From positions 1 to 64,000 of the forward strand of contig QCHT01000001.1 in assembly GCA_003279445.1 (NCBI GenBank): a stretch of 64,000 nt of DNA, written 5' to 3'. The position numbers and the translations under genes were made by a program. A model generated the notes under the pieces. That model made no database searches. It was not told the origin of the DNA and saw only the letters and a list, made by a program, of their open reading frames with translations. Of this stretch, positions 1 through 64,000 are shown in pieces. Numbering within the stretch: the stretch's first letter is position 1; each line of letters starts with the position of its first letter. The stretch is from Prochlorococcus sp. AG-402-G10. Lineage in GTDB: Bacteria; Cyanobacteriota; Cyanobacteriia; PCC-6307; Cyanobiaceae.

Positions 1-1
1 A

Positions 2-40
2 AAGAAAGCACCTGCTAAAACATCAGCTAAACTTGCTTAA
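2..40 (+). CDS. C-terminal end of a Lys/Ala-rich protein (partial)
   Basis: The first bases read in frame as the last 12 residues of a protein, KKAPAKTSAKLA, followed by TAA. The start lies left of the window. The Lys/Ala/Pro composition resembles basic histone-H1-like tails such as the one on the protein at 8000-8518. A hairpin with a T-run follows within 25 bases, which supports a real gene end. Nothing more can be said about function. Confidence 0.55.
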   Translation, partial: KKAPAKTSAKLA

Positions 41-61
41 AGTCAGACCGTACTAGCGGCT

Positions 62-91
62 AGAGAGGTGCAATTCCTCTCTCTGATTTTT
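62..91 (+). terminator. Intrinsic terminator of the left-edge gene
   Basis: A perfect 7-bp stem (AGAGAGG at 62-68 with CCTCTCT at 76-82) with a 7-base loop is followed within 5 bases by a T-rich run. It sits 20 bases after the stop codon of the partial gene at the left edge. Confidence 0.65.
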
Positions 92-339
92 GTGAAGTTG
101 TACAAGAACTATCTGTTAACTACGTTTAGTGATATAGATAGACCTAACAAGGATCAATAGTTTTCGTATAATTTAGTATGGGATAGTAAATGAAGAAGAA
201 TAATTATTTTCAAAAGTGAGATAAGCACAAACAGATCAGTTCACCTAATATTCTTAGCTACTTCCTTCTTTCAAAAGAATTGAAAAATTCAAGTGAGCCT
301 TATAAAGAAAAAATGTGTTAATTTTTCGTATAAAACTTT

Positions 340-870
340 ATGTATTTAAAAAGTCTTGATAACTGCTGTTTGAGAATCGGTTTATATCCACCCTTTGATT
401 ATGATGCAACAAGTGGTGGCGGACCGGCTTTTGTTTGCTTGCAAGAGCAAGCAAGACTTAAACACCTGAGATTTGACTCTAATACATTTTTAATACCTCC
501 TCTTACTTGGAGGAATACAAGGTTCCTGTCCCTCCCAATCCCTCCTGGCCTGAAGATTGAGATGCTTATGGATAAACTTGAAGGAACCTTGGATGTAGCA
601 ACAGGTGAGCTGTCGCTTAATTTTGAGTCGAGGTTTGTTTTTTCTATTTTCTCAATCTTTAGTTTTCCTAATCTTCTTGTCAAGACGTCACTAGTTACTG
701 GGAAAGTAACTAGTAAATACTTTGAGGAGGAAGGTATGGTTGTCAATGGAAACGGTAGGGTTAAGCTTGTAGGCATTACAGTTGTGCCAGCTACAGGTAG
801 TCAATTGCTGGATATTTTTCTTGGCTTACCTAATGAAGCATTGGCAATCCTTAATTGTGAATGCATTTAG
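340..870 (+). CDS. Conserved hypothetical protein, 176 aa
   Basis: A clean ORF with an ATG start. The protein is mixed alpha/beta in character, with a stretch FSIFSIFSFPNLLV near residue 105 that is hydrophobic but is probably not a transmembrane helix. Gly/Pro-rich segments (YPPFDYDATSGGG near residue 17) look like conserved family positions rather than random translation. I do not recognise a named domain. It looks like one of the cytosolic cyanobacterial proteins of unknown function. It stands alone, between the terminator at 62-91 and the decayed gene at 910. Confidence 0.75.
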   Translation: MYLKSLDNCCLRIGLYPPFDYDATSGGGPAFVCLQEQARLKHLRFDSNTFLIPPLTWRNTRFLSLPIPPGLKIEMLMDKLEGTLDVATGELSLNFESRFVFSIFSIFSFPNLLVKTSLVTGKVTSKYFEEEGMVVNGNGRVKLVGITVVPATGSQLLDIFLGLPNEALAILNCECI

Positions 871-909
871 AATGAGGCTTTTGGTATTTGTTTTGTTGCA
901 GCAGATCGT

Positions 910-1152
910 ATGAATACTAACTCGGAAAATTATGTGACAGATCCACTTCCCTAAGCTTTTAAAGAAAATCCCTAGACAGGAATTTAAGACCTCCCTGTAT
1001 ATGATGGAACTGAGAGAGGGTATTGGTTAATTCTTCTAGCCTTTAGTTTGGTTGTTGGAACTTTTCTTGAGACAATGAACCTAAGCTTTGACTTGGTAAG
1101 ACACATAGCCGAACGTATTCTGAATATGAAAAGGTATATTTGTTGGCTTTAA
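910..1152 (+). pseudogene. Decayed small membrane-protein gene (three in-frame stops)
   Basis: One reading frame starting at ATG 910 keeps protein-like sequence to a TAA at 1150, but is broken by stops at 952-954 (TAA), 973-975 (TAG) and 985-987 (TAA). The first block reads MNTNSENYVTDPLP. After the stops it resumes with VYDGTERGYWLILLAF and a hydrophobic helix ending near TFLETMNL. Three stops within 35 bases while both flanks stay in the same frame suggest nonsense decay of an approximately 80-aa single-helix protein. Without a comparison to orthologues, a functional downstream re-start cannot be ruled out. Confidence 0.5.
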
Positions 1153-1169
1153 AAACATTCTGATTTAAA

Positions 1170-1622
1170 TTATTGAATTTCTTTTAAGACTCGGATTGCT
1201 TCCTTGATATGAGCAGGACCATTGAGAAGGTCTTCAAAAATATGACAGATCTTTCCTTCTGCATTAATGATATAACTCACTCTGCCATCAATCATTCCTA
1301 GGAACTTTGGGACTCCAAATGCTTTTCTTAACGAATTCTTTTCATCACAAAGCAATGGGTATTGGAGCTTATGCTTGTTAGAAAAGAGTAGATGGCTTTC
1401 CTCTCCTCCATTACTTACACCGCATATTCTTGCACCTAGAATTTTAAAGAGATCATACTTATCCCGAAAGCCACAAACCTCTACTGTGCAGCCAGGGGTA
1501 TCATCTTTTGGATAAAAGAAAAGGACAAGAGGCTTGCCTGCGAATTCTTTATTGCTTCTTAATTTTCCTGATTGATCCAATAAAGAGAATTCAGGTATTA
1601 AATCGCCTACTTTTAATGCCAT
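1170..1622 (-). CDS. bcp: Peroxiredoxin Q / BCP-type thiol peroxidase
   Basis: A 150-aa thioredoxin-fold peroxidase of the PrxQ/BCP class. The peroxidatic Cys45 sits in YPKDDTPGCTVEVCGFRD, and the resolving Cys50 lies five residues later, the classic atypical two-Cys arrangement. Length is full and the ATG start is followed by the usual LKVGDLIPEF opening. PrxQ proteins reduce hydroperoxides with electrons from thioredoxin; the thioredoxin gene at 56292 could supply a partner. The gene is monocistronic here. Its 3' end faces the remnant at 910-1152. Confidence 0.95.
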   Translation of the reverse strand: MALKVGDLIPEFSLLDQSGKLRSNKEFAGKPLVLFFYPKDDTPGCTVEVCGFRDKYDLFKILGARICGVSNGGEESHLLFSNKHKLQYPLLCDEKNSLRKAFGVPKFLGMIDGRVSYIINAEGKICHIFEDLLNGPAHIKEAIRVLKEIQ

Positions 1623-2194
1623 GAAAAAGAATTAAGTCTGCTTTAGTAAAATAAATTGATTTAGCCCTTAGAGAATTTAGCAAAGGAACTATTCTCCCAC
1701 AGCCATTGTCATCATCTAATAATCTTGAAATAACTCTACGGGAGCTAATACAGCGATTGGGTAAAAACAAACGATAGCGACAAAAGCAGGAAGATTTCCT
1801 AGTGTTGCCTAAAACACATTCATTAATTTTATATATCTAAAACTATCATAATAGCTCCTTGCACAAACTGCGATGGCTTTAATTTATCTTGGAATTATTC
1901 CGGGGCAGAGCCCTCTATCTATATTTAATTGAGAATCAATAGTTCAATTATAAAGCTGTGCAAAAGACCTTTACCTATGTTTCTTAGATTAGGAAGCCTT
2001 CATGTTGACCATACTTTTCCTCCTTTGACTCCTAATGCTTTTCCTAGTAAAGAATTCTAGTAACTTAATTCGTTGAATGAGGTTCTTTTCATTTGGTTTT
2101 TAATCCTCAGATTTTTTCTTAAATATAGGTTGCACTAATTAGATAGCCTAGTTTCTTTCGACTTGATAGTAAAAAGAAGGAGGTGGGCTTGTTT
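1623..2194. other. 570-base intergenic stretch, possible gene remnant
   Basis: There is no complete gene. On the + strand, 1655-1777 is open without an ATG and reads like protein (ends LRELIQRLGKNKR then TAG); the frame continues as QKQEDFLVLPKTHS after the stop. A further short run near 1873-1930 (MALIYLGIIPGQSPLS) is also protein-like. These may be pieces of a decayed gene, but the evidence is weak. The rest is AT-rich without clear signals. Confidence 0.25.
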
Positions 2195-2812
2195 TTAGGT
2201 TCGATTGAATATTATGGAAAAATTGTTTGCAGGCATTTTAATTACCTTGCTTCTTTTAAAGCCAGAACTCTTGGCTATTTCATCTACTGCTTCGAGATTC
2301 CTAATTCCCCAGTGCTTATTGCGACTCTTTAACGATTTATCGAAGATGGCATTGCTTTCAGCTGTATGAATATTCCCCCTTTTGAATGGCCCGTAAAGGA
2401 TTAATGGTGAACCACATTTTAAATACTTCCCTGACTCTTTAAATAAGAATCGCGTGCAATCCCAGTGCGCTATATGGATCATATTGATGCAGACAATGGA
2501 ACTTAGATTGGATATAAATATGTTGGTTAAAGGCCATGGAGTTTTCTCAACACTTAAATCGATTGCTAAGGGCATTTTTTCAGTTAACCTCTCATGCCTG
2601 ATCCATGAATTAATGCTTCTCCTGCAAGATTGATCTGAATCGCTAGTTTGCCAAATAATATTTGGGAATCTTTTCTGAAATGTTATTCCATGCTCTCCAC
2701 TCCCACTTGCTATTTCAAGTGTAATTCCATGTTGTGGCAAGAATTCGTCAAGGACTTCACAAATAACTGCCCGATTTCGAAGTGTTGCAGGAAAGAATAG
2801 TCTCTCGTCCAA
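2195..2812 (-). CDS. DUF938-family SAM methyltransferase-like protein
   Basis: A 205-aa protein matching the DUF938 family (Rossmann-type SAM-dependent methyltransferase fold). It shows the family pattern in order: RNRAVICEVLDEFLP, the SAM-binding EIASGSGEHG loop near residue 33, the CINMIHIAHWDCT block near 108, LILYGPFKRGNIHTAESNA near 137 and WGIRNLEAVDEIA near 168. The substrate is unknown for the family. The start is TTG at 2812, giving a full-length N-terminus; no better ATG lies upstream. It stands alone on its strand. Confidence 0.85.
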   Translation of the reverse strand: MDERLFFPATLRNRAVICEVLDEFLPQHGITLEIASGSGEHGITFQKRFPNIIWQTSDSDQSCRRSINSWIRHERLTEKMPLAIDLSVEKTPWPLTNIFISNLSSIVCINMIHIAHWDCTRFLFKESGKYLKCGSPLILYGPFKRGNIHTAESNAIFDKSLKSRNKHWGIRNLEAVDEIAKSSGFKRSKVIKMPANNFSIIFNRT

Positions 2813-2888
2813 TGAAGACTCAAAGGTTTTGTTTATTAACCTATTTTGTCTGATCCTGTTGTTTTGTGAAGACTCTTAGAATGACCAT

Positions 2889-3104
2889 TTAATCTTGTGT
2901 CAGAGGATTTTGCTTTCTTAAGGCTTCATCCAATTGTTCAATATTTGGCAGCTGCCAGGTCCCAATAGCCTCACCAAGTAATTGATTTATTGCTTCGTCA
3001 GGGCAATCAGTTTCTTCTTGAAGAAAATGACAGGCGCTATCAATGATGTCAAAGAATTCTTCAATATAGGCTTTATGCTCATCTATGAATTCGAAATCGG
3101 TCAC
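2889..3104 (-). CDS. Small cysteine-pair protein (C-x8-C family), member 1
   Basis: An acidic helical protein of 71 aa from the GTG at 3104; a TTG at 3113 would add three residues. It carries the block ACHFLQEETDC followed by a hydrophobic helix (INQLLGEAIG). The same arrangement (Cys, eight residues, then Thr-x-Cys) occurs in the small proteins at 23488 and 31560, so I regard these as paralogues. I do not recognise a named family. The two cysteines could form a disulphide or bind a metal, which is inference only. Confidence 0.7.
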   Translation of the reverse strand: MTDFEFIDEHKAYIEEFFDIIDSACHFLQEETDCPDEAINQLLGEAIGTWQLPNIEQLDEALRKQNPLTQD

Positions 3105-3248
3105 TAGCAGCAAAATCAGCTTGGTATAAATCTACCTACAAGATAATTAAAAAAGCTTAGAATGATTAAGAGTTTAGTTAATACTCGCATCGACAATAAA
3201 GCTTTTATTTTGGAGCTGTCATTATAAATAAAGCCTTATATTGCTTTT

Positions 3249-3551
3249 ATGTGGGTAAGTATTGATCTGTCTCTTGTGCCTGTTGGAGCAGGTGTTTCCC
3301 TCTCTCCATATATAAGAGCTTGTAAGGAGATTATTGAAAAGAATGGGTTAGAACATGAATTGGGCCCAAATGGCACAGCAATTGAAGGGGACTGGGAAAG
3401 TGTATTTAAGTGCGTTAAAGAATGCCATCATGAAGTTCATCGATTGGGTGTAAGTCGTATTTATACAACTTTGAAAGTAAATAGCCGGACTGATCGTTTT
3501 CAATCTTTCAGAGAAAAAGTGCCTAGCGTTACTTCTAATGTCAAAAAATAA
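3249..3551 (+). CDS. MTH1187 / thiamine-binding (DUF77) family protein
   Basis: A 100-aa ferredoxin-like-fold protein of the MTH1187/YkoF-like family (DUF77, thiamine_BP). Recognisable parts are VSIDLSLVPVGAGVSLSPYI at the N-terminus, LGPNGTAIEGDWESVF in the middle, and GVSRIYTTLKVNSRTD near the end. Characterised members bind thiamine or small ligands as oligomers. The cellular role here is unknown. It is full-length with an ATG start and has no operon partner. Confidence 0.85.
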   Translation: MWVSIDLSLVPVGAGVSLSPYIRACKEIIEKNGLEHELGPNGTAIEGDWESVFKCVKECHHEVHRLGVSRIYTTLKVNSRTDRFQSFREKVPSVTSNVKK

Positions 3552-3679
3552 GGGCTCTTATTTGTTTGAGATTGATTCAGTTTCATATAGTTGATACTCA
3601 ATAAGAAGTTGTTTGATTAAATCTATTGACACTTTTAATTAACCGTTTAGAAAGAATCTAAGAATTAGATTTTTTTCAA

Positions 3680-3823
3680 TTGCCTACCCATGATGAAATT
3701 GAAGCTATTAAGGAACATCTTAAAGATGTAGACAATGCTCAAGAAGCAATTTTAGAAGCAATGTTTGATGATCTTAGGAGTAATTATGAAACAGATTTGT
3801 CTCAGAAGAAGTTAGATAGATAA
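3680..3823 (+). CDS. Small acidic helical protein, 47 aa (TTG start)
   Basis: An open frame from TTG 3680 to TAA 3821-3823 encodes a highly charged helical peptide (PTHDEIEAIKEHLKDV, then AILEAMFDDLRSN). Composition and the amphipathic pattern look coding. The start codon is uncertain because no ATG is present in frame, and I see no clear ribosome binding site. No family is recognised. Confidence 0.45.
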   Translation: MPTHDEIEAIKEHLKDVDNAQEAILEAMFDDLRSNYETDLSQKKLDR

Positions 3824-3926
3824 AATCCCGAGTTTTATTGGTTATACTTTTTTTAAGTTGAAATTACTAAATTCACAGCGTTTTTCTTTATAAATTATCC
3901 TCTGAACTTCCTAATAGCATTTTTTG

Positions 3927-4358
3927 TTAGAACTCCTCAATCATTGTTTTTACCCTCCGGCTTTGTTTTTTCTCTCCATGCTTTCTCTTAGAATTAACTC
4001 TCTTCCTTTGTGAGGATTTCGTAGGCTTGGTAGTTTTTCTTGCTTTAGGAGGCGGCTCTAACGCTTTTTCTAGGAGTATCCCTAGTCTCATTAGGGCTAA
4101 TTTTCGATTTTTATATTGAGTTCTGTTCTCTTGAGTGATAACTGTAATCGTGGTATTTACTATTTGGTTGCTAAGTTGTTTTGTTATTCGATGCTTTTGA
4201 TATGAAGTTAAAGCCTTGGACTTTTCAATATTGAAAGAGAGATTTACTCTAGTATCTGTCTTGTTGATGTTTTGGCCACCCGATCCTGAAGAGCGTGAAA
4301 AACGCCAATGAAGTTCATTGGATGGAATTACTAAAGCAGGATTGACAATTAAATCCAT
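3927..4358 (-). CDS. arfB: ArfB/YaeJ-type peptidyl-tRNA hydrolase
   Basis: A 143-aa class-I release-factor-like protein. The catalytic GGQ lies in WRFSRSSGSGGQNINKTDTR near residue 27, and the C-terminal tail is strongly basic (KARKTTKPTKSSQRKRV and similar), which in this family inserts into the empty mRNA channel. ArfB proteins release peptides from stalled, non-stop ribosomes. The ATG start gives the standard N-terminus. It begins head-to-head with the gene at 4364, with only 5 bases between the two start codons. Confidence 0.9.
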   Translation of the reverse strand: MDLIVNPALVIPSNELHWRFSRSSGSGGQNINKTDTRVNLSFNIEKSKALTSYQKHRITKQLSNQIVNTTITVITQENRTQYKNRKLALMRLGILLEKALEPPPKARKTTKPTKSSQRKRVNSKRKHGEKKQSRRVKTMIEEF

Positions 4359-4363
4359 TTTTC

Positions 4364-4660
4364 ATGAGACATTTTTTAGATCTTTCGAATTGTGAACCAG
4401 TTAATGACTTGTGGGCAGAGTTTTCAGAAACTTTAGGACTAGAGAAAGCTAGTAAGGCCGTAAGACAAGCGATTGATTTACAAGCAATGAATGGTGAAGA
4501 AGGCACTTTGCCAATCTTATTTATAGAGACTTGTGGTGTAGGCTTGACTACCTTTAGTACTTTAAGAGAGCAGACAGGTATATCTCTTTTTGGTTCAAAT
4601 AAAGTCCTAATTTTTAGTAAAAAGAAGAACTCTTTCCAAGTTCTTCATGAGGTTAAATGA
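4364..4660 (+). CDS. Hypothetical protein, 98 aa
   Basis: The ORF begins ATG 4364 with a soluble, helix-rich N-terminal half (LWAEFSETLGLEKASKAVRQ) and a beta-like C-terminal half ending in FQVLHEVK. The divergent ArfB start codon is only 5 bases away, so a leader with a ribosome binding site would have to lie inside arfB. The annotated start may be wrong, or the mRNA may be nearly leaderless. I do not recognise the family. Confidence 0.6.
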   Translation: MRHFLDLSNCEPVNDLWAEFSETLGLEKASKAVRQAIDLQAMNGEEGTLPILFIETCGVGLTTFSTLREQTGISLFGSNKVLIFSKKKNSFQVLHEVK

Positions 4661-4696
4661 ACCTAAAAGGAAGGAAGTCAGAACAATTCTAATGAT

Positions 4697-5098
4697 TTAA
4701 CCTAGCCCCGTAAAGAGTTCTTTGTGAACGACAAGAGTTTCGTAAGGAGTAGTCCCTGCTTCAGGACTTAAAGGAATACCATCAATGTTTTGAGCAGTAC
4801 TGCAAATGAGATCACCATCCCAATGCACATCATGCGCACTTATTGATTTGGACCATAGGCGGATTGCTGCGAAATGTTCAGGAACTTGAACCCCAATTTT
4901 TCTACATATCTCACAAAGAGTAGATAAAACAGGAGGCTTTGATTTGATCCTCAGATCTCTAATAATGCTTGGTTGTGAAAAAACACCTATATATCTTATG
5001 TATTCGATTAACTCTTGATCATCCGAAGATAATCTGGCACTTTCCATTGCTTTTTCAAAGTGTTCAACAGCGAGAATCGGTCTTAGTTGAATTTGCAT
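4697..5098 (-). CDS. Conserved hypothetical protein, 133 aa
   Basis: An ATG-started soluble protein with an N-terminal block IQLRPILAVEHFEKAMESAR, a Cys pair in LCEICRKIG and a C-terminal region HDVHWDGDLICSTAQNI. No transmembrane helix or signal is seen. It converges with the gene at 4364, with 36 bases between stop codons. I cannot assign a domain. Confidence 0.7.
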   Translation of the reverse strand: MQIQLRPILAVEHFEKAMESARLSSDDQELIEYIRYIGVFSQPSIIRDLRIKSKPPVLSTLCEICRKIGVQVPEHFAAIRLWSKSISAHDVHWDGDLICSTAQNIDGIPLSPEAGTTPYETLVVHKELFTGLG

Positions 5099-5298
5099 TT
5101 GTTTAAACCCGAATAACTTTGGTGAAGTTGAATTTATTAGTAGGAAAGATGAGCTAATTCAATGCAATGTTGCAATCCCTTCTATTAAAGATGTATAGGA
5201 TTTTGCAATGAATATGAAAAATCAAGTAGTGCTTGAGATCTTATTTATAGCAGGTTAGAATAGTTATGTTAAATCTCTAAGGCATCAAGTTTGCGGTC

Positions 5299-5427
5299 AT
5301 GTTCGCGCTTACTCTATCTCAGATGGGATTAAGCCCTCTAGGCATATTATTACTTTTTATCATGGGGTTATTCTTTTTCATCTCTTTTTTTCTCATAAGT
5401 AAGAATATGGATGTTGAGGCTTGTTAA
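5299..5427 (+). CDS. Single-helix membrane mini-protein, 42 aa
   Basis: ATG 5299 to TAA 5425-5427. A short N-terminus (FALTLSQMGLSPLG) precedes one long hydrophobic helix (ILLLFIMGLFFFISFFLI) and a short polar tail. Size and layout are typical of thylakoid or plasma-membrane mini-proteins of picocyanobacteria. It opens a run of three short reading frames between 5299 and 5620. No family is recognised. Confidence 0.5.
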   Translation: MFALTLSQMGLSPLGILLLFIMGLFFFISFFLISKNMDVEAC

Positions 5428-5510
5428 GAGTTCTCTATTCAAAGCCATTTAGGCGAAAAGATGGAACAGTTGAATATCGCAACGAAAATGGATGGAACTT
5501 AATTCGTTAA
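5421..5510 (+). CDS. Possible 29-aa basic mini-protein (TTG start)
   Basis: The frame TTG 5421 to TAA 5508-5510 overlaps the preceding mini-gene's stop and the following one's start. The peptide (YSKPFRRKDGTVEYRNENGW near its centre) has a protein-like charge pattern rather than random composition. It could equally be the end of a decayed longer gene. Low confidence. Confidence 0.25.
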   Translation: MLRVLYSKPFRRKDGTVEYRNENGWNLIR

Positions 5511-5620
5511 CTGTTGGCAACCCCATATCACTTTTAATAGAAAGGCTAGTTTATTTAGCCATTGGCATTTTTTTTATTGTTGCTTTGTATACAGGTATTC
5601 AGAGAGGGAGAAAAGATTGA
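5492..5620 (+). CDS. Single-helix membrane mini-protein, 42 aa
   Basis: ATG 5492 to TGA 5618-5620. Residues MELNSLTVGNP lead into one helix (LVYLAIGIFFIVALYTGI) and a basic tail (QRGRKD), so the topology is N-out/C-in by the positive-inside rule. It overlaps the short frame at 5421-5510 by 19 bases. The next gene is convergent and ends 30 bases away. Confidence 0.5.
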   Translation: MELNSLTVGNPISLLIERLVYLAIGIFFIVALYTGIQRGRKD

Positions 5621-5649
5621 AGTAATTAAGATTTTGGAATCAAAAAGAA

Positions 5650-6261
5650 TTATCCAAACGGGACTCTACCTGTAAGAGGACTTATAAAAAGATATTCCAT
5701 AAAGATTCCAGTGATTGCAAGTGGTAGTACCCAAATAGTTATAAAACGAACACCAAAGAATCTCATTGAATTAGAACCATCAATTGCTTTTTTTGTTGAA
5801 GTGTAGATTGTCTCTGATTTTTTAATTGTGTAGTCCTGCTCTTGATAAGGTTTTACTGGGTTAGATGATCTTATTAAGTTACTAAATGACGTTATTAAAA
5901 GTATAGGTAAAGCCCAAACAGCCATGAACCTTGGACCAATCCAATACCTTGGATGTGGAAAGATGTATTGCTTATTTGTACTTTCCTTTGGGAACCCTTC
6001 CTCTATAGCTTTGAAGATTTCATCGACATTAGGTTCTTTTTTTAGATAAGTTTTTTGGGTATTCAGGCTTCTCTCGATGTTTGATGTTGCTTTGTCTGCA
6101 AGCTCAGGAACTTTCTTCTTTAATTCTTTTTCTTTTTTGACCATAGTTGATTCTGTATCAAAGGCCTTCTCTACTAGTAATGAATTTCCTTCTACCTTTA
6201 AATAATTTGTTGATTCAATGATTTTTTTACAATCAAGATTGTTATCTTCTTTTGATTCCAT
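5650..6261 (-). CDS. Two-helix membrane protein with a duplicated motif, 203 aa
   Basis: The ATG at 6261 is preferred over TTG 6282. A charged N-terminal half rich in Lys and Glu is followed by two membrane helices, each introduced by the same motif: RYWIGPRFMAVWALPI (near residue 115) and RFFGVRFITIWVLPL (near residue 180). This internal repeat (R-x-W/F-G-x-R-F-x-x-x-W-x-L-P) looks like a duplicated helix unit. The domain is not recognised. The orphan gene converges with the mini-protein run to its left. Confidence 0.65.
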   Translation of the reverse strand: MESKEDNNLDCKKIIESTNYLKVEGNSLLVEKAFDTESTMVKKEKELKKKVPELADKATSNIERSLNTQKTYLKKEPNVDEIFKAIEEGFPKESTNKQYIFPHPRYWIGPRFMAVWALPILLITSFSNLIRSSNPVKPYQEQDYTIKKSETIYTSTKKAIDGSNSMRFFGVRFITIWVLPLAITGIFMEYLFISPLTGRVPFG

Positions 6262-6422
6262 TTGATAAGTATTAATAAACAACTTTATAGCGATGGCTCT
6301 CTGTTCAGCTGCTTAATGATTCATTGGTGGGTATCAATATACCCATGATTGAGTAAATCTTTGACAATTACAATGTGTTATTTGTGCATATATTGAATAA
6401 GCCAATATCTCTTTTGACTGAA

Positions 6423-6596
6423 ATGTTATTAAGTTTAGGTGCTCTTGCTTCTTCTGGGCTGCGAGTGAACAGCACTATTGTAAATATAATTCTTTCAATT
6501 GCAATTCCTTTAGTTATAGGACCCCTACTTTTCTTTGTTTTTCGTTCTCAAGGTGGTTCTTTGACTTCGAGAAAAGTTTCCCTCAGAGAAGTTTGA
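6423..6596 (+). CDS. Small membrane protein, 57 aa
   Basis: From ATG 6423 the protein has a mildly hydrophobic N-terminus (LLSLGALASSGLRVNS), a strong helix (IILSIAIPLVIGPLLFFVF) and a basic tail. A GTG at 6375 would extend it by 16 residues. Probably a single-span membrane protein of unknown role. Confidence 0.5.
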   Translation: MLLSLGALASSGLRVNSTIVNIILSIAIPLVIGPLLFFVFRSQGGSLTSRKVSLREV

Positions 6597-6810
6597 ACAT
6601 AAATCGTTTTCTCTTAAGTCAATACTCTAAGAAAATAACCTGCTCTTTTATAGGTTAATTTAGAAAAATGGATATTTTAAAATCCTGATATTTCTTAAGA
6701 GTTATAATAATCTGTATGATCAATAAGACTTTTTATAAGGAGTTGAGAAAAAACCGCAATTGATTAATGCGATAACTGCTAACTTTTAAAAAGATCAAAA
6801 CTACATCGTC

Positions 6811-7290
6811 ATGCTGGTTAACATTACGGACACCATCGTTGAAACAGCAATGGGAGAAAAGAAGAGTCTTGGTGAGTACACTGGGAAAGTTTTGCTGATT
6901 GTTAATGTGGCGAGCCGTTGTGGTAATACACCACAGTATTCAGGCTTGCAGAAACTCCAAGATAAATATAAGGCTCAGGGATTTGCTATTCTTGGATTCC
7001 CCTGCAATGATTTTGGAAAGCAAGAACCAGGATCTCTTGATGAAATTAAAGAGTTTTGCTCATTAAAATATGGAGCTAATTTTGAACTCTTCAATAAGGT
7101 GCATGCAAAAGGTTCAACTACTGAACCTTATACAACACTCAATAAGACTGAGCCTGTTGGAGATGTAAGCTGGAATTTTGAGAAGTTCTTAGTAGGTAAG
7201 GATGGGAACGTCATTGCACGTTTTCAACCAGGTGTTCAGCCCTCGGATGAGGAACTTGTCGCAGCAATTGAGGTCGCTTTGGCTTCATGA
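6811..7290 (+). CDS. gpx: Glutathione-peroxidase-like thiol peroxidase
   Basis: A 159-aa GPx-fold protein. The peroxidatic residue is Cys37 (NVASRCGNTPQY), Trp121-Asn122 of the active-site tetrad are present (VSWNFEKF), and Cys83 fits the resolving cysteine of thioredoxin-dependent GPx. The tetrad Gln is replaced: where the family usually reads FPCNQFG this protein reads FPCNDFG, with Asp67. It probably detoxifies lipid or alkyl hydroperoxides using thioredoxin. ATG start, full length, monocistronic. Confidence 0.9.
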   Translation: MLVNITDTIVETAMGEKKSLGEYTGKVLLIVNVASRCGNTPQYSGLQKLQDKYKAQGFAILGFPCNDFGKQEPGSLDEIKEFCSLKYGANFELFNKVHAKGSTTEPYTTLNKTEPVGDVSWNFEKFLVGKDGNVIARFQPGVQPSDEELVAAIEVALAS

Positions 7291-7300
7291 AAATGAAAAT

Positions 7301-7882
7301 ATGACTTTTAAAATTGAGGAACTTGATTGGCAATACCTTTTACCTAATCTTACGAAATTTTCATTTCATTTGGACTCAACTTTTTAGAACTTTAGATAGT
7401 ATTGACTTGGCATATTTCAAGCCGCCTTTTATTAGAGTCATATCGAGGATTGACTTCTCATCTTCTTCATTTTGATCTAAGTCACCTATTGTCAAACGTT
7501 TTTGGAATAGTTATAGCTAGAAACTTATTGAAGGAATTAGAACTTACTAGCGCATATCTTTTTCTTGTTCTTGTCTAATTTCTAATCCCTTATATTTTTT
7601 CCTTCAATGGTTAGTAGACATATGTCTCTTAAAAAACTAGTGTCTCCTTTAATAGGGTTTAGTGGAATTCTTTACGGTATAGATTCTTTTATTTTGTTGA
7701 GTTCAATTTATTGGAAAAGAGAATTCTTAAATTTTCATCTTGGCTTAACTCGTAAGTCTAAAGTATCAAATGTAATGTTTGTTTTAACTGGTTTGGGTCT
7801 TTGTTTTTTCCTTTTTATAAAGATCAGTTTGTTGTCACACCTCACAGGCATAATTTCAGGATGCTTTCTTTTTCTTTTTTAA
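7301..7882 (+). pseudogene. Rhomboid-family intramembrane protease, disrupted
   Basis: Three blocks in different frames line up as one rhomboid protein. Block 1 (7301-7387) reads LDWQYLLPNLTKFSFHLDST, then stops appear, with family-like residues (LGIFQAAFY) continuing in the same frame. Block 2 (7435-7578) reads YRGLTSHLLHFDLSHLLSNV, which contains the rhomboid H-x-x-x-N motif. Block 3 is the open frame 7607-7882 (91 aa) with the catalytic Ser in GFSGILYG (Ser19 of that frame) and the catalytic His in SHLTGIISG (His78). Several stops and frame changes separate the blocks, so no intact protease can be made. The 3' fragment alone could still be translated. Confidence 0.75.
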
Positions 7883-7936
7883 GCATAATAAAAAATTAGT
7901 TCTATTTTTAATACCACAAAAAAACTTTTAAATCTA

Positions 7937-7977
7937 AAAAGCGGGTTGAGAGATCTTTGATCTCCTAACCCGCTTTT
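7937..7977. terminator. Strong bidirectional terminator hairpin
   Basis: The stem pairs AAAAGCGGGTT (from 7937) with AACCCGCTTTT (to 7977), extended inward by imperfect GAGAGATC/GATCTCCT pairing. A-tract and T-tract flanks make it a terminator on both strands. It separates the rhomboid remnant from the convergent gene at 8000. Confidence 0.8.
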
Positions 7978-7999
7978 AGAACTGACTATTTGAATTGTC

Positions 8000-8518
8000 T
8001 TACTTCGAAGCTTGAGCTGGTGGGGTTGTTGATTTAGGAGCACTCTTTGCACGCCTCGCACGTCTAGCCGGCCTGGCTGTAGTAGCTTTTTTATTAGACG
8101 ATGGCTTTGCTGCAACACTTTTCTTTGAGCTTGCCTTCTTAACAGTAGAAGCCTTGGTCTTTGTGCTTTTTGCCTTTGGTTTTACCTTGGTTGCTTTCTT
8201 GTCTGATGCCGGCTTAGCAGCTTTTGTTCCCTTCCGAGTCCGATGGCTTAATATTAGTGCCCATTCATCGGCACTAATATTTGCTGGCTTGTTGCCATGA
8301 GCTTCAGAAACTTTGGCAGCCTTTTCGATATCTTTAATTAGATTGCTCCAAGAAGAAGCATATCGCTTGTCTGACTGTGACTTTGCGCCACTCTCAACTA
8401 AGGATTCTACTACTCCTGCAGCAGTGATTTTTTTACGTCGCCGGTTGAAGATTTCCTTTTGAAGTTGGGCAATTAAGGCATCTGCCTTTGCACTGAGCTT
8501 GATGGTTAATTGAGACAT
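8000..8518 (-). CDS. Histone-H1-like protein with a ribbon-helix-helix-like N-terminus
   Basis: 172 aa. Residues 1-45 (a beta strand LTIKLSA, then two helices ending VVESLVESG) look like a ribbon-helix-helix DNA-binding fold. A middle helical part (SSWSNLIKDIEKAAKV, ISADEWALILSHR) follows. From about residue 95 the chain is a repetitive Lys/Ala/Ser/Pro tail like eukaryotic H1 or bacterial HctA-like proteins. It is probably a nucleoid-associated protein; this is inference from composition. ATG start, and a strong hairpin lies directly downstream. Confidence 0.75.
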   Translation of the reverse strand: MSQLTIKLSAKADALIAQLQKEIFNRRRKKITAAGVVESLVESGAKSQSDKRYASSWSNLIKDIEKAAKVSEAHGNKPANISADEWALILSHRTRKGTKAAKPASDKKATKVKPKAKSTKTKASTVKKASSKKSVAAKPSSNKKATTARPARRARRAKSAPKSTTPPAQASK

Positions 8519-8704
8519 CGATAAAAATTACCTATATTAATATCTACCACAAAAAGGGGCATTACTCAACTAAAGCTCTATTTTTAGGAGACAATAGTGC
8601 TGCTAATGAAAACCTAATAAGAATCGATAGGTTTAATGTTCCACAGGAATTTCAATGTAGACATACATTTTGGCCTTGCTAGTAATGATAATTACCAGAC
8701 TTAC

Positions 8705-8902
8705 TTAGGCGGCTCTTTTCTGCGACTGTTGGAGGAGTTTCCTTGCCCTTTTACGTTTAACACTCTTGTTCATTTCCTCCGTTAACTTGATATATCTGTG
8801 CATAGCATCCCTGTTGGCAAAACCTTTTTCTGCTTTTCTTTTTTCTTCCTGCTTGACTTGTAGCAGGAGCTCTGTCATTGATCTTAGTATGGGGAAAACC
8901 AT
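8705..8902 (-). CDS. Small basic coiled-coil-like protein, 65 aa
   Basis: Alternate ATG starts at 8902 and 8878 are possible; the second gives 57 aa beginning MTELLLQVKQEEKRKAEKGF. The sequence is nearly all charged helix with a basic C-terminus (KRKRARKLLQQSQKRAA), which suggests nucleic-acid or ribosome association. No family is recognised. Confidence 0.55.
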   Translation of the reverse strand: MVFPILRSMTELLLQVKQEEKRKAEKGFANRDAMHRYIKLTEEMNKSVKRKRARKLLQQSQKRAA

Positions 8903-9074
8903 TAGCTCTTTTTTGAAATCTGTCTATTTTGAGATTTTAGAAGCAATTCTTCATTCTTGACTCTATTTTGAACTGAAGTTATGTACGTCAGGTCATAAGT
9001 AGACAAGCCTTGGATATTAGGATCGAAAAGGTTGCTTGAATTTTTCCTATGCCTAGGTTGTTGATACATCAAAT

Positions 9075-9203
9075 TCATTTTTTTTTAATTCTAATGCTTA
9101 TTCTTTGTTCTTCAAGCCATTCTTCTGATATCACTGACTGTTGTTCTCTCTTCCTGATCCTTCCTCCTTTGTCCATCGGATTTTGAGCAGTTAGTGGGCC
9201 CAT
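9075..9203 (-). CDS. Small basic protein, 42 aa
   Basis: ATG at 9203, TGA at 9075-9077. The sequence (MGPLTAQNPMDKGGRIRKRE, then EEWLEEQRISIRIKKK) has a coherent charged pattern with a helix and a basic tail. The frame lies in a stretch that otherwise holds no gene. I do not recognise it. Confidence 0.4.
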   Translation of the reverse strand: MGPLTAQNPMDKGGRIRKREQQSVISEEWLEEQRISIRIKKK

Positions 9204-9273
9204 CCCTATGCATCGAAAAATGTAACGGTTTCTTTCCCTGATAGGAAGTTCAGAAACTCAGATATATCCGTTT

Positions 9274-9399
9274 ATGACTTTTGAAAACTTCTTCGAATTA
9301 ATATTTGAGCAAATCATTGAAACTTGTAAACAACATTCTTTAATAATTAGAATCAAGCCTATTGCTCTCTTGTTACAGCATTACTTTTTTATAGAATGA
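9274..9399 (+). CDS. Possible 41-aa helical mini-protein
   Basis: ATG 9274 to TGA 9397-9399. The peptide starts TFENFFELIFEQIIETCKQH and continues hydrophobic/basic. The amphipathic pattern is compatible with a gene, but AT-rich random sequence can give the same composition. I see nothing else in 9204-9456. Confidence 0.25.
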   Translation: MTFENFFELIFEQIIETCKQHSLIIRIKPIALLLQHYFFIE

Positions 9400-9456
9400 G
9401 ACTATTTAGCAACTAGTTCATACTGATTCTATATGACATACCGATCATCAGAAAGA

Positions 9457-9660
9457 CTATTCAGGGAAAACTTCCTTATACAATGAAAAAGCCCCGGCAA
9501 CAGATATGACAGCCCCAAGTGAATAAGTTATGAATTTACCTTTCTCGCCTGCTTCGTAGACGTTCGTTACTACTAGCCCATAATCAATAATTGAGCTGAG
9601 TACAAACCACGCTATTGCCCATCCGCAAGCATATAGAAGAAGACTAAGGGAGTGGTTCAT
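9457..9660 (-). CDS. Two-helix small membrane protein, 67 aa
   Basis: An ATG-started protein with two predicted spans: LLLYACGWAIAWFVLSSII and the later YSLGAVISVAGAFSLY, joined by a short loop (VTNVYEAGEKGKF). The C-terminus is KEVFPE. Orphan; the family is not recognised. Confidence 0.6.
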   Translation of the reverse strand: MNHSLSLLLYACGWAIAWFVLSSIIDYGLVVTNVYEAGEKGKFITYSLGAVISVAGAFSLYKEVFPE

Positions 9661-10049
9661 CGTGACAACATATTTGTTTTGGTTATAAATAGTTCATGTT
9701 TTAAGTAAAAGTTCTATTACGTTTAGAGTTCTTTATGAGACTTAATTAAAAGTCATAAAAATACCTATAATCTCTAGTTAGAGCCTCATTTTAGTTATTA
9801 ATACCCACAGATCATTAACTCCATTGATGAGGAACCCTTCTTGCTAGATTTAAGTGTAAATACTCTCTTTTTGCACAGTTTTCTGAGCCTTGAGCTATAG
9901 GTTTGCCTGCTTTCACATCTAGGTTCTGAGAAAAATACCTTAAGTTAACCATTCCTGGTTCTAAATTAGAAAAAACTTTCCTCCTCTAGCCCAACAGTTT
10001 GAAAAACGTTCTTCTCTCTGGCCTTAATGGTCAGGCTTTGGCAGTGAAG

Positions 10050-11150
10050 ATGACTGACATACCAAGCATGTCAGCTATTACCAGTGTCGTTCCAACTCGA
10101 TGCTTTACACGTCAAACACTTACCTCTCTGGCGTATCTGTGCCAGTCAATTTTCATACAGGCAATTGTAGTTGTAATTGGTTTTTCTATACCTCTCAAAT
10201 TATCAATGGTTTTGGTATGGATTGTATATGCAATGATTTCAGGAACTACTGCTATGGGTTTTTGGGTTATTGCACATGAGTGTGGTCATGGTGCTTTCTC
10301 AAATAATCGAAGGTTAGAGACAGTCATTGGATACCTTTTGCACACGATTCTTTTAGTGCCTTACTTCTCCTGGCAAAGGTCCCATTCAATCCATCATAGA
10401 TTTACTAATCACATAACAGATGGTGAAACACATGTTCCTTTAGTGATTGGAGCTAATGGCATTAGTGAACAGGCTGGAGGTGATGAAGAAATAGCCTATT
10501 CTCAATCTATTGGGAAGACAACTTTTGGTATTTTGCAGCTTATTCTTCACTTATTGCTTGGGTGGCCTGCCTATTTAATTGCGGGTAAAACTGGTGGACC
10601 TAAGTATGGACTCTCGAATCACTTTTGGCCAAGGGCACCTTTTTCTAAGACAATGTGGCCTGGAAACTGGCCTAAGAAAGTTTGGATGTCAGATTTTGGG
10701 ATAGGAATTTTTTTATGTATATTATTTTATTGGGGATGGAATTTTGGCATCATGTCAGTTATGACTATTTACTTTGCACCTCTGCTAGTAGTTAATTGCT
10801 GGTTGGTTGTCTACACATGGTTGCATCACACTGATACTGATGTCCCACATTTATCTGGCTCAGACTTTTCTTTTATGAGGGGAGCCTTTCTTTCAATTGA
10901 CCGACCTTATGGGAAAATTTTGAATTTTCTTCATCATCATATCGGCTCCACTCATGTGATTCATCATATAGCACCTTCAGTCCCTCATTATCATGCAAAG
11001 GAGGCAACTCGAGCGATTAAGGAGGCTTTCCCAAAGATTTATCTTTTCAACCCCACTCCTATACATAGAGCTCTGTGGATGATCGCAAGTAATTGTGTTG
11101 CTGTTAAAGCTGAGAAAGGAAGCTTTAGATATCTTTGGCAAAAGCCTTAG
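10050..11150 (+). CDS. Membrane fatty-acid desaturase (DesA/FAD2-like)
   Basis: A di-iron acyl-lipid desaturase. The three histidine boxes are present: HECGH (residues 93-97 counted from TTG 9999), HSIHH a little further on (about 129-133), and HVIHH near residue 317, each flanked by long hydrophobic segments. Flanking text (GHGAFSNNRRLETVIGYLLH, VPYFSWQRSH, VPHYHAKEA) is closest to the Delta12/omega-3 plant- and cyanobacterial-type branch, not DesC. It introduces double bonds into membrane-lipid acyl chains using ferredoxin. I prefer ATG 10050; TTG 9999 would add 17 residues without obvious similarity. A second desaturase lies at 12874. Confidence 0.9.
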   Translation: MTDIPSMSAITSVVPTRCFTRQTLTSLAYLCQSIFIQAIVVVIGFSIPLKLSMVLVWIVYAMISGTTAMGFWVIAHECGHGAFSNNRRLETVIGYLLHTILLVPYFSWQRSHSIHHRFTNHITDGETHVPLVIGANGISEQAGGDEEIAYSQSIGKTTFGILQLILHLLLGWPAYLIAGKTGGPKYGLSNHFWPRAPFSKTMWPGNWPKKVWMSDFGIGIFLCILFYWGWNFGIMSVMTIYFAPLLVVNCWLVVYTWLHHTDTDVPHLSGSDFSFMRGAFLSIDRPYGKILNFLHHHIGSTHVIHHIAPSVPHYHAKEATRAIKEAFPKIYLFNPTPIHRALWMIASNCVAVKAEKGSFRYLWQKP

Positions 11151-11331
11151 ATAGCTTCTCCTTGAGTCATCGCTTCTTTATAGATTCTAAGGAAGTAAAA
11201 AATCTGTTCATTTTTAATTGAACTAATTTTTTGGACAAGATTGTTTTATAACGAAAGGAAGGAATATTTGACTATAAGGATTGAAATCAGTTCTCTAGCT
11301 GTTAGAAAAAGCTTAGTAATTTTGAACATGA

Positions 11332-11781
11332 ATGACTGTTAGCACTTATCTCAAGGATCAAAAAAGAGATGTTAGCTCTAAATTTCATATAGTTAGAGAT
11401 CAATTAGAATTAACTTATGAGTTAATTCAAGAACAAGTTTTTTCAAAATTTCATAGCACTGAGAAGAGTCCTACAGCTATGAAACTCAATGCTGGTAAAA
11501 CTCCTTCTAAGTCTTCAGATGAATCTTTCCTTATAGCGTTGAGGGGAACCATTGCAACTTTTTTAAGCTCTTCAGATTTAGCAGGAGTTTTAGAGAGGAA
11601 TTGGAAGACCATGATTGAAAGACGGATTGACTGGACTCGTGGAAGATTTACTGGAACAGTCGAGAAAATAATTTTAACGAGTGGTGTTATTCGTGAAAAG
11701 ACATTTCTAACAGCGAAGGGCAACAAGATTATTATTAAGCGCTCAGAGCTAGGGATGTTTATTAGATTATTTGAAGCTTGA
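11332..11781 (+). CDS. Hypothetical basic protein, 149 aa
   Basis: A soluble, Lys/Ser-rich protein from ATG 11332. The first third is helical (KFHIVRDQLELTYELIQEQV), a low-complexity linker with many Lys and Ser follows, and the C-terminal third (RRIDWTRGRFTGTVEKIILT) appears folded. It lies between the two desaturases. No domain is recognised. Confidence 0.65.
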   Translation: MTVSTYLKDQKRDVSSKFHIVRDQLELTYELIQEQVFSKFHSTEKSPTAMKLNAGKTPSKSSDESFLIALRGTIATFLSSSDLAGVLERNWKTMIERRIDWTRGRFTGTVEKIILTSGVIREKTFLTAKGNKIIIKRSELGMFIRLFEA

Positions 11782-11895
11782 TTTTAGAAAATTCATTAAT
11801 ATGATTTTATTTTGAGGCGGATAACTTGGTTGCTAAAACGTTAATGTCGGCCTTTAAATTTTCAAAGCCTAAAATTCTAATAGCTTTTAGATTCA

Positions 11896-12288
11896 ATGAG
11901 AAAACTTAGTTGGGATGATTTTGACTCTTCTTTAAATCAGATTACTTATGATTGTAGGTATAAGAAGTTCTCAGGGGTATATGGTTTTCCTAGGGGAGGA
12001 CTTTGCCTGTCAGTTGCCATAAGCCATTTATTGACTATTCCATTTCTCAGAGAGCCTATACCTAACTCATTAGTAGTAGATGATGTTTATGAGACAGGGT
12101 TGACTTTAAATAAAATCAAAAGGCTTTCTGGGGTTACAGCATTTGTTTGGTTTAGCAAAGTTGAACCAATCTGGTGGAATGCTGTAGAAGTATGTGATGC
12201 TTCAGAGTGGCTTGTTTTCCCCTGGGAGAACCCTGTGCTAGCAGAGCAAGATAGAGAGTCTTTTCAACTTAGGCGAGGTAAATTGTAA
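11896..12288 (+). CDS. Phosphoribosyltransferase-like protein
   Basis: A 130-aa type-I PRTase-like protein. It has a YGFPRGGLCLSVAISHLL segment near residue 29 and the PRPP-binding signature SLVVDDVYETGLTL near residue 58. It is shorter than typical adenine/orotate PRTases, and the C-terminal hood is reduced to VEVCDASEWLVFPWENP, which resembles the xanthine-PRT-like small group. The substrate is unknown. ATG start and no operon partner. Confidence 0.8.
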   Translation: MRKLSWDDFDSSLNQITYDCRYKKFSGVYGFPRGGLCLSVAISHLLTIPFLREPIPNSLVVDDVYETGLTLNKIKRLSGVTAFVWFSKVEPIWWNAVEVCDASEWLVFPWENPVLAEQDRESFQLRRGKL

Positions 12289-12443
12289 TAGTAAAATTAA
12301 TCAAAGAAGCTAATGTTCTAGCTTCGCTATGTGAACTCTCTCAGAAATGGTAGTAACACGAGATATAGAATAGATACGACCAAGTTTGATTGAATGTAGA
12401 TTCTTTCTTGTTAATCGATTAAATTATAGGAAAACTTCTTCAC

Positions 12444-12692
12444 ATGATTCTTTTAAAGATAACCAATGCTTCTGAAGTAGTAAAAGCTAAGGCAGGCAAG
12501 CTGTTCGAGAAAATGACACCTGATAGGATTGATCAGAAGTTAGTGGAAGACCAAGTCATCCAGTCAATGATTGAACAACTTACATTAGAAGGTCTTAAAG
12601 GGGAAATTTCTAGTGTGAAAGGGTTAGAACTTCAGGGGACTTCACTTTTGACCAAGAGTAGTTTCGTTATTAAAGAGACTAAAACATTTTAG
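12444..12692 (+). CDS. Hypothetical small protein, 82 aa
   Basis: An ATG-started soluble protein with amphipathic helix (NASEVVKAKAGKLFEKM), a second helix (VEDQVIQSMIEQLTLEGL) and a beta-like C-terminus (LQGTSLLTKSSFVIKE). The regular fold pattern and good codon use support a real gene. It resembles conserved cyanobacterial small proteins of unknown function. Confidence 0.65.
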   Translation: MILLKITNASEVVKAKAGKLFEKMTPDRIDQKLVEDQVIQSMIEQLTLEGLKGEISSVKGLELQGTSLLTKSSFVIKETKTF

Positions 12693-12873
12693 ATGTTGAT
12701 TCAACGTTAGCTTTTTTGATGGCCAGAAAACATTGATTTTTAATATCTTTATTGAGTTTTTTCATCTTTAAAGAGGTGTTGATGAGAGATTGATAACTTT
12801 GGATCTTCCCTGTTGGCCGGGAAAAATAAAATGTAGGAAAGAATTGACCTTTAGACTTTTTTAAGGCAATTGA

Positions 12874-14025
12874 ATGCGATACTTATTAGGCAGCTGGAAG
12901 AACTTGGTAGAACTTACAAAGAATCAAGCAATTAAAAGGTCTGATTTTGTTATTGCTCCATATTTGCATAGGAGTAATGCTAAGGCATCCTGGCAAGTTT
13001 TAATAACAATTCTACCAATTGCAGGACTTTGGATTTTAATAGAATCTATATCTAAATCAGGGTTATCCGATGCTCTAAAGATCATGCAAATTGCACCTTC
13101 TCTGGTGCTTTTGACTTTATTTTCATCACGAACATTCTCTTTAATGCACGATTGTGGACATGGATCCCTTTTTCGAACCCGTTGGCTTAACAGATTAGTT
13201 GGTTTTTTCCTTGGAGTAATAAATGCAATTCCGCAACACCCTTGGTCAAGGGATCATGCCTTTCACCATAGACATAATGGTGATTGGGAGATATACCGTG
13301 GCCCGGTTGATGTACTTACTCTCGAGGATTACCAAGAATTGTCGAGAGTAAATAAGTTTTGGTATTCAGTTAGTCGTCATTGGTTGATGTTATTTCCTGG
13401 AGGCTTTTTTTACCTTGTTATTAAGCCTCGGGTTGCTCTTTTAATGGCAATAACACATTTCTTCTTGTCACTATTAACTGAATTTGTACATAGCTGCATT
13501 AAAAGAGACTTTATGAATCTATTTAGATTTAAAACTAGATTCAAGGCCTATCACACGGGTTACGGCGATACACTCCCTGAGAATATGGATTTATTTTTTA
13601 ACAATTTACTTGTTATAACCTCTTGGGTCTTGATGAGTCGATGGCTTGGATTTGCCTTATTCCTAACTTGCTATTCTATAGTTATGACTGCCTCAGCAGC
13701 AATATTCATTTGTATCTTTTTTGTTCAGCACAACTTTAAAGGTTCATATGCAAATGCAACTGCTCAATGGAGTTCTCTGCGTGGTGCAATTGATGGTAGT
13801 AGTAATTTGAATTTACCTGGGATCTTAAACTGGTTTTTGGCAGACATCTCCTATCACAGTATTCATCACTTATGTGATCGCATCCCTAACTATAATTTGC
13901 GTGATTGTCATAATCGCAATAAGCACTTACTTTTAAATGCAAGATATCTAAGAATTAGAGATATTCCAGGGTGTTTCAAGTATATTCTTTGGGACAGGAA
14001 AGCTCAGAAGCTTTCAACTACATAA
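12874..14025 (+). CDS. Second membrane fatty-acid desaturase (DesA-like)
   Basis: A 383-aa di-iron desaturase-family protein with boxes HDCGH (about residue 90), HAFHH (about 129) and HSIHH (about 328), between long hydrophobic stretches. The tail PNYNLRDCHN matches the DesA-type pattern after the third box (IPSYNLR in characterised Delta12 enzymes). It belongs to the same superfamily as the protein at 10050 but to a clearly different branch. Likely substrate: membrane-lipid acyl chains; a carotenoid hydroxylase/ketolase role is less likely given the DesA-type tail. ATG start, single gene. Confidence 0.85.
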   Translation: MRYLLGSWKNLVELTKNQAIKRSDFVIAPYLHRSNAKASWQVLITILPIAGLWILIESISKSGLSDALKIMQIAPSLVLLTLFSSRTFSLMHDCGHGSLFRTRWLNRLVGFFLGVINAIPQHPWSRDHAFHHRHNGDWEIYRGPVDVLTLEDYQELSRVNKFWYSVSRHWLMLFPGGFFYLVIKPRVALLMAITHFFLSLLTEFVHSCIKRDFMNLFRFKTRFKAYHTGYGDTLPENMDLFFNNLLVITSWVLMSRWLGFALFLTCYSIVMTASAAIFICIFFVQHNFKGSYANATAQWSSLRGAIDGSSNLNLPGILNWFLADISYHSIHHLCDRIPNYNLRDCHNRNKHLLLNARYLRIRDIPGCFKYILWDRKAQKLSTT

Positions 14026-14169
14026 TCTTCTTTTCTAACAGTTTTTTCTTGCCTTGCTTTATAGAGATAGAAAAACATACATGCTCAATGAGTCAACTCA
14101 AAAATGTCTAAAATTTAGAATCTCCTTATTGCTTATTTGTAAGGGGATTGTTTTATCCATTTAGTTCTT

Positions 14170-14433
14170 GTGAAGAAACTTTTATTTAATCTTTCTATAG
14201 CTTTTGCGACATTTCTCATAGTTGTTTTTTCTCTTGCTATAAGGGTAGATGCCTATTCTCAGGATCAATATCAGGAATGTGTTCTTGCAGTTAAAGCTAA
14301 TCCTGTAGTTGTTGGTATTCCCGAGGTGGCCCTTGAATCTTTCTGTGATTGTGCTCTAAGCGCAATTATAGATGAAGGTAATAATGATGAAAACTCTGCT
14401 AAGCAATGTGCCAAAGAGACCTTAAATAATTAG
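14170..14433 (+). CDS. Small secreted cysteine-containing protein, 87 aa
   Basis: GTG start at 14170. An N-terminal signal sequence (two Lys, then FNLSIAFATFLIVVFSLAI, cleavage likely after RVDA) is followed by a mature part of about 60 residues with four Cys (in ECVLAV, SFCDCA, KQCAKE). The Cys pattern suggests two disulphides in the periplasm or lumen. Family not recognised. Confidence 0.65.
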   Translation: MKKLLFNLSIAFATFLIVVFSLAIRVDAYSQDQYQECVLAVKANPVVVGIPEVALESFCDCALSAIIDEGNNDENSAKQCAKETLNN

Positions 14434-14996
14434 CTAATGGCAGCGTTTACTCATGAATTTTGAAATTTGTACTGTAATTGCTAATTCTATTAAAAGAACA
14501 CAGTTCATTTCTATGTCGAAAACTTCTAAGAAAAGTGCAGGCTTATTGAAAAGAATGGCGAAGATTTCCCGTTAAATTGCAAATATCTTGCTCTAGTCTG
14601 TTAGATCTTTGTTTAGAGTTCTTTCCTGAGTCCTTTTAAAATGGGTTTTCCACACTGTTCTTTATGTATTTCTTTAGCAGGACTCTCAATTTCTTTGGCT
14701 GTATCAAGAGTTACAATGATCTACAAACTCAAAAGTCTTACCACTTCAGTTTTGTAAATATCAAGAAAACTTCTTACTTTAGATTAACCAAAAAATAACT
14801 TATGAGAAGCATTCCATTTTTCTTAAGTTAGAAGCAACTGAGAAATAAAACTAAATTTTGTTGATATTTCTAATTTTAGGAATACTCATGTAGTCGTAGG
14901 AAATGATGAAAGCAAGTTTAGTTTTGATTTAACGGTCTTTTTTTAGATTAATTGCTAGACAATATGACATACACTAATTTTTCTGCTTAGGAAGTT
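14434..14996. other. 560-base intergenic stretch with two tiny open frames
   Basis: No clear gene. On the + strand, 14513-14575 encodes a 20-residue Lys-rich peptide (MSKTSKKSAGLLKRMAKISR). On the - strand, 14613-14720 is open without ATG and reads protein-like (KEIESPAKEIHKEQCGKPIL), perhaps a fragment of a decayed gene. The remainder is AT-rich, with nothing recognisable. Confidence 0.25.
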
Positions 14997-15335
14997 ATGC
15001 CTTTTATTAATGTTCGAACTTCTATTTCTAGTATCGAAAACCCAGAACTGCTCCTTCAAGAACTCTCTAGGGAATTGGCTGTCATGACTGGTAAACCAGA
15101 AAAATATGTTATGGCCTTATTAGAAACAGATGTCCCAATGCTATTTTCTGGTTCCAAAGACCCTTCTTGTTATATAGAAATTAAATCGATAGGTGCAATT
15201 AAGCCTTCTGATATGTCAGAAGTTTTTTGCAAGATGGTTTCTAGTAAGACGGGCATTCCCAGTAGTCGTATTTATATTAGATTTGAAGATATACCAGCAA
15301 AAGATTGGGGGTGGGACGGAAGGACTTTTGGGTGA
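14997..15335 (+). CDS. MIF-family tautomerase
   Basis: A 112-aa member of the macrophage migration inhibitory factor family. The catalytic N-terminal Pro2 follows the initiator Met, and the conserved Lys33 lies in MTGKPEKYVM. The segment IKSIGAIKPSD and the C-terminal WGWDGRTFG match the family. Members act as trimers with keto-enol tautomerase activity; MIF homologues are known from Prochlorococcus, with unclear biological role. ATG start. An imperfect hairpin (AAACCTAAAAATA near 15337 pairing with TATTTTTGGTTT) and a T-run lie just downstream as a possible terminator. Confidence 0.9.
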   Translation: MPFINVRTSISSIENPELLLQELSRELAVMTGKPEKYVMALLETDVPMLFSGSKDPSCYIEIKSIGAIKPSDMSEVFCKMVSSKTGIPSSRIYIRFEDIPAKDWGWDGRTFG

Positions 15336-15617
15336 AAAAACCTAAAAATAGTTTAGATTATTTTTGGTTTGAAATTAATTTTTTTTTACTTAGAGGATAA
15401 GGCGTAGTTCTTTTTCTGAATTTTAACTTTGTGATTTCTTCATTCAAGGCAGAAATCTAATGAGCATATTTTAGTAAGTTCATAATGGGACACAAAAGGT
15501 AACGTTTATATTAAATGAGATGCTTCAGCTCTCAATAAAGGTCTGAAAAAGGCTTTCTTTAAAGATTCAGATATTCATAAGCTATGAGGTGATTATCAAA
15601 TTTATTCTTACCGATTG

Positions 15618-16925
15618 TTATCTTGTAACTCCTAACCCAAAAAATGTGTGTGCAATGAAAAGGATACTAAACCCACCAAGGAAAAATAATCCCAACCAAC
15701 ATAAGGATTTCATCAATGGACCGAAATGATACTGGCGCCCAACTAGTGGACTATTAAGTGTATCCATTGCCATCCATGCAAAGATTGGTGCGCTTAAGAA
15801 GCTGCCCGTCATAGCTCCAAACACAAAATCTTTTACAGTAACCCCACCAGACCTTGCAATTAGAAGGCCTGCTATAGAAGCACATATATGCAAAACAATC
15901 CATAGTCTTAAACGTCTACTTTCTGAAGTAGAAGAATTTATTCCTCTGTCTTTTTGTTGGAGGAGCCCTTGAATAGCAGAAATGCTCCTTGGATAAGCAT
16001 CTAGACATGTCAGTGTTGTACTAAACATTGCTGCAATTGATGCCGGGATGATGATCCATCTAGCCCAGTCTCCTATTGATTCTGTATAAAGATGAATAAG
16101 GTTTTGAGCAAAAGATACGCCACTTCCTGACATCATTGCTTCACCACTTCCATACATTGTGAATGCACCTAGAGATACAAACAGCAAGGCAGTAATGACA
16201 GTAATTGAATAGCCAAGATTAAAATCAAACTCTGCTTCTTCTTGTTTTGCGACGTACTTAGTCTCCTGTGACTTGGAAAACATCCAGAGAGAAGGCCATA
16301 CACATAACTCAACAGGGCCTGGCATCCAACCCATTAAGGGTATTAAAAAAGCTAAATTATCAAGCTTCCAAGGACTTGGAGTGCTATTTATAAGGTTGAT
16401 GTCAATGTTTCCAATAGCCCCACGATGTATGAGTGAGAGAAATGCAAAACTAGTTAAAACTGAAAGTATGAAGACAAGTACCTTTGAAATTTTGTCAAGA
16501 GCTTGATATTGACCTAACAATAAAATTATGCCACTTACAACCAAAACCCCAATTGCAAGATCCATTGGTGGGAAGGCGGAGAAAATAGGGATATTTGTTA
16601 AGAGAAGAGCTGAGACAAAACTAACCGCAGCAATAGTTAATGTTCCTGTTAGCAATCCGACGATTAGATATAAAGGTAGATATATAGGGTTGCGAGCTTT
16701 GAAACCCTCTAACAGTGAGAGACCTGTAACTGCTGTGAAACGAGTGCCAACTAAGAGAAAAGGATATTTAAATAAATTGGTTAGCAAAATCAGACCTACT
16801 AGTGCAAAACCAAACCTTGCACCGGCTGTCGTAGATGACATTAAATGTGAACCACCAATACAAGCTGCGGCTAAAAGAATTCCAGGACCTAAAGATTTTC
16901 CAATACCTTTTTTTGATAGTGTCAT
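15618..16925 (-). CDS. Nramp-superfamily transporter, divergent at the metal site
   Basis: A 435-aa protein with about 11 hydrophobic helices of the Nramp/LeuT fold. It starts with the family opening GPGILLAAACIGGSHLMSS, but the helix-1 DPGN metal-binding motif is replaced by GGSH. The helix-6 region reads GWMPGPVELCVWPSLW instead of the MPH motif. It therefore belongs to the Nramp-related carriers with altered selectivity. Substrate unknown (a divalent cation is one possibility). The ATG start is good, and the nearest gene on the same strand is 193 bases upstream. Confidence 0.8.
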   Translation of the reverse strand: MTLSKKGIGKSLGPGILLAAACIGGSHLMSSTTAGARFGFALVGLILLTNLFKYPFLLVGTRFTAVTGLSLLEGFKARNPIYLPLYLIVGLLTGTLTIAAVSFVSALLLTNIPIFSAFPPMDLAIGVLVVSGIILLLGQYQALDKISKVLVFILSVLTSFAFLSLIHRGAIGNIDINLINSTPSPWKLDNLAFLIPLMGWMPGPVELCVWPSLWMFSKSQETKYVAKQEEAEFDFNLGYSITVITALLFVSLGAFTMYGSGEAMMSGSGVSFAQNLIHLYTESIGDWARWIIIPASIAAMFSTTLTCLDAYPRSISAIQGLLQQKDRGINSSTSESRRLRLWIVLHICASIAGLLIARSGGVTVKDFVFGAMTGSFLSAPIFAWMAMDTLNSPLVGRQYHFGPLMKSLCWLGLFFLGGFSILFIAHTFFGLGVTR

Positions 16926-17118
16926 TATTGAATAACTACTTTCACCATGCTGATGAAAGTAGCTAGAACTTTCAACTCATATGACAAATAAAAACCTGTG
17001 ATTACTTATTAAAATAGAAATAGGATATAGAGAAATCTTAAGGTCTTTATAAAAACAGACTAATGAATCTCTATAAAAGTCTGTATGGTTTAACTTAGAA
17101 GTATTTCAAGTTGAATTG

Positions 17119-17364
17119 CTAAGAGTAAAAGAGAATTACCAAGCCTTTTTTTGAATAATGTGATTCCCTTTCTTCTCTACTGAGATCAAGACCTACTTCT
17201 AAGCCCTCTTTTAGAGCATCCTCATAGAAGGCTTTAGAAGAGCAAGTAAGATCTTGTGTGCATAGGGCTGCTATCCCTATGGGTGTAGCATGCCATTGGA
17301 ATTTAGATGTTTGCCCTATTGCAGGTTCCTTAAGTGAATCCTCTAATAATTCTTGAGTAGACAT
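17119..17364 (-). CDS. Hypothetical small protein, 81 aa
   Basis: ATG start at 17364. A mostly polar protein with a middle block TSKFQWHATPIGIAALCTQD and a charged helical C-terminal part (YEDALKEGLEVGLDLSREER). Two Cys lie in LCTQDLTC. No membrane segment or known domain. Confidence 0.6.
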   Translation of the reverse strand: MSTQELLEDSLKEPAIGQTSKFQWHATPIGIAALCTQDLTCSSKAFYEDALKEGLEVGLDLSREERESHYSKKGLVILFYS

Positions 17365-17600
17365 GTTTTAATTGAACTAAAAGGGATTTATTAGTCACAC
17401 GATGACAAGAATTAAAGCAAAATGCGATAAATTCTTTCTTTTCAGAACTTAATTTCTTTTGAAATCTTGATATAGGAAATAATTGCCCTTATCACAGGAT
17501 GCTTTTCGCGACCTTCTTTTTTGCTTTAAACAGAAACATATTCCCTCTTTTATTGAGTTCGACATTCTTCTGTGAGGAAAAGTACTTTCTTTATAGGGGG

Positions 17601-18233
17601 TCACTGATTTGCGAGGCGGGTAATATATGATTCTTTGCTCCCAGCATTAATCCATCCAGTAGCAATTGTTTTTGTTGAAGTATTGCTTACACGACCTTTA
17701 TGAATATGAGATAAACCAGCAGGAAATATCAAGAGTTTTCCTCGAGTTGCTTCTTCATGATGTTGTTGCCAATAGAACTCTGTTCCGGCTGAATCAATAT
17801 CATTGCAATAAAGAATCCATGCTAATACTCTATGCATGGGCTCGGTCGCTTCATTGCTAATTGTCCAATCACAATGCCATTGTTTGAATCCTTCATTGGG
17901 AGCATATCTTTGCAAGTTAAATATTGGATTGATAAACAATGATTTTTCTGGACAGCAATCTTTTAAAAGAGGCCGCTCTGCAAGATATTTCTCGAGGCCA
18001 GCATTCACCCCTCGAACTATAACTTGAGAGAGAGCAAATGCTTCTGCATCTGAAGTGTCAATAGATACAAGACTTATATCAGTAGAGATCTTGCCTTGAC
18101 TGCTTGATGAAGGTGTTGCAGTGTTGAAAGATATTCCCTTCTGTTGTAGGTCAGTGCGTTTATCAAAGAATGCCATAACTCCATCAGCAACTGCTTCAAA
18201 GCCTGAATTATGATAACTTCCAATTAATTTCAT
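17601..18233 (-). CDS. 2-oxoglutarate/Fe(II)-dependent oxygenase-type protein
   Basis: A 210-aa prolyl-4-hydroxylase-like double-stranded beta-helix protein. The Fe(II) facial triad is visible as His120-x-Asp122 (FKQWHCDWTISN) and a distal His in LSHIHKGRVSN (His176 or His178). The block VLAWILYCNDIDSAGTEFYW is typical of the jelly-roll core. The substrate is unknown; small picocyanobacterial members are often of unknown function. ATG start. A gap of 69 bases separates it from the gene at 18303 on the same strand. Confidence 0.85.
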   Translation of the reverse strand: MKLIGSYHNSGFEAVADGVMAFFDKRTDLQQKGISFNTATPSSSSQGKISTDISLVSIDTSDAEAFALSQVIVRGVNAGLEKYLAERPLLKDCCPEKSLFINPIFNLQRYAPNEGFKQWHCDWTISNEATEPMHRVLAWILYCNDIDSAGTEFYWQQHHEEATRGKLLIFPAGLSHIHKGRVSNTSTKTIATGWINAGSKESYITRLANQ

Positions 18234-18302
18234 AACGCTTGAGACTCCTCCTCTTTTTGATATAAGCCGGGCAGAAATTGTTGATAATTGGTGTATTGAC
18301 TA

Positions 18303-18503
18303 CTAAGAGATAGGTCCCTCGTAATCCTTGCTTGTCATATCTGGGAATGCAATCACATCCTCGTAGCTCGGCAAATCAACAATCCACTCAGCAAACTCAT
18401 TGATAAGTGCGTATTGATCTTTCCCTGTTAGATGTTTTGATCTATCCAAAACATGAATAACAGCAAGAGAAAGTGATTCAAGTGCTGAGTTAACTTCGTG
18501 CAT
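18303..18503 (-). CDS. Small protein, GKDxxA-EFxEWI family, member 1
   Basis: A 66-aa soluble acidic protein. The core LTGKDQYALINEFAEWIVDL followed by FPDMTSKD matches the protein at 29657 (LKGKDRDAIVLEFKEWILEE ... IPDLTDEG), so the two are paralogues. No known domain is recognised; the pattern suggests a small helical protein. It is on the same strand as, and upstream of, the 2OG oxygenase, so co-transcription is possible. Confidence 0.7.
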   Translation of the reverse strand: MHEVNSALESLSLAVIHVLDRSKHLTGKDQYALINEFAEWIVDLPSYEDVIAFPDMTSKDYEGPIS

Positions 18504-19122
18504 AAATTTTTTAACTCAATTCAAGCTACCTAACACTTGTATTAAAAGCTACTCCTCTGTAGACGAAGAAAAAATGAAAGCAGTCTTTGTCTTGATAGCC
18601 TCATAGGAAGACTGCCTCTTAGGCATCACGTTGTCTATGCATAAGTTTATGAGTTGCAAACATTAATCCTCATAGGGCTTTATGGAGCTTGCATTGCTTC
18701 TTGAAACTGTTAAATATCAAATAAAATGGATTTAAGAATCAGTTGCTTTCCAATCTAAGTCAATAATGGAAAATACCTCTGAACTGAAAAAATCTGTGAA
18801 TGATCTCGAGTAAGTTTACTTTGACACCCATCATTGGGGCCTTGGAAAATCAGCTTCCTCAACCAACCCCTTTTTGAGATTCTTTGAGTAATAGTAGCCA
18901 AAGTACCGAAGTACAAAGAATTGGCACCTTTCTGTCAAATTGCTCTAGGACTACTCAATTTAACTAGATTCCTCTTAGTAGACCTACTAATTTAACCTTC
19001 CTAAGCAATAGATGCTTTGGCATTCGATTAAGAAGTTTTAATTAGAAACCTTCTATTCAGTCCATAATTAACTAGTATCTGGATTTCTATTATTGTTTGC
19101 AGGGATTAGCTTCTAGATCATT
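18504..19122. other. 620-base stretch, possible small pseudogene at 18766-18891
   Basis: No intact gene. In one + frame, ATG 18766 reads MENTSELKKSVNDLE, TAA at 18811, then VYFDTHHWGLGKSASS and on to TAA 18889 without a frame change, which resembles a nonsense-broken gene. An 8-bp inverted repeat (GCAGTCTT/AAGACTGC near 18589 and 18608) could form a hairpin. The rest is AT-rich without features. Confidence 0.25.
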
Positions 19123-19554
19123 TTAAATAATCAATTCGACAATTCCTTCTGCTACGTATTTAGCTAAACCCTCTAAATTACTTTCTATTTCATCAGTTGC
19201 TAAGCTCCATTTGTCGGACATTTTGCTAGCTAATTTGTGTTCTTTTGCATGATTTAGCATAGATCTAACCATATATTCAGATAAACTAATCTTCATTCTT
19301 ATTTTTAGATAATCCCAAACGGATTCATTTAGGCTATGAATATATTTAATATCGTCTGTACCAGTATAATCATATAACTCCATAACTCCGTGATGACAAA
19401 ATATCTGTCCTAACTCGTCATATGGATTCTTTGCATCCTTCGCATGTTCATACTCAGCTAACATCCATTCCAATTCTTTGTTTTTTTCTTTATTTCCATC
19501 TCTTGCTGCTTGGAGAAGTTTATAAAACGATCCGAATTCAATTGCGTTCGCCAT
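19123..19554 (-). CDS. Hypothetical helical protein, 143 aa
   Basis: An ATG-started acidic protein that is almost entirely alpha-helical by sequence (FGSFYKLLQAARDGNKEKNK, YMVRSMLNHAKEHKLASKM, EIESNLEGLAKYVAEGIV). It has one Cys-His-His cluster in IFCHHGVMELYDY. Codon use and length look genuine. I do not recognise the domain. Confidence 0.65.
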   Translation of the reverse strand: MANAIEFGSFYKLLQAARDGNKEKNKELEWMLAEYEHAKDAKNPYDELGQIFCHHGVMELYDYTGTDDIKYIHSLNESVWDYLKIRMKISLSEYMVRSMLNHAKEHKLASKMSDKWSLATDEIESNLEGLAKYVAEGIVELII

Positions 19555-19788
19555 TTTATGGTTTTAGTTGAATTAACGATACTGATCTTGTATGCGTTAG
19601 TAAATGTTTTGGAGAAATATTTTGATTAAATTCTTTATTAAGTCTCTTGATTGAAGGCAGTATTGTAATAAACTATTTTTGACTGCTCCAAATGGCTCTC
19701 TAGATTGGATTAAGCCCAAGAGGCTTTAGCAATTAATGAACTTCCTTGAGGACCATTCTTTTTCTAACTTAATTAGGTCCTTATTTTT

Positions 19789-20094
19789 ATGACAATTTTC
19801 ATTGGGAATCTTTCTTTTGATGCTGAGCAGGAGGATATCATTGGCGTTTTCAGCAGTTATGGAGAAGTCAAAGATTGCAAAATACCACTAGATCGTGAGA
19901 CTGGCAGGAAGCGTGGTTTTGCATTCGTAGATATGGCAAATCAGGAAGATGAGCAGAAAGCAATTGATGATTTACAAGATGTTGAATGGATGGGCCGAAA
20001 TATTCGTGTTAATAAAGCTGAACCTCGTAGAGACTCTAGAGGCGGCGGCGGTCAAGGCGGCGGTGGCTACGGAGGAGGTAGAAATCGCAGGTGA
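19789..20094 (+). CDS. RRM-type RNA-binding protein with Gly-rich tail
   Basis: 101 aa. A single RNA recognition motif spans residues 1-80 with RNP2 (IFIGNL, residues 3-8) and RNP1 (RKRGFAFVDM, around 40-49). The C-terminal 20 residues are Arg/Gly repeats (RGGGGQGGGGYGGGRNRR). This is the cyanobacterial Rbp class, linked in other strains to cold response and to mRNA localisation near thylakoids. ATG start. It is convergent with the ABC-F gene, with 66 bases between stops. Confidence 0.93.
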   Translation: MTIFIGNLSFDAEQEDIIGVFSSYGEVKDCKIPLDRETGRKRGFAFVDMANQEDEQKAIDDLQDVEWMGRNIRVNKAEPRRDSRGGGGQGGGGYGGGRNRR

Positions 20095-20160
20095 TTTTCT
20101 CATAAAAAGTTTTTATGTGAAAATGTATGTATTGAGGAATATCTTGTTTTTATTAAAAAA

Positions 20161-22080
20161 CTAAATTTCCAATTCGCTAAGAAATAGCCATCTTTCTTCT
20201 TTTTTTTGAATCTTTTCAGAGACGTCTGCTAGGTCTTGACTTAAAGAAGATATATTTGCTTCAAAACTAGCCTCAGAAATACTCTTCTCAAGAATTAATT
20301 TCTTTTCCTCTAATTGATGCAGGGTTTTTTCTATTTCTTTAATTTCTTCTTTCTCCTTGAAGAGAAGTCCTTTGCGCTTCTTCTCATAACCTAAATGAGT
20401 ACCAATTTTTTTGGTCTCATTCTTCTTTACTTGAAGACTTCCTTTTCCCTCTTTGTTATTAGCTTGTAACTGCTTGTAATCTATAAATGAAGTGTAATTA
20501 CCTTCATGTCTTATTAGTTGTTGATTCTCAAAGTTGAAAATTCTATCTACTGTTCTATCAAGGAAGTATCGATCATGTGAAACAATAACAACACATCCCC
20601 TAAAATCCTCAATAAAATCTTCTAATACACTAAGAGTCTTTATATCTAAATCATTAGTTGGCTCATCTAAAAGTAATACATTTGGTTCTTGAATAAGGAT
20701 TCTGCACAAGCTTAGTCTTCGTTTTTCCCCTCCTGAAAGTTTACCTAATGGACTATGTTGCTCAGATGGAGAGAATAGGAATCTTTCAAGTAATTTTGAT
20801 GCATTAAGTTGTTTGTTCCCTATTTCAATTTTCGCAGCAGCTTCTTCTACAAAATCTATTACCTTTCTTTGCAACCCCTTCCCTTTTGTTAATTCATTAG
20901 TGTGTTGATCTAAATAACCAATATGTATAGTCTCTCCAATTTCAATAGATCCCTGAGTAGGCTTTCTTCTGCCGGCTATAAGGTCTAATAGAGTTGATTT
21001 GCCAGTTCCATTTGGCCCAATAATTCCTACACGATCTTCTGGCGTAAAGCCATAATTGAAATTTTTTAATAGATAAGAAGTGTTTTGTTTCCCATCAACA
21101 GTTACATATAAATTACTTGCTTCTATTACTTTCTTCCCAATTCTTCTTGATGAAAAATTCATTTCAATATTATTTTTGAGCTCATATGGGGATTTTGCTT
21201 GCATTTCAGCAATCCTTTGAAGTCGTGCTTTCTGCTTAGTACTTCTTGCCTTAGGCCCTTGCTTTAACCAGTTTAATTCTTTTCTTAATATACCTTGAAA
21301 TTTTTTTTCTGAGATAGCAGACAATTCTTCATTCTCTACCTTTTTGCGAAGATACTCACTGTAGTTACCATAATAGTTTGATACTTTACCGCGATCAACC
21401 TCAATCATTTTTGTTGTTATTTGGTCAAGAAAGTATCTGTCATGAGTCACAAGGATTAGCGCACCTTTATATTTTGACAACCATGATTGAAGCCATTCAA
21501 CCGCAGAAGCATCTAGATGGTTTGTTGGCTCGTCAAGAAGTAGAACATCAGGGTTTGATACTAATGCTGAGGCTAAACCAATTCTTTTCATATATCCACC
21601 AGAAAGTTCTTTAATAGCTTTGTGCACGTCGAATATTCCAAGCCTCATTAGAATTTCTTTGCATTCTTGTTCAATATTCCAAGCATTAGCGTCATCCATT
21701 AGCTCACTCAATTGTCCTAATTGCTTTATAAGACTGCTTTGTTGGGGACTTATTTCAAGTTCCTTCGAAAGTTGATTGAATCTAAGCAATAACTCTCTTT
21801 TCTTTCCACAGCCTTTAAGGACTTCTTCAAGCACTGTCCTTTCCTTATCTAAATGATCTTCTTGATTAACTAATGATATATGTATTGAAGAGGAACATTG
21901 TCTATCACCTGTCAATAGAGTTTCTTCCCCAGCAATTATCTTCAATAGTGTTGATTTACCTGATCCATTAGGTCCAATTAACCCAAGACGTTCATTTTTA
22001 CTTATAAATAAGTCAAGATCTTTAAAAAGATTTCTTACTCCAAAATCCTTTGAAGCTTTTCTAAGACTAATTAATGCCAT
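20161..22080 (-). CDS. uup: Uup-type ABC-F ATPase
   Basis: 639 aa with two ABC domains in one chain and no membrane part. Walker A 1 is GLIGPNGSGKST (about 34-44) and signature 1 is ELSGGYMKRIGLA. A linker with KQGPKARSTKQKARL follows. Walker A 2 is GIIGPNGTGKST, signature 2 is LSGGEKRRLSLC, and both Walker B motifs read LLLDEPTN. The C-terminal 90 residues form a Lys/Glu coiled coil, typical of Uup. ABC-F proteins act on ribosomes during translation. ATG start. Confidence 0.93.
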   Translation of the reverse strand: MALISLRKASKDFGVRNLFKDLDLFISKNERLGLIGPNGSGKSTLLKIIAGEETLLTGDRQCSSSIHISLVNQEDHLDKERTVLEEVLKGCGKKRELLLRFNQLSKELEISPQQSSLIKQLGQLSELMDDANAWNIEQECKEILMRLGIFDVHKAIKELSGGYMKRIGLASALVSNPDVLLLDEPTNHLDASAVEWLQSWLSKYKGALILVTHDRYFLDQITTKMIEVDRGKVSNYYGNYSEYLRKKVENEELSAISEKKFQGILRKELNWLKQGPKARSTKQKARLQRIAEMQAKSPYELKNNIEMNFSSRRIGKKVIEASNLYVTVDGKQNTSYLLKNFNYGFTPEDRVGIIGPNGTGKSTLLDLIAGRRKPTQGSIEIGETIHIGYLDQHTNELTKGKGLQRKVIDFVEEAAAKIEIGNKQLNASKLLERFLFSPSEQHSPLGKLSGGEKRRLSLCRILIQEPNVLLLDEPTNDLDIKTLSVLEDFIEDFRGCVVIVSHDRYFLDRTVDRIFNFENQQLIRHEGNYTSFIDYKQLQANNKEGKGSLQVKKNETKKIGTHLGYEKKRKGLLFKEKEEIKEIEKTLHQLEEKKLILEKSISEASFEANISSLSQDLADVSEKIQKKEERWLFLSELEI

Positions 22081-22234
22081 CTTATATATTGTGATTAGAT
22101 TTTCTTAGTAAGAAAAATCTGAAATTTTTAATTAGCTAATATTAATCCTATGGTATCATCAAAAATTTTAAATAGACCTAATACTAAACTAATAATAGAT
22201 ATATGTTTTAGCTTATAATTAATTAGATTTACAG

Positions 22235-22552
22235 TTACTCTGCTGATTCAAATGAACGTAGTAATTTAAAGCCTTTACGTATAACTAATATTATTCCATA
22301 TGTCCCAAAGCCAAGTGGAAATATCGACAGAGGATTGAATTTCATATCTGAGTAATTCTTCACTCCATCTGCATAGTCAACACCATGGCATGGTGAGAGA
22401 TAAAGAAGTGTCGCAAAAATAAGACCCCATCCAGCTATAGCAAGTAGTCCATCTTTTGTACGCCCTTCGTAAAAGCGGTCAAGTCCTAAGCCCCAGCCAA
22501 TTGAAAGGACTGCTAGGCGTGTAAGGGCCTTCTTTTCATCTTTCTTAAGCAA
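22235..22552 (-). CDS. TM2-like small membrane protein
   Basis: A 105-aa protein (TTG start) with the TM2-like signature GWGLGLDRFYEGRTKDGLLA and two hydrophobic spans (GLLAIAGWGLIFATLLYL and LGFGTYGIILVI). The DRFY turn between helices is the diagnostic part of TM2 proteins. Function is unknown in the family. It lies 154 bases upstream of the ABC-F start on the same strand. Confidence 0.7.
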   Translation of the reverse strand: MLKKDEKKALTRLAVLSIGWGLGLDRFYEGRTKDGLLAIAGWGLIFATLLYLSPCHGVDYADGVKNYSDMKFNPLSIFPLGFGTYGIILVIRKGFKLLRSFESAE

Positions 22553-22935
22553 TGATTTGCTCCAATCTTTAAATATTCAACAATAACTATAAAGGTCAAA
22601 ATTGAAATATGTGGATTTTTTCACAATAAATTTGTGTTTCATAGTTATGTTTTTCTCCCTCCTTATCTCATCCGAGTTGAAAATAATAAGCTATTTATTT
22701 CATTGATTTTATGGATTAAGGCTTATAACTAATAACTTGATTGCTATATGTAAGCAAGAATACTGTGGTTGCTTAAGAAGAGGTTTGATAAATTAAATAT
22801 ACTCAATTTATATGAATTTTTCTTCCGCTTGGCTAAATATGTAAATAAATTGTTAAAATTGTTTTCCAAGAAAGTTAGAATAAAGGCATTTTTTAATTAG
22901 TTTATATTATAATAGTTTACAATTGAAAAAAATAA
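22553..22935. other. 380-base AT-rich intergenic region
   Basis: Between divergent genes at 22235 (-) and 22936 (+). It is AT-rich and must contain both promoters. I found no open frame, hairpin or repeat that I could support. Confidence 0.5.
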
Positions 22936-23133
22936 ATGAGGTTCAGGATTAAACGTCATGATGGTATTGAAGATGAAGTGACTGTTAGAGAATTTGAGAC
23001 ATATGAACAAGCTTATGATCTTTTAGAAAGTATTTATGCTGATATATGTTGTAGCGATTCTGATTACGACGATCGCCCATACTATGACATTGTCGACTCT
23101 AATGAAACTGATTCATTAGAGTCGACATCTTAA
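22936..23133 (+). CDS. Small acidic protein, 65 aa
   Basis: ATG 22936. A basic N-terminus (MRFRIKRHDGIEDEV) followed by an acidic helical part (FETYEQAYDLLESIYADICC) and an Asp/Ser-rich tail. The first 45 residues look like a compact beta-alpha-beta fold. No named family. Probably soluble. Confidence 0.65.
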   Translation: MRFRIKRHDGIEDEVTVREFETYEQAYDLLESIYADICCSDSDYDDRPYYDIVDSNETDSLESTS

Positions 23134-23487
23134 TACAAGCTTTCTTAAAAGCTCTTAATGCTAATTTCACTTATTATTTCTAATAATACTTATCTCTAAA
23201 ATCATCTTTTCTTTTCTAAAAGTTCTAGTTTTAATTATGGAGAATAGCTCTTGATACTTTTTCTGGGAGGTCTTATCTCTTTTTTGATGTTATAATCATA
23301 TATCTGTAACATATATGAAAATGATTCATTCAATTCTATAAGTAGATTAATGTCCCATTGCTAGACTAAAATTAAGCATAAGATCATTTATTAATATATA
23401 TTGATACTTTGATAATTATCCTTATGGGGACCCTGAAAATCTAACCTATAGTATGATTTAAGCAAATAGAGCAACACTTTTCTATTC
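23134..23487. other. 350-base AT-rich intergenic region
   Basis: It contains only AT-rich DNA. I see no coding pattern on either strand. The promoter of the mini-gene at 23488 should be here, but no convincing -35/-10 pair stands out. Confidence 0.5.
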
Positions 23488-23664
23488 ATGGGAAACAATA
23501 GTTACACAGAGGACGAGCTCAATCAAGTTTGTGAAGATGCTTTTGTAAATATCAAAGAAGCATGCATGCGTCTTCAAGAAAAGACAAAATGCTCAAATAA
23601 GGTTGTTATAGAAATGCTTAATAATGTTATAGGATTCTATGATTCACGGGTCTCTAATCGCTAA
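23488..23664 (+). CDS. Small cysteine-pair protein (C-x8-C family), member 2
   Basis: ATG 23488 to TAA 23662-23664, 58 aa. The block EACMRLQEKTKC is followed by a helix VVIEMLNNVIGFYDS. Compared with the protein at 2889 (ACHFLQEETDC ... INQLLGEAIG), about 11 of 30 positions are identical, including both Cys, the LQE and the Thr before the second Cys. This supports true coding and paralogy. Function unknown. Confidence 0.7.
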   Translation: MGNNSYTEDELNQVCEDAFVNIKEACMRLQEKTKCSNKVVIEMLNNVIGFYDSRVSNR

Positions 23665-23714
23665 AATCAGTTATAATTAAGTTTTTTAAATAAGACTTCT
23701 TTATTAATATTAAA

Positions 23715-23900
23715 ATGCCCTCACTTTTCATTGTTGCTTTGAATTTAACTAAACTTGAGGTTGTTGTTTCTTTAATAGCTGGATTTGGTTTTATTGTTCT
23801 TTTTGTGATCAGTTCTGCTCAAGGGGGCTATAAGGACCTTGTTGATACCACATTGAAGAATGATCAAACACGTCGCCTGGGGGTGAAAAATAAGCATTAG
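23715..23900 (+). CDS. Single-span membrane protein, 61 aa
   Basis: ATG 23715. A hydrophobic N-terminal half (FIVALNLTKLEVVVSLIAGF and GFIVLFVISSAQGG) is followed by a basic soluble tail (YKDLVDTTLKNDQTRRLGVK). One or two membrane passes. It lies 50 bases downstream of the C-x8-C gene on the same strand and may be co-transcribed. Confidence 0.65.
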   Translation: MPSLFIVALNLTKLEVVVSLIAGFGFIVLFVISSAQGGYKDLVDTTLKNDQTRRLGVKNKH

Positions 23901-23915
23901 GATTTTCTTGAAGCA

Positions 23916-24101
23916 TTACTCTTCGTTTTCAAGCACCCTTCTTTTTTCATGCATTTCTTCTATATCTTTATAAATCTCTTTCAATTTATCTTTTAAATGG
24001 TCCACATCCTTTAAGCAGTCTAATGCTTGCATTATTTGAATCAAATTTTCTTTTGTTTCTACAAGCCTTCTGCACTCAAGGCTACCAGATTCATAAGACA
24101 T
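23916..24101 (-). CDS. Small coiled-coil protein, 61 aa
   Basis: ATG start at 24101. The sequence is almost a single charged helix (LVETKENLIQIMQALDCLKD, LKEIYKDIEEMHEKRR) with two Cys. It converges with the membrane protein at 23715, with 15 bases between the two. Family unknown. Confidence 0.6.
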   Translation of the reverse strand: MSYESGSLECRRLVETKENLIQIMQALDCLKDVDHLKDKLKEIYKDIEEMHEKRRVLENEE

Positions 24102-24375
24102 AGTAAAAATACTAGGTGAAACAATAAAGGTAATTGGCTAAGGTCTCTTGTCTTTTCCAATTAAGGACTAATTAAGAGAGTGAAGCTTATTCAACCTGTA
24201 TTTTTTTATATTAATATTTTTAGGCTTTAAGTGTGTTTTTGTGAAGCCATGAGTTTGTCCCCATTCATCTCCCCCTAAATCTGAAAGTCAATTTTAAGCT
24301 ATTCCCTACGTTGCCTTCTATTTAGTAGATGCCCTTCCTAGTATTTTTTTGAGTTTGATTCCACTAGATATAGAA

Positions 24376-25110
24376 ATGAAATTTTCAGTTACCTATTATG
24401 GCTCGAGCGGTTGGTATATTAATTTCGATGGCCTTAATATACTCATTGATCCCTGGCTGACAGGGGACCTTGTCTTTTCTCCAGGCCCTTGGCTAATAAA
24501 AGGAGAACTAACCAAAGACATTCCTGTCCCGGATAGAATTGATCTATTACTTCTTACTCAAGGTTTACCCGATCATGCCCATCCCCCTTCTTTAGAACTT
24601 CTTAACAGATCAGTCTCTGTTATTTGCTCTCCAAGTGCTTTTAAAGTTGTTGACCGATTAGGTTTTTGGAGGAAACAACAACTTGTCCCTGGTGAAGTAA
24701 CTAATTTTGCCTCAATATATGTTGAGGCAACGGAAGGAGCAAGAGTGCCAACAATAGAGAATGGATATATTGTTTCCAATGAAAACTGTTCATTTTATAT
24801 TGAACCTCATGGCTACCTAGATAAAGATATTAAGTCACGCCAAGTAGATACTGTTATAACTCCAGTTGTAAATCTAAGCCTACCTTTGGCCGGTTCCTTT
24901 ATTAAAGGTAAATCTGTACTACCTGACCTTATTCAAGAACTAAATCCAAAGACTGTAATTTCAAGCACTACAGGTGGGGATGCAATCTTTAGTGGACTTC
25001 TCAATAATTTCATTTCTGTTCAAGGTTCAATAGAAGAGGCTAATTTGAAACTTATGAATAGAGTTAGATTTATTGACCCAGAGGTTGGGAAATCTTATTC
25101 TATAAATTAA
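24376..25110 (+). CDS. Metallo-beta-lactamase-fold protein with a degenerate metal motif
   Basis: 244 aa from ATG 24376; TTG 24349 would add nine residues. The fold is recognisable from SVTYYGSSGWYINFDGLNIL and LIDPWLTGDL at the N-terminus. The usual T-H-x-H-x-D-H motif reads TQGLPDHAH, so the two leading histidines are replaced by Gln and Leu while Asp-His remains. This resembles the cyanobacterial UlaG/RomA-like branch. It may no longer be an ordinary two-metal hydrolase. The 3' end overlaps a tiny antisense gene by four bases. Confidence 0.8.
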   Translation: MKFSVTYYGSSGWYINFDGLNILIDPWLTGDLVFSPGPWLIKGELTKDIPVPDRIDLLLLTQGLPDHAHPPSLELLNRSVSVICSPSAFKVVDRLGFWRKQQLVPGEVTNFASIYVEATEGARVPTIENGYIVSNENCSFYIEPHGYLDKDIKSRQVDTVITPVVNLSLPLAGSFIKGKSVLPDLIQELNPKTVISSTTGGDAIFSGLLNNFISVQGSIEEANLKLMNRVRFIDPEVGKSYSIN

Positions 25111-25229
25111 AATGGTGTTGTTGGTAAAAAATGTAGAACAATAAACCCTATGCCTGCAGCAAATACAACTGAAACTGCAATCGCTGCAAGACCAGGTACC
25201 ATTCCACCACCTTCTTCATCAGTTGCCAT
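25107..25229 (-). CDS. Single-span membrane mini-protein, 40 aa
   Basis: ATG at 25229, stop at 25107-25109. It starts MATDEEGGGMVPGLAAIAVS and continues as one helix (VVFAAGIGFIVLHFLP) ending TTPF. A negative N-terminus, a single span and a short C-terminus resemble the small subunits of photosynthetic complexes, but it does not match PsbJ, PsbX, PsaM, PetN or PetG as I know them. Clear codon pattern. Its stop overlaps the stop of the gene at 24376. Confidence 0.7.
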   Translation of the reverse strand: MATDEEGGGMVPGLAAIAVSVVFAAGIGFIVLHFLPTTPF

Positions 25230-25494
25230 GCTTGATAATTCCTTGGATATAAATAAAAAAATATAACAGGTTATACCGATAACTGTGGCTTTTATGGAAG
25301 TTCTGGGAAATGATTTTAATTTAATTCTGCAATTATAACTTTAAAAGGATTTAATCTTTCAGATAGTTAATCTTGTATTATGTTTCTCTAAGTTTAGTTT
25401 TACTCTTCTAAATTATCTATATAAATATCACTAATTTTAATGAAATCAATATTATTAATTAAATTAAAAACATTAACAAAGACTCTTTAGACTT

Positions 25495-25797
25495 TCACGC
25501 AGCGACTAGCCCTGATTGAAGAAGCACCTCAAGTACCCTAGCGTTTCTGCTTTTAGTTGCTTCTAGTGGCCTTATCTTGTCAAGCAAGGCTGCATTACAA
25601 GTTATCCAATAACTTCCTCTTGGCACACCCGCTTCATCACAAACAATTGCCGGAGCAATCCCTGGATACCTGTTGTAATGCATGCTATTTAATGAATCAA
25701 ACCAATTTCTCTCTAAGAAATCAATCTCATTGTCTGTTATTTTTTTTGAATAGCAATATTTTTCTAATATTGAACAGAGGTTTAGGCTTGTTAGCAT
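25495..25797 (-). CDS. Hypothetical protein, 100 aa
   Basis: ATG start at 25797. A helical N-terminal half (TDNEIDFLERNWFDSLNSM) is followed by a compact part with Cys residues (AIVCDEAGVPRGSYWITCN) and a C-terminal helix (NARVLEVLLQSGLVAA). Soluble and of unknown function. The flanking regions to both sides hold no other gene. Confidence 0.6.
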   Translation of the reverse strand: MLTSLNLCSILEKYCYSKKITDNEIDFLERNWFDSLNSMHYNRYPGIAPAIVCDEAGVPRGSYWITCNAALLDKIRPLEATKSRNARVLEVLLQSGLVAA

Positions 25798-25940
25798 GAT
25801 ATGTGTGTCAAATCACATAAAAACTACCATCAACTCACAGCCTAGGTTGATTTCTATTTCTTTAGTGATCATTAAGAGATCTTCTCGACCTATTTTTTGA
25901 GCCTCCTAATACGATGAAAGCCTAAGAGAATTGGCAAAAT

Positions 25941-27116
25941 TCACTCTGGTTGCTTCTCTATAACTTCTATAGCCTTTGAGGCTTCTTCGGCTTTTCTAAT
26001 TGCCTCTTTTAAATCTCTTCCTTTTGATAGAGCAACTCCCATTCTCCTACCTTTCTTTGCATTGGGTTTACCGAAAAGAAGTATCTTTGTATTTTCAATT
26101 TCCAAGGCTTTTTCTAATCCTGTATAAGCAACCTTATTAATTTGGCCTGTTGAGAGAATTACTTTGCTAGCAGAAGGAGACTCACAAGTGATTTGAGGAA
26201 TTGGTAGTTCTAAGATTGCTCTTAGATGTAATTCGAATTCATTAATATTTTGACTGATAAGTGTCACAAGGCCCGTATCATGAGGCCTAGGAGACAATTC
26301 TGAGAATATAATTTCCTCATTTCTAATAAAGAACTCAACCCCAAATAGCCCTTTACCGCCTAACTCTTGCGTAACCTTTCTTGCTATTGATTTCATTTCT
26401 TCAAGTTGTTTAACCTTAATTTCTTGTGGTTGCCAACTGCATTGATAATCTCCATCTTCTTGCACATGACCAATTGGAGGACAGAAGATTGTCTCTCCAT
26501 TCGCTTGCTTGATAGTTAAGAGTGTAATCTCTAAGTCAAAGTCTAGAAATTCTTCTACAATTACTTGGCTTGAAGACCCTCTGGCTTGTTGAATTGCTAA
26601 ATCCCATGCTTGAGAGAGACTTTCCTTGGTTTCGACTAAACTTTGTCCTTTCCCTGAAGAACTCATTACCGGCTTTATTAAAAAAGGATATTTAATAATT
26701 TCAGAAACCTCTGCTAATTCCTCTTTGCTGTTGGCAAATGCGTAGCGGGCTGTTTTGATGCCTAGTTTTTGAGAGGCTAGGTTTCTTATCTGATCTCTAT
26801 TCATTGTGATGGCAGTGGCTCTTGCTGTTGGGATTACATTGAAGCCTTCTTTCTCTATTTCCTTTAAAGCTTCTACAGCAAGTGCTTCTATTTCTGGTAT
26901 AACAAAATCTGGTTTATAAGTTCTAATTACATTTTGAAGCTCTTTTTCATTTCTCATGTCTAAAACAATTCCAACATCAGCAACTTGCATGGCTGGTGCA
27001 CCTTGATACTTGTCACATGCGATAACCTTGCAACCAATACTTTGGGCTGCTATAGATAGTTCCTTCCCTAGTTCACCACTCCCTAGGATCATCAATGTTT
27101 TTGGGAAGATCACCAT
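25941..27116 (-). CDS. purT: Formate-dependent GAR transformylase (PurT)
   Basis: 391 aa. An ATP-grasp ligase that makes formyl-GAR from GAR, formate and ATP in purine synthesis. The N-terminal Rossmann-like part opens MILGSGELGKELSIAAQSIG. The central ATP-grasp part contains KPVMSSSGKGQS and a FGVEFFI segment, and SELSPRPHDTGLVTL is diagnostic of PurT/PurK. Full length with an ATG start. No other purine gene is adjacent, but guaB3 (56796) is in the window. Confidence 0.95.
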   Translation of the reverse strand: MVIFPKTLMILGSGELGKELSIAAQSIGCKVIACDKYQGAPAMQVADVGIVLDMRNEKELQNVIRTYKPDFVIPEIEALAVEALKEIEKEGFNVIPTARATAITMNRDQIRNLASQKLGIKTARYAFANSKEELAEVSEIIKYPFLIKPVMSSSGKGQSLVETKESLSQAWDLAIQQARGSSSQVIVEEFLDFDLEITLLTIKQANGETIFCPPIGHVQEDGDYQCSWQPQEIKVKQLEEMKSIARKVTQELGGKGLFGVEFFIRNEEIIFSELSPRPHDTGLVTLISQNINEFELHLRAILELPIPQITCESPSASKVILSTGQINKVAYTGLEKALEIENTKILLFGKPNAKKGRRMGVALSKGRDLKEAIRKAEEASKAIEVIEKQPE

Positions 27117-27439
27117 GAGAAAAAATATTTTCTTAATTATGCTCCCATGAGTTAAGAGTGATTAAAAGGACTTTATGGACTATTTTTATTAATGTGAATT
27201 ATTTTGATAGGAGTCAACTTTTAAATTCTAGATATAAATAAAATCTAGATCTATAAATACTTTCTTAAATCTATCCTGGAAATATTACCTGTTTTGCTCT
27301 AAATTGTAATTGTTTGGTTTTTAACAATATATAAATCATTTTAAATATTAAAATATATGTGTTTCATTAATACATAATCTTTGATTAATATTCCGAAGTT
27401 TTTTATGGAGAGCTACCCATTAAGAGATAAAATAAATAT
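27117..27439. other. 320-base AT-rich intergenic region
   Basis: Between divergent purT and the Nif11-domain gene. AT-rich, with no open frame or hairpin that I can support. It contains the promoters of both genes. Confidence 0.5.
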
Positions 27440-27655
27440 ATGACATTAGAACAACTAAAGGCTTTCCTTCATAGAATGCAGGAAGAACCATCTTTAAAAA
27501 GCAATGTCCTTTCCTGCTCTACAGCTGATGATGTAGCCCAAATAGCTTTAAAGCTAGGATATGAATTCTCTGGTGATGAGCTGCTTAGATTTTCGGGTAA
27601 AAAGGTTGGTAAGGTTACAGTAAAGAAAAATGATGTACCTGGAGAATACAATTAA
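27440..27655 (+). CDS. Nif11-domain small protein
   Basis: 71 aa with the Nif11-like leader-peptide domain: LEQLKAFLHRMQEEPSLKSN, then TADDVAQIALKLGYEFSGDE. Known members are either leader peptides of RiPP precursors or free-standing small proteins. Here no Gly-Gly cleavage site with a Cys/Ser/Thr-rich core follows; the tail is SGKKVGKVTVKKNDVPGEYN. I therefore call it a free-standing Nif11 protein and not a prochlorosin precursor. Confidence 0.8.
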   Translation: MTLEQLKAFLHRMQEEPSLKSNVLSCSTADDVAQIALKLGYEFSGDELLRFSGKKVGKVTVKKNDVPGEYN

Positions 27656-27670
27656 AATTATTTTCCTCTA

Positions 27671-27901
27671 TTAAGTCTCATCTTCAGCAATTAACTTAGA
27701 AGCCTGGCGCCAAATATATATCAGCCCAACAGCCATAAGTAGAACTGTAAATATAGCTTTAAGTGAAAAAACTAATATTGTGAATAGGGTTACAAGAAGA
27801 GAGATTTGAATCCATTTTGGGTAAAGAACTTTAGCTGTTTCTCCCTCTTTGCTGCTATTCGGAATAATCTCAGGTTCGATTGCCAAAGAATAAATTCCCA
27901 A
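27671..27901 (-). CDS. Two-helix membrane protein, 76 aa
   Basis: TTG start at 27901. A polar N-terminus (IEPEIIPNSSKEGETAKVLY) is followed by two hydrophobic spans (QISLLVTLFTILVFSLKA and FTVLLMAVGLIYIW) and a charged tail. It converges with the Nif11 gene, with only 15 bases between stops. Unknown family. Confidence 0.6.
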   Translation of the reverse strand: MGIYSLAIEPEIIPNSSKEGETAKVLYPKWIQISLLVTLFTILVFSLKAIFTVLLMAVGLIYIWRQASKLIAEDET

Positions 27902-28075
27902 GTAAAATTTATTTTAACTCAATTTTATCAATTCCGTTAAAGCAAGTTTTGATTTAAAAAAAATACTCATTTAATTTACGCGAAATTTAGATCCACAGCC
28001 TATTAATTGAAAAAAACCATCAAAATGCCTAGTATTAGCTAAACCCTTTTATCATGATACTGTATCTTACTGTCA

Positions 28076-28741
28076 ATGCCTGAATCTGATCTTACAACTG
28101 GTACTGACTGCAAAAACCTATTTAGAAGGGCTTATGAGAACCGTTATGCCTGGGATAAAGATTTTAAAGGGTATTCTGGTTCTTGTATCTACCAAAAAGG
28201 TTCTACAACAGAGAAAGGACAATTCGTTATTACTAGTGACTTCAAACCTAAAGTGAAGGATATTAAAGATGATAAAATTACTAAATTAATATCATCTCAG
28301 CTTTGGGAAGTTGCTATACATAGAGTTAAAAGAAGTTTTGAAGATGTTCATGGTGGCAATACATTTACCAGCGGAGATGTTAATAATATCGGGTTGGAGG
28401 TATTGGTAGGAGGTCAGAGTAAAGGAGATAGTTATAGAATTAAAGATGATATTGTAACTATGGTAAATAGACATATCCATGGTTCTTTGATTAATATACT
28501 CACTAAGGAAATCAAAGATACTGGTCAGGGATACTTAAGTATCTCTTATAAAAGCCAATATTTTGATCCTTTATCCAAGCAAGCTAAAAGTGGCAAATGT
28601 TTGTACGAGGATAAGTTTATTCCCTTAGGTATACAAGAACAATGGGTCCTTGAAAGCAGGTCCATTCAAAAGTTTGATCTAGAAGGAATAGATTCAGAAA
28701 ATGAAAAGTTCTTTTTTAGAGAATTAAGTTTAATTGATTAA
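28076..28741 (+). CDS. DUF3386 family protein
   Basis: 221 aa matching DUF3386, a cyanobacterial and plastid family. Landmarks are FRRAYENRYAWDKDFKGYSG, SSQLWEVAIHRVKRSFEDVH, LEVLVGGQSKGDSYRIKDD, MVNRHIHGSLINILT, and GQGYLSISYKSQYFDP. It is followed after 21 bases by a DUF2470 gene on the same strand, which suggests an operon. The function of the family is not established. ATG start. Confidence 0.85.
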   Translation: MPESDLTTGTDCKNLFRRAYENRYAWDKDFKGYSGSCIYQKGSTTEKGQFVITSDFKPKVKDIKDDKITKLISSQLWEVAIHRVKRSFEDVHGGNTFTSGDVNNIGLEVLVGGQSKGDSYRIKDDIVTMVNRHIHGSLINILTKEIKDTGQGYLSISYKSQYFDPLSKQAKSGKCLYEDKFIPLGIQEQWVLESRSIQKFDLEGIDSENEKFFFRELSLID

Positions 28742-28762
28742 CTAACTAATCAGATTTTTGTC

Positions 28763-29029
28763 ATGACTAAAGAACCTATCACTAAAGCAGAAAGCAATAG
28801 GATCTGTGACCATATGAATCGAGACCATAATGATTCGATTTTTAAATATGTAATTCATTATTCTGAAATTAATGAACCTAATGTTGTCAGAATGTTGGGA
28901 ATTAATTCAAGTTATATGACGATAGAAGTAGATGGAGATGAAATTGACATTCCCTTTGATCATACTCTTTTAGATAGCAAGGATGCACACAGAACTTTAG
29001 TTAAAATGTTAAAGGATATCACAAATTAA
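28763..29029 (+). CDS. DUF2470 family protein
   Basis: 88 aa. The DUF2470 signature is ESNRICDHMNRDHNDSIFKY and the following beta-rich part (MTIEVDGDEIDIPFDHTLLD). DUF2470 domains resemble the C-terminal part of heme-related split-barrel proteins (HugZ/HutZ-like). Here it is a free-standing domain. It is probably co-transcribed with DUF3386. Confidence 0.8.
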   Translation: MTKEPITKAESNRICDHMNRDHNDSIFKYVIHYSEINEPNVVRMLGINSSYMTIEVDGDEIDIPFDHTLLDSKDAHRTLVKMLKDITN

Positions 29030-29375
29030 TTATTTTCCAGGAAGAAGTAATTCTCTTGTGATTATTCTACATTTTTCTATGTAGAGTCATCCAAATATTT
29101 TTAGGGATAATTTTAATGATAGGAAAAGACTTAGTTCCATACTCATATAATTAATAGAATTGAATCATCACATATTATTTATGGTTGCTATTTTTCTTCC
29201 AATTTAGCCTCAATGGTCTATTGCTTCTATTAACTTTAATAGAAAAGCTTTGAGCTAATACCACTGAAACTTTTTGTTTTTGCCAAGTCTAAAATAAGCT
29301 TTTCCTTAAAAAATATTACTTTAATGAAGCTATCATGAATAATTTTGCCATTTTAAATAAAGAATTCCTTAATTA
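29030..29375. other. 350-base AT-rich intergenic region
   Basis: No coding pattern on either strand. It contains a short inverted repeat (CTACATTTTTCTATGTAG near 29068), possibly a weak terminator of the DUF3386-DUF2470 pair. Otherwise empty. Confidence 0.4.
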
Positions 29376-29600
29376 ATGACAAAAAAAATAGAAAAATTAA
29401 GAGGGAAAGAACTAACTTCTTATATAGAGAAACATAAGCAAGAATTCGACGGGAATGGAGATAGGCTTTGCGTCGCAGCTGGTTATGGAATACGAGCTGA
29501 TGATGGCAAGGAAAAATGCGATTTCAGCGATTTTGTTAAGGCCTTGTCAATTGAAGAGATTGAAAATGCTCAGAGTGCTTCAGAACCGAGGATAGATTAG
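29376..29600 (+). CDS. cyAbrB-like small protein
   Basis: 74 aa. The pattern LRGKELTSYIEKHKQEFDG, then LCVAAGYGIRADDGKEKCDF and FVKALS, parallels cyanobacterial AbrB-like regulators (L-x-G-K-x-L ... A-C-G-Y ... F-x-x-A-L). It lacks the LPR element of canonical cyAbrB1/2, so it is either a divergent member or a look-alike. If true it is a DNA-binding regulator. ATG start. Confidence 0.55.
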   Translation: MTKKIEKLRGKELTSYIEKHKQEFDGNGDRLCVAAGYGIRADDGKEKCDFSDFVKALSIEEIENAQSASEPRID

Positions 29601-29656
29601 TAACTTTTTAGTTGTTTTCTGATTGAATTTTTAACCCAAAACTATTTCTAGAAGTA

Positions 29657-29881
29657 TTATTTCCTTGAAATAGCTCTCATGAAGAAGTCCAGTAATCCTT
29701 CGTCAGTTAAATCTGGTATTGTCCAAATCTCGTCTCCATTTGAATTCTCTTCTAGTATCCATTCCTTAAACTCCAGAACTATTGCATCGCGATCTTTTCC
29801 CTTAAGCACTTGGATTCGCTTTGAAAGGTAATCATCAATTATCTCCATGCCTTTGTTAGGAGGACATGAAAGGAACTGCAT
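29657..29881 (-). CDS. Small protein, GKDxxA-EFxEWI family, member 2
   Basis: 74 aa, ATG at 29881. The core LKGKDRDAIVLEFKEWILEE and the later IPDLTDEG align with the protein at 18303. It has a longer N-terminus (PPNKGMEIIDDYLSKRIQV). Soluble, acidic, unknown function. Confidence 0.7.
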   Translation of the reverse strand: MQFLSCPPNKGMEIIDDYLSKRIQVLKGKDRDAIVLEFKEWILEENSNGDEIWTIPDLTDEGLLDFFMRAISRK

Positions 29882-29989
29882 GAGTCTTTAGATTCTCTTT
29901 ATATTCTAACTCTTTGCTGGTATGGCCTTAATGCTTTTCAAGATTTGATTGGTATATTTCTATAGGATTGCTTGTTCTAGGAAGTCCCT

Positions 29990-30199
29990 TCAATGATTTC
30001 TGTAGCCTTGGTAAACAGGTTGCATTAATCCACCACCCTGATCATCGTCGTCACCACTGTCTTGAAGGACTATAAAAGCAATAAAAATAACTGCTAGTGA
30101 AAAAGCTATAGATAATTCTTGGTATTCGATAAGACCATCCTTTAAAAATTCAACAGATATTAGACGATAACAGGCAATAATTTTCAAAAGAGTTCTCAA
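29990..30199 (-). CDS. Single-span membrane protein with acidic-glycine tail
   Basis: TTG start at 30199 (the start is uncertain, with no ATG in the N-terminal half). One span (LSIAFSLAVIFIAFIVLQD) is followed by the low-complexity DSGDDDDQGGGLMQPVYQGY. The DDDDQGG motif followed by a short Tyr-containing tail looks like a conserved marine-cyanobacterial membrane mini-protein. Unknown role. Between it and the next gene lies a 14-T homopolymer at 30344-30357. Confidence 0.6.
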   Translation of the reverse strand: MRTLLKIIACYRLISVEFLKDGLIEYQELSIAFSLAVIFIAFIVLQDSGDDDDQGGGLMQPVYQGYRNH

Positions 30200-30438
30200 T
30201 AATTACAAAATCTGTCCTCGCCGATTTTTTTTAGAATGCATTTAATTCTTGTTGTTGTCTTTTTAAGGTTGAAATGCATTGCAATTAAAGGCCTTTAGCC
30301 TAGAGAGAGTGTTATGGGGAAAAATGTCTTTGGGTTGGTGCGATTTTTTTTTTTTTTCTAAGTTGGCTTTAATTCTGGAAAAGGAATCAGGTTTTTGTTC
30401 GTAATAATTAGGAGTATTGCCTCTCAAAACTCTTTATT

Positions 30439-30825
30439 TCAATCCTCGTTTTGATTTATAAGTGCCAGCTCTCGTTCTTTTTTTACTTTTATAGCGGCCT
30501 CGTAAGCAGATACCGATGAGATCACGAGGATACCTATTAAGCCTGTGTTATCTGTTTGCAAGGATGCAGGATCTGATGTGTCAATTGAATACTGCCTACT
30601 TAAATCTAGGTAAACCCATGCAGCAGAGGTTATGGTCGTAATCCAATAGGGTTTCCATCTCCTTTGATAGAGATAACCTGTCCCTAAACCTGGAAGAAAG
30701 TTTAGTAATGCTGCTACCCATCCAGAGGATGAGGCGATGATCTGATTCTTTGTCTGTAATTGCAAATTAATTGTCCCTAAAAGTAATTTATTTAAAATAA
30801 TGCAGGCAATAGATTTAATCACCAA
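30439..30825 (-). CDS. Membrane protein with GLGTGYLYQRR turn, up to 128 aa
   Basis: The ORF begins with TTG at 30825; a later TTG is also possible. The conserved-looking part is ASSSGWVAALLNFLPGLGTG followed by YLYQRRWKPYWIT, a hairpin of two hydrophobic helices with a basic turn. A third hydrophobic stretch (GLIGILVISSVSAYEAAI) follows. It is analogous to TM2-type proteins but not identical. Unknown function. Confidence 0.65.
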   Translation of the reverse strand: MVIKSIACIILNKLLLGTINLQLQTKNQIIASSSGWVAALLNFLPGLGTGYLYQRRWKPYWITTITSAAWVYLDLSRQYSIDTSDPASLQTDNTGLIGILVISSVSAYEAAIKVKKERELALINQNED

Positions 30826-31018
30826 AGCTAATAAAACTATGTATTTAGCGTTAGGAAACCCTTGATAAGGTTATGTCGCTTTTTAGAAATATGGTTAAGT
30901 GATGAGAATTCCTATTGTTACTTAAATATTCTTATAGGGAACTTGTTTACAAAGCCTTCTCTTATCTAAATTTTCCTAGTTATATATTCCATTGATGTTT
31001 TTTCAATAATTTCTATAT

Positions 31019-31228
31019 CTAAAAGATTCCAGGGATGATTTGGCCTGTAATTAAATAAGCACCTAATAAAGCAATGAATCCAATCATTGCCCATCGGCCA
31101 TTGGTTATTTCAGCGTCTTCAACATTTCCAGAATAGTTTTCTATAAGACGAGGTTGAGCTTCTATTGGAAAAATGTTTTGTCGATTACCTGACTCAGTAG
31201 TGACTTGAGCCTCAGTTGTAGAAGTCAT
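31019..31228 (-). CDS. hli: High-light-inducible protein (Hli)
   Basis: 69 aa with one chlorophyll-binding LHC-type helix: AEITNGRWAMIGFIALLGAY (E-x-x-N-G-R-x-A-M-x-G). The C-terminus is TGQIIPGIF. Hli proteins bind chlorophyll and carotenoid, and protect or help assemble photosystems. ATG start. It is downstream of the shorter hli at 31239, 10 bases apart, so both share one transcript. Confidence 0.95.
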   Translation of the reverse strand: MTSTTEAQVTTESGNRQNIFPIEAQPRLIENYSGNVEDAEITNGRWAMIGFIALLGAYLITGQIIPGIF

Positions 31229-31238
31229 GTTTTAATTG

Positions 31239-31346
31239 CTAGAAGATTCCAGGGATGATTTGTCCTGTGGTGGCGTATGCGCCAAAAGCAGCAATAAATC
31301 CAATCATTGCTGCCCAGCCATTAAATTTCTCAGCTTCAGGGGTCAC
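31239..31346 (-). CDS. hli: Short high-light-inducible protein, 35 aa (GTG start)
   Basis: Stop at 31239-31241, GTG at 31346. The sequence TPEAEKFNGWAAMIGFIAAF continues GAYATTGQIIPGIF: an Hli helix almost without flanks. Its last residues and the DNA encoding them are nearly identical to those of the neighbouring hli, so the two arose by duplication. The pair is preceded by an HLR1-like site. Confidence 0.85.
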   Translation of the reverse strand: MTPEAEKFNGWAAMIGFIAAFGAYATTGQIIPGIF

Positions 31347-31383
31347 GATAATCCAAAGTTTTTTGTAAAGCAATATTACACGA

Positions 31384-31401
31384 AGTGTAAAGCTATGTAA
31401 A
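31384..31401 (-). promoter_or_regulatory. HLR1-like direct repeat upstream of the hli pair
   Basis: On the - strand the sequence is TTTACATA-GC-TTTACACT. It fits the HLR1 consensus (G/T)TTACA(T/A)(T/A)NN(G/T)TTACA(T/A)(T/A) at all but one position. HLR1 is the binding site of the response regulator RpaB that controls high-light genes and photosystem I genes in cyanobacteria. A third TTTACAAA lies at 31362-31369. The site is 38-55 bases upstream of the GTG start of the first hli. Confidence 0.7.
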
Positions 31402-31559
31402 GGGGGGCGGGGACTTTTATGGGCAGGATTTCCATTTTGTTTATTTTGCCTTTTTTATTTTTGTAGAGACTTTTCGTATTGCTTTCTAGAGATTTCGTAT
31501 TTCTTTATTCTAATGGAATAGTTATGTAAGATTAATTCGAGCTCTTGATTTTATTAGGT

Positions 31560-31706
31560 ATGTCATTTAAGCCAAATGATTCTCAGGCTATTGAAGAGTT
31601 CTGTCAGGCGATTATTAAAATAACAAATTGCAGCAGGCTTGATGTATACAAATTTCTTCAAGAGTTAAATGATATGCAGCCAATTATTCCTAAAAACGAC
31701 CCATAA
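31560..31706 (+). CDS. Small cysteine-pair protein (C-x8-C family), member 3
   Basis: ATG 31560 to TAA 31704-31706, 48 aa. The block EEFCQAIIKITNCSRLDVYK matches the C-x8-C arrangement, with Thr two residues before the second Cys, as in the proteins at 2889 and 23488. A helix with LQEL follows. The similarity is weaker than between members 1 and 2. It lies 120 bases upstream of the first pcb gene on the same strand. Confidence 0.5.
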   Translation: MSFKPNDSQAIEEFCQAIIKITNCSRLDVYKFLQELNDMQPIIPKNDP

Positions 31707-31746
31707 TTCAAACTGGTTTGAAATGAAGCAATCTTTTATTTAAATA

Positions 31747-31763
31747 AAGACCTTTAACTATTC
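31747..31763 (+). promoter_or_regulatory. Shared pcb promoter element, copy 1
   Basis: The 17-mer AAGACCTTTAACTATTC lies 63 bases before the ATG of the first pcb. Identical copies occur in front of the other two (33633-33649 and 35635-35651). TAACTAT is a likely -10 box; here no good -35 is present 17 bases further up. The transcript would have an approximately 55-base leader. Confidence 0.7.
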
Positions 31764-31826
31764 CGTAGATATTAAGGTGAGGCTTGTATCCTTGTATCAG
31801 GTTTTTAGTCCTCATTTTTTAAAATT

Positions 31827-32885
31827 ATGCAGACCTACGGAAACCCAGATGTCACCTATGGGTGGTGGGTTGGTAATTCTGTAGTGACCAACAGAGCAGG
31901 CCGCTTTATCGGTTCTCATGTTGGGCATACAGGAATTATTTGCTTCGCAACTGGCGCAAGTTGTCTATGGGAACTTTCTCGTTTTGATTCTTCAGTCCCA
32001 ATGGGGCATCAAAGCTCTATTTACCTTTCTCATTTAGCCTCTCTCGGCATAGGTTTTGATGAGGCTGGTATTTGGACTGGAGCAGGAGTTGCAACAATTG
32101 CAATTTTTCACTTGATCTTCTCCATGGTTTATGGAGGAGCAGGCCTTGCTCACTCTTTGTTTTTTGATCCAGATCTTCAGGGTGGACCAATTGGCAGAGT
32201 AGATAAGTTCAAGTTGGAATGGGACAACCCAGACAACATGACCTTTATCCTTGGTCATCATTTAATCTTCTTGGGAGTAGCTAATATCTGGTTCGTTGAG
32301 TGGGCCAGAGTACATGGCATTTACGATCCTGCTTTAGGGGCTGTAAGAACTGTATTTCCTGGATATGGTGATTTTGGAATGGTTTGGGGTCATCAATTTG
32401 ATTTCATATCCATTGATAGTCTTGAAGATGTTATGAGTGGCCATGCCTTCTTAGCTTTCTTACAGATAACTGGTGGTGCGTTCCACATTGCAACAAGACA
32501 AGTTGGTGAATACACCAAATTTAAAGGGGATGGACTTCTTTCAGCAGAAGCGATTCTTTCTTGGTCCTTAGCAGGTCTATTCCTAATGGGAGTAGTTGCA
32601 GCCTTCTGGGCAGCAAATAACACTACTGTTTACCCTACAGAGTGGTATGGGGAGCCATTGCAATTTAAGTTTGGCATTTCGCCTTATTGGGCAGATACAG
32701 CTGATACCTCGGATTGTCAGTATTTCTTAGGTCATACAACTCGTGCTGCCTTAGTAAATGTTCAGTATTATTTTGCATTCTTCTGTCTTCAAGGTCATTT
32801 ATGGCATGCATTGCGTGCAATGGGCTTTGACTTTAGACGTATAGCAAAAGCCATTGGTGGTTTGACTGAGTCAACAGCTTCCTAA
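31827..32885 (+). CDS. pcb: Pcb divinyl-chlorophyll a/b antenna protein, copy 1
   Basis: 352 aa of the CP43/IsiA/Pcb six-helix family. It begins with the family hallmark QTYGNPDVTYGWWVGNSVVT. Chlorophyll-binding histidines lie within the helices (for example GHTGIICFATG, LGHHLIFLGVANIW, GHAFLAFLQITGGAFHIATR and GHTTRAALVNVQYYFAFF). It lacks the large lumenal loop of CP43. Pcb proteins form the main membrane antenna of Prochlorococcus around photosystem II or I. It ends at a 24-bp palindromic terminator. The leader carries the shared 17-mer, and AAATT precedes the ATG without a clear ribosome binding site. Confidence 0.97.
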   Translation: MQTYGNPDVTYGWWVGNSVVTNRAGRFIGSHVGHTGIICFATGASCLWELSRFDSSVPMGHQSSIYLSHLASLGIGFDEAGIWTGAGVATIAIFHLIFSMVYGGAGLAHSLFFDPDLQGGPIGRVDKFKLEWDNPDNMTFILGHHLIFLGVANIWFVEWARVHGIYDPALGAVRTVFPGYGDFGMVWGHQFDFISIDSLEDVMSGHAFLAFLQITGGAFHIATRQVGEYTKFKGDGLLSAEAILSWSLAGLFLMGVVAAFWAANNTTVYPTEWYGEPLQFKFGISPYWADTADTSDCQYFLGHTTRAALVNVQYYFAFFCLQGHLWHALRAMGFDFRRIAKAIGGLTESTAS

Positions 32886-32894
32886 TTTTAAGGA

Positions 32895-32948
32895 AATTTG
32901 CAATAAAAAAAGCCTCGCAAGTAAGCGAGGCTTTTTTTATTGCAAATT
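32895..32948. terminator. 24-bp perfect hairpin terminator between pcb copy 1 and the antisense gene
   Basis: 32895-32918 pairs perfectly with 32925-32948 around a six-base loop (AAGTAA). The GC core is GCCTCGC/GCGAGGC, flanked by A7 and T7 tracts, so it can stop transcription in both directions. Confidence 0.9.
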
Positions 32949-32992
32949 CAAGAATTTTTTTTCTTTTAATTTAAAAGAAAAATTTGTAAGCT

Positions 32993-33160
32993 CTAGTCTT
33001 TTAAGTTGGCATAGTAAAAGAATTGAGATGCACCAAAGAATGCACCCAGGCCTGCTAGGGCTGCTCCTAAGTTAAGACCACCAGATGGTTTGATTAGGCC
33101 AATATCAGATGGGTGTGGAAGCTGTGTAGCAAAATCAATTAAATGAGTTAGATCAGGCAT
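32993..33160 (-). CDS. Pcb-linked small membrane protein, paralogue A
   Basis: 55 aa from ATG 33160 (a longer frame to 33199 has no similarity upstream). It starts MPDLTHLIDFATQLPHPSDI, then GLIKPSGG, followed by one span (LGAALAGLGAFFGASQFFYY). It is homologous to the products at 33309 and 34947. The conserved N-terminus is about 25 residues before a single helix with aromatic residues at its end. I do not recognise it as any known PSI, PSII or cyt b6f subunit. The location suggests a role with Pcb antennae. Confidence 0.8.
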   Translation of the reverse strand: MPDLTHLIDFATQLPHPSDIGLIKPSGGLNLGAALAGLGAFFGASQFFYYANLKD

Positions 33161-33308
33161 TGTTTTTCGGGTGTAGTTTTTGTCTATATATAATGACAAG
33201 TTTCCTTAAACCTTTCATCAAAGTCTAAAAAATTAAGGTAATAGATCTTGGAGGAAGGATGTGGAAAGAAAAAATGTGAGTTTTGAGATTAGTTAAAGTA
33301 ACTATCCT

Positions 33309-33503
33309 TTAATCTCTTTTGGCCCAAGGGTCAATCCTTCTTGAGTCATCTGAGTAGTAAAAGAATTGAGAAGCGCCAAAAAATGCACCTAAACCGCATA
33401 AAGCTGCCGTGAAATTGAAACCACCTGAAGGCTTTATTATTCCAATGTCAGTTGGGTGTGGTAGTTGAGTGGCGAAGTCAAGTAAATGAGTTGGATCAAT
33501 CAT
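33309..33503 (-). CDS. Pcb-linked small membrane protein, paralogue B
   Basis: 64 aa from ATG 33503; an upstream ATG at 33593 would add 30 unrelated residues. It starts MIDPTHLLDFATQLPHPTDI, then GIIKPSGG, and has a span GLGAFFGASQFFYY identical over 14 residues to paralogue A. It adds a charged tail (SRRIDPWAKRD). It is tandem with A (148 bases apart) and divergent from pcb copy 2. Function unknown. Confidence 0.8.
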   Translation of the reverse strand: MIDPTHLLDFATQLPHPTDIGIIKPSGGFNFTAALCGLGAFFGASQFFYYSDDSRRIDPWAKRD

Positions 33504-33617
33504 TGAATTGGAGGGATTTGAAGTTTTGTTTATAGATAACCCAGGTGGCCACTGAGCCAAGCCCGCGTATGCAGACTTTACATCAGCTTTCAAACCTCGA
33601 GTAAAAGTCTACTTACA

Positions 33618-33649
33618 TTGACAAACAAAATTAAGACCTTTAACTATTC
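33618..33649 (+). promoter_or_regulatory. Promoter with shared pcb element, copy 2
   Basis: TTGACA at 33618-33623, a 17-base spacer and TAACTA at 33641-33646 make a near-consensus sigma-70 promoter. The spacer end and -10 are part of the shared 17-mer (33633-33649). The ATG of pcb copy 2 is 68 bases downstream of the element. The -35 is clear only in this copy. Confidence 0.75.
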
Positions 33650-33716
33650 CGACCAAATTAATTGACCTCCATGTAGTGTTCATGGGGAATAGCGCCTTTT
33701 CGCTCAAAAAGAAATT

Positions 33717-34766
33717 ATGCAGACCTACGGAAACCCAGATGTCACCTACGGGTGGTGGGCTGGTAATTCTGGAGTCACCAACCGCTCAGGTAAATTCATT
33801 GCAGCTCATGCTGCTCATACAGGACTAATTGCCTTTGGGTGTGGTGCGGCCACTCTTGTAGAACTAGCAGGCTTTGACCCTTCCTTACCAATGGGTCATC
33901 AAAGTTCTCTTTTTCTTGCACATTTAGCATCTGTCGGTATTGGCTTTGATGCATCTGGAGTTTGGACTGGTGTTGGTGTTGCCAATATCGCGATACTTCA
34001 CTTAATTCTCTCAATGGTTTATGGCGCGGGAGGGCTTATGCATTCCGTGTTATTTGCAGGAGATATGCAAGATTCTGAAGTTCTTCAGGCTCAAAAGTTC
34101 AAACTTGAATGGGACAACCCAGATAACCAAACATTTATCTTGGGACACCATTTAATCTTTTTTGGTGTTGCCAATATTTGGTTCGTTGAATGGGCCAGAG
34201 TTCACGGTATCTATGACCCGGCTATAGAGGCTATACGTCAGGTTAATTACAACCTTGACCTTACTCAGATTTGGAATCATCAATTTGACTTCTTAGCTAT
34301 CGACAGCCTTGAGGATGTCATGGGTGGTCATGCTTTCTTAGCTTTCTTCCAAATTGGAGGTGGTGCATTCCATATTGCAACTAAGCAAATTGGAACTTAT
34401 ACCAAGTTTAAGGGTGCTGAATTGCTTTCAGCTGAGGCAATTCTTTCTTGGTCATTAGCTGGAATTGGCTGGATGGCATGTGTTGCTGCTTTCTGGGCTT
34501 CAACAAATACAACTGTTTATCCAGAGGCTTGGTATGGAGAAGTTCTTCAAATTAAGTTTGGTATTTCTCCTTACTGGATAGATACTGTGCCTGGTGGGAC
34601 TGCTTTCTTAGGACATACAACCAGAGCTGCTTTGGTAAATGTTCATTACTATCTTGGATTCTTCTTTATCCAAGGTCATCTATGGCATGCATTGCGCGCT
34701 ATGGGATTTGACTTTAAGAGATTGCTTAATAAGAGTGGTCCATTTGGAGCGCCTAGGACTCTTTAA
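33717..34766 (+). CDS. pcb: Pcb divinyl-chlorophyll a/b antenna protein, copy 2
   Basis: 349 aa with the same six-helix plan as copy 1 (QTYGNPDVTYGWWAGNSGVT at the start; conserved LGHHLIFFGVANIW and GHAFLAFFQIGGGAFHIATK). After the second helix pair it has a MQDSEVLQAQKFKLEWDN loop shared with copy 3, so copies 2 and 3 are similar there while copy 1 differs (LQGGPIGRVDKFK). Terminator hairpins follow at 34818 and 34867. Confidence 0.97.
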   Translation: MQTYGNPDVTYGWWAGNSGVTNRSGKFIAAHAAHTGLIAFGCGAATLVELAGFDPSLPMGHQSSLFLAHLASVGIGFDASGVWTGVGVANIAILHLILSMVYGAGGLMHSVLFAGDMQDSEVLQAQKFKLEWDNPDNQTFILGHHLIFFGVANIWFVEWARVHGIYDPAIEAIRQVNYNLDLTQIWNHQFDFLAIDSLEDVMGGHAFLAFFQIGGGAFHIATKQIGTYTKFKGAELLSAEAILSWSLAGIGWMACVAAFWASTNTTVYPEAWYGEVLQIKFGISPYWIDTVPGGTAFLGHTTRAALVNVHYYLGFFFIQGHLWHALRAMGFDFKRLLNKSGPFGAPRTL

Positions 34767-34817
34767 ATCACTATTCTTCTTTCCTCTTAAGGTTTGAGTG
34801 ATACTTTTTATTTGTAG

Positions 34818-34909
34818 AAAAAGGCCTCTATTTTTTAGAGGTCTTTTTTTATATAAGTAATGCTGACTAACAAAAAAGGCAGAGCTTTTAGCTCTGCCTT
34901 TTTTGTTAG
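34818..34909. terminator. Two hairpin terminators after pcb copy 2
   Basis: The first (34818-34848) pairs AAAAAGGCCTCTA with TAGAGGTCTTTTT, with one G-T pair and a T7 run. The second (34867-34909) is a perfect 20-bp stem (CTAACAAAAAAGGCAGAGCT) with a three-base loop. The second works in both directions and separates pcb copy 2 from the convergent antisense paralogue C. Confidence 0.88.
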
Positions 34910-34946
34910 AAAGATCTAAATATTCAAGCTAGGGTTGAAATTTATT

Positions 34947-35165
34947 TCAGGATCTACCTGATAATTTTTGTCTTTCCGTTCCTTCAAACTTTTCTGGATC
35001 GTTACAGTCTCTTGCATACCAATGGAATTGAGAGACTTGGATTATTGCAATAAATCCAAAGATTGTTGGTAGTAGTTGAAAGCCACCTGAGGGCTTTACT
35101 AAACCTAAATCTGAGGGGTGTGGTAGTTGCGTTGCGAAATCCAGCAAATGCGAGAAATCAATCAT
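34947..35165 (-). CDS. Pcb-linked small membrane protein, paralogue C
   Basis: 72 aa from ATG 35165 (TTG 35168 adds one residue). It starts MIDFSHLLDFATQLPHPSDL, then GLVKPSGG. The span (LLPTIFGFIAIIQVSQF) differs more than the N-terminus. The tail is longer and charged (RDCNDPEKFEGTERQKLSG). So the N-terminal 30 residues are the conserved part of the family. It is divergent from pcb copy 3. Confidence 0.8.
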   Translation of the reverse strand: MIDFSHLLDFATQLPHPSDLGLVKPSGGFQLLPTIFGFIAIIQVSQFHWYARDCNDPEKFEGTERQKLSGRS

Positions 35166-35634
35166 CAAGTCAAAGAAAGGATTATTGAGTATATAGCTTA
35201 GATCTAAGGAATTTTATCAATCATAGGATTTTTTGACATGACTGTTAATTTACAAAATCAAGGGAAAAATACTGTTCGCTTCCTTAATGCGTGATCCCTT
35301 TGGAATTGATCAATTAGTTTGAAGTGGAATATCACCTTAACTATCAAAATCTTTAATAGGTTCAGTTGCCGTCAATAGATTTGATTTGAATTTTATTTTC
35401 TAAGGCTTATGTCAGCTCCATTTGACTTCTTAATGTTTTTTTTTTAATCCAGTATTATTTAGTCCTTATTTCCCTTAATTCCAGAAAAATTTCTCTTTTT
35501 AGCTAATTAAAGCCTTGCACTGCAGTTGTTTTCGTTGTTTTGTTTAATTCTGCTGTCGGTGAGTTCTCTGGTGAAATAGCCCTTTGCACTAGTTTTTTTG
35601 TGCAGATTATGAAAAATTTCTTACTAAGTAAATA
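35166..35634. other. Intergenic region between paralogue C and pcb copy 3
   Basis: About 470 bases without a gene. AT-rich, with a T9 run near 35438. It carries the divergent promoters of paralogue C and pcb copy 3. I see no further repeat or hairpin here. Confidence 0.45.
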
Positions 35635-35651
35635 AAGACCTTTAACTATTC
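35635..35651 (+). promoter_or_regulatory. Shared pcb promoter element, copy 3
   Basis: An identical AAGACCTTTAACTATTC 17-mer, 63 bases before the ATG of pcb copy 3, the same distance as copy 1. A poor -35 (CTTACT at 35620) is present. Identity in copies whose flanks have diverged indicates selection. Confidence 0.7.
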
Positions 35652-35714
35652 TGCACATATCTATAGAGCACAGTGTAATCTGCATTGATATTTGCCTGTA
35701 TTGCTTAAAAAATT

Positions 35715-36800
35715 ATGCAGACCTATGGAAATCCAGACGTTACCTATGGATGGTGGGCGGCTAATTCTGTGGTTACCAACCGTTCTGGCCGATTTATTGC
35801 CTCTCATATAGGCCATACAGGCCTAATATGTTTCGCGGCTGGTGGTAGCACTCTTTGGGAATTAGCTCGCTATAACCCAGAGATACCTATGGGCCATCAG
35901 AGCTCTTTGTTCTTAGCTCATCTTGCTTCTATTGGAATTGGCTTTGATGAAGCTGGAGTATGGACAGGTGCTGGTGTAGCAACTATTGCAATTTTCCACC
36001 TTATCTTCTCTATGGTTTATGGAGGAGGAGGTCTTCTACATGGAGTTCTCTTCGACGAGAAGGTAGAAGATAGTGAGGTTTTGCAAGCTCAGAAATTCAA
36101 GCTTGAGTGGAATAACCCAGATAACCAAACTTTTATCCTTGGTCATCATTTGATCTTTATGGGGGTTGCATGTGCCTGGTTCGTTGAATGGGCCAGGATT
36201 CATGGGATTTATGATCCAGCTTTAGGTGCAGTTCGTCAGGTCAACTACAATCTTGACCTTTCTATGATCTGGCAAAGGCAATTTGATTTCATCACTATTG
36301 ACAGCCTTGAGGATGTTATGGGTGGTCACGCTTTCTTAGCTTTTGCAGAAATTACTGGTGGAGCATTTCACATTATTGCAGGATCTACTCCTTGGGAAGA
36401 TAAGAGACTTGGAGAATGGAGCAAATTCAAAGGTGCTGAGTTGCTTTCAGCTGAAGCAGTTCTTTCTTGGTCATTAGCTGGTATCGGTTGGATGGCAATA
36501 GTTGCAGCATTCTGGTGTGCATCAAATACAACTGTTTATCCTGAAGCTTGGTATGGCGAACCCTTGCAATTGAAGTTTGTTGTTTCTCCATTTTGGGTTG
36601 ATACTGGAGATCTTTCAGATGCAACCGCTTTCTGGGGTCATTCAACTAGAGCTGCTTTAACAAATGTCCACTACTATCTTGGATTTTTCTTCTTACAAGG
36701 TCACTTCTGGCATGCTTTAAGAGCCCTAGGATTTAATTTCAAGAGTATAACTGAATCAATTGGTAATGAGCGGCAGTCTACTTTTAGAATAGATGCTTAA
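35715..36800 (+). CDS. pcb: Pcb divinyl-chlorophyll a/b antenna protein, copy 3
   Basis: 361 aa, the longest of the three because of an insert near residue 220 (IAGSTPWEDKRLGEWSKFKG) between helices. Otherwise it has the same family motifs (QTYGNPDVTYGWWAANSVVT, LGHHLIFMGVACAWFVEWAR, GHAFLAFAEITGGAFHII). It is the copy nearest to flavodoxin. Linkage of pcb to isiB parallels isiA-isiB of freshwater cyanobacteria and suggests iron-stress regulation, but no Fur box was identified. Confidence 0.97.
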   Translation: MQTYGNPDVTYGWWAANSVVTNRSGRFIASHIGHTGLICFAAGGSTLWELARYNPEIPMGHQSSLFLAHLASIGIGFDEAGVWTGAGVATIAIFHLIFSMVYGGGGLLHGVLFDEKVEDSEVLQAQKFKLEWNNPDNQTFILGHHLIFMGVACAWFVEWARIHGIYDPALGAVRQVNYNLDLSMIWQRQFDFITIDSLEDVMGGHAFLAFAEITGGAFHIIAGSTPWEDKRLGEWSKFKGAELLSAEAVLSWSLAGIGWMAIVAAFWCASNTTVYPEAWYGEPLQLKFVVSPFWVDTGDLSDATAFWGHSTRAALTNVHYYLGFFFLQGHFWHALRALGFNFKSITESIGNERQSTFRIDA

Positions 36801-36837
36801 TTGATCTTTTTGATTAGATCAAAAATCTGTAAGAATC

Positions 36838-36874
36838 AACAAAAAAGTCTCGTCTTCGACGAGGCTTTTTTGTT
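36838..36874 (+). terminator. Terminator of pcb copy 3
   Basis: AACAAAAAAGTCTCGTC (36838-36854) pairs with GACGAGGCTTTTTTGTT (36858-36874) with one T-G pair and a three-base loop. A T6 run lies in the descending arm. It is about 40 bases after the pcb stop codon. Confidence 0.85.
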
Positions 36875-37038
36875 AGAAATCATTAAAACCTTAAAAATAA
36901 TCATTAGTTGTAGGGATATTCCTAATAAAAAAAATGATATTCATATAAGTAAAATAATATGCCTTGGTTGATAGTCTTTATTACATTTAATTTGAGGTTG
37001 CAGAATTAGTCTATTTGTTATTACTGGCATAAGTTCTT

Positions 37039-37182
37039 ATGACTTCAGAAGAGATCTTGACCGTTAGCAACTTGATTTCAGCTCATCCACCAGTAATAAT
37101 AGGAACGCTTTGCGTTTTTATGTATATAAGAGGAAGATTTTTAGTGGCTCAGAAGCATTCTGCTGAAAGATCATCTTTATAG
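37039..37182 (+). CDS. Single-span membrane mini-protein, 47 aa
   Basis: ATG 37039 to TAG 37180-37182. A polar start (TSEEILTVSNLISAH), one span (PPVIIGTLCVFMYI) and a basic tail (RGRFLVAQKHSAERSSL). It is followed after 35 bases by another membrane protein gene and then isiB, so it may be part of the same transcript. Not recognised. Confidence 0.6.
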   Translation: MTSEEILTVSNLISAHPPVIIGTLCVFMYIRGRFLVAQKHSAERSSL

Positions 37183-37217
37183 AAATAACTAACTTATTTT
37201 TTCTTTTATATTTTTAA

Positions 37218-37568
37218 ATGGAATTGTTCAAGTATTTCCTCTTCGGCATTGCTGGTTTAAGCGTGATTTTCTGGATATCGGTTATTGCCTTATGGCATAC
37301 CTACATGTTCCCTAGGTTTTTCAAGGAAGATTCTTCTCCTAAAATAGTTTCATATAAAAATGAATTCAAGCTAAAGGCTTCAGGTTTGTTTGATAGGGGT
37401 AAGTATTCAAATAAGTCATTTGTAATTGCTGACTTTACTCCTGTAGAGGCTGATTATAGTATCAATAGGCTATATACCTCTATGATTTTAAGCCTCGGGG
37501 TAATGTCTTTCATTATGGTCACTTACGGCTTGCATAGTGCCTTAGGACAATTCGTTTCTCCAGCATGA
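37218..37568 (+). CDS. Two-span membrane protein upstream of flavodoxin, 116 aa
   Basis: ATG 37218. It has an N-terminal span (YFLFGIAGLSVIFWISVIAL), a soluble loop of about 50 residues (with FFKEDSSPKIVSYKNEFKL) and a C-terminal span (SMILSLGVMSFIMVTYGL). Not recognised. It lies between the mini-protein at 37039 and isiB on the same strand, with 103 bases to isiB. Confidence 0.65.
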   Translation: MELFKYFLFGIAGLSVIFWISVIALWHTYMFPRFFKEDSSPKIVSYKNEFKLKASGLFDRGKYSNKSFVIADFTPVEADYSINRLYTSMILSLGVMSFIMVTYGLHSALGQFVSPA

Positions 37569-37671
37569 TGGTTAGTAACACTAGAAAGTATAAGATTGAA
37601 CTTCAGAAGGTGATTTAATTACTTCTTTTCTTCACGGAATGACCTAGGACATTAATGATTTACTAACTAAA

Positions 37672-38190
37672 ATGACAGTAGGGATTTATTTCGCAACGAC
37701 TACAGGAAAAACTGAAGACATTGCCGAAAGGATTCATGGATTACTTGAAAGTGCTGAAGATCCAAAAGACATTTCTGATGTTGATGATTTAGCTGAATTC
37801 TCTACCCATGATGGAATTATTTGTGGTATTCCAACCTGGAACACAGGCGCTGATTCAGAGAGATCCGGAACAGCATGGGACACTATTCTTGAAGAGATAG
37901 GAGAACTTAGTTTGTCTGGAAAGAAAGTTGCTATCTTTGGCTTAGGTGATTCTTCTACTTACACAGAGAATTACTGTGACGCAATGGAAGAACTGCACAG
38001 ATACTTTCAACAGGCTGGTGCTACTATGGTTGGCTATGTATCTACATCTAACTATACCTTCGATGAATCCAAGAGCGTAGTAGGCTCCTCTTTTTGTGGA
38101 CTTCCTTTAGATGAAGATAGTGAGTCTGATATGACTGATTCACGTATTTCTCAATGGGCTAACCAACTGAAGAGTGAAATGGGTTGTTAA
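37672..38190 (+). CDS. isiB: Flavodoxin (IsiB)
   Basis: 172-aa long-chain flavodoxin. The FMN phosphate loop is YFATTTGKTEDIAE (about residues 6-19), and the aromatic flavin-stacking segments are IPTWNTGADSERSG and GLGDSSTYTENYCDAM. It replaces ferredoxin in electron transfer from photosystem I when iron is scarce. ATG start. Proximity to the pcb cluster supports iron-stress linkage. A weak inverted repeat (TTGGGCT/AGCCCAA around 38205-38243) follows. Confidence 0.95.
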   Translation: MTVGIYFATTTGKTEDIAERIHGLLESAEDPKDISDVDDLAEFSTHDGIICGIPTWNTGADSERSGTAWDTILEEIGELSLSGKKVAIFGLGDSSTYTENYCDAMEELHRYFQQAGATMVGYVSTSNYTFDESKSVVGSSFCGLPLDEDSESDMTDSRISQWANQLKSEMGC

Positions 38191-38243
38191 ATATTAATTT
38201 TACGTTGGGCTAGATATAATAACTTTTTATAATCCAAGCCCAA

Positions 38244-38447
38244 TTAATCATCAAATTCAGGCTTTGGTTTTTTCTTGATTTTCCCTGTTAGTAGTTGATG
38301 AAGAGCATCTAAGGAGTTGTAAACCTCTTTTAGCTCGGTTTTTTCAGGAAGTAATCCATCTTCTGTAAGCATTTGATCCAAGTCTCTTAGCTCTTGGCGG
38401 ATATAACGGAGGTGAGAGCTGATCTCTTCTCTTTTACTTGTTGACAT
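38244..38447 (-). CDS. Small helical protein, 67 aa
   Basis: ATG at 38447. Predominantly helical and charged (REEISSHLRYIRQELRDLDQ, LKEVYNSLDALHQLLTG) with a basic/acidic tail (KIKKKPKPEFDD). Soluble, unknown family. Convergent with isiB. Confidence 0.65.
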   Translation of the reverse strand: MSTSKREEISSHLRYIRQELRDLDQMLTEDGLLPEKTELKEVYNSLDALHQLLTGKIKKKPKPEFDD

Positions 38448-38946
38448 TACTTGTTAGCATTAGTTTTTACTCATGTAAAAATATTAGTCCTATCTTACTA
38501 GCTTGCAATATAAGAATTTTATGAGTATGAAAATGCTGATGCTTCAACAAGATCTTAAATGGATCCCGCTTGAAGAAAATATTCACTAATCAGAACTAAA
38601 TACTACTAAAATAAATATCGTTAATGAAGATTTCTCTTCTTTTAGATACTAAAAAGTTTCCATATAACCAGACTTTACTTATTAGATAATCAACAAGTAA
38701 ATGGTCTAGACTCGAACAATGACCTAATCTCTATAAAGACTTTAAGCTAGTTTCCCTTTTCTATAATTTTATACTAAGTTTAACTTGAGGTAAAAAATTA
38801 AAAATAAAAGCACCCAATTTATTCTGAGAATAAGGATTTAGATAATTAAGGAAACCTTTAAATTCAATTCTCCGCAGGAGCCGCTTGGCTGATTTTTCGC
38901 GACAAATAAAAAATCTGGTTATATTCGTGGAAATAATTTGTATTAG
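38448..38946. other. 500-base AT-rich region
   Basis: No supported gene. A 22-residue frame (38521-38589, starts MSMKMLMLQQDLKWIPLEEN) exists but is too short to judge. A short inverted repeat GGAG/CTCC flanks GCA near 38871. Otherwise nothing is seen. Confidence 0.35.
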
Positions 38947-39129
38947 ATGATTAAGCAGATTGAATCTTCATTAGAACCTGAGTCTTTTAGCTCAACGCCT
39001 AGATCTAATCAGCAGTCTGTTTTTATAAGTAGTGCATTTGTCTTTCTTAACTTATTTATCATGTCATGCGTTGGAGTCTATTGGACAAACACAGCTGTCC
39101 ATCAATATCTTTCTGGTAGACCTTTATGA
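38947..39129 (+). CDS. Single-span membrane protein, 60 aa
   Basis: ATG 38947. A polar N-terminus (IKQIESSLEPESFSSTPRSN) precedes one helix (VFISSAFVFLNLFIMSCVGV) and an aromatic tail (YWTNTAVHQYLSGRPL). Layout resembles small thylakoid proteins. Not recognised. Confidence 0.6.
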   Translation: MIKQIESSLEPESFSSTPRSNQQSVFISSAFVFLNLFIMSCVGVYWTNTAVHQYLSGRPL

Positions 39130-39250
39130 TATCTTTCTTAAACCTCTTAATAAAGTTTTTGCATAAATGGTAACTGGATATATCTTTTTTGCGTTTACTT
39201 TTTCCATTAAGCGGGATAATTAGAAAACATGCCAGTCGTGACTTAAACCT

Positions 39251-39802
39251 ATGTCACCATATTTACTCCTTAGAAGACTTTTAGGATTTTCTTTAGTCTT
39301 ACTTCTTACAATTCTCCCTTGTAAGGTTGCTAATGCCGTATTAAATGTTGGAGACGAAGTCCCGAACTATGTACGTTCACAAATAACAGGTATTGACCTA
39401 CATGGACAAGATTTATCTAAGTCTTCAATTGCAGGCGCTACAGCAAGAGACTCTAATTTAAGCGACGTTGACTTGCATGGAACGGTTGTAACCCTAGCTG
39501 ATTTGAAAGGGTCGAATCTTAATGGGATTGATTTGACAGATACACTTTCCGATAGGGTGAATTTTCAGAAAACTGATTTAAGGAACGCTGTCTTAGTAAA
39601 TATGATCGCTTCAGGGAGTAGTTTTGCAGGTGCTCAGATAGAAGGAGCAGATTTTAGTTATGCAGTCTTAGATAGTGATGACCAGAAAAATCTTTGTGAA
39701 ATAGCTGGTGGAGTTAACCCTGTTACAGGAATTGAGACGAGAGTGAGTCTTGAATGTTCTGATAGGGGCGTAGGTTACAAGCCTGCAATGCCTGGAGATT
39801 AA
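39251..39802 (+). CDS. Secreted/lumenal pentapeptide-repeat protein
   Basis: 183 aa. A Sec-type signal peptide (basic LLLRRLLGFSLVLLLTILPC with cleavage likely after VANA) is followed by pentapeptide repeats (A/N-D/N-L-x-x pattern: IDLHGQDLSKSSIAGATA, SNLSDVDLHG, LKGSNLNGIDL, AQIEGADFSYAVL). It ends with a conserved-looking Cys pair (KNLCEIAGGVN, SLECSDRGVG). It resembles the plant thylakoid lumenal TL17-type proteins. Function unknown; location periplasm or thylakoid lumen. Confidence 0.85.
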   Translation: MSPYLLLRRLLGFSLVLLLTILPCKVANAVLNVGDEVPNYVRSQITGIDLHGQDLSKSSIAGATARDSNLSDVDLHGTVVTLADLKGSNLNGIDLTDTLSDRVNFQKTDLRNAVLVNMIASGSSFAGAQIEGADFSYAVLDSDDQKNLCEIAGGVNPVTGIETRVSLECSDRGVGYKPAMPGD

Positions 39803-39923
39803 GCTTAGCTTTTATTTTATTGAGATTGACTTCTCCTTTTAATATATTCATTGGAAGACATTACTGGTAATTATACTTCTCGAAGAGTGATAGTTAAATT
39901 GACCTCCTAATTTTAAGGAGTCA

Positions 39924-40118
39924 ATGAATAATTTGAAACCTTATACAGTCCGCTATCGATCATTCGATAATGGCAGACTTGAAAATTGCTTTTATGCAAG
40001 TGATTCCTTTGAAGCAAGAATGCTTGCTATGGAATTTAACAAATATATCCATGACCATCCAAACTGCATTGATTTAATTCGTTGTGAAGCAAAGCTTCTT
40101 GTCTCATCAAGAGTTTAA
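39924..40118 (+). CDS. Small hypothetical protein, 64 aa
   Basis: ATG 39924 with a purine-rich AAGGAG just upstream (39916-39921). The sequence (KPYTVRYRSFDNGRLENCFY, SFEARMLAMEFNKYIHDHPN) looks like a compact beta-beta-alpha fold. Small cyanobacterial orphan; no known domain. A long hairpin follows 27 bases after the stop. Confidence 0.65.
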   Translation: MNNLKPYTVRYRSFDNGRLENCFYASDSFEARMLAMEFNKYIHDHPNCIDLIRCEAKLLVSSRV

Positions 40119-40145
40119 AGTTTACAAGTTATTCGATTTTTTTAA

Positions 40146-40185
40146 TCACCTATGATGTGTAGTATTTTATACACATTATAGGTGA
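40146..40185. repeat. 16-bp inverted repeat (hairpin) without T-run
   Basis: TCACCTATGATGTGTA (40146-40161) pairs with TACACATTATAGGTGA (40170-40185), one G-T pair, loop of eight bases. No clear T-run follows, so it may be an RNA-processing or protective structure or a weak terminator of the gene at 39924. Confidence 0.65.
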
Positions 40186-40330
40186 TACTATAGATCATGC
40201 TTCTTCATATTATCGATCTAATTGATTCTCAATAGAATTGCTTAGGAATCATCTATTGTTATAAAATAGAATAAAAAAATTGCCTAATTTAAATTTTGTG
40301 CTTTGCTAGATATATTGTTAAACGTTCTAT

Positions 40331-40588
40331 ATGTCTAATTTTTGGCCAAAACGATCAAATCTCGAGAGTTTTTCAATAGAAAAGTTGGCTAAAAGTTATC
40401 GGGCTAAATTAAGAGTGGCCGAATATGATAGCAAAGAATCATTTATAAAAGAAAAGCTTTTAAAACAAATAGAAGTCTCGAAAATTGATCACCTGAAAGA
40501 CGTTCTGCCTCTTCAAGACAATATAATTAATTCCAATACTAATCATTGGGCTAACAGGGATTTTAATGAATACGACAATGAATCATAG
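40331..40588 (+). CDS. Hypothetical protein, 85 aa
   Basis: ATG 40331. A basic, helical N-terminal part (WPKRSNLESFSIEKLAKSYR, then SKESFIKEKLLKQIEVSKID) is followed by a polar C-terminus rich in Asn and Asp. No transmembrane segment. Orphan. Confidence 0.55.
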   Translation: MSNFWPKRSNLESFSIEKLAKSYRAKLRVAEYDSKESFIKEKLLKQIEVSKIDHLKDVLPLQDNIINSNTNHWANRDFNEYDNES

Positions 40589-40681
40589 ATTTATTAATTT
40601 TTTTAATTACACCATTGTAAAACACAAAATAGTATAATTTAGATTGATATTTAATCTGCAACTTGTAGCTCTTGCCCAATG

Positions 40682-41041
40682 TTAGATAAAATTTTGATTG
40701 CCTTCTTCTGTAATGGTATAAATACTTCCTTTTTTATCTAAGTAAAACAACTGCCCATTCAATCTAGATTTCCCAAATTTATTTAACCTTGCTTTATGAA
40801 TATTTGCCTTTTCTAAAATGTCTCCTTCTTTTTCCCACTCTTTTAGACTTATATTTTGATATGGGTTGCTGGTTAGATATTCAGCATAGCGCTCAAATAT
40901 TCTTTGATTAGTATGAGCACGACTTGTTAGTTTTTGTCGGAATCTAGCCATTGAATATGATGAAGTATTCTTTTTAAAAGCTTTATATATTAAATAGATA
41001 AATAGAATTGAAATTGCGATGGTTAAAATTAACATCAACAT
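40682..41041 (-). CDS. Membrane-anchored hypothetical protein, 119 aa
   Basis: ATG at 41041. An N-terminal helix (LMLILTIAISILFIYLIYKA) anchors a basic cytosolic domain (FRQKLTSRAHTNQRIFERYA, FYLDKKGSIYTITEEGNQNF). No known family. A small membrane gene (41068) lies 26 bases upstream on the same strand, possibly the same transcript. Confidence 0.6.
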   Translation of the reverse strand: MLMLILTIAISILFIYLIYKAFKKNTSSYSMARFRQKLTSRAHTNQRIFERYAEYLTSNPYQNISLKEWEKEGDILEKANIHKARLNKFGKSRLNGQLFYLDKKGSIYTITEEGNQNFI

Positions 41042-41067
41042 GAATAAGAATAAAACTATATTATGAA

Positions 41068-41271
41068 TTATGATTTCATTATTATATCTATGTCAAAACC
41101 CAATTTACTTTGTGTAGACAAAACCTCTTTCTTCAAGAGGCCCTTTCTAAGACCATTTATTAGGATAATTATCGATTCAATAAATATAATGACTACGGCT
41201 ATAGTTGTGAATATTGAAATAGAAGTAAAATCTTTATTTTCCTTTTGAGTTTCTAATTTCAAAGAGTGCAT
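41068..41271 (-). CDS. Small single-span membrane protein, 67 aa
   Basis: ATG at 41271. A polar start (HSLKLETQKENKDFTSIS) leads to one helix (IFTTIAVVIIFIESIIILI) and a basic tail. An opposite-strand frame (41063-41248) mirrors it but has no reasonable helix layout, so I prefer this strand. Unknown family. Confidence 0.55.
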   Translation of the reverse strand: MHSLKLETQKENKDFTSISIFTTIAVVIIFIESIIILINGLRKGLLKKEVLSTQSKLGFDIDIIMKS

Positions 41272-41315
41272 GTGTTTAATGTCTTTTTAATAGGGGAATG
41301 AAGCTTCGAGAAAAA

Positions 41316-42146
41316 TTATATTTTTTTCTTATTATAAGGTCCAAATCGTGTGGCGCACTCAGCCCCACAGTTTGCCCCTAAATTAATAGCTTTTGTAATA
41401 TCCCAATTCGCCGCTAGACCTGTAGTTACACCTGCTGCAAAACTATCTCCGCAACCATAGCTATCAATCTCTTTTTTAGTTAAAACAATTGCCTTGTACC
41501 TTCCACCTGGTTCTATGATCCCTCCTCTTGACCCTTCTGTCATTATCGTAAACCTTGGCTTTGCAGTAAGGGCTTTTAGATTGTTTTTTTCATCAGGATC
41601 TAAATTACTTCCGATCAGAGCATCCAGTCGAATATTAGCCTGATTTAAGGAAATTATTTTTACTCTAGGCGTAGCGCATACAATCTTTGCTTTTCTGCAA
41701 TATTGAATTGTTTTTGCATCTCCTGCTGTAATAAAGACCCCATCCATATTTTTGAGTAGATCCCACTTTAAAGAATCTTTTATACAGGGCTCAAGTCTTT
41801 CACCTATTACTGTTATTGCTCTGTCTCCATTCTTACCTACAAAGCTAATGCCTCTTCTGGTTGGTGTGTCTCTCCATGCAATATGCATTTCAATACCGAA
41901 AGATCTGAGCTCTTGTGCACATTTTTCCCCTATTTCGTCCTTGCCTAGCGAAGTAAAGAAGTGGACTTTGTGCTTTGATAGCTTTGACATTTGGACAGCT
42001 GCAACTGCTCCACCACCAGCAGCATGCTCTTTAATTCTCTGTCCGTGACTAATAACACCTTGCATAGGCATCTTGTCAACCAAAACAAAAGTAACCCATT
42101 CAATGTGGCCAACTACAGCAAGTGCTAATTCACCTGTTGACATCAT
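41316..42146 (-). CDS. PfkB-family carbohydrate kinase
   Basis: 276 aa. The ribokinase-like fold opens with LAVVGHIEWVTFVLVDKMP and has the GGGAVAAVQMSKLSKH nucleotide-linked motif. The C-terminal signature DSYGCGDSFAAGVTTGLA contains the catalytic Asp. The sugar substrate cannot be told from sequence. Two adjacent ATG codons at 42146 and 42143. Divergent from the DUF2834 gene. Confidence 0.88.
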   Translation of the reverse strand: MMSTGELALAVVGHIEWVTFVLVDKMPMQGVISHGQRIKEHAAGGGAVAAVQMSKLSKHKVHFFTSLGKDEIGEKCAQELRSFGIEMHIAWRDTPTRRGISFVGKNGDRAITVIGERLEPCIKDSLKWDLLKNMDGVFITAGDAKTIQYCRKAKIVCATPRVKIISLNQANIRLDALIGSNLDPDEKNNLKALTAKPRFTIMTEGSRGGIIEPGGRYKAIVLTKKEIDSYGCGDSFAAGVTTGLAANWDITKAINLGANCGAECATRFGPYNKKKI

Positions 42147-42312
42147 TTATTTTTTAATAGAGTTTAGAACTATACTAAATATATTACTTAAGTTTATAGC
42201 TTTTAGCTAAGTTTAGAATATAAAGAGATCAATTAATCATTATATTTAGGCTAAAATAAATTAGGGAATTTTTATTGATTTTAATCCCTAAATTCTTTAT
42301 CTTAACTAGTGA

Positions 42313-42681
42313 ATGAACTTAAAGAAATTCTTTCTTTCATATTTGTATTTAATGATTGGTATAGCAGGAGCAGCTTTTACTACTGTTTCCAACATTGAAT
42401 TTGTAAAAGACTATGGGCCAGGATTTGATGTTATTAAGTTTTCTAAGCTTGCAACTATCAATCCTGCTTCACAGTCGCTTTCTTTTGACTTGCTTTTTGT
42501 TGCAAGTGCCATATTTATTTGGATGTTTATTGAATCAAGACGCTTGAGTATGAGACATTTTTGGATAATTATTTTAGCAACCTTTTCTATAGCTATTGCT
42601 TTCTCTGCCCCATTATTTTTGTTTCTTAGAGAACGTAGGCTTCTTGAAATAAATGAAATAAAATACAACGTCAAAAATTAA
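42313..42681 (+). CDS. DUF2834 membrane protein
   Basis: 122 aa with three hydrophobic spans: YLYLMIGIAGAAFTTVSNI, LLFVASAIFIWMFIESRRLS and FWIIILATFSIAIAFSAPLF. The motif WMFIESRRLSMRHFW followed by PLFLFLRERRL is characteristic of DUF2834. Function unknown. ATG start. It converges with the MFS gene, with 36 bases between. Confidence 0.8.
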   Translation: MNLKKFFLSYLYLMIGIAGAAFTTVSNIEFVKDYGPGFDVIKFSKLATINPASQSLSFDLLFVASAIFIWMFIESRRLSMRHFWIIILATFSIAIAFSAPLFLFLRERRLLEINEIKYNVKN

Positions 42682-42717
42682 TATAAGCACTCTAATTTCG
42701 TTAGATTTTAAAAAATA

Positions 42718-43962
42718 TCAACTAATTGGCCTAATTTGTTTTATTAGAGGATTTACTAACAAGCAGCAAAATGCCATAATTAACCATAACATCATTGCAT
42801 TACCCTGATTGTCTATTATAGTCCCTGCTATTAAAGGAAATACTAAAAAACTTATCCCAAAACATTGGGAGTAGATAGCCATGGCTAACCCCCTTTGTTC
42901 CTTTGGTGCTACTCTGACTATAGCCTCTGTAGCTGTAGGTAAAAACATTGCAACGCCTATAGATATTGGTATTAAACCTAATAAAATTAAAAATATCCCT
43001 GAAGAATAAAAACTAGATATAGATAGAATTAAGCATCCAAGTAGGAAATTAATATTGCTAAGAGTAAGACCTACTATCACATTTTTATGTGAGAGCCATT
43101 TTCCTATAGGCCACTGTATAAATAATAATAATATAAGTTTATAAGCAACTATTAAACCAACAAAGCTACTACTTACTTCTGGCCTTACGATTCCTCCTTT
43201 AACTAGGTCAAGCTGTATCCCTATTTGCATTAAAGATAATATACCTGTACCTAATAGACTTATTATAAGAATGGGTAAAAGTAGCTTAAGTAAGTTTATT
43301 ATCTCGCTGACCCTATAGCTTAAGCCTCCCTTTTGTGCCTGCCCAGAAAGTTCTAATCTTTGAAGTGATTTCCCAGGCAAATCTGTTTTATTTAACAAGC
43401 TTATTAGAGCACACATGCACAGAACTTCAATTATGTAAATTGATCGAATATTTCCCAAGCTTGCTGATATTGATCCAATAATAACCCCTATTGTTACGCC
43501 AAGAGCATCAGCAGTACGAGCAAGAGCAAAGCCTTTGCTTGAGTTGGAATGACCCTCTTCACAAGAATTTGGTATGGCAATTTCTACTGAAGGCCAGTAA
43601 ATTCCTGCAGCTGCTCCGAGGAATAATTCACCAACAAGATAGCTGATGTTTGTATATGCAGTTAGGAGCAATAAATCAGCAATTATTGCAAAAATTGCAC
43701 CAATCTTTAAAGCGACTTCAAAACCTAGGCCTCTGTCGATCCAGATACCTGTAGCGAGCCTTGTAATTGTTCCAGCTATAGCTGCTATGCAAAAACCCAA
43801 GCCTATTTCCGTTGCGCTGAATGAAAGATTATTGAATACAAGTGGAGTTAGGTAAAGGACCCCACCAGCACCTATTGATGCGAAAACTCTACAAATTGTA
43901 ATTCTGCGCAATTTTGAGGGAAACTGGTTCCACCACTGATTCAGATTTTTCGTTGTCTTCAA
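42718..43962 (-). CDS. Major facilitator superfamily transporter
   Basis: An MFS protein with 11-12 predicted helices. Landmarks are FASIGAGGVLYLTPLVFN near the N-terminus, the loop motif ITRLATGIWIDRGLG and the second-half PKEQRGLAMAIYSQC. Substrate unknown. The open frame extends to TTG 44016, and no ATG is present. I take TTG 43962 because it keeps the conserved-looking LNQWWNQFPSKLRR segment while nearly avoiding the divergent hydrolase gene. The true start could be either. Confidence 0.8.
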   Translation of the reverse strand: MKTTKNLNQWWNQFPSKLRRITICRVFASIGAGGVLYLTPLVFNNLSFSATEIGLGFCIAAIAGTITRLATGIWIDRGLGFEVALKIGAIFAIIADLLLLTAYTNISYLVGELFLGAAAGIYWPSVEIAIPNSCEEGHSNSSKGFALARTADALGVTIGVIIGSISASLGNIRSIYIIEVLCMCALISLLNKTDLPGKSLQRLELSGQAQKGGLSYRVSEIINLLKLLLPILIISLLGTGILSLMQIGIQLDLVKGGIVRPEVSSSFVGLIVAYKLILLLFIQWPIGKWLSHKNVIVGLTLSNINFLLGCLILSISSFYSSGIFLILLGLIPISIGVAMFLPTATEAIVRVAPKEQRGLAMAIYSQCFGISFLVFPLIAGTIIDNQGNAMMLWLIMAFCCLLVNPLIKQIRPIS

Positions 43963-45569
43963 GACGCTCAATACAAAGAATAATTGCTTGTTACTTTCTA
44001 GCCACTTTTGGAGCAAGCACTTTAGTGTTGCCTCAACTTCATGGTGCAGAAAGGGTTGAGTTTCATTTTGAGGATATGGTTATCCCTATACCTATAGATG
44101 AATTGAACATTTGGAATAGAGATTTAAACGCAGAAAATAATGATGAGGAATTAAAAACTAGTTCGGAATTGGGATATTGGCTAAATCTGTTGGGCTTTAA
44201 CAGTAGAGGAGCATTGTCCAATTTTCTTGAAGCCCCTTTTATAAAAGATGAGAGTATGACACGGCAGCTTTTAAGAAGCTGGGCTGGCAGAAAATTATTA
44301 GATGAAATAAGTGATCTTATTGTAATTGATGATGATAAGACAGGAGTAAAGCTTTTTAATACTTTAGAAAGCCTTCTTGAGGACCAGGAGCAAGTATCTT
44401 TATTAGATCTTTTACAATCTTTGCCTGCTGAGGTAATACATTTTGACCTAGATGGATGGTTAAAAGTTATTTCTAGTTGGAAAAATGAGTTAAGCCTTCA
44501 GCAAAAGTTCTTGAAAGATTTAAATGCTTTTTCATCAAATAATAGCCTTTTAGAATCTAAAGAATCTGTTCAAAATGAATTAAAAGAATCACTAAATGAA
44601 ATTGTTAGGGTGCCAGTTGGGCATCGCTCTAAAGAATTGGAAGTTGAGATATGGCGACCATTAGCAAGATCTTCTTCTAGGGAAAATTGGATTGTTTTCA
44701 TGCCTGGTTTAGGCGGAGATCAAAGCCATTTCCGATGGCTTGCAAGAAGTCTTAGTCATCAAGGATGGGAAGTAGTTGTGATAGATCACCCAGGTAGTAA
44801 TTCTGAGGCAATGTCTTCCTTTATGGAAGGTCGAAATCCAGTCCCAGGTGGTGCAGAAGTTTTTCCTTATAGGTTGGCAGACTTAAGTGCTGTTTTGGAT
44901 TTAAAGGAAAAAGAGCTTCTGGACGTTAAAGGTGAGAAAGTTGTTTTGATGGGGCATTCATTGGGCTCACTTATTTCATTTTTAGCTTCTGGCGCAACAC
45001 CCCAGAATCGATTACTTGATAGATGTAATAAGGCGTTGGATGACCTTTCTATTACTAATCTCTCTAGACTTCTTCAATGTCAGATTGTTGACCTTTCTTT
45101 AGAGGAACAGAAGGAGATCTCTTCTTTAGCAGCAATAGTAGGAATAAATAGTTTTGGCAAATTATTATGGCCTGATTCTTTAAGTGCGGAAATTAATGTG
45201 CCAATTCTCCTTACTGGAGGGACTTTTGATTTAATTACTCCGGCCATTTCTGAACAATTAGGCCTGCTGCTTTCGACAAAGTCAAATAAATTCAGTAGGG
45301 CTTTGATTATTGAAGGGGCAAGTCATTTTTCCCCTATAAGAATTGCTGATCAAAAAGTTGATGTTAGGCAAAATGATTTGTATCAAATTAGTGATGCCTT
45401 GGTTGGATTTCACCCCCTTTCTGTCCAAAGTCTTCTGGCTAGAGAAATAGCAAGATTTTTAGATAACCTTGAGAGAGGTGAATCACTCCCCGTAAGCACA
45501 AATGTTACAAGGAATGGATTGAAGTTTCATTTATTAGATCGTAATTCTATTATTAAAATTTTAGATTAA
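43953..45569 (+). CDS. Secreted alpha/beta hydrolase with N-terminal DUF1400-type domain
   Basis: About 538 aa from TTG 43953 (or 551 from TTG 43914). A signal sequence (RRSIQRIIACYFLATFGAST) ends near LHGA. It is followed by a DUF1400-like helical domain (ERVEFHFEDMVIPIPIDELN). The hydrolase part has the oxyanion region FMPGLGGDQSHFRW, a nucleophile elbow GHSLGS (in LMGHSLGSLISFLASG) and a late ASHFSP His. It is probably a periplasmic esterase or lipase. The 3' end overlaps the ABC permease stop by four bases (convergent). Confidence 0.82.
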   Translation: MSSRRSIQRIIACYFLATFGASTLVLPQLHGAERVEFHFEDMVIPIPIDELNIWNRDLNAENNDEELKTSSELGYWLNLLGFNSRGALSNFLEAPFIKDESMTRQLLRSWAGRKLLDEISDLIVIDDDKTGVKLFNTLESLLEDQEQVSLLDLLQSLPAEVIHFDLDGWLKVISSWKNELSLQQKFLKDLNAFSSNNSLLESKESVQNELKESLNEIVRVPVGHRSKELEVEIWRPLARSSSRENWIVFMPGLGGDQSHFRWLARSLSHQGWEVVVIDHPGSNSEAMSSFMEGRNPVPGGAEVFPYRLADLSAVLDLKEKELLDVKGEKVVLMGHSLGSLISFLASGATPQNRLLDRCNKALDDLSITNLSRLLQCQIVDLSLEEQKEISSLAAIVGINSFGKLLWPDSLSAEINVPILLTGGTFDLITPAISEQLGLLLSTKSNKFSRALIIEGASHFSPIRIADQKVDVRQNDLYQISDALVGFHPLSVQSLLAREIARFLDNLERGESLPVSTNVTRNGLKFHLLDRNSIIKILD

Positions 45570-46588
45570 TTAAAACTAATCCTTGGATCTATAAATGCTA
45601 TTGCTATGTCCACTAACAAACTTATTGTTACGACAAGGCTTGAAATAATAACAACAATACCTTGGACTACTGGATAGTCTCTTTGACTAATGGCGTCTTG
45701 TAGGCCTAATGCTATCCCTGGCCATGAGAAAGTTATTTCTATTAGTAGTGCTCCACCTATTAGTGAAGCAATAGTTAAACCTGCTATTGTTAGGACTGGC
45801 AGTAATGCATTCGGGAAAGCATGTTTTAAGATAACTTGACGATCCTTTATTCCTCTACTTTTTGCAGCTTGTATATAGTTTGTAGTAAGTATCTTGTCTA
45901 GATTTAATCTTAATGATCTACTGAAAATGCCACTTAAAAGTATTCCTAAAGTACTTGCAGGTAAGATAATGTGCCTAATAGAACCTAATAAAGCTTGTAG
46001 ATTGCCAGTTTTTATACTATCGAATATCAGAAAACCACTCCCTTCGGGTTCAATTAAATTGGGTGGAAATCTTCCTCCTACTGGAAGCCATCCAAGTATT
46101 ACTGCAAAGAAAATTTGAATAAGCATTGCAGCCCAAAATGGCGGTAATGCATAGGTGCCAATCCCAAATAGTCGCCCAATAAGATCTGTTTTCCCTTCTG
46201 GCCTAGCAATACCTGTAAAGCCAACTGCTAGACCTATTGTTATAGCAATAATAATTGCTATAACACCTAGCTCAATACTGGCTGGTAATGTGTTTGAAAT
46301 TAATTGTCGAACGGGCTCTTGATTATTTAGTGATTCTCCTAAGTCTCCATGAATTAGGCAATTTAGGTATTTAAAATATTGAGTAAGGAGTGATGCATCT
46401 AAGCCTAATTTTACTCTTAAGGCTTCTCTTGCTGCATAATCAGCACGTATTCCAAGAATTGCGTCAACAGGGTCTCCTGGTGCAACTCTTAACAATAAGA
46501 ACACTAGGGTTGATATTAGCCATAACATTACTGGAGCTAAAAGAAGCCTGGATATGGAATATTTTAGAAGAGACCTTGATCTATTCAT
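45566..46588 (-). CDS. Peptide/nickel-type ABC transporter permease (DppB/OppB-like)
   Basis: 340 aa with about six helices. The N-terminus has the family opening SRLLLAPVMLWLISTLVFLL and RVAPGDPVDAILG. The EAA loop lies in QAAKSRGIKDRQVILKHAFP. It overlaps the binding-protein gene by eight bases (stop of 46581), so the two are translationally coupled. The second permease and the ATPases are not in the window. The substrate is unknown; oligopeptides are typical. Confidence 0.92.
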   Translation of the reverse strand: MNRSRSLLKYSISRLLLAPVMLWLISTLVFLLLRVAPGDPVDAILGIRADYAAREALRVKLGLDASLLTQYFKYLNCLIHGDLGESLNNQEPVRQLISNTLPASIELGVIAIIIAITIGLAVGFTGIARPEGKTDLIGRLFGIGTYALPPFWAAMLIQIFFAVILGWLPVGGRFPPNLIEPEGSGFLIFDSIKTGNLQALLGSIRHIILPASTLGILLSGIFSRSLRLNLDKILTTNYIQAAKSRGIKDRQVILKHAFPNALLPVLTIAGLTIASLIGGALLIEITFSWPGIALGLQDAISQRDYPVVQGIVVIISSLVVTISLLVDIAIAFIDPRISFN

Positions 46589-48164
46589 TGTCTTTAATCA
46601 TTTCTTTCAGAAGAAGTCTTCCACTTCCATCAAATTTTGGTTTGCTTAAGTTATTGCGAGTCCAGACCCTTGGCTTTAAATGCCAAATGGGTAGAAGCGC
46701 AGCACCCTCTACTGCAAGCCTCTCAACTTTACGTAATTCCTCAAGTCTTTCCTCTTCACGTAACAATTCACTTTTCATGAGTGATTTTTGAAGTGTATTG
46801 TTTGCCCAAAAAGTTCCTCCAGTTACGGCTTCGCCATCTTCACAGACTTCATCGTTTATTTTGATGCAGTCTAGAAGTGGAGCTAGGTATGCATAAGGGT
46901 CTGGGTAGTCTCCTGTCCAATCAAGTATTACAGCCTCAAAAGCCCCTTCGGAAAGTTGTTTGTATATAGTTGTTGATTCAACGCCATTTAATGAAATCTC
47001 TAGACATTCTGATAAGTCTTGTTTTATCTGTTGTTGCCATTTAAGTGCTAATAGTTTGTCAGACGGTACATTTGATCTAAAAGTCAAAGGTAGCGTTAAC
47101 TTTTTGTTATTGCAAAAACCAGCTTCTTTGAAAAATCTTGATGCAGTCTCGACGTTGTATTTAGGCCATGGAGAGTTTTTTCTGATGGCTAAAAATGGTG
47201 GAATTAATGATCTTAAGGGTACTCTTAGTCCAAAACTTACTTGATTTGAAATCAGATCCCTGTCTAAAGAAAATAATAGAGCCTTCCTGATTTTTTTATT
47301 TTTAAGAAGATCTGAATTGGTTCGAAAAGCAATATACCCAATTTCCATAGGTGGTCCTTCTCCTTCAATAAGAGTATTTTTCTTTGATAAGTTCTTAAGG
47401 GCAAAACTATGAACATCTTCAATTGCGTTTGATAAAAGTACATCTACTTGTCCAGTCTTAATTGCACTAAAAAGTGAAGTTGAATTTGTAAAACTAACAA
47501 ATGTTATTCCTGAGTTTTTAACTTTCTCACCCCAGTAATTCTCAAATGGCTCAATACTTTGCCTTTCTGCTGAATAGTTGATTAATTTGTATGGACCAGT
47601 TCCGATAAAATTGTTAATTAGGAATTTGTCTTTATAGAGAGAATACGAAGTAGGAGATATTGGGGTAAGGTTAATTGATGTAAGTAATCCTTTTATTGAA
47701 GTTGATGGCTTTGAAAGATTAATTCGTATTAAAAATTCTTCTGGTGTCTCGATTGATTTTATACTTTTAGTTATATAAGTAAGAGTTCCTATTTGTATGA
47801 AACGGTTGATGCTAAAGGCCATTGCTTCAGCATCAAATTTAGTTCCATCATGGAAGAGAATATTCTCCTTAAGTGGAATAGAAATAGATAAACCATCTTT
47901 GCTAATTATTGGTCTATCCTTTGCAAGCATAGGTACAAGTGAACCTTGCAAGTTGATCCTGTAAAGAGTATCCCCTAAGCTACTTATTAATTGAAGAGCA
48001 AGTAATTTATTAGCCTGGGCTGGGTCAAGAGATTCTATCTTACCTTTGCTTGCTAGGATAATCCCTTTGAAATCAGATTTAACCATGCACGAAACTTGTG
48101 CAAAAAGTAATAGAAATGATGATAATTTAATTGCTAATTTAAATGGAAACCCATTTAATTTCAT
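46581..48164 (-). CDS. ABC transporter substrate-binding lipoprotein, family 5
   Basis: 527 aa from ATG 48164 (TTG 48209 would add 15 residues). A lipoprotein signal has a hydrophobic LAIKLSSFLLLFAQVSC with the lipobox Cys. Family-5 features include LDPAQANKLLALQLISSLGD, the SISIPLKENILFHDGTKFDA segment and VLDWTGDYPDPYAYLAP-type region. It delivers peptides or similar solutes to the permease at 45566, with which it is co-transcribed. Confidence 0.9.
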   Translation of the reverse strand: MKLNGFPFKLAIKLSSFLLLFAQVSCMVKSDFKGIILASKGKIESLDPAQANKLLALQLISSLGDTLYRINLQGSLVPMLAKDRPIISKDGLSISIPLKENILFHDGTKFDAEAMAFSINRFIQIGTLTYITKSIKSIETPEEFLIRINLSKPSTSIKGLLTSINLTPISPTSYSLYKDKFLINNFIGTGPYKLINYSAERQSIEPFENYWGEKVKNSGITFVSFTNSTSLFSAIKTGQVDVLLSNAIEDVHSFALKNLSKKNTLIEGEGPPMEIGYIAFRTNSDLLKNKKIRKALLFSLDRDLISNQVSFGLRVPLRSLIPPFLAIRKNSPWPKYNVETASRFFKEAGFCNNKKLTLPLTFRSNVPSDKLLALKWQQQIKQDLSECLEISLNGVESTTIYKQLSEGAFEAVILDWTGDYPDPYAYLAPLLDCIKINDEVCEDGEAVTGGTFWANNTLQKSLMKSELLREEERLEELRKVERLAVEGAALLPIWHLKPRVWTRNNLSKPKFDGSGRLLLKEMIKDNE

Positions 48165-48214
48165 TTTTAACTTTGATATTGAGTCCTTATGGATAGTCAA
48201 TTTCTTCAATGGGC

Positions 48215-48487
48215 TTAAACAATAGATATTTGTTTAAGTGATATTTCAAAGACTGGAGAACCTGAGGGTAATATTGGCCATTGTCTAACCCAGCATTTCT
48301 GATGCTTGTTGTCTATTCCAATTACTTGAAATTGGGATTCTTCATTTAAAAGCTTTATGCAGTCACCTTGACGAAGACTTTCAAATGAAATTTCTCCAGC
48401 ATTGCCAATGCTGGACCTTGGCTGATCAGTAACTGTTTTAGCCAATAGTAAATCGAAAACAATAGAACTGATGTTGAGCAAACTCAA
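48215..48487 (-). CDS. Small hypothetical protein, 90 aa
   Basis: TTG at 48487. The N-terminus is non-polar (LLNISSIVFDLLLAKTV), then a beta-rich segment (FESLRQGDCIKLLNEESQFQ, VIGIDNKHQKCWVRQWPI) like a small beta-barrel. It ends 50 bases before the binding-protein start and may be transcribed with it. Family unknown. Confidence 0.6.
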   Translation of the reverse strand: MSLLNISSIVFDLLLAKTVTDQPRSSIGNAGEISFESLRQGDCIKLLNEESQFQVIGIDNKHQKCWVRQWPILPSGSPVFEISLKQISIV

Positions 48488-48538
48488 CTAAGTATATAAT
48501 TACCAGCCTTTCGGAATATTTGCCATGTTTAAGTTAAT

Positions 48539-49855
48539 TTAAAGACAGCTATAATGAGCAGCAATTTTTATAACCTCTTTTAGTTCCTCTATTTTAGCTA
48601 GCGAATCAGAAATTTTCCCTTTACTGACTTTGTGAGTAATCACAATTATTTCTGCTTCTGAATTAGTTGAATCAAATTGAACAATTGATTGGATAGATAC
48701 TTGACTTTCTCCAAAAATGCTTCCAATGCTACCTATTACTCCTGGAGAGTCTCTTGTAATTAATCGGATATAACTTTTCTGAGGCATGTCTCTTGGATTC
48801 GCTAAATAGCAATTCCTCCAACTGCAAGCTGAGAGAAGAGGGTCGAGCGACTTCTCAGTTTCATTAGTTAGGCTTATTCCTGCAATATTTAAAATGTCTG
48901 CGACTACAGCCGAGGCCGTTGGCCCTGCTCCAGCTCCAGGGCCATAAAACATTACCTCTCCAATTGGTTCACCTTCAATAAGAATGGCATTGTTTACTCC
49001 GTTGACGACGGACAATGGATGCTCATTTGGTACGAGAGTAGGCTCTACTCTTAAAGCTAAAGGAATTGATCCATTTACTGTTGAGTTCTCATAGAGATGT
49101 TGAGCTATTGCAAGTAGCTTTATTTCATATCCAAGTTGATGGGCGTAATTTATATCGATACTTTGAAGATTACTAATTCCTTTTGTTGGGATGCTTTCAC
49201 GATTAATTGCTCCTCCAAAAGCTAATCCACTTAGGATGGCTATTTTATCTGCTGCATCATGGCCGTCAACATCAGCACTTGGGTTTGCTTCAGCGTATCC
49301 AAGTGATTGAGCTTCTTTTAATACATCATTGTAATTAGCACCCTCTTTTGTCATCTGACTAAGGATGTAATTAGTTGTGCCATTGATTATCCCAGTTACT
49401 TTATTAATTCGGTTACCACCTAGGGATTGCTTGAGGGGCTCAATAATTGGAATCCCTCCTCCTACAGCCGCTTCAATTAGTACATAAACTCCTGCAGCAT
49501 TTGCTGCATCAGAAATCTCTTTTCCATATCTAGCAATTACTGCTTTATTAGCTGTGACAACTGATTTCCCAGATTTAATTGCACTTAAAATTAAGCTCCT
49601 TGCAGGTTCAATGCCACCTATTGCCTCAACTATCAGCTTGATTTTGGGATCATTTACTATTTCAAAAGGATCTTCAGTGAGAATTGATGAATCTACTTTT
49701 ATTGACCGAGGACGATTTAAATCCTTGACAGCTATGCGAGCAATATTAATGCTTGAAACTAATGGATGACGGCCCTTAGGTGAATTAATAATATTGACTA
49801 CACCAGTACCAACAGTTCCTAGACCAAGTAGACCAATGTCTATTATTTGATTCAT
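48539..49855 (-). CDS. hom: Homoserine dehydrogenase
   Basis: 438 aa. NAD(P)-binding loop IGLLGLGTVGTGVVNII at the N-terminus, catalytic signature VTGIINGTTNYILSQM, and YAEANPSADVDGHDAADK. A C-terminal ACT domain (ITRDSPGVIGSIGSIFGESQ) suggests threonine feedback. It reduces aspartate semialdehyde to homoserine for threonine and methionine. ATG start, full length. Confidence 0.96.
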   Translation of the reverse strand: MNQIIDIGLLGLGTVGTGVVNIINSPKGRHPLVSSINIARIAVKDLNRPRSIKVDSSILTEDPFEIVNDPKIKLIVEAIGGIEPARSLILSAIKSGKSVVTANKAVIARYGKEISDAANAAGVYVLIEAAVGGGIPIIEPLKQSLGGNRINKVTGIINGTTNYILSQMTKEGANYNDVLKEAQSLGYAEANPSADVDGHDAADKIAILSGLAFGGAINRESIPTKGISNLQSIDINYAHQLGYEIKLLAIAQHLYENSTVNGSIPLALRVEPTLVPNEHPLSVVNGVNNAILIEGEPIGEVMFYGPGAGAGPTASAVVADILNIAGISLTNETEKSLDPLLSACSWRNCYLANPRDMPQKSYIRLITRDSPGVIGSIGSIFGESQVSIQSIVQFDSTNSEAEIIVITHKVSKGKISDSLAKIEELKEVIKIAAHYSCL

Positions 49856-49898
49856 AACTTTAATTTTTAGATTGAAGAATTTTAGAAGAAAAGCTTAG

Positions 49899-50378
49899 CT
49901 ATAAGAATTTCGAAGCTTGTGATTTCATCTTAGTGAAAATGTTCATAAATCCATTTACGCGTGAAGCAGTAAGGCTGCTATTCAAACCTGTTGCGGTTAT
50001 AAAAGTTGGGTCTATTTTTAATATTTCTTCAGGTGATAAATTACTTAGACCCTTTACTAAAAGCGATAACATACCTTTTGTTATAAGGGCATCAGAGTAT
50101 CCGTCCCAAAATATTTTCCCTTCTTTTAGATTGCCTTTTACATATACCTGAGAGATGCAACCTTTGACCTTCATTGAGGGATTGAAAGTGTCTAATGGAA
50201 TGTTGGGAAGTTTCTTCGCCAAAAAAAGCAAGTACTCATAACGCTTCCTAGGTTCTGAACATGAGCTTAGTTTTGAAACTATCTTGTCGAGCTCTAGACT
50301 TCCGAAATTAGTTGTGAAATGTTCAACTGGCGACTCAGCCATAAAAGAAAATCTTGGCTCTGAATATTTGTTAAGCAT
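49899..50378 (-). CDS. sufE: SufE-type sulfur acceptor protein
   Basis: 159 aa from ATG 50378 (TTG 50387 adds three residues). The conserved active Cys is in MKVKGCISQVYVKG, and the family C-terminal signature is LSNLSPEEILKIDPTFITAT. SufE accepts persulfide from SufS during Fe-S cluster assembly. It lies between hom and the FTHF ligase on the same strand, with 43 and about 15 bases. Confidence 0.93.
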   Translation of the reverse strand: MLNKYSEPRFSFMAESPVEHFTTNFGSLELDKIVSKLSSCSEPRKRYEYLLFLAKKLPNIPLDTFNPSMKVKGCISQVYVKGNLKEGKIFWDGYSDALITKGMLSLLVKGLSNLSPEEILKIDPTFITATGLNSSLTASRVNGFMNIFTKMKSQASKFL

Positions 50379-50392
50379 AATATCCAACCTAT

Positions 50393-50965
50393 CTATTTAT
50401 CTAATCTGTGGATTTCTTTTTCATTAATCCATCCATCAAAAGGTATGTCCCATTTATCTTTTGGAAGCAATGAAGTAGAGATGCAAGCACTGGGAACTAT
50501 TGCTAATGCTTCTATCTCTTTCCACATGCCTTTTGAGCGTAGACGGTCAAAACAACCCCCACCGTATCCAAGGCGAATCCCATTGCGATCAATAGCTAAT
50601 GCAGGTACAATTAATAAATTTATTTGATTTGGCTCAAGAGCTGGTTCTTCTAATGGGGCAAGTATTCCATAAACATCTTTCTTTAAAGGGGTGTTAGTCC
50701 ACCTGTGGTAAGTAATTTCTCCTTTTTTTTTGCTTGCTGGTAGTGCTAAAGATAACCCTGAAATCTCTTTCAAACTTCTTAAATCAACTTCATCTTTTAG
50801 TGGCCAATAGATGCCAACAAGATTCTCTGATTCGCTCTCATTTGATAAGGCAGTTATTAATTTCTTAACTTGTATAAGAATAGAGCTCTCTACTAATAAA
50901 ATATTTTCTGTCCTTTTTTGCCTGAATAGTATTCTTGCTTCTCTTTTTTTAGTGCATAAATTCAT
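50393..50965 (-). CDS. 5-formyltetrahydrofolate cyclo-ligase
   Basis: 190 aa. It begins KKREARILFRQKRTENILLV, has LVGIYWPLKDEVDLRSL, and the signature LIVPALAIDRNGIRLGYGGG with CFDR after it. It converts 5-formyl-THF to 5,10-methenyl-THF with ATP. ATG start. Part of a close same-strand group with sufE. Confidence 0.93.
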   Translation of the reverse strand: MNLCTKKREARILFRQKRTENILLVESSILIQVKKLITALSNESESENLVGIYWPLKDEVDLRSLKEISGLSLALPASKKKGEITYHRWTNTPLKKDVYGILAPLEEPALEPNQINLLIVPALAIDRNGIRLGYGGGCFDRLRSKGMWKEIEALAIVPSACISTSLLPKDKWDIPFDGWINEKEIHRLDK

Positions 50966-51004
50966 AGAAGGTTAAATTAGTATTATCTAGTATAAATGAT
51001 AATT

Positions 51005-51469
51005 TTACTGTTGAAATAATCCTGTTAAAGCTATAGCAAGTGCATCTGCAGCATCATCTGGTCTTGGTGGAGTCGTTAAATTTAACTCTCTCATAACTGC
51101 TTCTAATACCTCGTCTTTCTTGGCATGCCCTGAACCTGCTACAGCAAGTTTTATTTGCATAGGAGGAAACTCGACAGTTGGAATTTTAAAACGGGCAAGT
51201 GTCATTATTAGAACGCCTCTTGCCTGTACAACACTAATAGTTGTACTTGACTTATAGAAGAAAAACTTTTCAACAGCTGCAAGATTAGGCTTCCACTTCT
51301 CAATAAGTACAGAAAGATCTTTGGAAATTTCAACCATTCTTTCTCCTTCGCTTTCTGATTTGTTTGTTTTAATTATTCCGCAATCAAGCATTTTTATTTG
51401 TTCAGAACTTGTCTCTATTAGGCCAAAACCAACTCTGGCTAAACCAGGATCAATGCCAAGAATGATCAC
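51005..51469 (-). CDS. ruvC: RuvC Holliday-junction resolvase
   Basis: 154 aa, GTG start at 51469. Acidic catalytic residues are visible in [13 protein letters not shown] (Asp7), AVEKFFF (Glu) and the [12 protein letters not shown] end. It cleaves Holliday junctions with RuvAB. It ends 39 bases before the FTHF ligase start and begins eight bases after the chlI stop, so it is transcribed with chlI. Confidence 0.94.
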
Positions 51470-51476
51470 AAGAGGA

Positions 51477-52565
51477 TTAATCTACAGCTGCTAATTCAAA
51501 GTCAGATAGATTACTCTGATCATTTCTTTCAAAAATCTTACAAAATGCCTTGATTACCCTATCACCAGAATCAATCTGCTCTAAGGGATCTTTGCGAAGT
51601 CTATGTCTTAGAGAACAAGAAATGACCCTCGCAATGTCTTCTTCTGTTACCTCTGACCGAGCTTCAAATGCTGCTAATGCTTTTGCTGATCTATTTGTCA
51701 CAATATCGCCTCTTAAACCATCTACATCAAGTTCACCACATACTGCTGATATTTTCAGGCGCAAGTCTTCATCAATTTCTACTTTACTTAGGATTTCTTG
51801 TGCAGCGATAACTTTTTCTTGAAGAACTTCCTGTGATTTCTGAATTGATGCGGTAAAAGCTTCAGGATCATTGTCAAATGAAGTCCTTTGATCTACGACT
51901 TGAACTCTTAGCTCTGGTTCTCTCACAGTGCGAACTTCAACACTCATTCCAAATCGGTCAAGAAGTTGAGGACGTAACTCTCCTTCTTCTGGGTTACCTG
52001 AGCCAATTAAGACGAATCTTGCAGGATGCCTTATTGAAACCCCTTCTCTTTCAACAGTATTCCAGCCAGATGCTGCTGAATCCAGAAGTACATCAACAAG
52101 GTGATCATCAAGTAGGTTTACTTCATCAACGTATAAAAGTCCTCTATTGGCCTTTGCTAAAAGACCTGGCTCAAACGCTCTAACGCCTTCGCTTAAAGCT
52201 TTCTCAATATCAATTGTTCCACATAAACGATCTTCTGTTGCCCCTAAGGGGAGGTCAACCATTGGTACTTGAGCTTTTTCAGTAGGGGGATTTTCACCCT
52301 GATCTATTTTTTGCCTTATCTCTGTGCTTTGTAAGTCTGGATCACTTGGCGAACTGTTATATGGGTCACCTTGGACAACCGTTATTGCTGGAAGAAGATC
52401 TGCTAGAGCACGAATAGTTGTTGATTTCCCAGTGCCTCTGTCTCCCATAATCATTACTCCCCCAATGCGAGGGTCAATTACATTGAGAAGAAGAGCCAGC
52501 TTCATTTCTGCTTGGCCGATTACTGCTGCAAAGGGGAAGACCCTGCGCTTTCTAGAAGAACTCAC
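51477..52565 (-). CDS. chlI: Magnesium chelatase ATPase subunit I
   Basis: 362 aa, GTG start. AAA+ Walker [10 protein letters not shown] (residues 41-49), Walker [21 protein letters not shown], and [18 protein letters not shown] are diagnostic of ChlI/BchI. With ChlD and ChlH it inserts Mg into protoporphyrin IX, the first committed chlorophyll step. ruvC follows by eight bases. Confidence 0.96.
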
Positions 52566-52961
52566 TTGTTAATTGCCTGTCTTGATGTGGATTGTTTCAT
52601 AAGTGGGATCACTTGAACTTGTTTTTTTAGTAAAAAGCTTTATATAGCAATCTTTGATGAATTGCTTTGATGCTATCTAATCTATTGTTCAAGTAACCAT
52701 ACTTGCAAGAAATAATTATCCATTCCTACTTTATCAGCACTTGTGATGAGCGTGCTCATATTTAAAACCTCTTGACCACGTTAGGATATGATGTTTGTCT
52801 TGTACTCAAACAAAAATATTTTTGAAGTTTTTTATATTTCCATTCTTCCTTAGATAAAGTAATGATTAATTAATTCATTTTAACGATATTATTATGTCCT
52901 TCTAGAAAAAATAATATAATCTATGACACATGCCCCTAAATATAACGACTTAATTAAAACA
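52566..52961. other. 400-base intergenic region upstream of chlI
   Basis: AT-rich. It holds the promoter of chlI-ruvC, but no clear -10/-35 pair or HLR1 element was found. No open frame is supported on either strand. Confidence 0.45.
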
Positions 52962-53687
52962 TTAATCTATCATAAAGAAATCTATTAGCATCCAATTATT
53001 GTCCATTCTTCCGAGAATATAATTAATCTTTAGTGTTGAAGGAGCAGTCTTTTCTATTATTTCTCCTGAGAGTTTTAGCCTTTTGTCTTCATAAGAAATC
53101 TTAGTAGAAACCTCAATCCTCTTGCTCGTCTTTTCTTTTATAATTAAAGATTCTACCTTTGCTTTGATTAATTGAAACTCCTTTGATTTTTTGTCTGCTA
53201 TTCGTTGTGAATTGACAATATCGACTAGGTTTTTTCTAGCAACTTTTGACAATACTTTACTTTTTCCTCCAGCAAGTATACCTGCTTTGCCATCTAACCA
53301 AGCCTCTATTAAACCCTTTAGTTGTAGTTTTGTTGGATTAGCTGCCTTTAGGGGATATAAGATGACTAAGTTGTCTTGATTTGCACTGAATTTATTTTTT
53401 GGAATAACTTCAATATTTAAATTCTGGTTAGTTGATTGTGGCCCTAGTTCAATTGAGGACTTAGTTGAACTTTTCCCTCTACTAAATTCAGGAATCGAAT
53501 CTCTAATTATAGATTCTTTCCGAATTAAGGATGAATCATTGTTAATAAAAGATTCCGTACTTTCGAAGCTTTTGATTAGTGATCCTGCTAAAATTCCAAT
53601 CCCTATTCCGCAAAATGAAAGTTTAATTAGACTTATTAATAATTTATTTGACTTGTATTTACTACTAGAAAATTTTTTTGACGCCAC
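52962..53687 (-). CDS. IMS-domain (ARC6/DUF4101-like) membrane protein
   Basis: 241 aa, GTG start. An N-terminal span (LLISLIKLSFCGIGIGILAG) is followed by a Ser-rich linker. The C-terminal 110 residues contain LKGLIEAWLDGKAGILAGGK, the SLIIKEKTSKRIEVSTKISY core and YILGRMDNNWMLIDF, which match the ARC6 IMS domain. This is a membrane-anchored protein with an IMS domain but no J-domain, so it is not Ftn2/ARC6 itself. Role unknown. Confidence 0.8.
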   Translation of the reverse strand: MASKKFSSSKYKSNKLLISLIKLSFCGIGIGILAGSLIKSFESTESFINNDSSLIRKESIIRDSIPEFSRGKSSTKSSIELGPQSTNQNLNIEVIPKNKFSANQDNLVILYPLKAANPTKLQLKGLIEAWLDGKAGILAGGKSKVLSKVARKNLVDIVNSQRIADKKSKEFQLIKAKVESLIIKEKTSKRIEVSTKISYEDKRLKLSGEIIEKTAPSTLKINYILGRMDNNWMLIDFFMID

Positions 53688-53716
53688 TTGATTTTCTCCT
53701 TTTATACCATTATTAA

Positions 53717-54466
53717 TTATAAGTTTTTATTCTTAGAAAACCATCTTATTTGCCTTAAAATACCTCTGGTTATGTATATATCTTCTTTTCTAGCTTCTGC
53801 TCTGTTAAGAAAACTTTTTATTTTTGCCATTCTTGCTTTTGCTGTATGCTCCTGAAGAAAGCCTATCTCTAGCAAAAGCTCTTTAGTATCTTCAATGCAA
53901 TCGTTAAGTTCTTTTGGAGAGGCAAGTTCATATGTCTTATTTTTTTTATCTCTATAAGATGATTTTACGGAGAAAGAATTTAATTCATGCAGAATAACTG
54001 CTACAGCATGTGAGAGATTTAATGAAGGATATGTAGGAGATGCATTAAGGCTGATTACCTTTTGAGCCATCTGTAACTCTGAATTAGTAAGGCCTCTATC
54101 TTCTCTTCCAAAAACTAAGGCAATAGGTTTTGAAGATTTCTCTGATATTAGCCATTGTAATGCGCTATTTGAGGTCTGAAGGGGAATCTCACCATGGTCT
54201 GTTCTACCACATGTTGCTACTACTCGAACACAATCTTTTATTGCGTCAAGTAGGCTTGAGTAAATAGATGCATCCTCTAGAAACTTTCTTCCATGGACTG
54301 CCATTCTTATTGCATCTGGATGTTTTGGATCACAGCGTGGAGAAACTATCCTTAATTCGTCAACTTCAAAATTCCTGCAGAGTCTTGCAACACTCCCAAT
54401 ATTAATTTCCCCTAATGGTTCTACAATTACAACCTTTAATTTTTTTGTAAATATAGACACGATCAC
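53717..54466 (-). CDS. trmJ: SPOUT-class RNA methyltransferase, TrmJ-like
   Basis: 249 aa, GTG at 54466 (the real start may be a few residues later, at KVVIVEP). The TrmH-type fold is shown by VIVEPLGEINIGSVARLCRN, ALVFGREDRGLTNSEL and the knot LNASPTYPSLNLSHAVAVIL. TrmJ methylates the 2'-O of nucleotide 32 in tRNA. The start is adjacent to the cytochrome gene stop. Confidence 0.88.
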   Translation of the reverse strand: MIVSIFTKKLKVVIVEPLGEINIGSVARLCRNFEVDELRIVSPRCDPKHPDAIRMAVHGRKFLEDASIYSSLLDAIKDCVRVVATCGRTDHGEIPLQTSNSALQWLISEKSSKPIALVFGREDRGLTNSELQMAQKVISLNASPTYPSLNLSHAVAVILHELNSFSVKSSYRDKKNKTYELASPKELNDCIEDTKELLLEIGFLQEHTAKARMAKIKSFLNRAEARKEDIYITRGILRQIRWFSKNKNL

Positions 54467-54862
54467 TTAATCGTTTAAAGAATGCAGATACGCAAGAAGA
54501 TCAGCCATTGATTGCTCATCCATTTCAAAACTAGGCATGGGGGGAGTTAGACCTTTAACAACTTGATTAATTATTTTTTTGTCATTAAGCTCTTCTGTGA
54601 CGTTGTTAAGCTCTGGGCCTACGAGTCCCTGAGCCGAAATACCATGACAACCAACACAATTCATTCGAAATAGGTGACTTCCATTGTCTATAGACCCATG
54701 AAGATTGAGACTTTTGTTTATGTATGGATCCTCTTCTTCCTGGAGGAACAGCAAAAGGAGGATTGAAAAACATGCAAAAACACTTATCACTAAAAGCGTG
54801 AGTAAGTTTCCTTGACTAAGGGCTTTCCCCTTTAGTGCACCAAATGATGAAGTGCTTTTCAC
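54467..54862 (-). CDS. cytM: Membrane-anchored c-type cytochrome (CytM-like)
   Basis: 131 aa from GTG 54862 (TTG 54886 adds eight). A hydrophobic anchor (LLTLLVISVFACFSILLLLF) precedes the heme motif MNCVGCHGISAQG and the Met ligand in TPPMPSFEM. The small size and anchor match CytM. It sits back to back with petG, with 56 bases between starts. Proposed to act in thylakoid or plasma membrane electron flow. Confidence 0.85.
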   Translation of the reverse strand: MKSTSSFGALKGKALSQGNLLTLLVISVFACFSILLLLFLQEEEDPYINKSLNLHGSIDNGSHLFRMNCVGCHGISAQGLVGPELNNVTEELNDKKIINQVVKGLTPPMPSFEMDEQSMADLLAYLHSLND

Positions 54863-54918
54863 GAAAAGATCGTTAACATGAAACAATTGTGATTAATACT
54901 CTCACTTTTTGCTAGCAA

Positions 54919-55038
54919 ATGATTGAACCACTCCTCTGTGGAATTGTCTTAGGCTTAGTACCTATTACCATCCTAGGATTATTTGTGAGTGCCTGGAATC
55001 AATATCGTCGTGGTAGTGCTATGCCTGACTGGGAGTAA
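54919..55038 (+). CDS. petG: Cytochrome b6f subunit PetG
   Basis: 39 aa, ATG 54919 to TAA 55036-55038. The sequence [20 protein letters not shown] followed by [18 protein letters not shown] is an unmistakable PetG single-span protein. It overlaps the rsmD 3' end by 20 bases on the opposite strand. Confidence 0.95.
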
Positions 55039-55621
55039 GGAAAATCAAGCCAGTATCACCATACTTCTTTTGATCTTTAACTTGCCACCTATCTGGCAAG
55101 TTAATCCCATTAGATATTGAAAATTCACATATAGCCATGCAATTGTTGGAAACCCAGTCTCCATCAATGAGGTTATTTAGAGATTGAAAGTAATTGCCAT
55201 GATTATATGGAGGATCTATATATACAAAGTCAAAGCGTTTTGTTTCCTTTCCTAGTTTTTGATATGTTTTTGTTGAATATTTTTTGTAGCCTGATTTCAA
55301 TAATTTAATTGCTTCTGCATTTATTGTATTAACAAATATTTGAGTGTCTATTTGTTGATTAATCGATTCAATGTTCAGGCGACATGTTTCATATACTTTT
55401 CTATTAAATTCTACTGATAAAAGCTGTCTTGCGCCTCTTTCCATTACTTCACAAGAAATGATCCCACTACCACTATATAAATCTAGCCAGTTAGAATTTT
55501 TAATTCTTTCTCTCAATATATTCATTAATGCTTCCCTGACTCGCCAAGTAGTTGGTCGGACTAACTGACCATGAGGACTTCTAAGCCTTCTTCCATTTGT
55601 TAAACGTAATTGCCCTGTCAA
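55019..55621 (-). CDS. rsmD: 16S rRNA m2G966 methyltransferase RsmD
   Basis: About 200 aa. The SAM-binding region is [20 protein letters not shown], and the catalytic motif is [14 protein letters not shown] (DPPY). [15 protein letters not shown] near the start is diagnostic. The open frame extends to 55714, but I choose TTG 55621, which overlaps the hisH stop as TTGA and begins just before [16 protein letters not shown]. Confidence 0.9.
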
Positions 55622-56259
55622 TATAAAATTTGAGTTTCTTTCTTTAACCAATCCAGCCAATTGGCTAGTAATTTTGCACCAGATTCTCCAGATTTTTCTG
55701 GATGAAATTGGCAAGCAGATAATCTTTTACTCCAAATAACAGCTGTGATTTTCTCATCTCCAAAGTCAACTGATGAAGCAACTTCTTGAGGATTGCTAGG
55801 AACGGCAGCATATGAATGAACAAAATACATCCATTGTTTATCTGGATTTTTTTTGAAAAGCGGACAATCTTTGTGTTGATTTAGTAATGCCCACCCGATA
55901 TGAGGTATTAACTCTTTTTCATTTCTTGGCAAATGCTTTATTTCCCCTTTTAAGAAACCTAAGCCATCTCTATGTCCTTCATCACTTGACTCGAAGAGCA
56001 ATTGAAGACCCAAACAAATACCTAAAAGAGGTCGATCATCATTTACCCAATTTTTTAGTTCAGGAATAAGGTTGGTTTTGGCTAGATTTTCCATAGCAGG
56101 ATCAAAAGCTCCTACACCTGGAAGTATTAGAGCTTTACAATCCTTTAGATCTTCTGGTCTTTTTACTAACTTTAGAGGTTGATTTAGTCTTGAAAAGGAT
56201 TGATCTACAGAATGTAGATTCCCCATACCATAATCTATAAGGCCAATATTCAAAGTCAC
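55618..56259 (-). CDS. hisH: Imidazole glycerol phosphate synthase, glutaminase subunit
   Basis: 213 aa, GTG start. Class I glutamine amidotransferase. The nucleophile Cys82 is in LLGICLGLQLLFE, and the His-Glu pair is in CQFHPEKSGESGAK. It supplies ammonia to HisF in histidine synthesis. It is followed by rsmD with overlapping stop/start. Confidence 0.95.
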   Translation of the reverse strand: MTLNIGLIDYGMGNLHSVDQSFSRLNQPLKLVKRPEDLKDCKALILPGVGAFDPAMENLAKTNLIPELKNWVNDDRPLLGICLGLQLLFESSDEGHRDGLGFLKGEIKHLPRNEKELIPHIGWALLNQHKDCPLFKKNPDKQWMYFVHSYAAVPSNPQEVASSVDFGDEKITAVIWSKRLSACQFHPEKSGESGAKLLANWLDWLKKETQILY

Positions 56260-56291
56260 TTATATATTAAGTAATATCAGTTGTTCGTTTT

Positions 56292-56615
56292 TTAAAGATG
56301 TTTAGAAATTGTACTTGATAGGGTCGCTTTAGGTACTGCCCCAACTACTGTATCTACTTTTTGACCACCTTTAAAAATCATTAATGTAGGGATACTGCGA
56401 ATCCCATACTGACTAGCAACATTCGGGTTCTCGTCTGTATTTAATTTGCATACTTTTATTTTTCCTTCAAAATCCTTAGAAATTTCATCGACAATTGGTG
56501 AGACCATTCTGCATGGGCCACACCAAGGAGCCCAGAAATCAACAAGGACGGGTATACCACTCTGGAGCACTTCCTGCTCGAAAGAAGAATCAGTAACAGC
56601 AGTAGCGCTAGACAT
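56292..56615 (-). CDS. trxA: Thioredoxin
   Basis: 107 aa, ATG start. Redox site WCGPC at residues 31-35 ([14 protein letters not shown]), and the cis-Pro in [13 protein letters not shown] canonical m-type thioredoxin. It could reduce the PrxQ and GPx in this window. It is 32 bases upstream of hisH on the same strand. Confidence 0.97.
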
Positions 56616-56795
56616 ACAACTTAAATGAAAATGAAAGAAGACTTTTTACTATATTATTTTGCCGAGAAAAATGATTCTTGCCATTAGTTGTATTTGTTTG
56701 AATTCCAATTGAAAAAAATCTTTGGGAATCCTTTTAGGGAAGAATAAATTTGGTTAGATGGCTCCTATTTAGGGTGGGAGCAAAAAATAATGGAA

Positions 56796-57959
56796 TTATT
56801 TCCCCATTCCAAGTTGTTGGGCTTTTTGATATACCTTTCCCTCTGAAAGAAGAGAGGGCGCTATTACTACCTCAACTTCTTGCATCTCTTTGATGGTTTG
56901 TGCGCCAAGAGTACCCATTGATGTTTTTAATGCTCCTAGCAAGTTATGAGTTCCATCATCAAGGGTTGCAGGGCCACGAAGTATCCTTTCAATGCTTCCA
57001 GTTGAACCAACCTTAATTCTTGTGCCTCTAGGAAGAATAGGACTTGGAGTAGCCATACCCCAGTGGAAACCGTTTCCAGGAGCTTCATTAGCTCTAGCAA
57101 TAGGAGAACCGATCATGACTCCATCTGCTCCACAAGCTATGCATTTACATATATCCCCCCCAGTAATTATGCCTCCATCTGCAATTATAGGTATGTACCT
57201 ACCTGCTTCCTTTTGAAAGGTATCTCTTGCAGCGGAACAATCTGAAACTGCTGTCGCTTGAGGCACACCAACACCTAGAACACCTCTAGAGGTACAGGCA
57301 GCTCCTGGACCAATTCCAACTAGTACTCCTGATACTCCAGCTCTCATAAGTTTTAAGGCAACATCGTAAGTTACGCAGTTGCCAGCTATTACTGGTATCC
57401 CAAGGTTTTGGCAAAGCTTCTCAATGTCTAAGTTTTTTTGGTTTTCCCTTCCAATATGTTCTGTAGAGACCACCGTTGCTTGAAGGAAAAACAGATCAGC
57501 ACCTGATTGTGTAATTGCTTCCTGGAAATTAAGAGCTGCTATAGGAGTCCCACTCACAGCAGCTATGCCACCTTGGGATTTAATATCATGAATTCTTTGC
57601 TTAATTAAATCTTCTTGTATCGGTTGACTGTAAATTTCTTGCATTAACGGCACAAAGTCTTCTTTACCTACAGATGAGATTCGGTTAAGTACACTTTCAG
57701 GATTTTTATATCTAGTTTGAACACCTTCAATATTTAAAACTCCTAGTGAGCCAAGCTTTGAAAGAGCCACAGCCATTTTGACATCTACAACTCCATCCAT
57801 TGCGCTAGCAATTATTGGAATTTCAAGTTTCTGATTTCCTATAACCAGTGTTGTGTCAGTGTTTTCAGGGTCTACTGTTTTCCCTCCAGGTACAAGAGCT
57901 ATTTCGTCTATGCCATATGCACGACGAACATGTTTTGAGTGGCCGATTTGGATATTCAC
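56796..57959 (-). CDS. guaB3: GuaB3-family IMP dehydrogenase-like protein
   Basis: 387 aa from GTG 57959; the longer frame to 57998 adds 13 residues that do not fit the family. The start NIQIGHSKHVRRAYGIDEIA is typical of GuaB3. The TIM barrel has GVLVGIGPGAACTSRGVLGV with the active-site Cys, and no CBS domains are present. It may make XMP for GMP synthesis or act in salvage. Upstream of trxA, with 180 bases between. Confidence 0.88.
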   Translation of the reverse strand: MNIQIGHSKHVRRAYGIDEIALVPGGKTVDPENTDTTLVIGNQKLEIPIIASAMDGVVDVKMAVALSKLGSLGVLNIEGVQTRYKNPESVLNRISSVGKEDFVPLMQEIYSQPIQEDLIKQRIHDIKSQGGIAAVSGTPIAALNFQEAITQSGADLFFLQATVVSTEHIGRENQKNLDIEKLCQNLGIPVIAGNCVTYDVALKLMRAGVSGVLVGIGPGAACTSRGVLGVGVPQATAVSDCSAARDTFQKEAGRYIPIIADGGIITGGDICKCIACGADGVMIGSPIARANEAPGNGFHWGMATPSPILPRGTRIKVGSTGSIERILRGPATLDDGTHNLLGALKTSMGTLGAQTIKEMQEVEVVIAPSLLSEGKVYQKAQQLGMGK

Positions 57960-58806
57960 ATTTAGTTCAAATAGGTGTTTAAAAACTAACAAGGGCAAAG
58001 CTCTTAGCTTTGAAAATGTTGGTGGTTGAAGATTAGTTGATTATCTAAGGACATTATCTGCATAGTGTTCCCTAGTGAATGAAAAGTTTCTTAATCAGCA
58101 TCTTTTTTAATAGCAAGAAGTACCAGATCGCTCACAAATGCTTAAAGATAAGCCTTGCATAGTTTTTTTTATTTAAATAAATAGAGTTCTCAGTATCAGA
58201 ATAAAAAAAAGATTTTTGGCAAAAAATTTTCTTTCTTGTTGATGAAACAGGTGCATAATTCCAACAAGGTCATATTTAAGATTAGATTAAAGAGTTTCCT
58301 AGAGATTTTATTTTCCAGATTCTGATAGTCTCAGTTTCAGAGCTTAAAGTAAAAAATGTTGCCATTTGATAAGAAGATTGCCTTGCTATTTAGAATAGTT
58401 CATTTATATAAAATATATACTCAACAGCAAGTAAAATTTGTGATGCCTTATGATTGATACACTTCTTGGTTAATTTATTATAAAATTATTGCTTAATAGT
58501 ATTTACTCTAGGAGTATCGGAAAAATATTTTTATGCTAAAGTACTTTACTTTGTATAATCTCTTACAGGCTATTTATCATTCTAACTATTACTTTAAAGC
58601 GTAAAAGAATGATTGTTTTTCTATTTGATTTATAATTTAAGTAAAATTAAAGTAAGGATTCAATGAGGTTTTGATTTGTAATGGTTTTAGCCCTATGACG
58701 ATAGGTGATGTGATGAGATCAAATCATGCAAATAAATTTAGTATTTGATACGAACAATTGAGCTTATTTCAAGATAAAATAGAATTATTTAATAAGAGTA
58801 TTTTGT
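57960..58806. other. 850-base AT-rich region between guaB3 and gyrA
   Basis: The largest gene-free stretch of the window. I see no open frame of protein-like character, no tRNA and no strong hairpin. It must carry the promoters of guaB3 and gyrA. A small RNA cannot be excluded by reading. Confidence 0.45.
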
Positions 58807-61425
58807 ATGGCTGATCCAACGGAACCCAATGGAGGTGTTCCAAGCGAGTTTGAAGACAGGATCATCCAGACAGACCTTCGCAACGAGATGTCGCGTTCCT
58901 ATTTGGAATATGCGATGAGTGTAATTGTAGGAAGGGCTTTGCCTGATGCAAGAGATGGTTTGAAGCCTGTTCATCGACGAATACTTTATGCAATGTATGA
59001 ATTGGGTTTGACCAGTGAAAGGCCTTATCGAAAATGTGCTCGTGTTGTAGGTGAAGTTCTTGGTAAATATCATCCACATGGAGATACGGCTGTTTATGAC
59101 GCACTTGTTCGGATGGCCCAAGATTTTTCTATGCAAATGCCTTTGGTAGATGGCCATGGCAATTTCGGTTCCGTTGATAATGACCCTCCTGCTGCAATGA
59201 GATATACAGAATCTCGATTAAGAGCATTGACTCAAGACAGTTTGTTAGAAGATATTGAATCTGAAACAGTAGATTTTATAGATAATTTTGATGGCTCTCA
59301 GCAAGAGCCGACAGTTCTACCAGCGAGGATTCCACAACTTCTGCTAAATGGTTCTTCTGGAATAGCAGTTGGTATGGCTACAAATATACCCCCTCATAAT
59401 CTTGGAGAATTAATAGATGGATTGATGGAATTAATAGCCAACCCAGATTTAACTGATAAAGAGCTTATGAGAATTATTCCTGGGCCTGACTTCCCAACAG
59501 GTGGTCAAATATTAGGAAGAAGTGGAATTAGAGAAACTTATTTATCAGGAAGAGGTTCTGTAACTATGAGAGGTGTTGCAGAAATAGAAACTCTTGAAAT
59601 TGCTGGAAGACCAGATAAAGATGCAATTGTAATAACTCAGCTTCCTTATCAGACAAATAAAGCTGCATTAATAGAACGGATTGCCTATATGGTGAATGAC
59701 AAGAAACTTGAGGGTATTTCTGATATCAGAGATGAAAGTGACCGTGATGGAATGAGGATAGTTGTTGAGTTAAGGAGAGACTCTTATCCTCAGGTTGTGT
59801 TAAATAATCTTTTCAAATTAACTCCACTCCAGTCTAATTTTAGTGCGAATATGCTTGCTTTAGTTGATGGTGAGCCTATAACACTTTCTTTATTGAAGAT
59901 GTTAAGAGTTTTTCTTGACTTCAGAGTAGAAACAATTCAGAAAAGAACTACTTACTTACTTAGGAAGGCAGAAGAGAGAAATCATATTCTTCTAGGACTC
60001 TTATTAGCATTGGATCAATTAGATGCAATAATCTCTTTAATTAGGTCTGCTTCTGATGCATCAATGGCAAGAAAACAACTGCAAGAAATTCATGGGCTAA
60101 CAGAGCTACAATCAGATGCTATATTACAGATGCAATTAAGAAGATTAACTGCTTTAGAATCCGATAAGATACGACTTGAACATGAGGATTTGCTATCCAA
60201 AATAACAGACTTTAAAGATATTTTATCTAATAAGATTAGGGTCTTCGAGATCATAAAAGTTGAGTTAACAGTTATAAAAGATAAATTCCGTCAGGATAGA
60301 AGGACTGAAATATTGGATTTGGGAAGTGGCCTTGAAGATATAGATTTAATTGCAAATGAGCGATCAGTTGTACTTCTTACAGAGACAGGTTATTTAAAAA
60401 GAATGCCTGTTAGTGAATTCGAGTCTACGAGTCGGGGAACAAGAGGAAAATCTGGGACTAGAAGTCATGGTGAAGAAGAGGTTAAACTATTTATTAGCTG
60501 TAATGACCATGACAACCTTCTTCTATTTAGTGCACGAGGAGTTGTTTATACGTTGCCGGCTTATCGTGTCCCTCAATGTAGTAGAGCTGCTAAAGGAACG
60601 CCAGTTGTTCAACTTTTACCAATTCCTCGCGAAGAAGCTATTACATCATTGATCTCTGTGACTTCTTTTGATGATGACAATCATTTGCTGATGCTAACTA
60701 CAGGAGGTTTTATTAAGAGAACCCCTGTTTCAGCATTTAGTAAGATAAGGGCGAATGGCTTGATTTCTATAAATCTTGAGGAAGGAGACTCTTTGCGGTG
60801 GGTAAGATTAGCGGCTTCGGGAGATAGTGTCTTAATTGGTTCTAAAACTGGAATGACTATTCACTTTCGTTTAGATGAAAGTGAATTAAGGCCATTGGGT
60901 AGGACAGCAAGAGGTGTTAGATCAATGAATTTACGTGAGGGTGATGCTTTGGTTAGCATGGATGTTTTGCCCAAGGATCTTGCTGATTGCATAGCGAGCA
61001 CTAATGAAGATGAAGCGATTGATTCAACTACTGAATATGATGGCCCATGGATTTTAGTTGCTTCAGCTAATGGCCTTGGTAAGCGTGTCCCAGTAACGCA
61101 ATTTAGATTGCAAAAAAGAGCTGGAATGGGTTTAAGAGCAATTAAGTTTAGAAGCTCAACTGATGAGTTAGTGGGGCTGAAAGTTTTAGATAAAGGAGAA
61201 GAACTATTATTGGTTAGTGAAAAAGGTGTGATTGTTCGAACAAGCGCTGACCTTATCTCTCAACAGTCTAGAGCTGCTACTGGTGTTAGATTGCAGCGCC
61301 TAGATTCAGGTGATCATTTGGCGGAAGTTGTCTTGGTTCCACCCCAACAAGATCAACAGGAATCAAGTGAAGATTCTTCAAAATCTAATAATGATGTTGA
61401 AGTAGACAATTTATCTAAAGATTGA
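58807..61425 (+). CDS. gyrA: DNA gyrase subunit A
   Basis: 872 aa. Catalytic Tyr133 is in [10 protein letters not shown], and the N-terminal [17 protein letters not shown] and [17 protein letters not shown] motifs are intact. The C-terminal beta-pinwheel repeats follow, with a GyrA-box-like [12 protein letters not shown] start, full length. The stop overlaps the crtL start as TTGA. Confidence 0.97.
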
Positions 61426-62651
61426 AATTGGAAAATTCTTCAGATGTATTAGTTATGGGAGCAGGACCTGCTGCCCTTTGTATTGCTTCTGAGTTGATTC
61501 AGCAAGGTCTAGAAGTAAGTGCATTAGCCTCTCATTCACCAAAGGAACCTTGGCCCAATACTTATGGTATTTGGGCCGAAGAACTTGAATCTCTTGGTAT
61601 GGCTTCTTTGTTAGGTCATCGTTGGACAAATACTGTTAGTTATTTTGGACATGGAAAGGATGAAGAAGGAGCTATTGCGACTTCCCATGATTTTGACTAT
61701 GGTCTTTTTGATCAAGCTGCTTTTCAGAAGGCACTATTAGATAGATGTGAAAACCTAGATTGGGCAATAGAAACAGCGGAAAATATAGAATTTGTAGATA
61801 AAATTACAGAGGTTTTATGCACTTCTGGCAATAAATATCGAGCGCGAATAGTTATTGATGCTAGTGGCCATAGGAGTCCTTTTATAAAAAGGCCAAATCA
61901 TGGCAAGGTTGCTCAGCAAGCAGCATATGGCGTTGTCGGTCGGTTCAGTGCCCCACCAGTTAATAGTGATCAATTTGTTCTTATGGATTTTAGACCTAAT
62001 CATTTAACTGAACAAGAATTAAAAGAACCGCCTTCCTTTCTTTATGCTATGGACTTTGGTCAGGATTTATTTTTTGTTGAGGAGACTTCACTTGCCTGCT
62101 ATCCGCCTGTCTCATGGGATACATTGAAAAATCGTTTAATGGCTAGGCTTTCTAGCCGTGGAATAGCAATAAAAGAAGTCTCTCATGAAGAGTATTGTTT
62201 ATTCCCAATGAATTTACCTTTGCCTTATCGAAATCAACCCTTACTTGCTTTTGGAGGTTCAGCAAGCATGGTGCATCCAGCTTCTGGTTATATGGTCGGA
62301 GCTCTTTTGAGACGTGCACCTGAACTTGCAAAGAAATTGTCAGAATGTATGTCTGTAGAACCAGCATTGGATTCCGAAAAGTTGGCGAAGAAAGGTTGGA
62401 ATGTTTTGTGGACTACTGAACTTGTTCAAAGACATCGTTTGTATCAATTTGGTCTAAAACGCTTAATGAGCTTTGATGAAGCTCTCTTGAGAAGTTTCTT
62501 CGCGACATTTTTTAGACTTCCTAAAGATGATTGGTCTAGATTCTTGGCGAACACCCTTCCAATTCATAAGTTGATTTTTGTGATGTTAAGGCTGTTTACT
62601 ATTTCACCTTTAAAAGTAAAGTTAGGGATGATTGGAATTGTTATTATTTAA
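61422..62651 (+). CDS. crtL: Lycopene beta-cyclase (CrtL-b type)
   Basis: 409 aa, TTG start overlapping the gyrA stop. FAD-binding [20 protein letters not shown] at the N-terminus, [15 protein letters not shown] and the conserved [20 protein letters not shown]. It cyclises lycopene to beta-carotene, precursor of zeaxanthin and alpha-carotenoids. Its 3' end overlaps the convergent GH57 gene by eight bases. Confidence 0.93.
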
Positions 62652-64000
62652 TTCTTAGATCGTTTTGGTCTTTCTTCCAATCATTAGCATGTATCAGAGG
62701 GAAAATACAATCTTCTTTTTCAAGCTCTATTAATTTTGATTGAGGTAATTCTTGTTCATTATCTAATGAATTGATCAAAAGCCAGAATCTTTTTAAATGT
62801 CTATGTATTCTTTCCTTAGCAAGTTCTGTTGTTGTTCCGGCCTTTAGAATAAAACTCCAATCTGAAGATTGTGATAGAAGTAATTCTCTGCCAGCTTGTT
62901 GAAGAACTCTTAACTCTAATTCATTTTTAACGCCATTTTTGCATCTTTCAACCATTGACTTTCCTGCATTACTCCATTCTGGGATAAGCCAGGAATTACT
63001 CTCGTTAAGCCAGTATTTGTGGAAGCCCCCTTGCCCCCAGCTAGATGGACATGGTTCACACAATTGTATTCTAGAGCTTTCTTTTAATACATCATTTAAT
63101 TTGGTGAATTCAATATTCTGTTCTCCAGATTGCTTAAAAAGCTCGGATAAAAATCTAGGTCCCTCAAACCACCAGTGGCCAAAAAGTTCTGCATCAAATG
63201 GTGCAACTAACAGAGGTTCCTGATTAATAGCTTTATAAAGATTATTAAATTGACGTTTTCTTCCTAACAAGTATTCCTTGGCATGCTCTTTCACTTGTAT
63301 TGCTGCTTTTTCAGCTTGGTAAAAACCTTTATCTTTAAGAGGGATGTTTTGACCTGTAACTTTGTTAAGTTTTAAACCTAATGGTCTAGGCTCTTCAATC
63401 CCTATTCTTCTTAAAGCTTCTACTGGAAGATCCCAGCCGAGATCACGATGGAATTCTCTATATTTTGAATCTCCTGGGTAGCCCTGCTTTGAAGACCATA
63501 CAGGCAGAGTTGAATCACTATCCCTCCCAAAAAAAGCAACTCCATTTTTGGTGCAAATTGGAGCATATATACCGTATTTAGGCCTAGGTTTAGAGTGAAG
63601 GACCCCATGCCCATCAAGTATGGAATAGCGAAGACCATTGGCTACCATTAGTTTGTCTAAACCTTCGAAGTATGCACACTCAGGCAGCCAAATTCCTTGA
63701 GGATTAACTCCAAAAAAACGTATATGTTCTTTAACTGCAGTGGATAGTTGAGCAAAAACACATTCAGTGTTTTCTCTTAATAGAGGGAGATATCCATGAG
63801 TTGCAGCGCATGTAAGAATATCAATAACATCAGCCTCCATTAAATTTGAGAATCTCTTAATTAGATTGCCTTCACATGCGTACCAATCAGATAGCTGAAT
63901 GTTTATATTGTCTGACAAGTAATTGGCAGAATCTAATTGATCCTTGTTAACTTCTTTTAGGATATTTAACCTTGTTTTTAACCATTCAGGGAATCTATTT
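62644..64000 (-). CDS. GH57 1,4-alpha-glucan branching enzyme (partial)
   Basis: The frame continues without a stop to the right edge, so the N-terminus is missing. The visible part has the GH57 motif GIWLPECAYFEGLDKLMV, APICTKNGVAFFGRDSDST, SSKQGYPGDSKYREFHRD, and VAPFDAELFGHWWFEGPRFL with the acid/base Asp. The C-terminal part is the DUF1957-type domain. It makes alpha-1,6 branches in glycogen. Confidence 0.9.
   Translation of the reverse strand, partial: NRFPEWLKTRLNILKEVNKDQLDSANYLSDNINIQLSDWYACEGNLIKRFSNLMEADVIDILTCAATHGYLPLLRENTECVFAQLSTAVKEHIRFFGVNPQGIWLPECAYFEGLDKLMVANGLRYSILDGHGVLHSKPRPKYGIYAPICTKNGVAFFGRDSDSTLPVWSSKQGYPGDSKYREFHRDLGWDLPVEALRRIGIEEPRPLGLKLNKVTGQNIPLKDKGFYQAEKAAIQVKEHAKEYLLGRKRQFNNLYKAINQEPLLVAPFDAELFGHWWFEGPRFLSELFKQSGEQNIEFTKLNDVLKESSRIQLCEPCPSSWGQGGFHKYWLNESNSWLIPEWSNAGKSMVERCKNGVKNELELRVLQQAGRELLLSQSSDWSFILKAGTTTELAKERIHRHLKRFWLLINSLDNEQELPQSKLIELEKEDCIFPLIHANDWKKDQNDLRIK

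Follow-up and report, generated by a model that had tools for sequence, protein, structure and literature searches.

The segment at 7301-7882 of the window (the whole 64,000-nucleotide stretch of Prochlorococcus DNA that was analysed) is almost certainly a rhomboid protease pseudogene, non-functional by its sequence, and the reading that includes its loss of selective constraint has a probability of about 90%. It is what is left of a native rhomboid gene of around 195 codons beside the glutathione peroxidase gene and is eroding without constraint through frame-shifting indels, stops, and deletions. The host genome (G000 in the following) comprises 1.62 Mb in 37 contigs and is around 90% complete. 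The relevant features are these:

7301..7882, forward strand: rhomboid protease (PF01694) pseudogene, whole extent from the homologous start ATG to the homologous stop
7301..7387, forward strand: block 1, N-terminal part (MTFKIEELDWQYLLPN...), ended by an in-frame TAG (translation and orthologue alignment)
7402..7578, forward strand: block 2 in the other frame, with the conserved HxxxxHxxxN (SHLLHFDLSHLLSN; PF01694 at 16.5 bits, alignment)
7607..7882, forward strand: block 3 (from about 7583), the 91-aa open reading frame, which covers the C-terminal half and holds the serine motif GFSG and the histidine motif SHLTG (PF01694 at 28 bits)
6811..7290, forward strand: glutathione peroxidase gene (GSHPx), intact upstream neighbour that serves as anchor of the slot and as selection control (PF00255 at 118.5 bits)
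7933..7980, no strand assigned: strong hairpin that separates the pseudogene from the convergent gene (-27.4 kcal/mol, z -8.4)
8000..8518, reverse strand: gene for a basic protein of 172 aa, convergent downstream neighbour (no Pfam match)

Structure and family assignment of the pseudogene

The sequence-only reading had described three blocks of a rhomboid with stops between them, and translation, Pfam, and a six-frame search find these blocks as described, distributed over two frames. The middle one (around 7402-7578) reads TSHLLHFDLSHLLSN, while the last one (around 7583-7882) contains GFSGILYG and SHLTGIISG, and at least 4 frame-changing indels in addition to the stops leave no single continuous frame for the six-helix core. 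The read-through, with its blocks joined by X, scores 40 bits against the Pfam rhomboid profile (E 5.8e-10), and both it and the 91-aa frame alone (28 bits) exceed the curated cut-off of 22.6 bits for PF01694. The same two pieces were recovered when all six frames of the entire genome were searched independently, and alignment with rhomboids of related Prochlorococcus, as the earlier reading had proposed, showed 54% identity to an intact relative over 192 residues (E 1.4e-50). The match to the rhomboid family is far beyond chance. With the rhomboid intramembrane serine proteases of PF01694, for which E. coli GlpG is the model, the segment shares the HxxxxHxxxN, GFSG serine, and SHxxG histidine motifs, and its GFSG and SHLTG align with the family-invariant catalytic residues S177 and H236; unlike these proteases, it lacks a continuous frame, as expected of a pseudogene. 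No relatives of solved structure were detected by sequence at E values of up to 1, and none of the eight papers found to contain both "rhomboid" and "Prochlorococcus" has either word in its title or abstract.

Among NCBIfam models, the intact orthologue matches rhombosortase (TIGR03902) best, with scores of 47.4 for this orthologue, 32.4 for the 249-aa rhomboid described below, and 16.4 for the 91-aa frame. All of these are under the equivalog cut-off of 84 bits, and an identity as rhombosortase was rejected. No GlyGly-CTERM proteins that could be its substrates were found in G000, and the best such match in the genus (in G013) is a chance hit that overlaps a Der-like GTPase gene.

The same slot in related genomes

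We compared 60 relatives, the close ones being Prochlorococcus single-cell genomes such as AG-436-M02 (G011) and AG-363-B11 (G009). An intact rhomboid gene of 195-206 aa, the syntenic counterpart of 7301-7882, lies directly behind the same peroxidase gene in G009, G011, G002, G004, G008, and G010, all of the same genus. This slot is bounded by the glutathione peroxidase gene and the basic-protein gene, and G003, G007, G009, and G011 share the surrounding gene order for 10 kb or more. A maximum-likelihood tree places the read-through with the copies of G009 and G011 (100/98 and 98/90) and as sister to the intact copy of G009 (support 98/90), at the end of a branch of 0.9 substitutions per site compared to 0.2 for G009 and 0.25 for G011. 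No examined relative encodes an intact gene that consists of the 91-aa frame alone.

In both of the lineages nearest to the window, the rhomboid slot is broken as well. G003, with a peroxidase gene 98.7% identical, has lost most of the rhomboid's 3' half including the catalytic-serine block, and G007 (peroxidase 94% identical) retains around 270 bp of the rhomboid; the lesions of G000, G003, and G007 are mostly different from each other. No rhomboid was detectable behind the peroxidase gene of G005, G001, and G012, where this gene itself is present.

Programmed frameshifting that would yield a full protease from the blocks has nothing in its favour beyond the readable blocks, and its probability is close to nil: at least 4 frame changes would be required, mostly not common to the sister genomes, and the intact orthologues use one frame. 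Errors of sequencing or single-cell amplification in an intact gene have in their favour that amplified assemblies can carry errors and that the close relatives are single-cell genomes, so that the genome of the window probably is too. Yet decay that is common to several genomes cannot be explained by sequencing error, and the slot is broken in two other genomes by mostly other lesions that include large deletions; furthermore, its substitutions show no codon-position bias, and the neighbouring genes have long open frames with low omega. As the main cause, error is therefore refuted and extremely improbable.

The genes around the slot have features of their own. The protein encoded at 8000-8518 (reverse strand) is rich in Lys, Ala, Ser, and Pro, resembles histone H1, and has no Pfam or NCBIfam match; its gene adjoins the rhomboid slot in several relatives. 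The hairpin at 7933-7980, a stem with an A-run on its 5' side and a T-run on its 3' side, is likely a bidirectional terminator; its core sequence is also present in G003, and it is absent from the list of the consensus scan. No RNA families were found in positions 1-20000. On the other side, 5650-6282 (reverse strand) encodes a protein of 210 aa that evolves fast, has two C-terminal segments resembling each other (RYWIGPRFMAVWALP and MRFFGVRFITIWVLP) and no Pfam match over the cut-off, is 48-65% identical to its counterparts in several relatives (mostly higher for its neighbours) and has a two-frame match in G003.

Selection on the slot

Between G000 and G003, the rhomboid slot shows 25/18/16 mismatches at codon positions 1/2/3 (both halves summed) compared to 2/0/12 for the peroxidase gene (Fisher p 9e-5), and the intact rhomboids of G009 and G011 differ at 46/25/76 (p 0.002 against the slot). 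Omega gives the same picture: for G000-G003 it is 0.94 in the 5' part and 0.79 in the 3' part of the slot versus 0.044 in the peroxidase gene, and for the intact G009/G011 pair it is 0.29 and 0.16. Purifying selection has thus been lost in the slot (omega 0.79-0.94 vs 0.04 in the neighbouring gene), and the claim of a rhomboid in decay is borne out by the syntenic intact orthologues, the broken sister genes, and the neutral-looking substitutions.

The sequence-only reading had also pointed to a 91-aa frame at 7607, which is present in the list of open reading frames (7607..7882) and corresponds to the 3' end of the pseudogene, and had considered a residual product conceivable. The corresponding alternative, a shortened membrane protein kept as a pseudoprotease or regulator, could draw on the facts that the frame is open, retains GFSG and SHLTG, and passes the Pfam cut-off alone. 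However, in G003, the nearest relative, this frame has been destroyed, and omega is around 0.8 in the part still shared. Of 19 covered positions that are invariant in the family, the frame has lost 3, namely S226, P229, and F240 (numbered by the 249-aa form), and the near-invariant G of IYGK is gone as well; by alignment, it also lacks the helices that precede the serine helix on the N-terminal side. Because of the absent codon-position bias, the omega of around 0.8, and the lost invariant positions, residual function is unlikely and a kept shortened protein is a very improbable reading; the 91-aa frame is most likely a chance remnant without any function of its own.

An intact zinc-ribbon rhomboid elsewhere in the genome

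The six-frame search of G000 found a sole intact rhomboid, a protein of 249 aa encoded on contig C9. A weak match on C5 (25%) was rejected because it is not a rhomboid but, by eye, a sulfotransferase-like frame. The 249-aa form shares its rhomboid domain (47 bits) with the read-through, to which it is 38% identical, and differs from the pseudogene by being intact, variably located, and horizontally transferred, as well as by an N-terminal extension that resembles a zinc ribbon (PF08271 at 22 bits, under the cut-off of 29). It occurs in one copy per genome, groups in a single clade (100/99) with its homologues from seven further genomes, and is under purifying selection (omega 0.18-0.37 between genomes). 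The copy of AG-439-E13 (G024; L121:5455-6205) is split by one frameshift, which is either early decay or an assembly error. Zinc-ribbon-like frames that stand alone are widespread in the family, including a small one in G000 that resembles this N-terminus (C6:76162-76254), and may have supplied the N-terminus that is fused here.

The genes around the 249-aa form differ between most carriers. Its neighbours in G000 include dTDP-glucose dehydratase (identified by eye from the sequence) and nucleotidyltransferase genes, and those of other carriers, with frames also read by eye, include serine-recombinase-like and restriction-modification-like genes. The only recurring neighbour is a frame of around 137 aa beside the 249-aa form of four carriers, convergent or near to it and 62-85% identical (L092:6609-7022, reverse strand, on C9 of G000), possibly a travelling partner of this rhomboid. 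Between G000 and G005, dS of the 249-aa form is 0.22, but five genes of the window slot show at least 1.6 or saturation, which shows horizontal transfer. For G000 and G007, by contrast, its dS of 0.16 is no different from that of core genes (0.12-0.29) and fits vertical descent from their ancestor, which probably already carried it. No relative was found on phages or viral contigs using single-protein patterns that reach close relatives.

Distribution of the two rhomboid forms

Across a sample of 300 genomes of the family, the 249-aa form has 8 carriers, none of which (0/8) encodes an intact second rhomboid of the other form, and G000, G007, and G107 contain remnants of it. Around 59 of 85 non-carriers in the same genera encode the other form (Fisher p 2e-4 against 0/8), a denominator obtained by manual counting in a single table in which 32 genomes without a match are not listed; with incompleteness allowed for, the chance of 0/8 is about 7e-4. 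All of these genomes are related rather than phylogenetically independent, so that the p-values are indicative only, and the window's own genus alone gives p 0.085. The near-complete genomes G012 (100% complete), G066, and G112 have neither form, which means that the gene can be dispensed with even where nothing replaces it. The native form is missing from about half of one genus, and rhomboids are patchy across the family. G107 (AG-363-P19), of a different genus, combines an intact 249-aa form on C8 with a decayed other form (L099, C10:49448-50058) whose position is not clearly syntenic, and no 249-aa form was seen in the 82% complete assembly of G003.

Displacement by the acquired homologue is, in our assessment, the best account of why the native gene was lost, and a reasonably probable one. 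The ancestor of a small clade would have gained the 249-aa zinc-ribbon rhomboid, now on C9, by horizontal transfer, which would have made the native copy redundant, and its descendants would then have lost this copy by neutral decay, each in its own way. The process resembles known xenologous gene displacement followed by pseudogenisation in that an acquired homologue and a decaying native copy are found in the same genomes. The support is correlational, and the genomes with neither form, G003 without the 249-aa form, and the doubtful synteny of the remnant in G107 speak against displacement.

Simple streamlining shares the pseudogene reading and competes with this last step alone: the native rhomboid would be dispensable and its loss unrelated to the 249-aa form. 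The patchiness of rhomboids, with G012, G066, and G112 lacking a match of this kind and about half of one genus lacking the native form, makes this a serious contender, while the 0/8 against around 59/85 and the second coincidence of an intact 249-aa form with a remnant in another genus (G107) argue against it; on balance, we regard it as possible but somewhat doubtful. A further idea, which we consider rather unlikely, is that a mobile rhomboid with a zinc ribbon has repeatedly taken the place of the native one in different Prochlorococcus lineages and that the two forms exclude each other.

Implications

Ordinary gene loss is a well-known kind of event, and the value of this case lies in its unusually readable history and in the correction of an automatic annotation that would show a 91-aa hypothetical membrane protein. 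The slot offers a clean example of gene loss caught in the act, set in the streamlined genome of a free-living organism, and the gene that has probably replaced the lost one has been identified. If repeated replacement and exclusivity were true, they would mean that the two forms share a substrate or that keeping both is costly, instead of mere redundancy, and exclusivity would point to a shared membrane substrate of the two rhomboids in Prochlorococcus.
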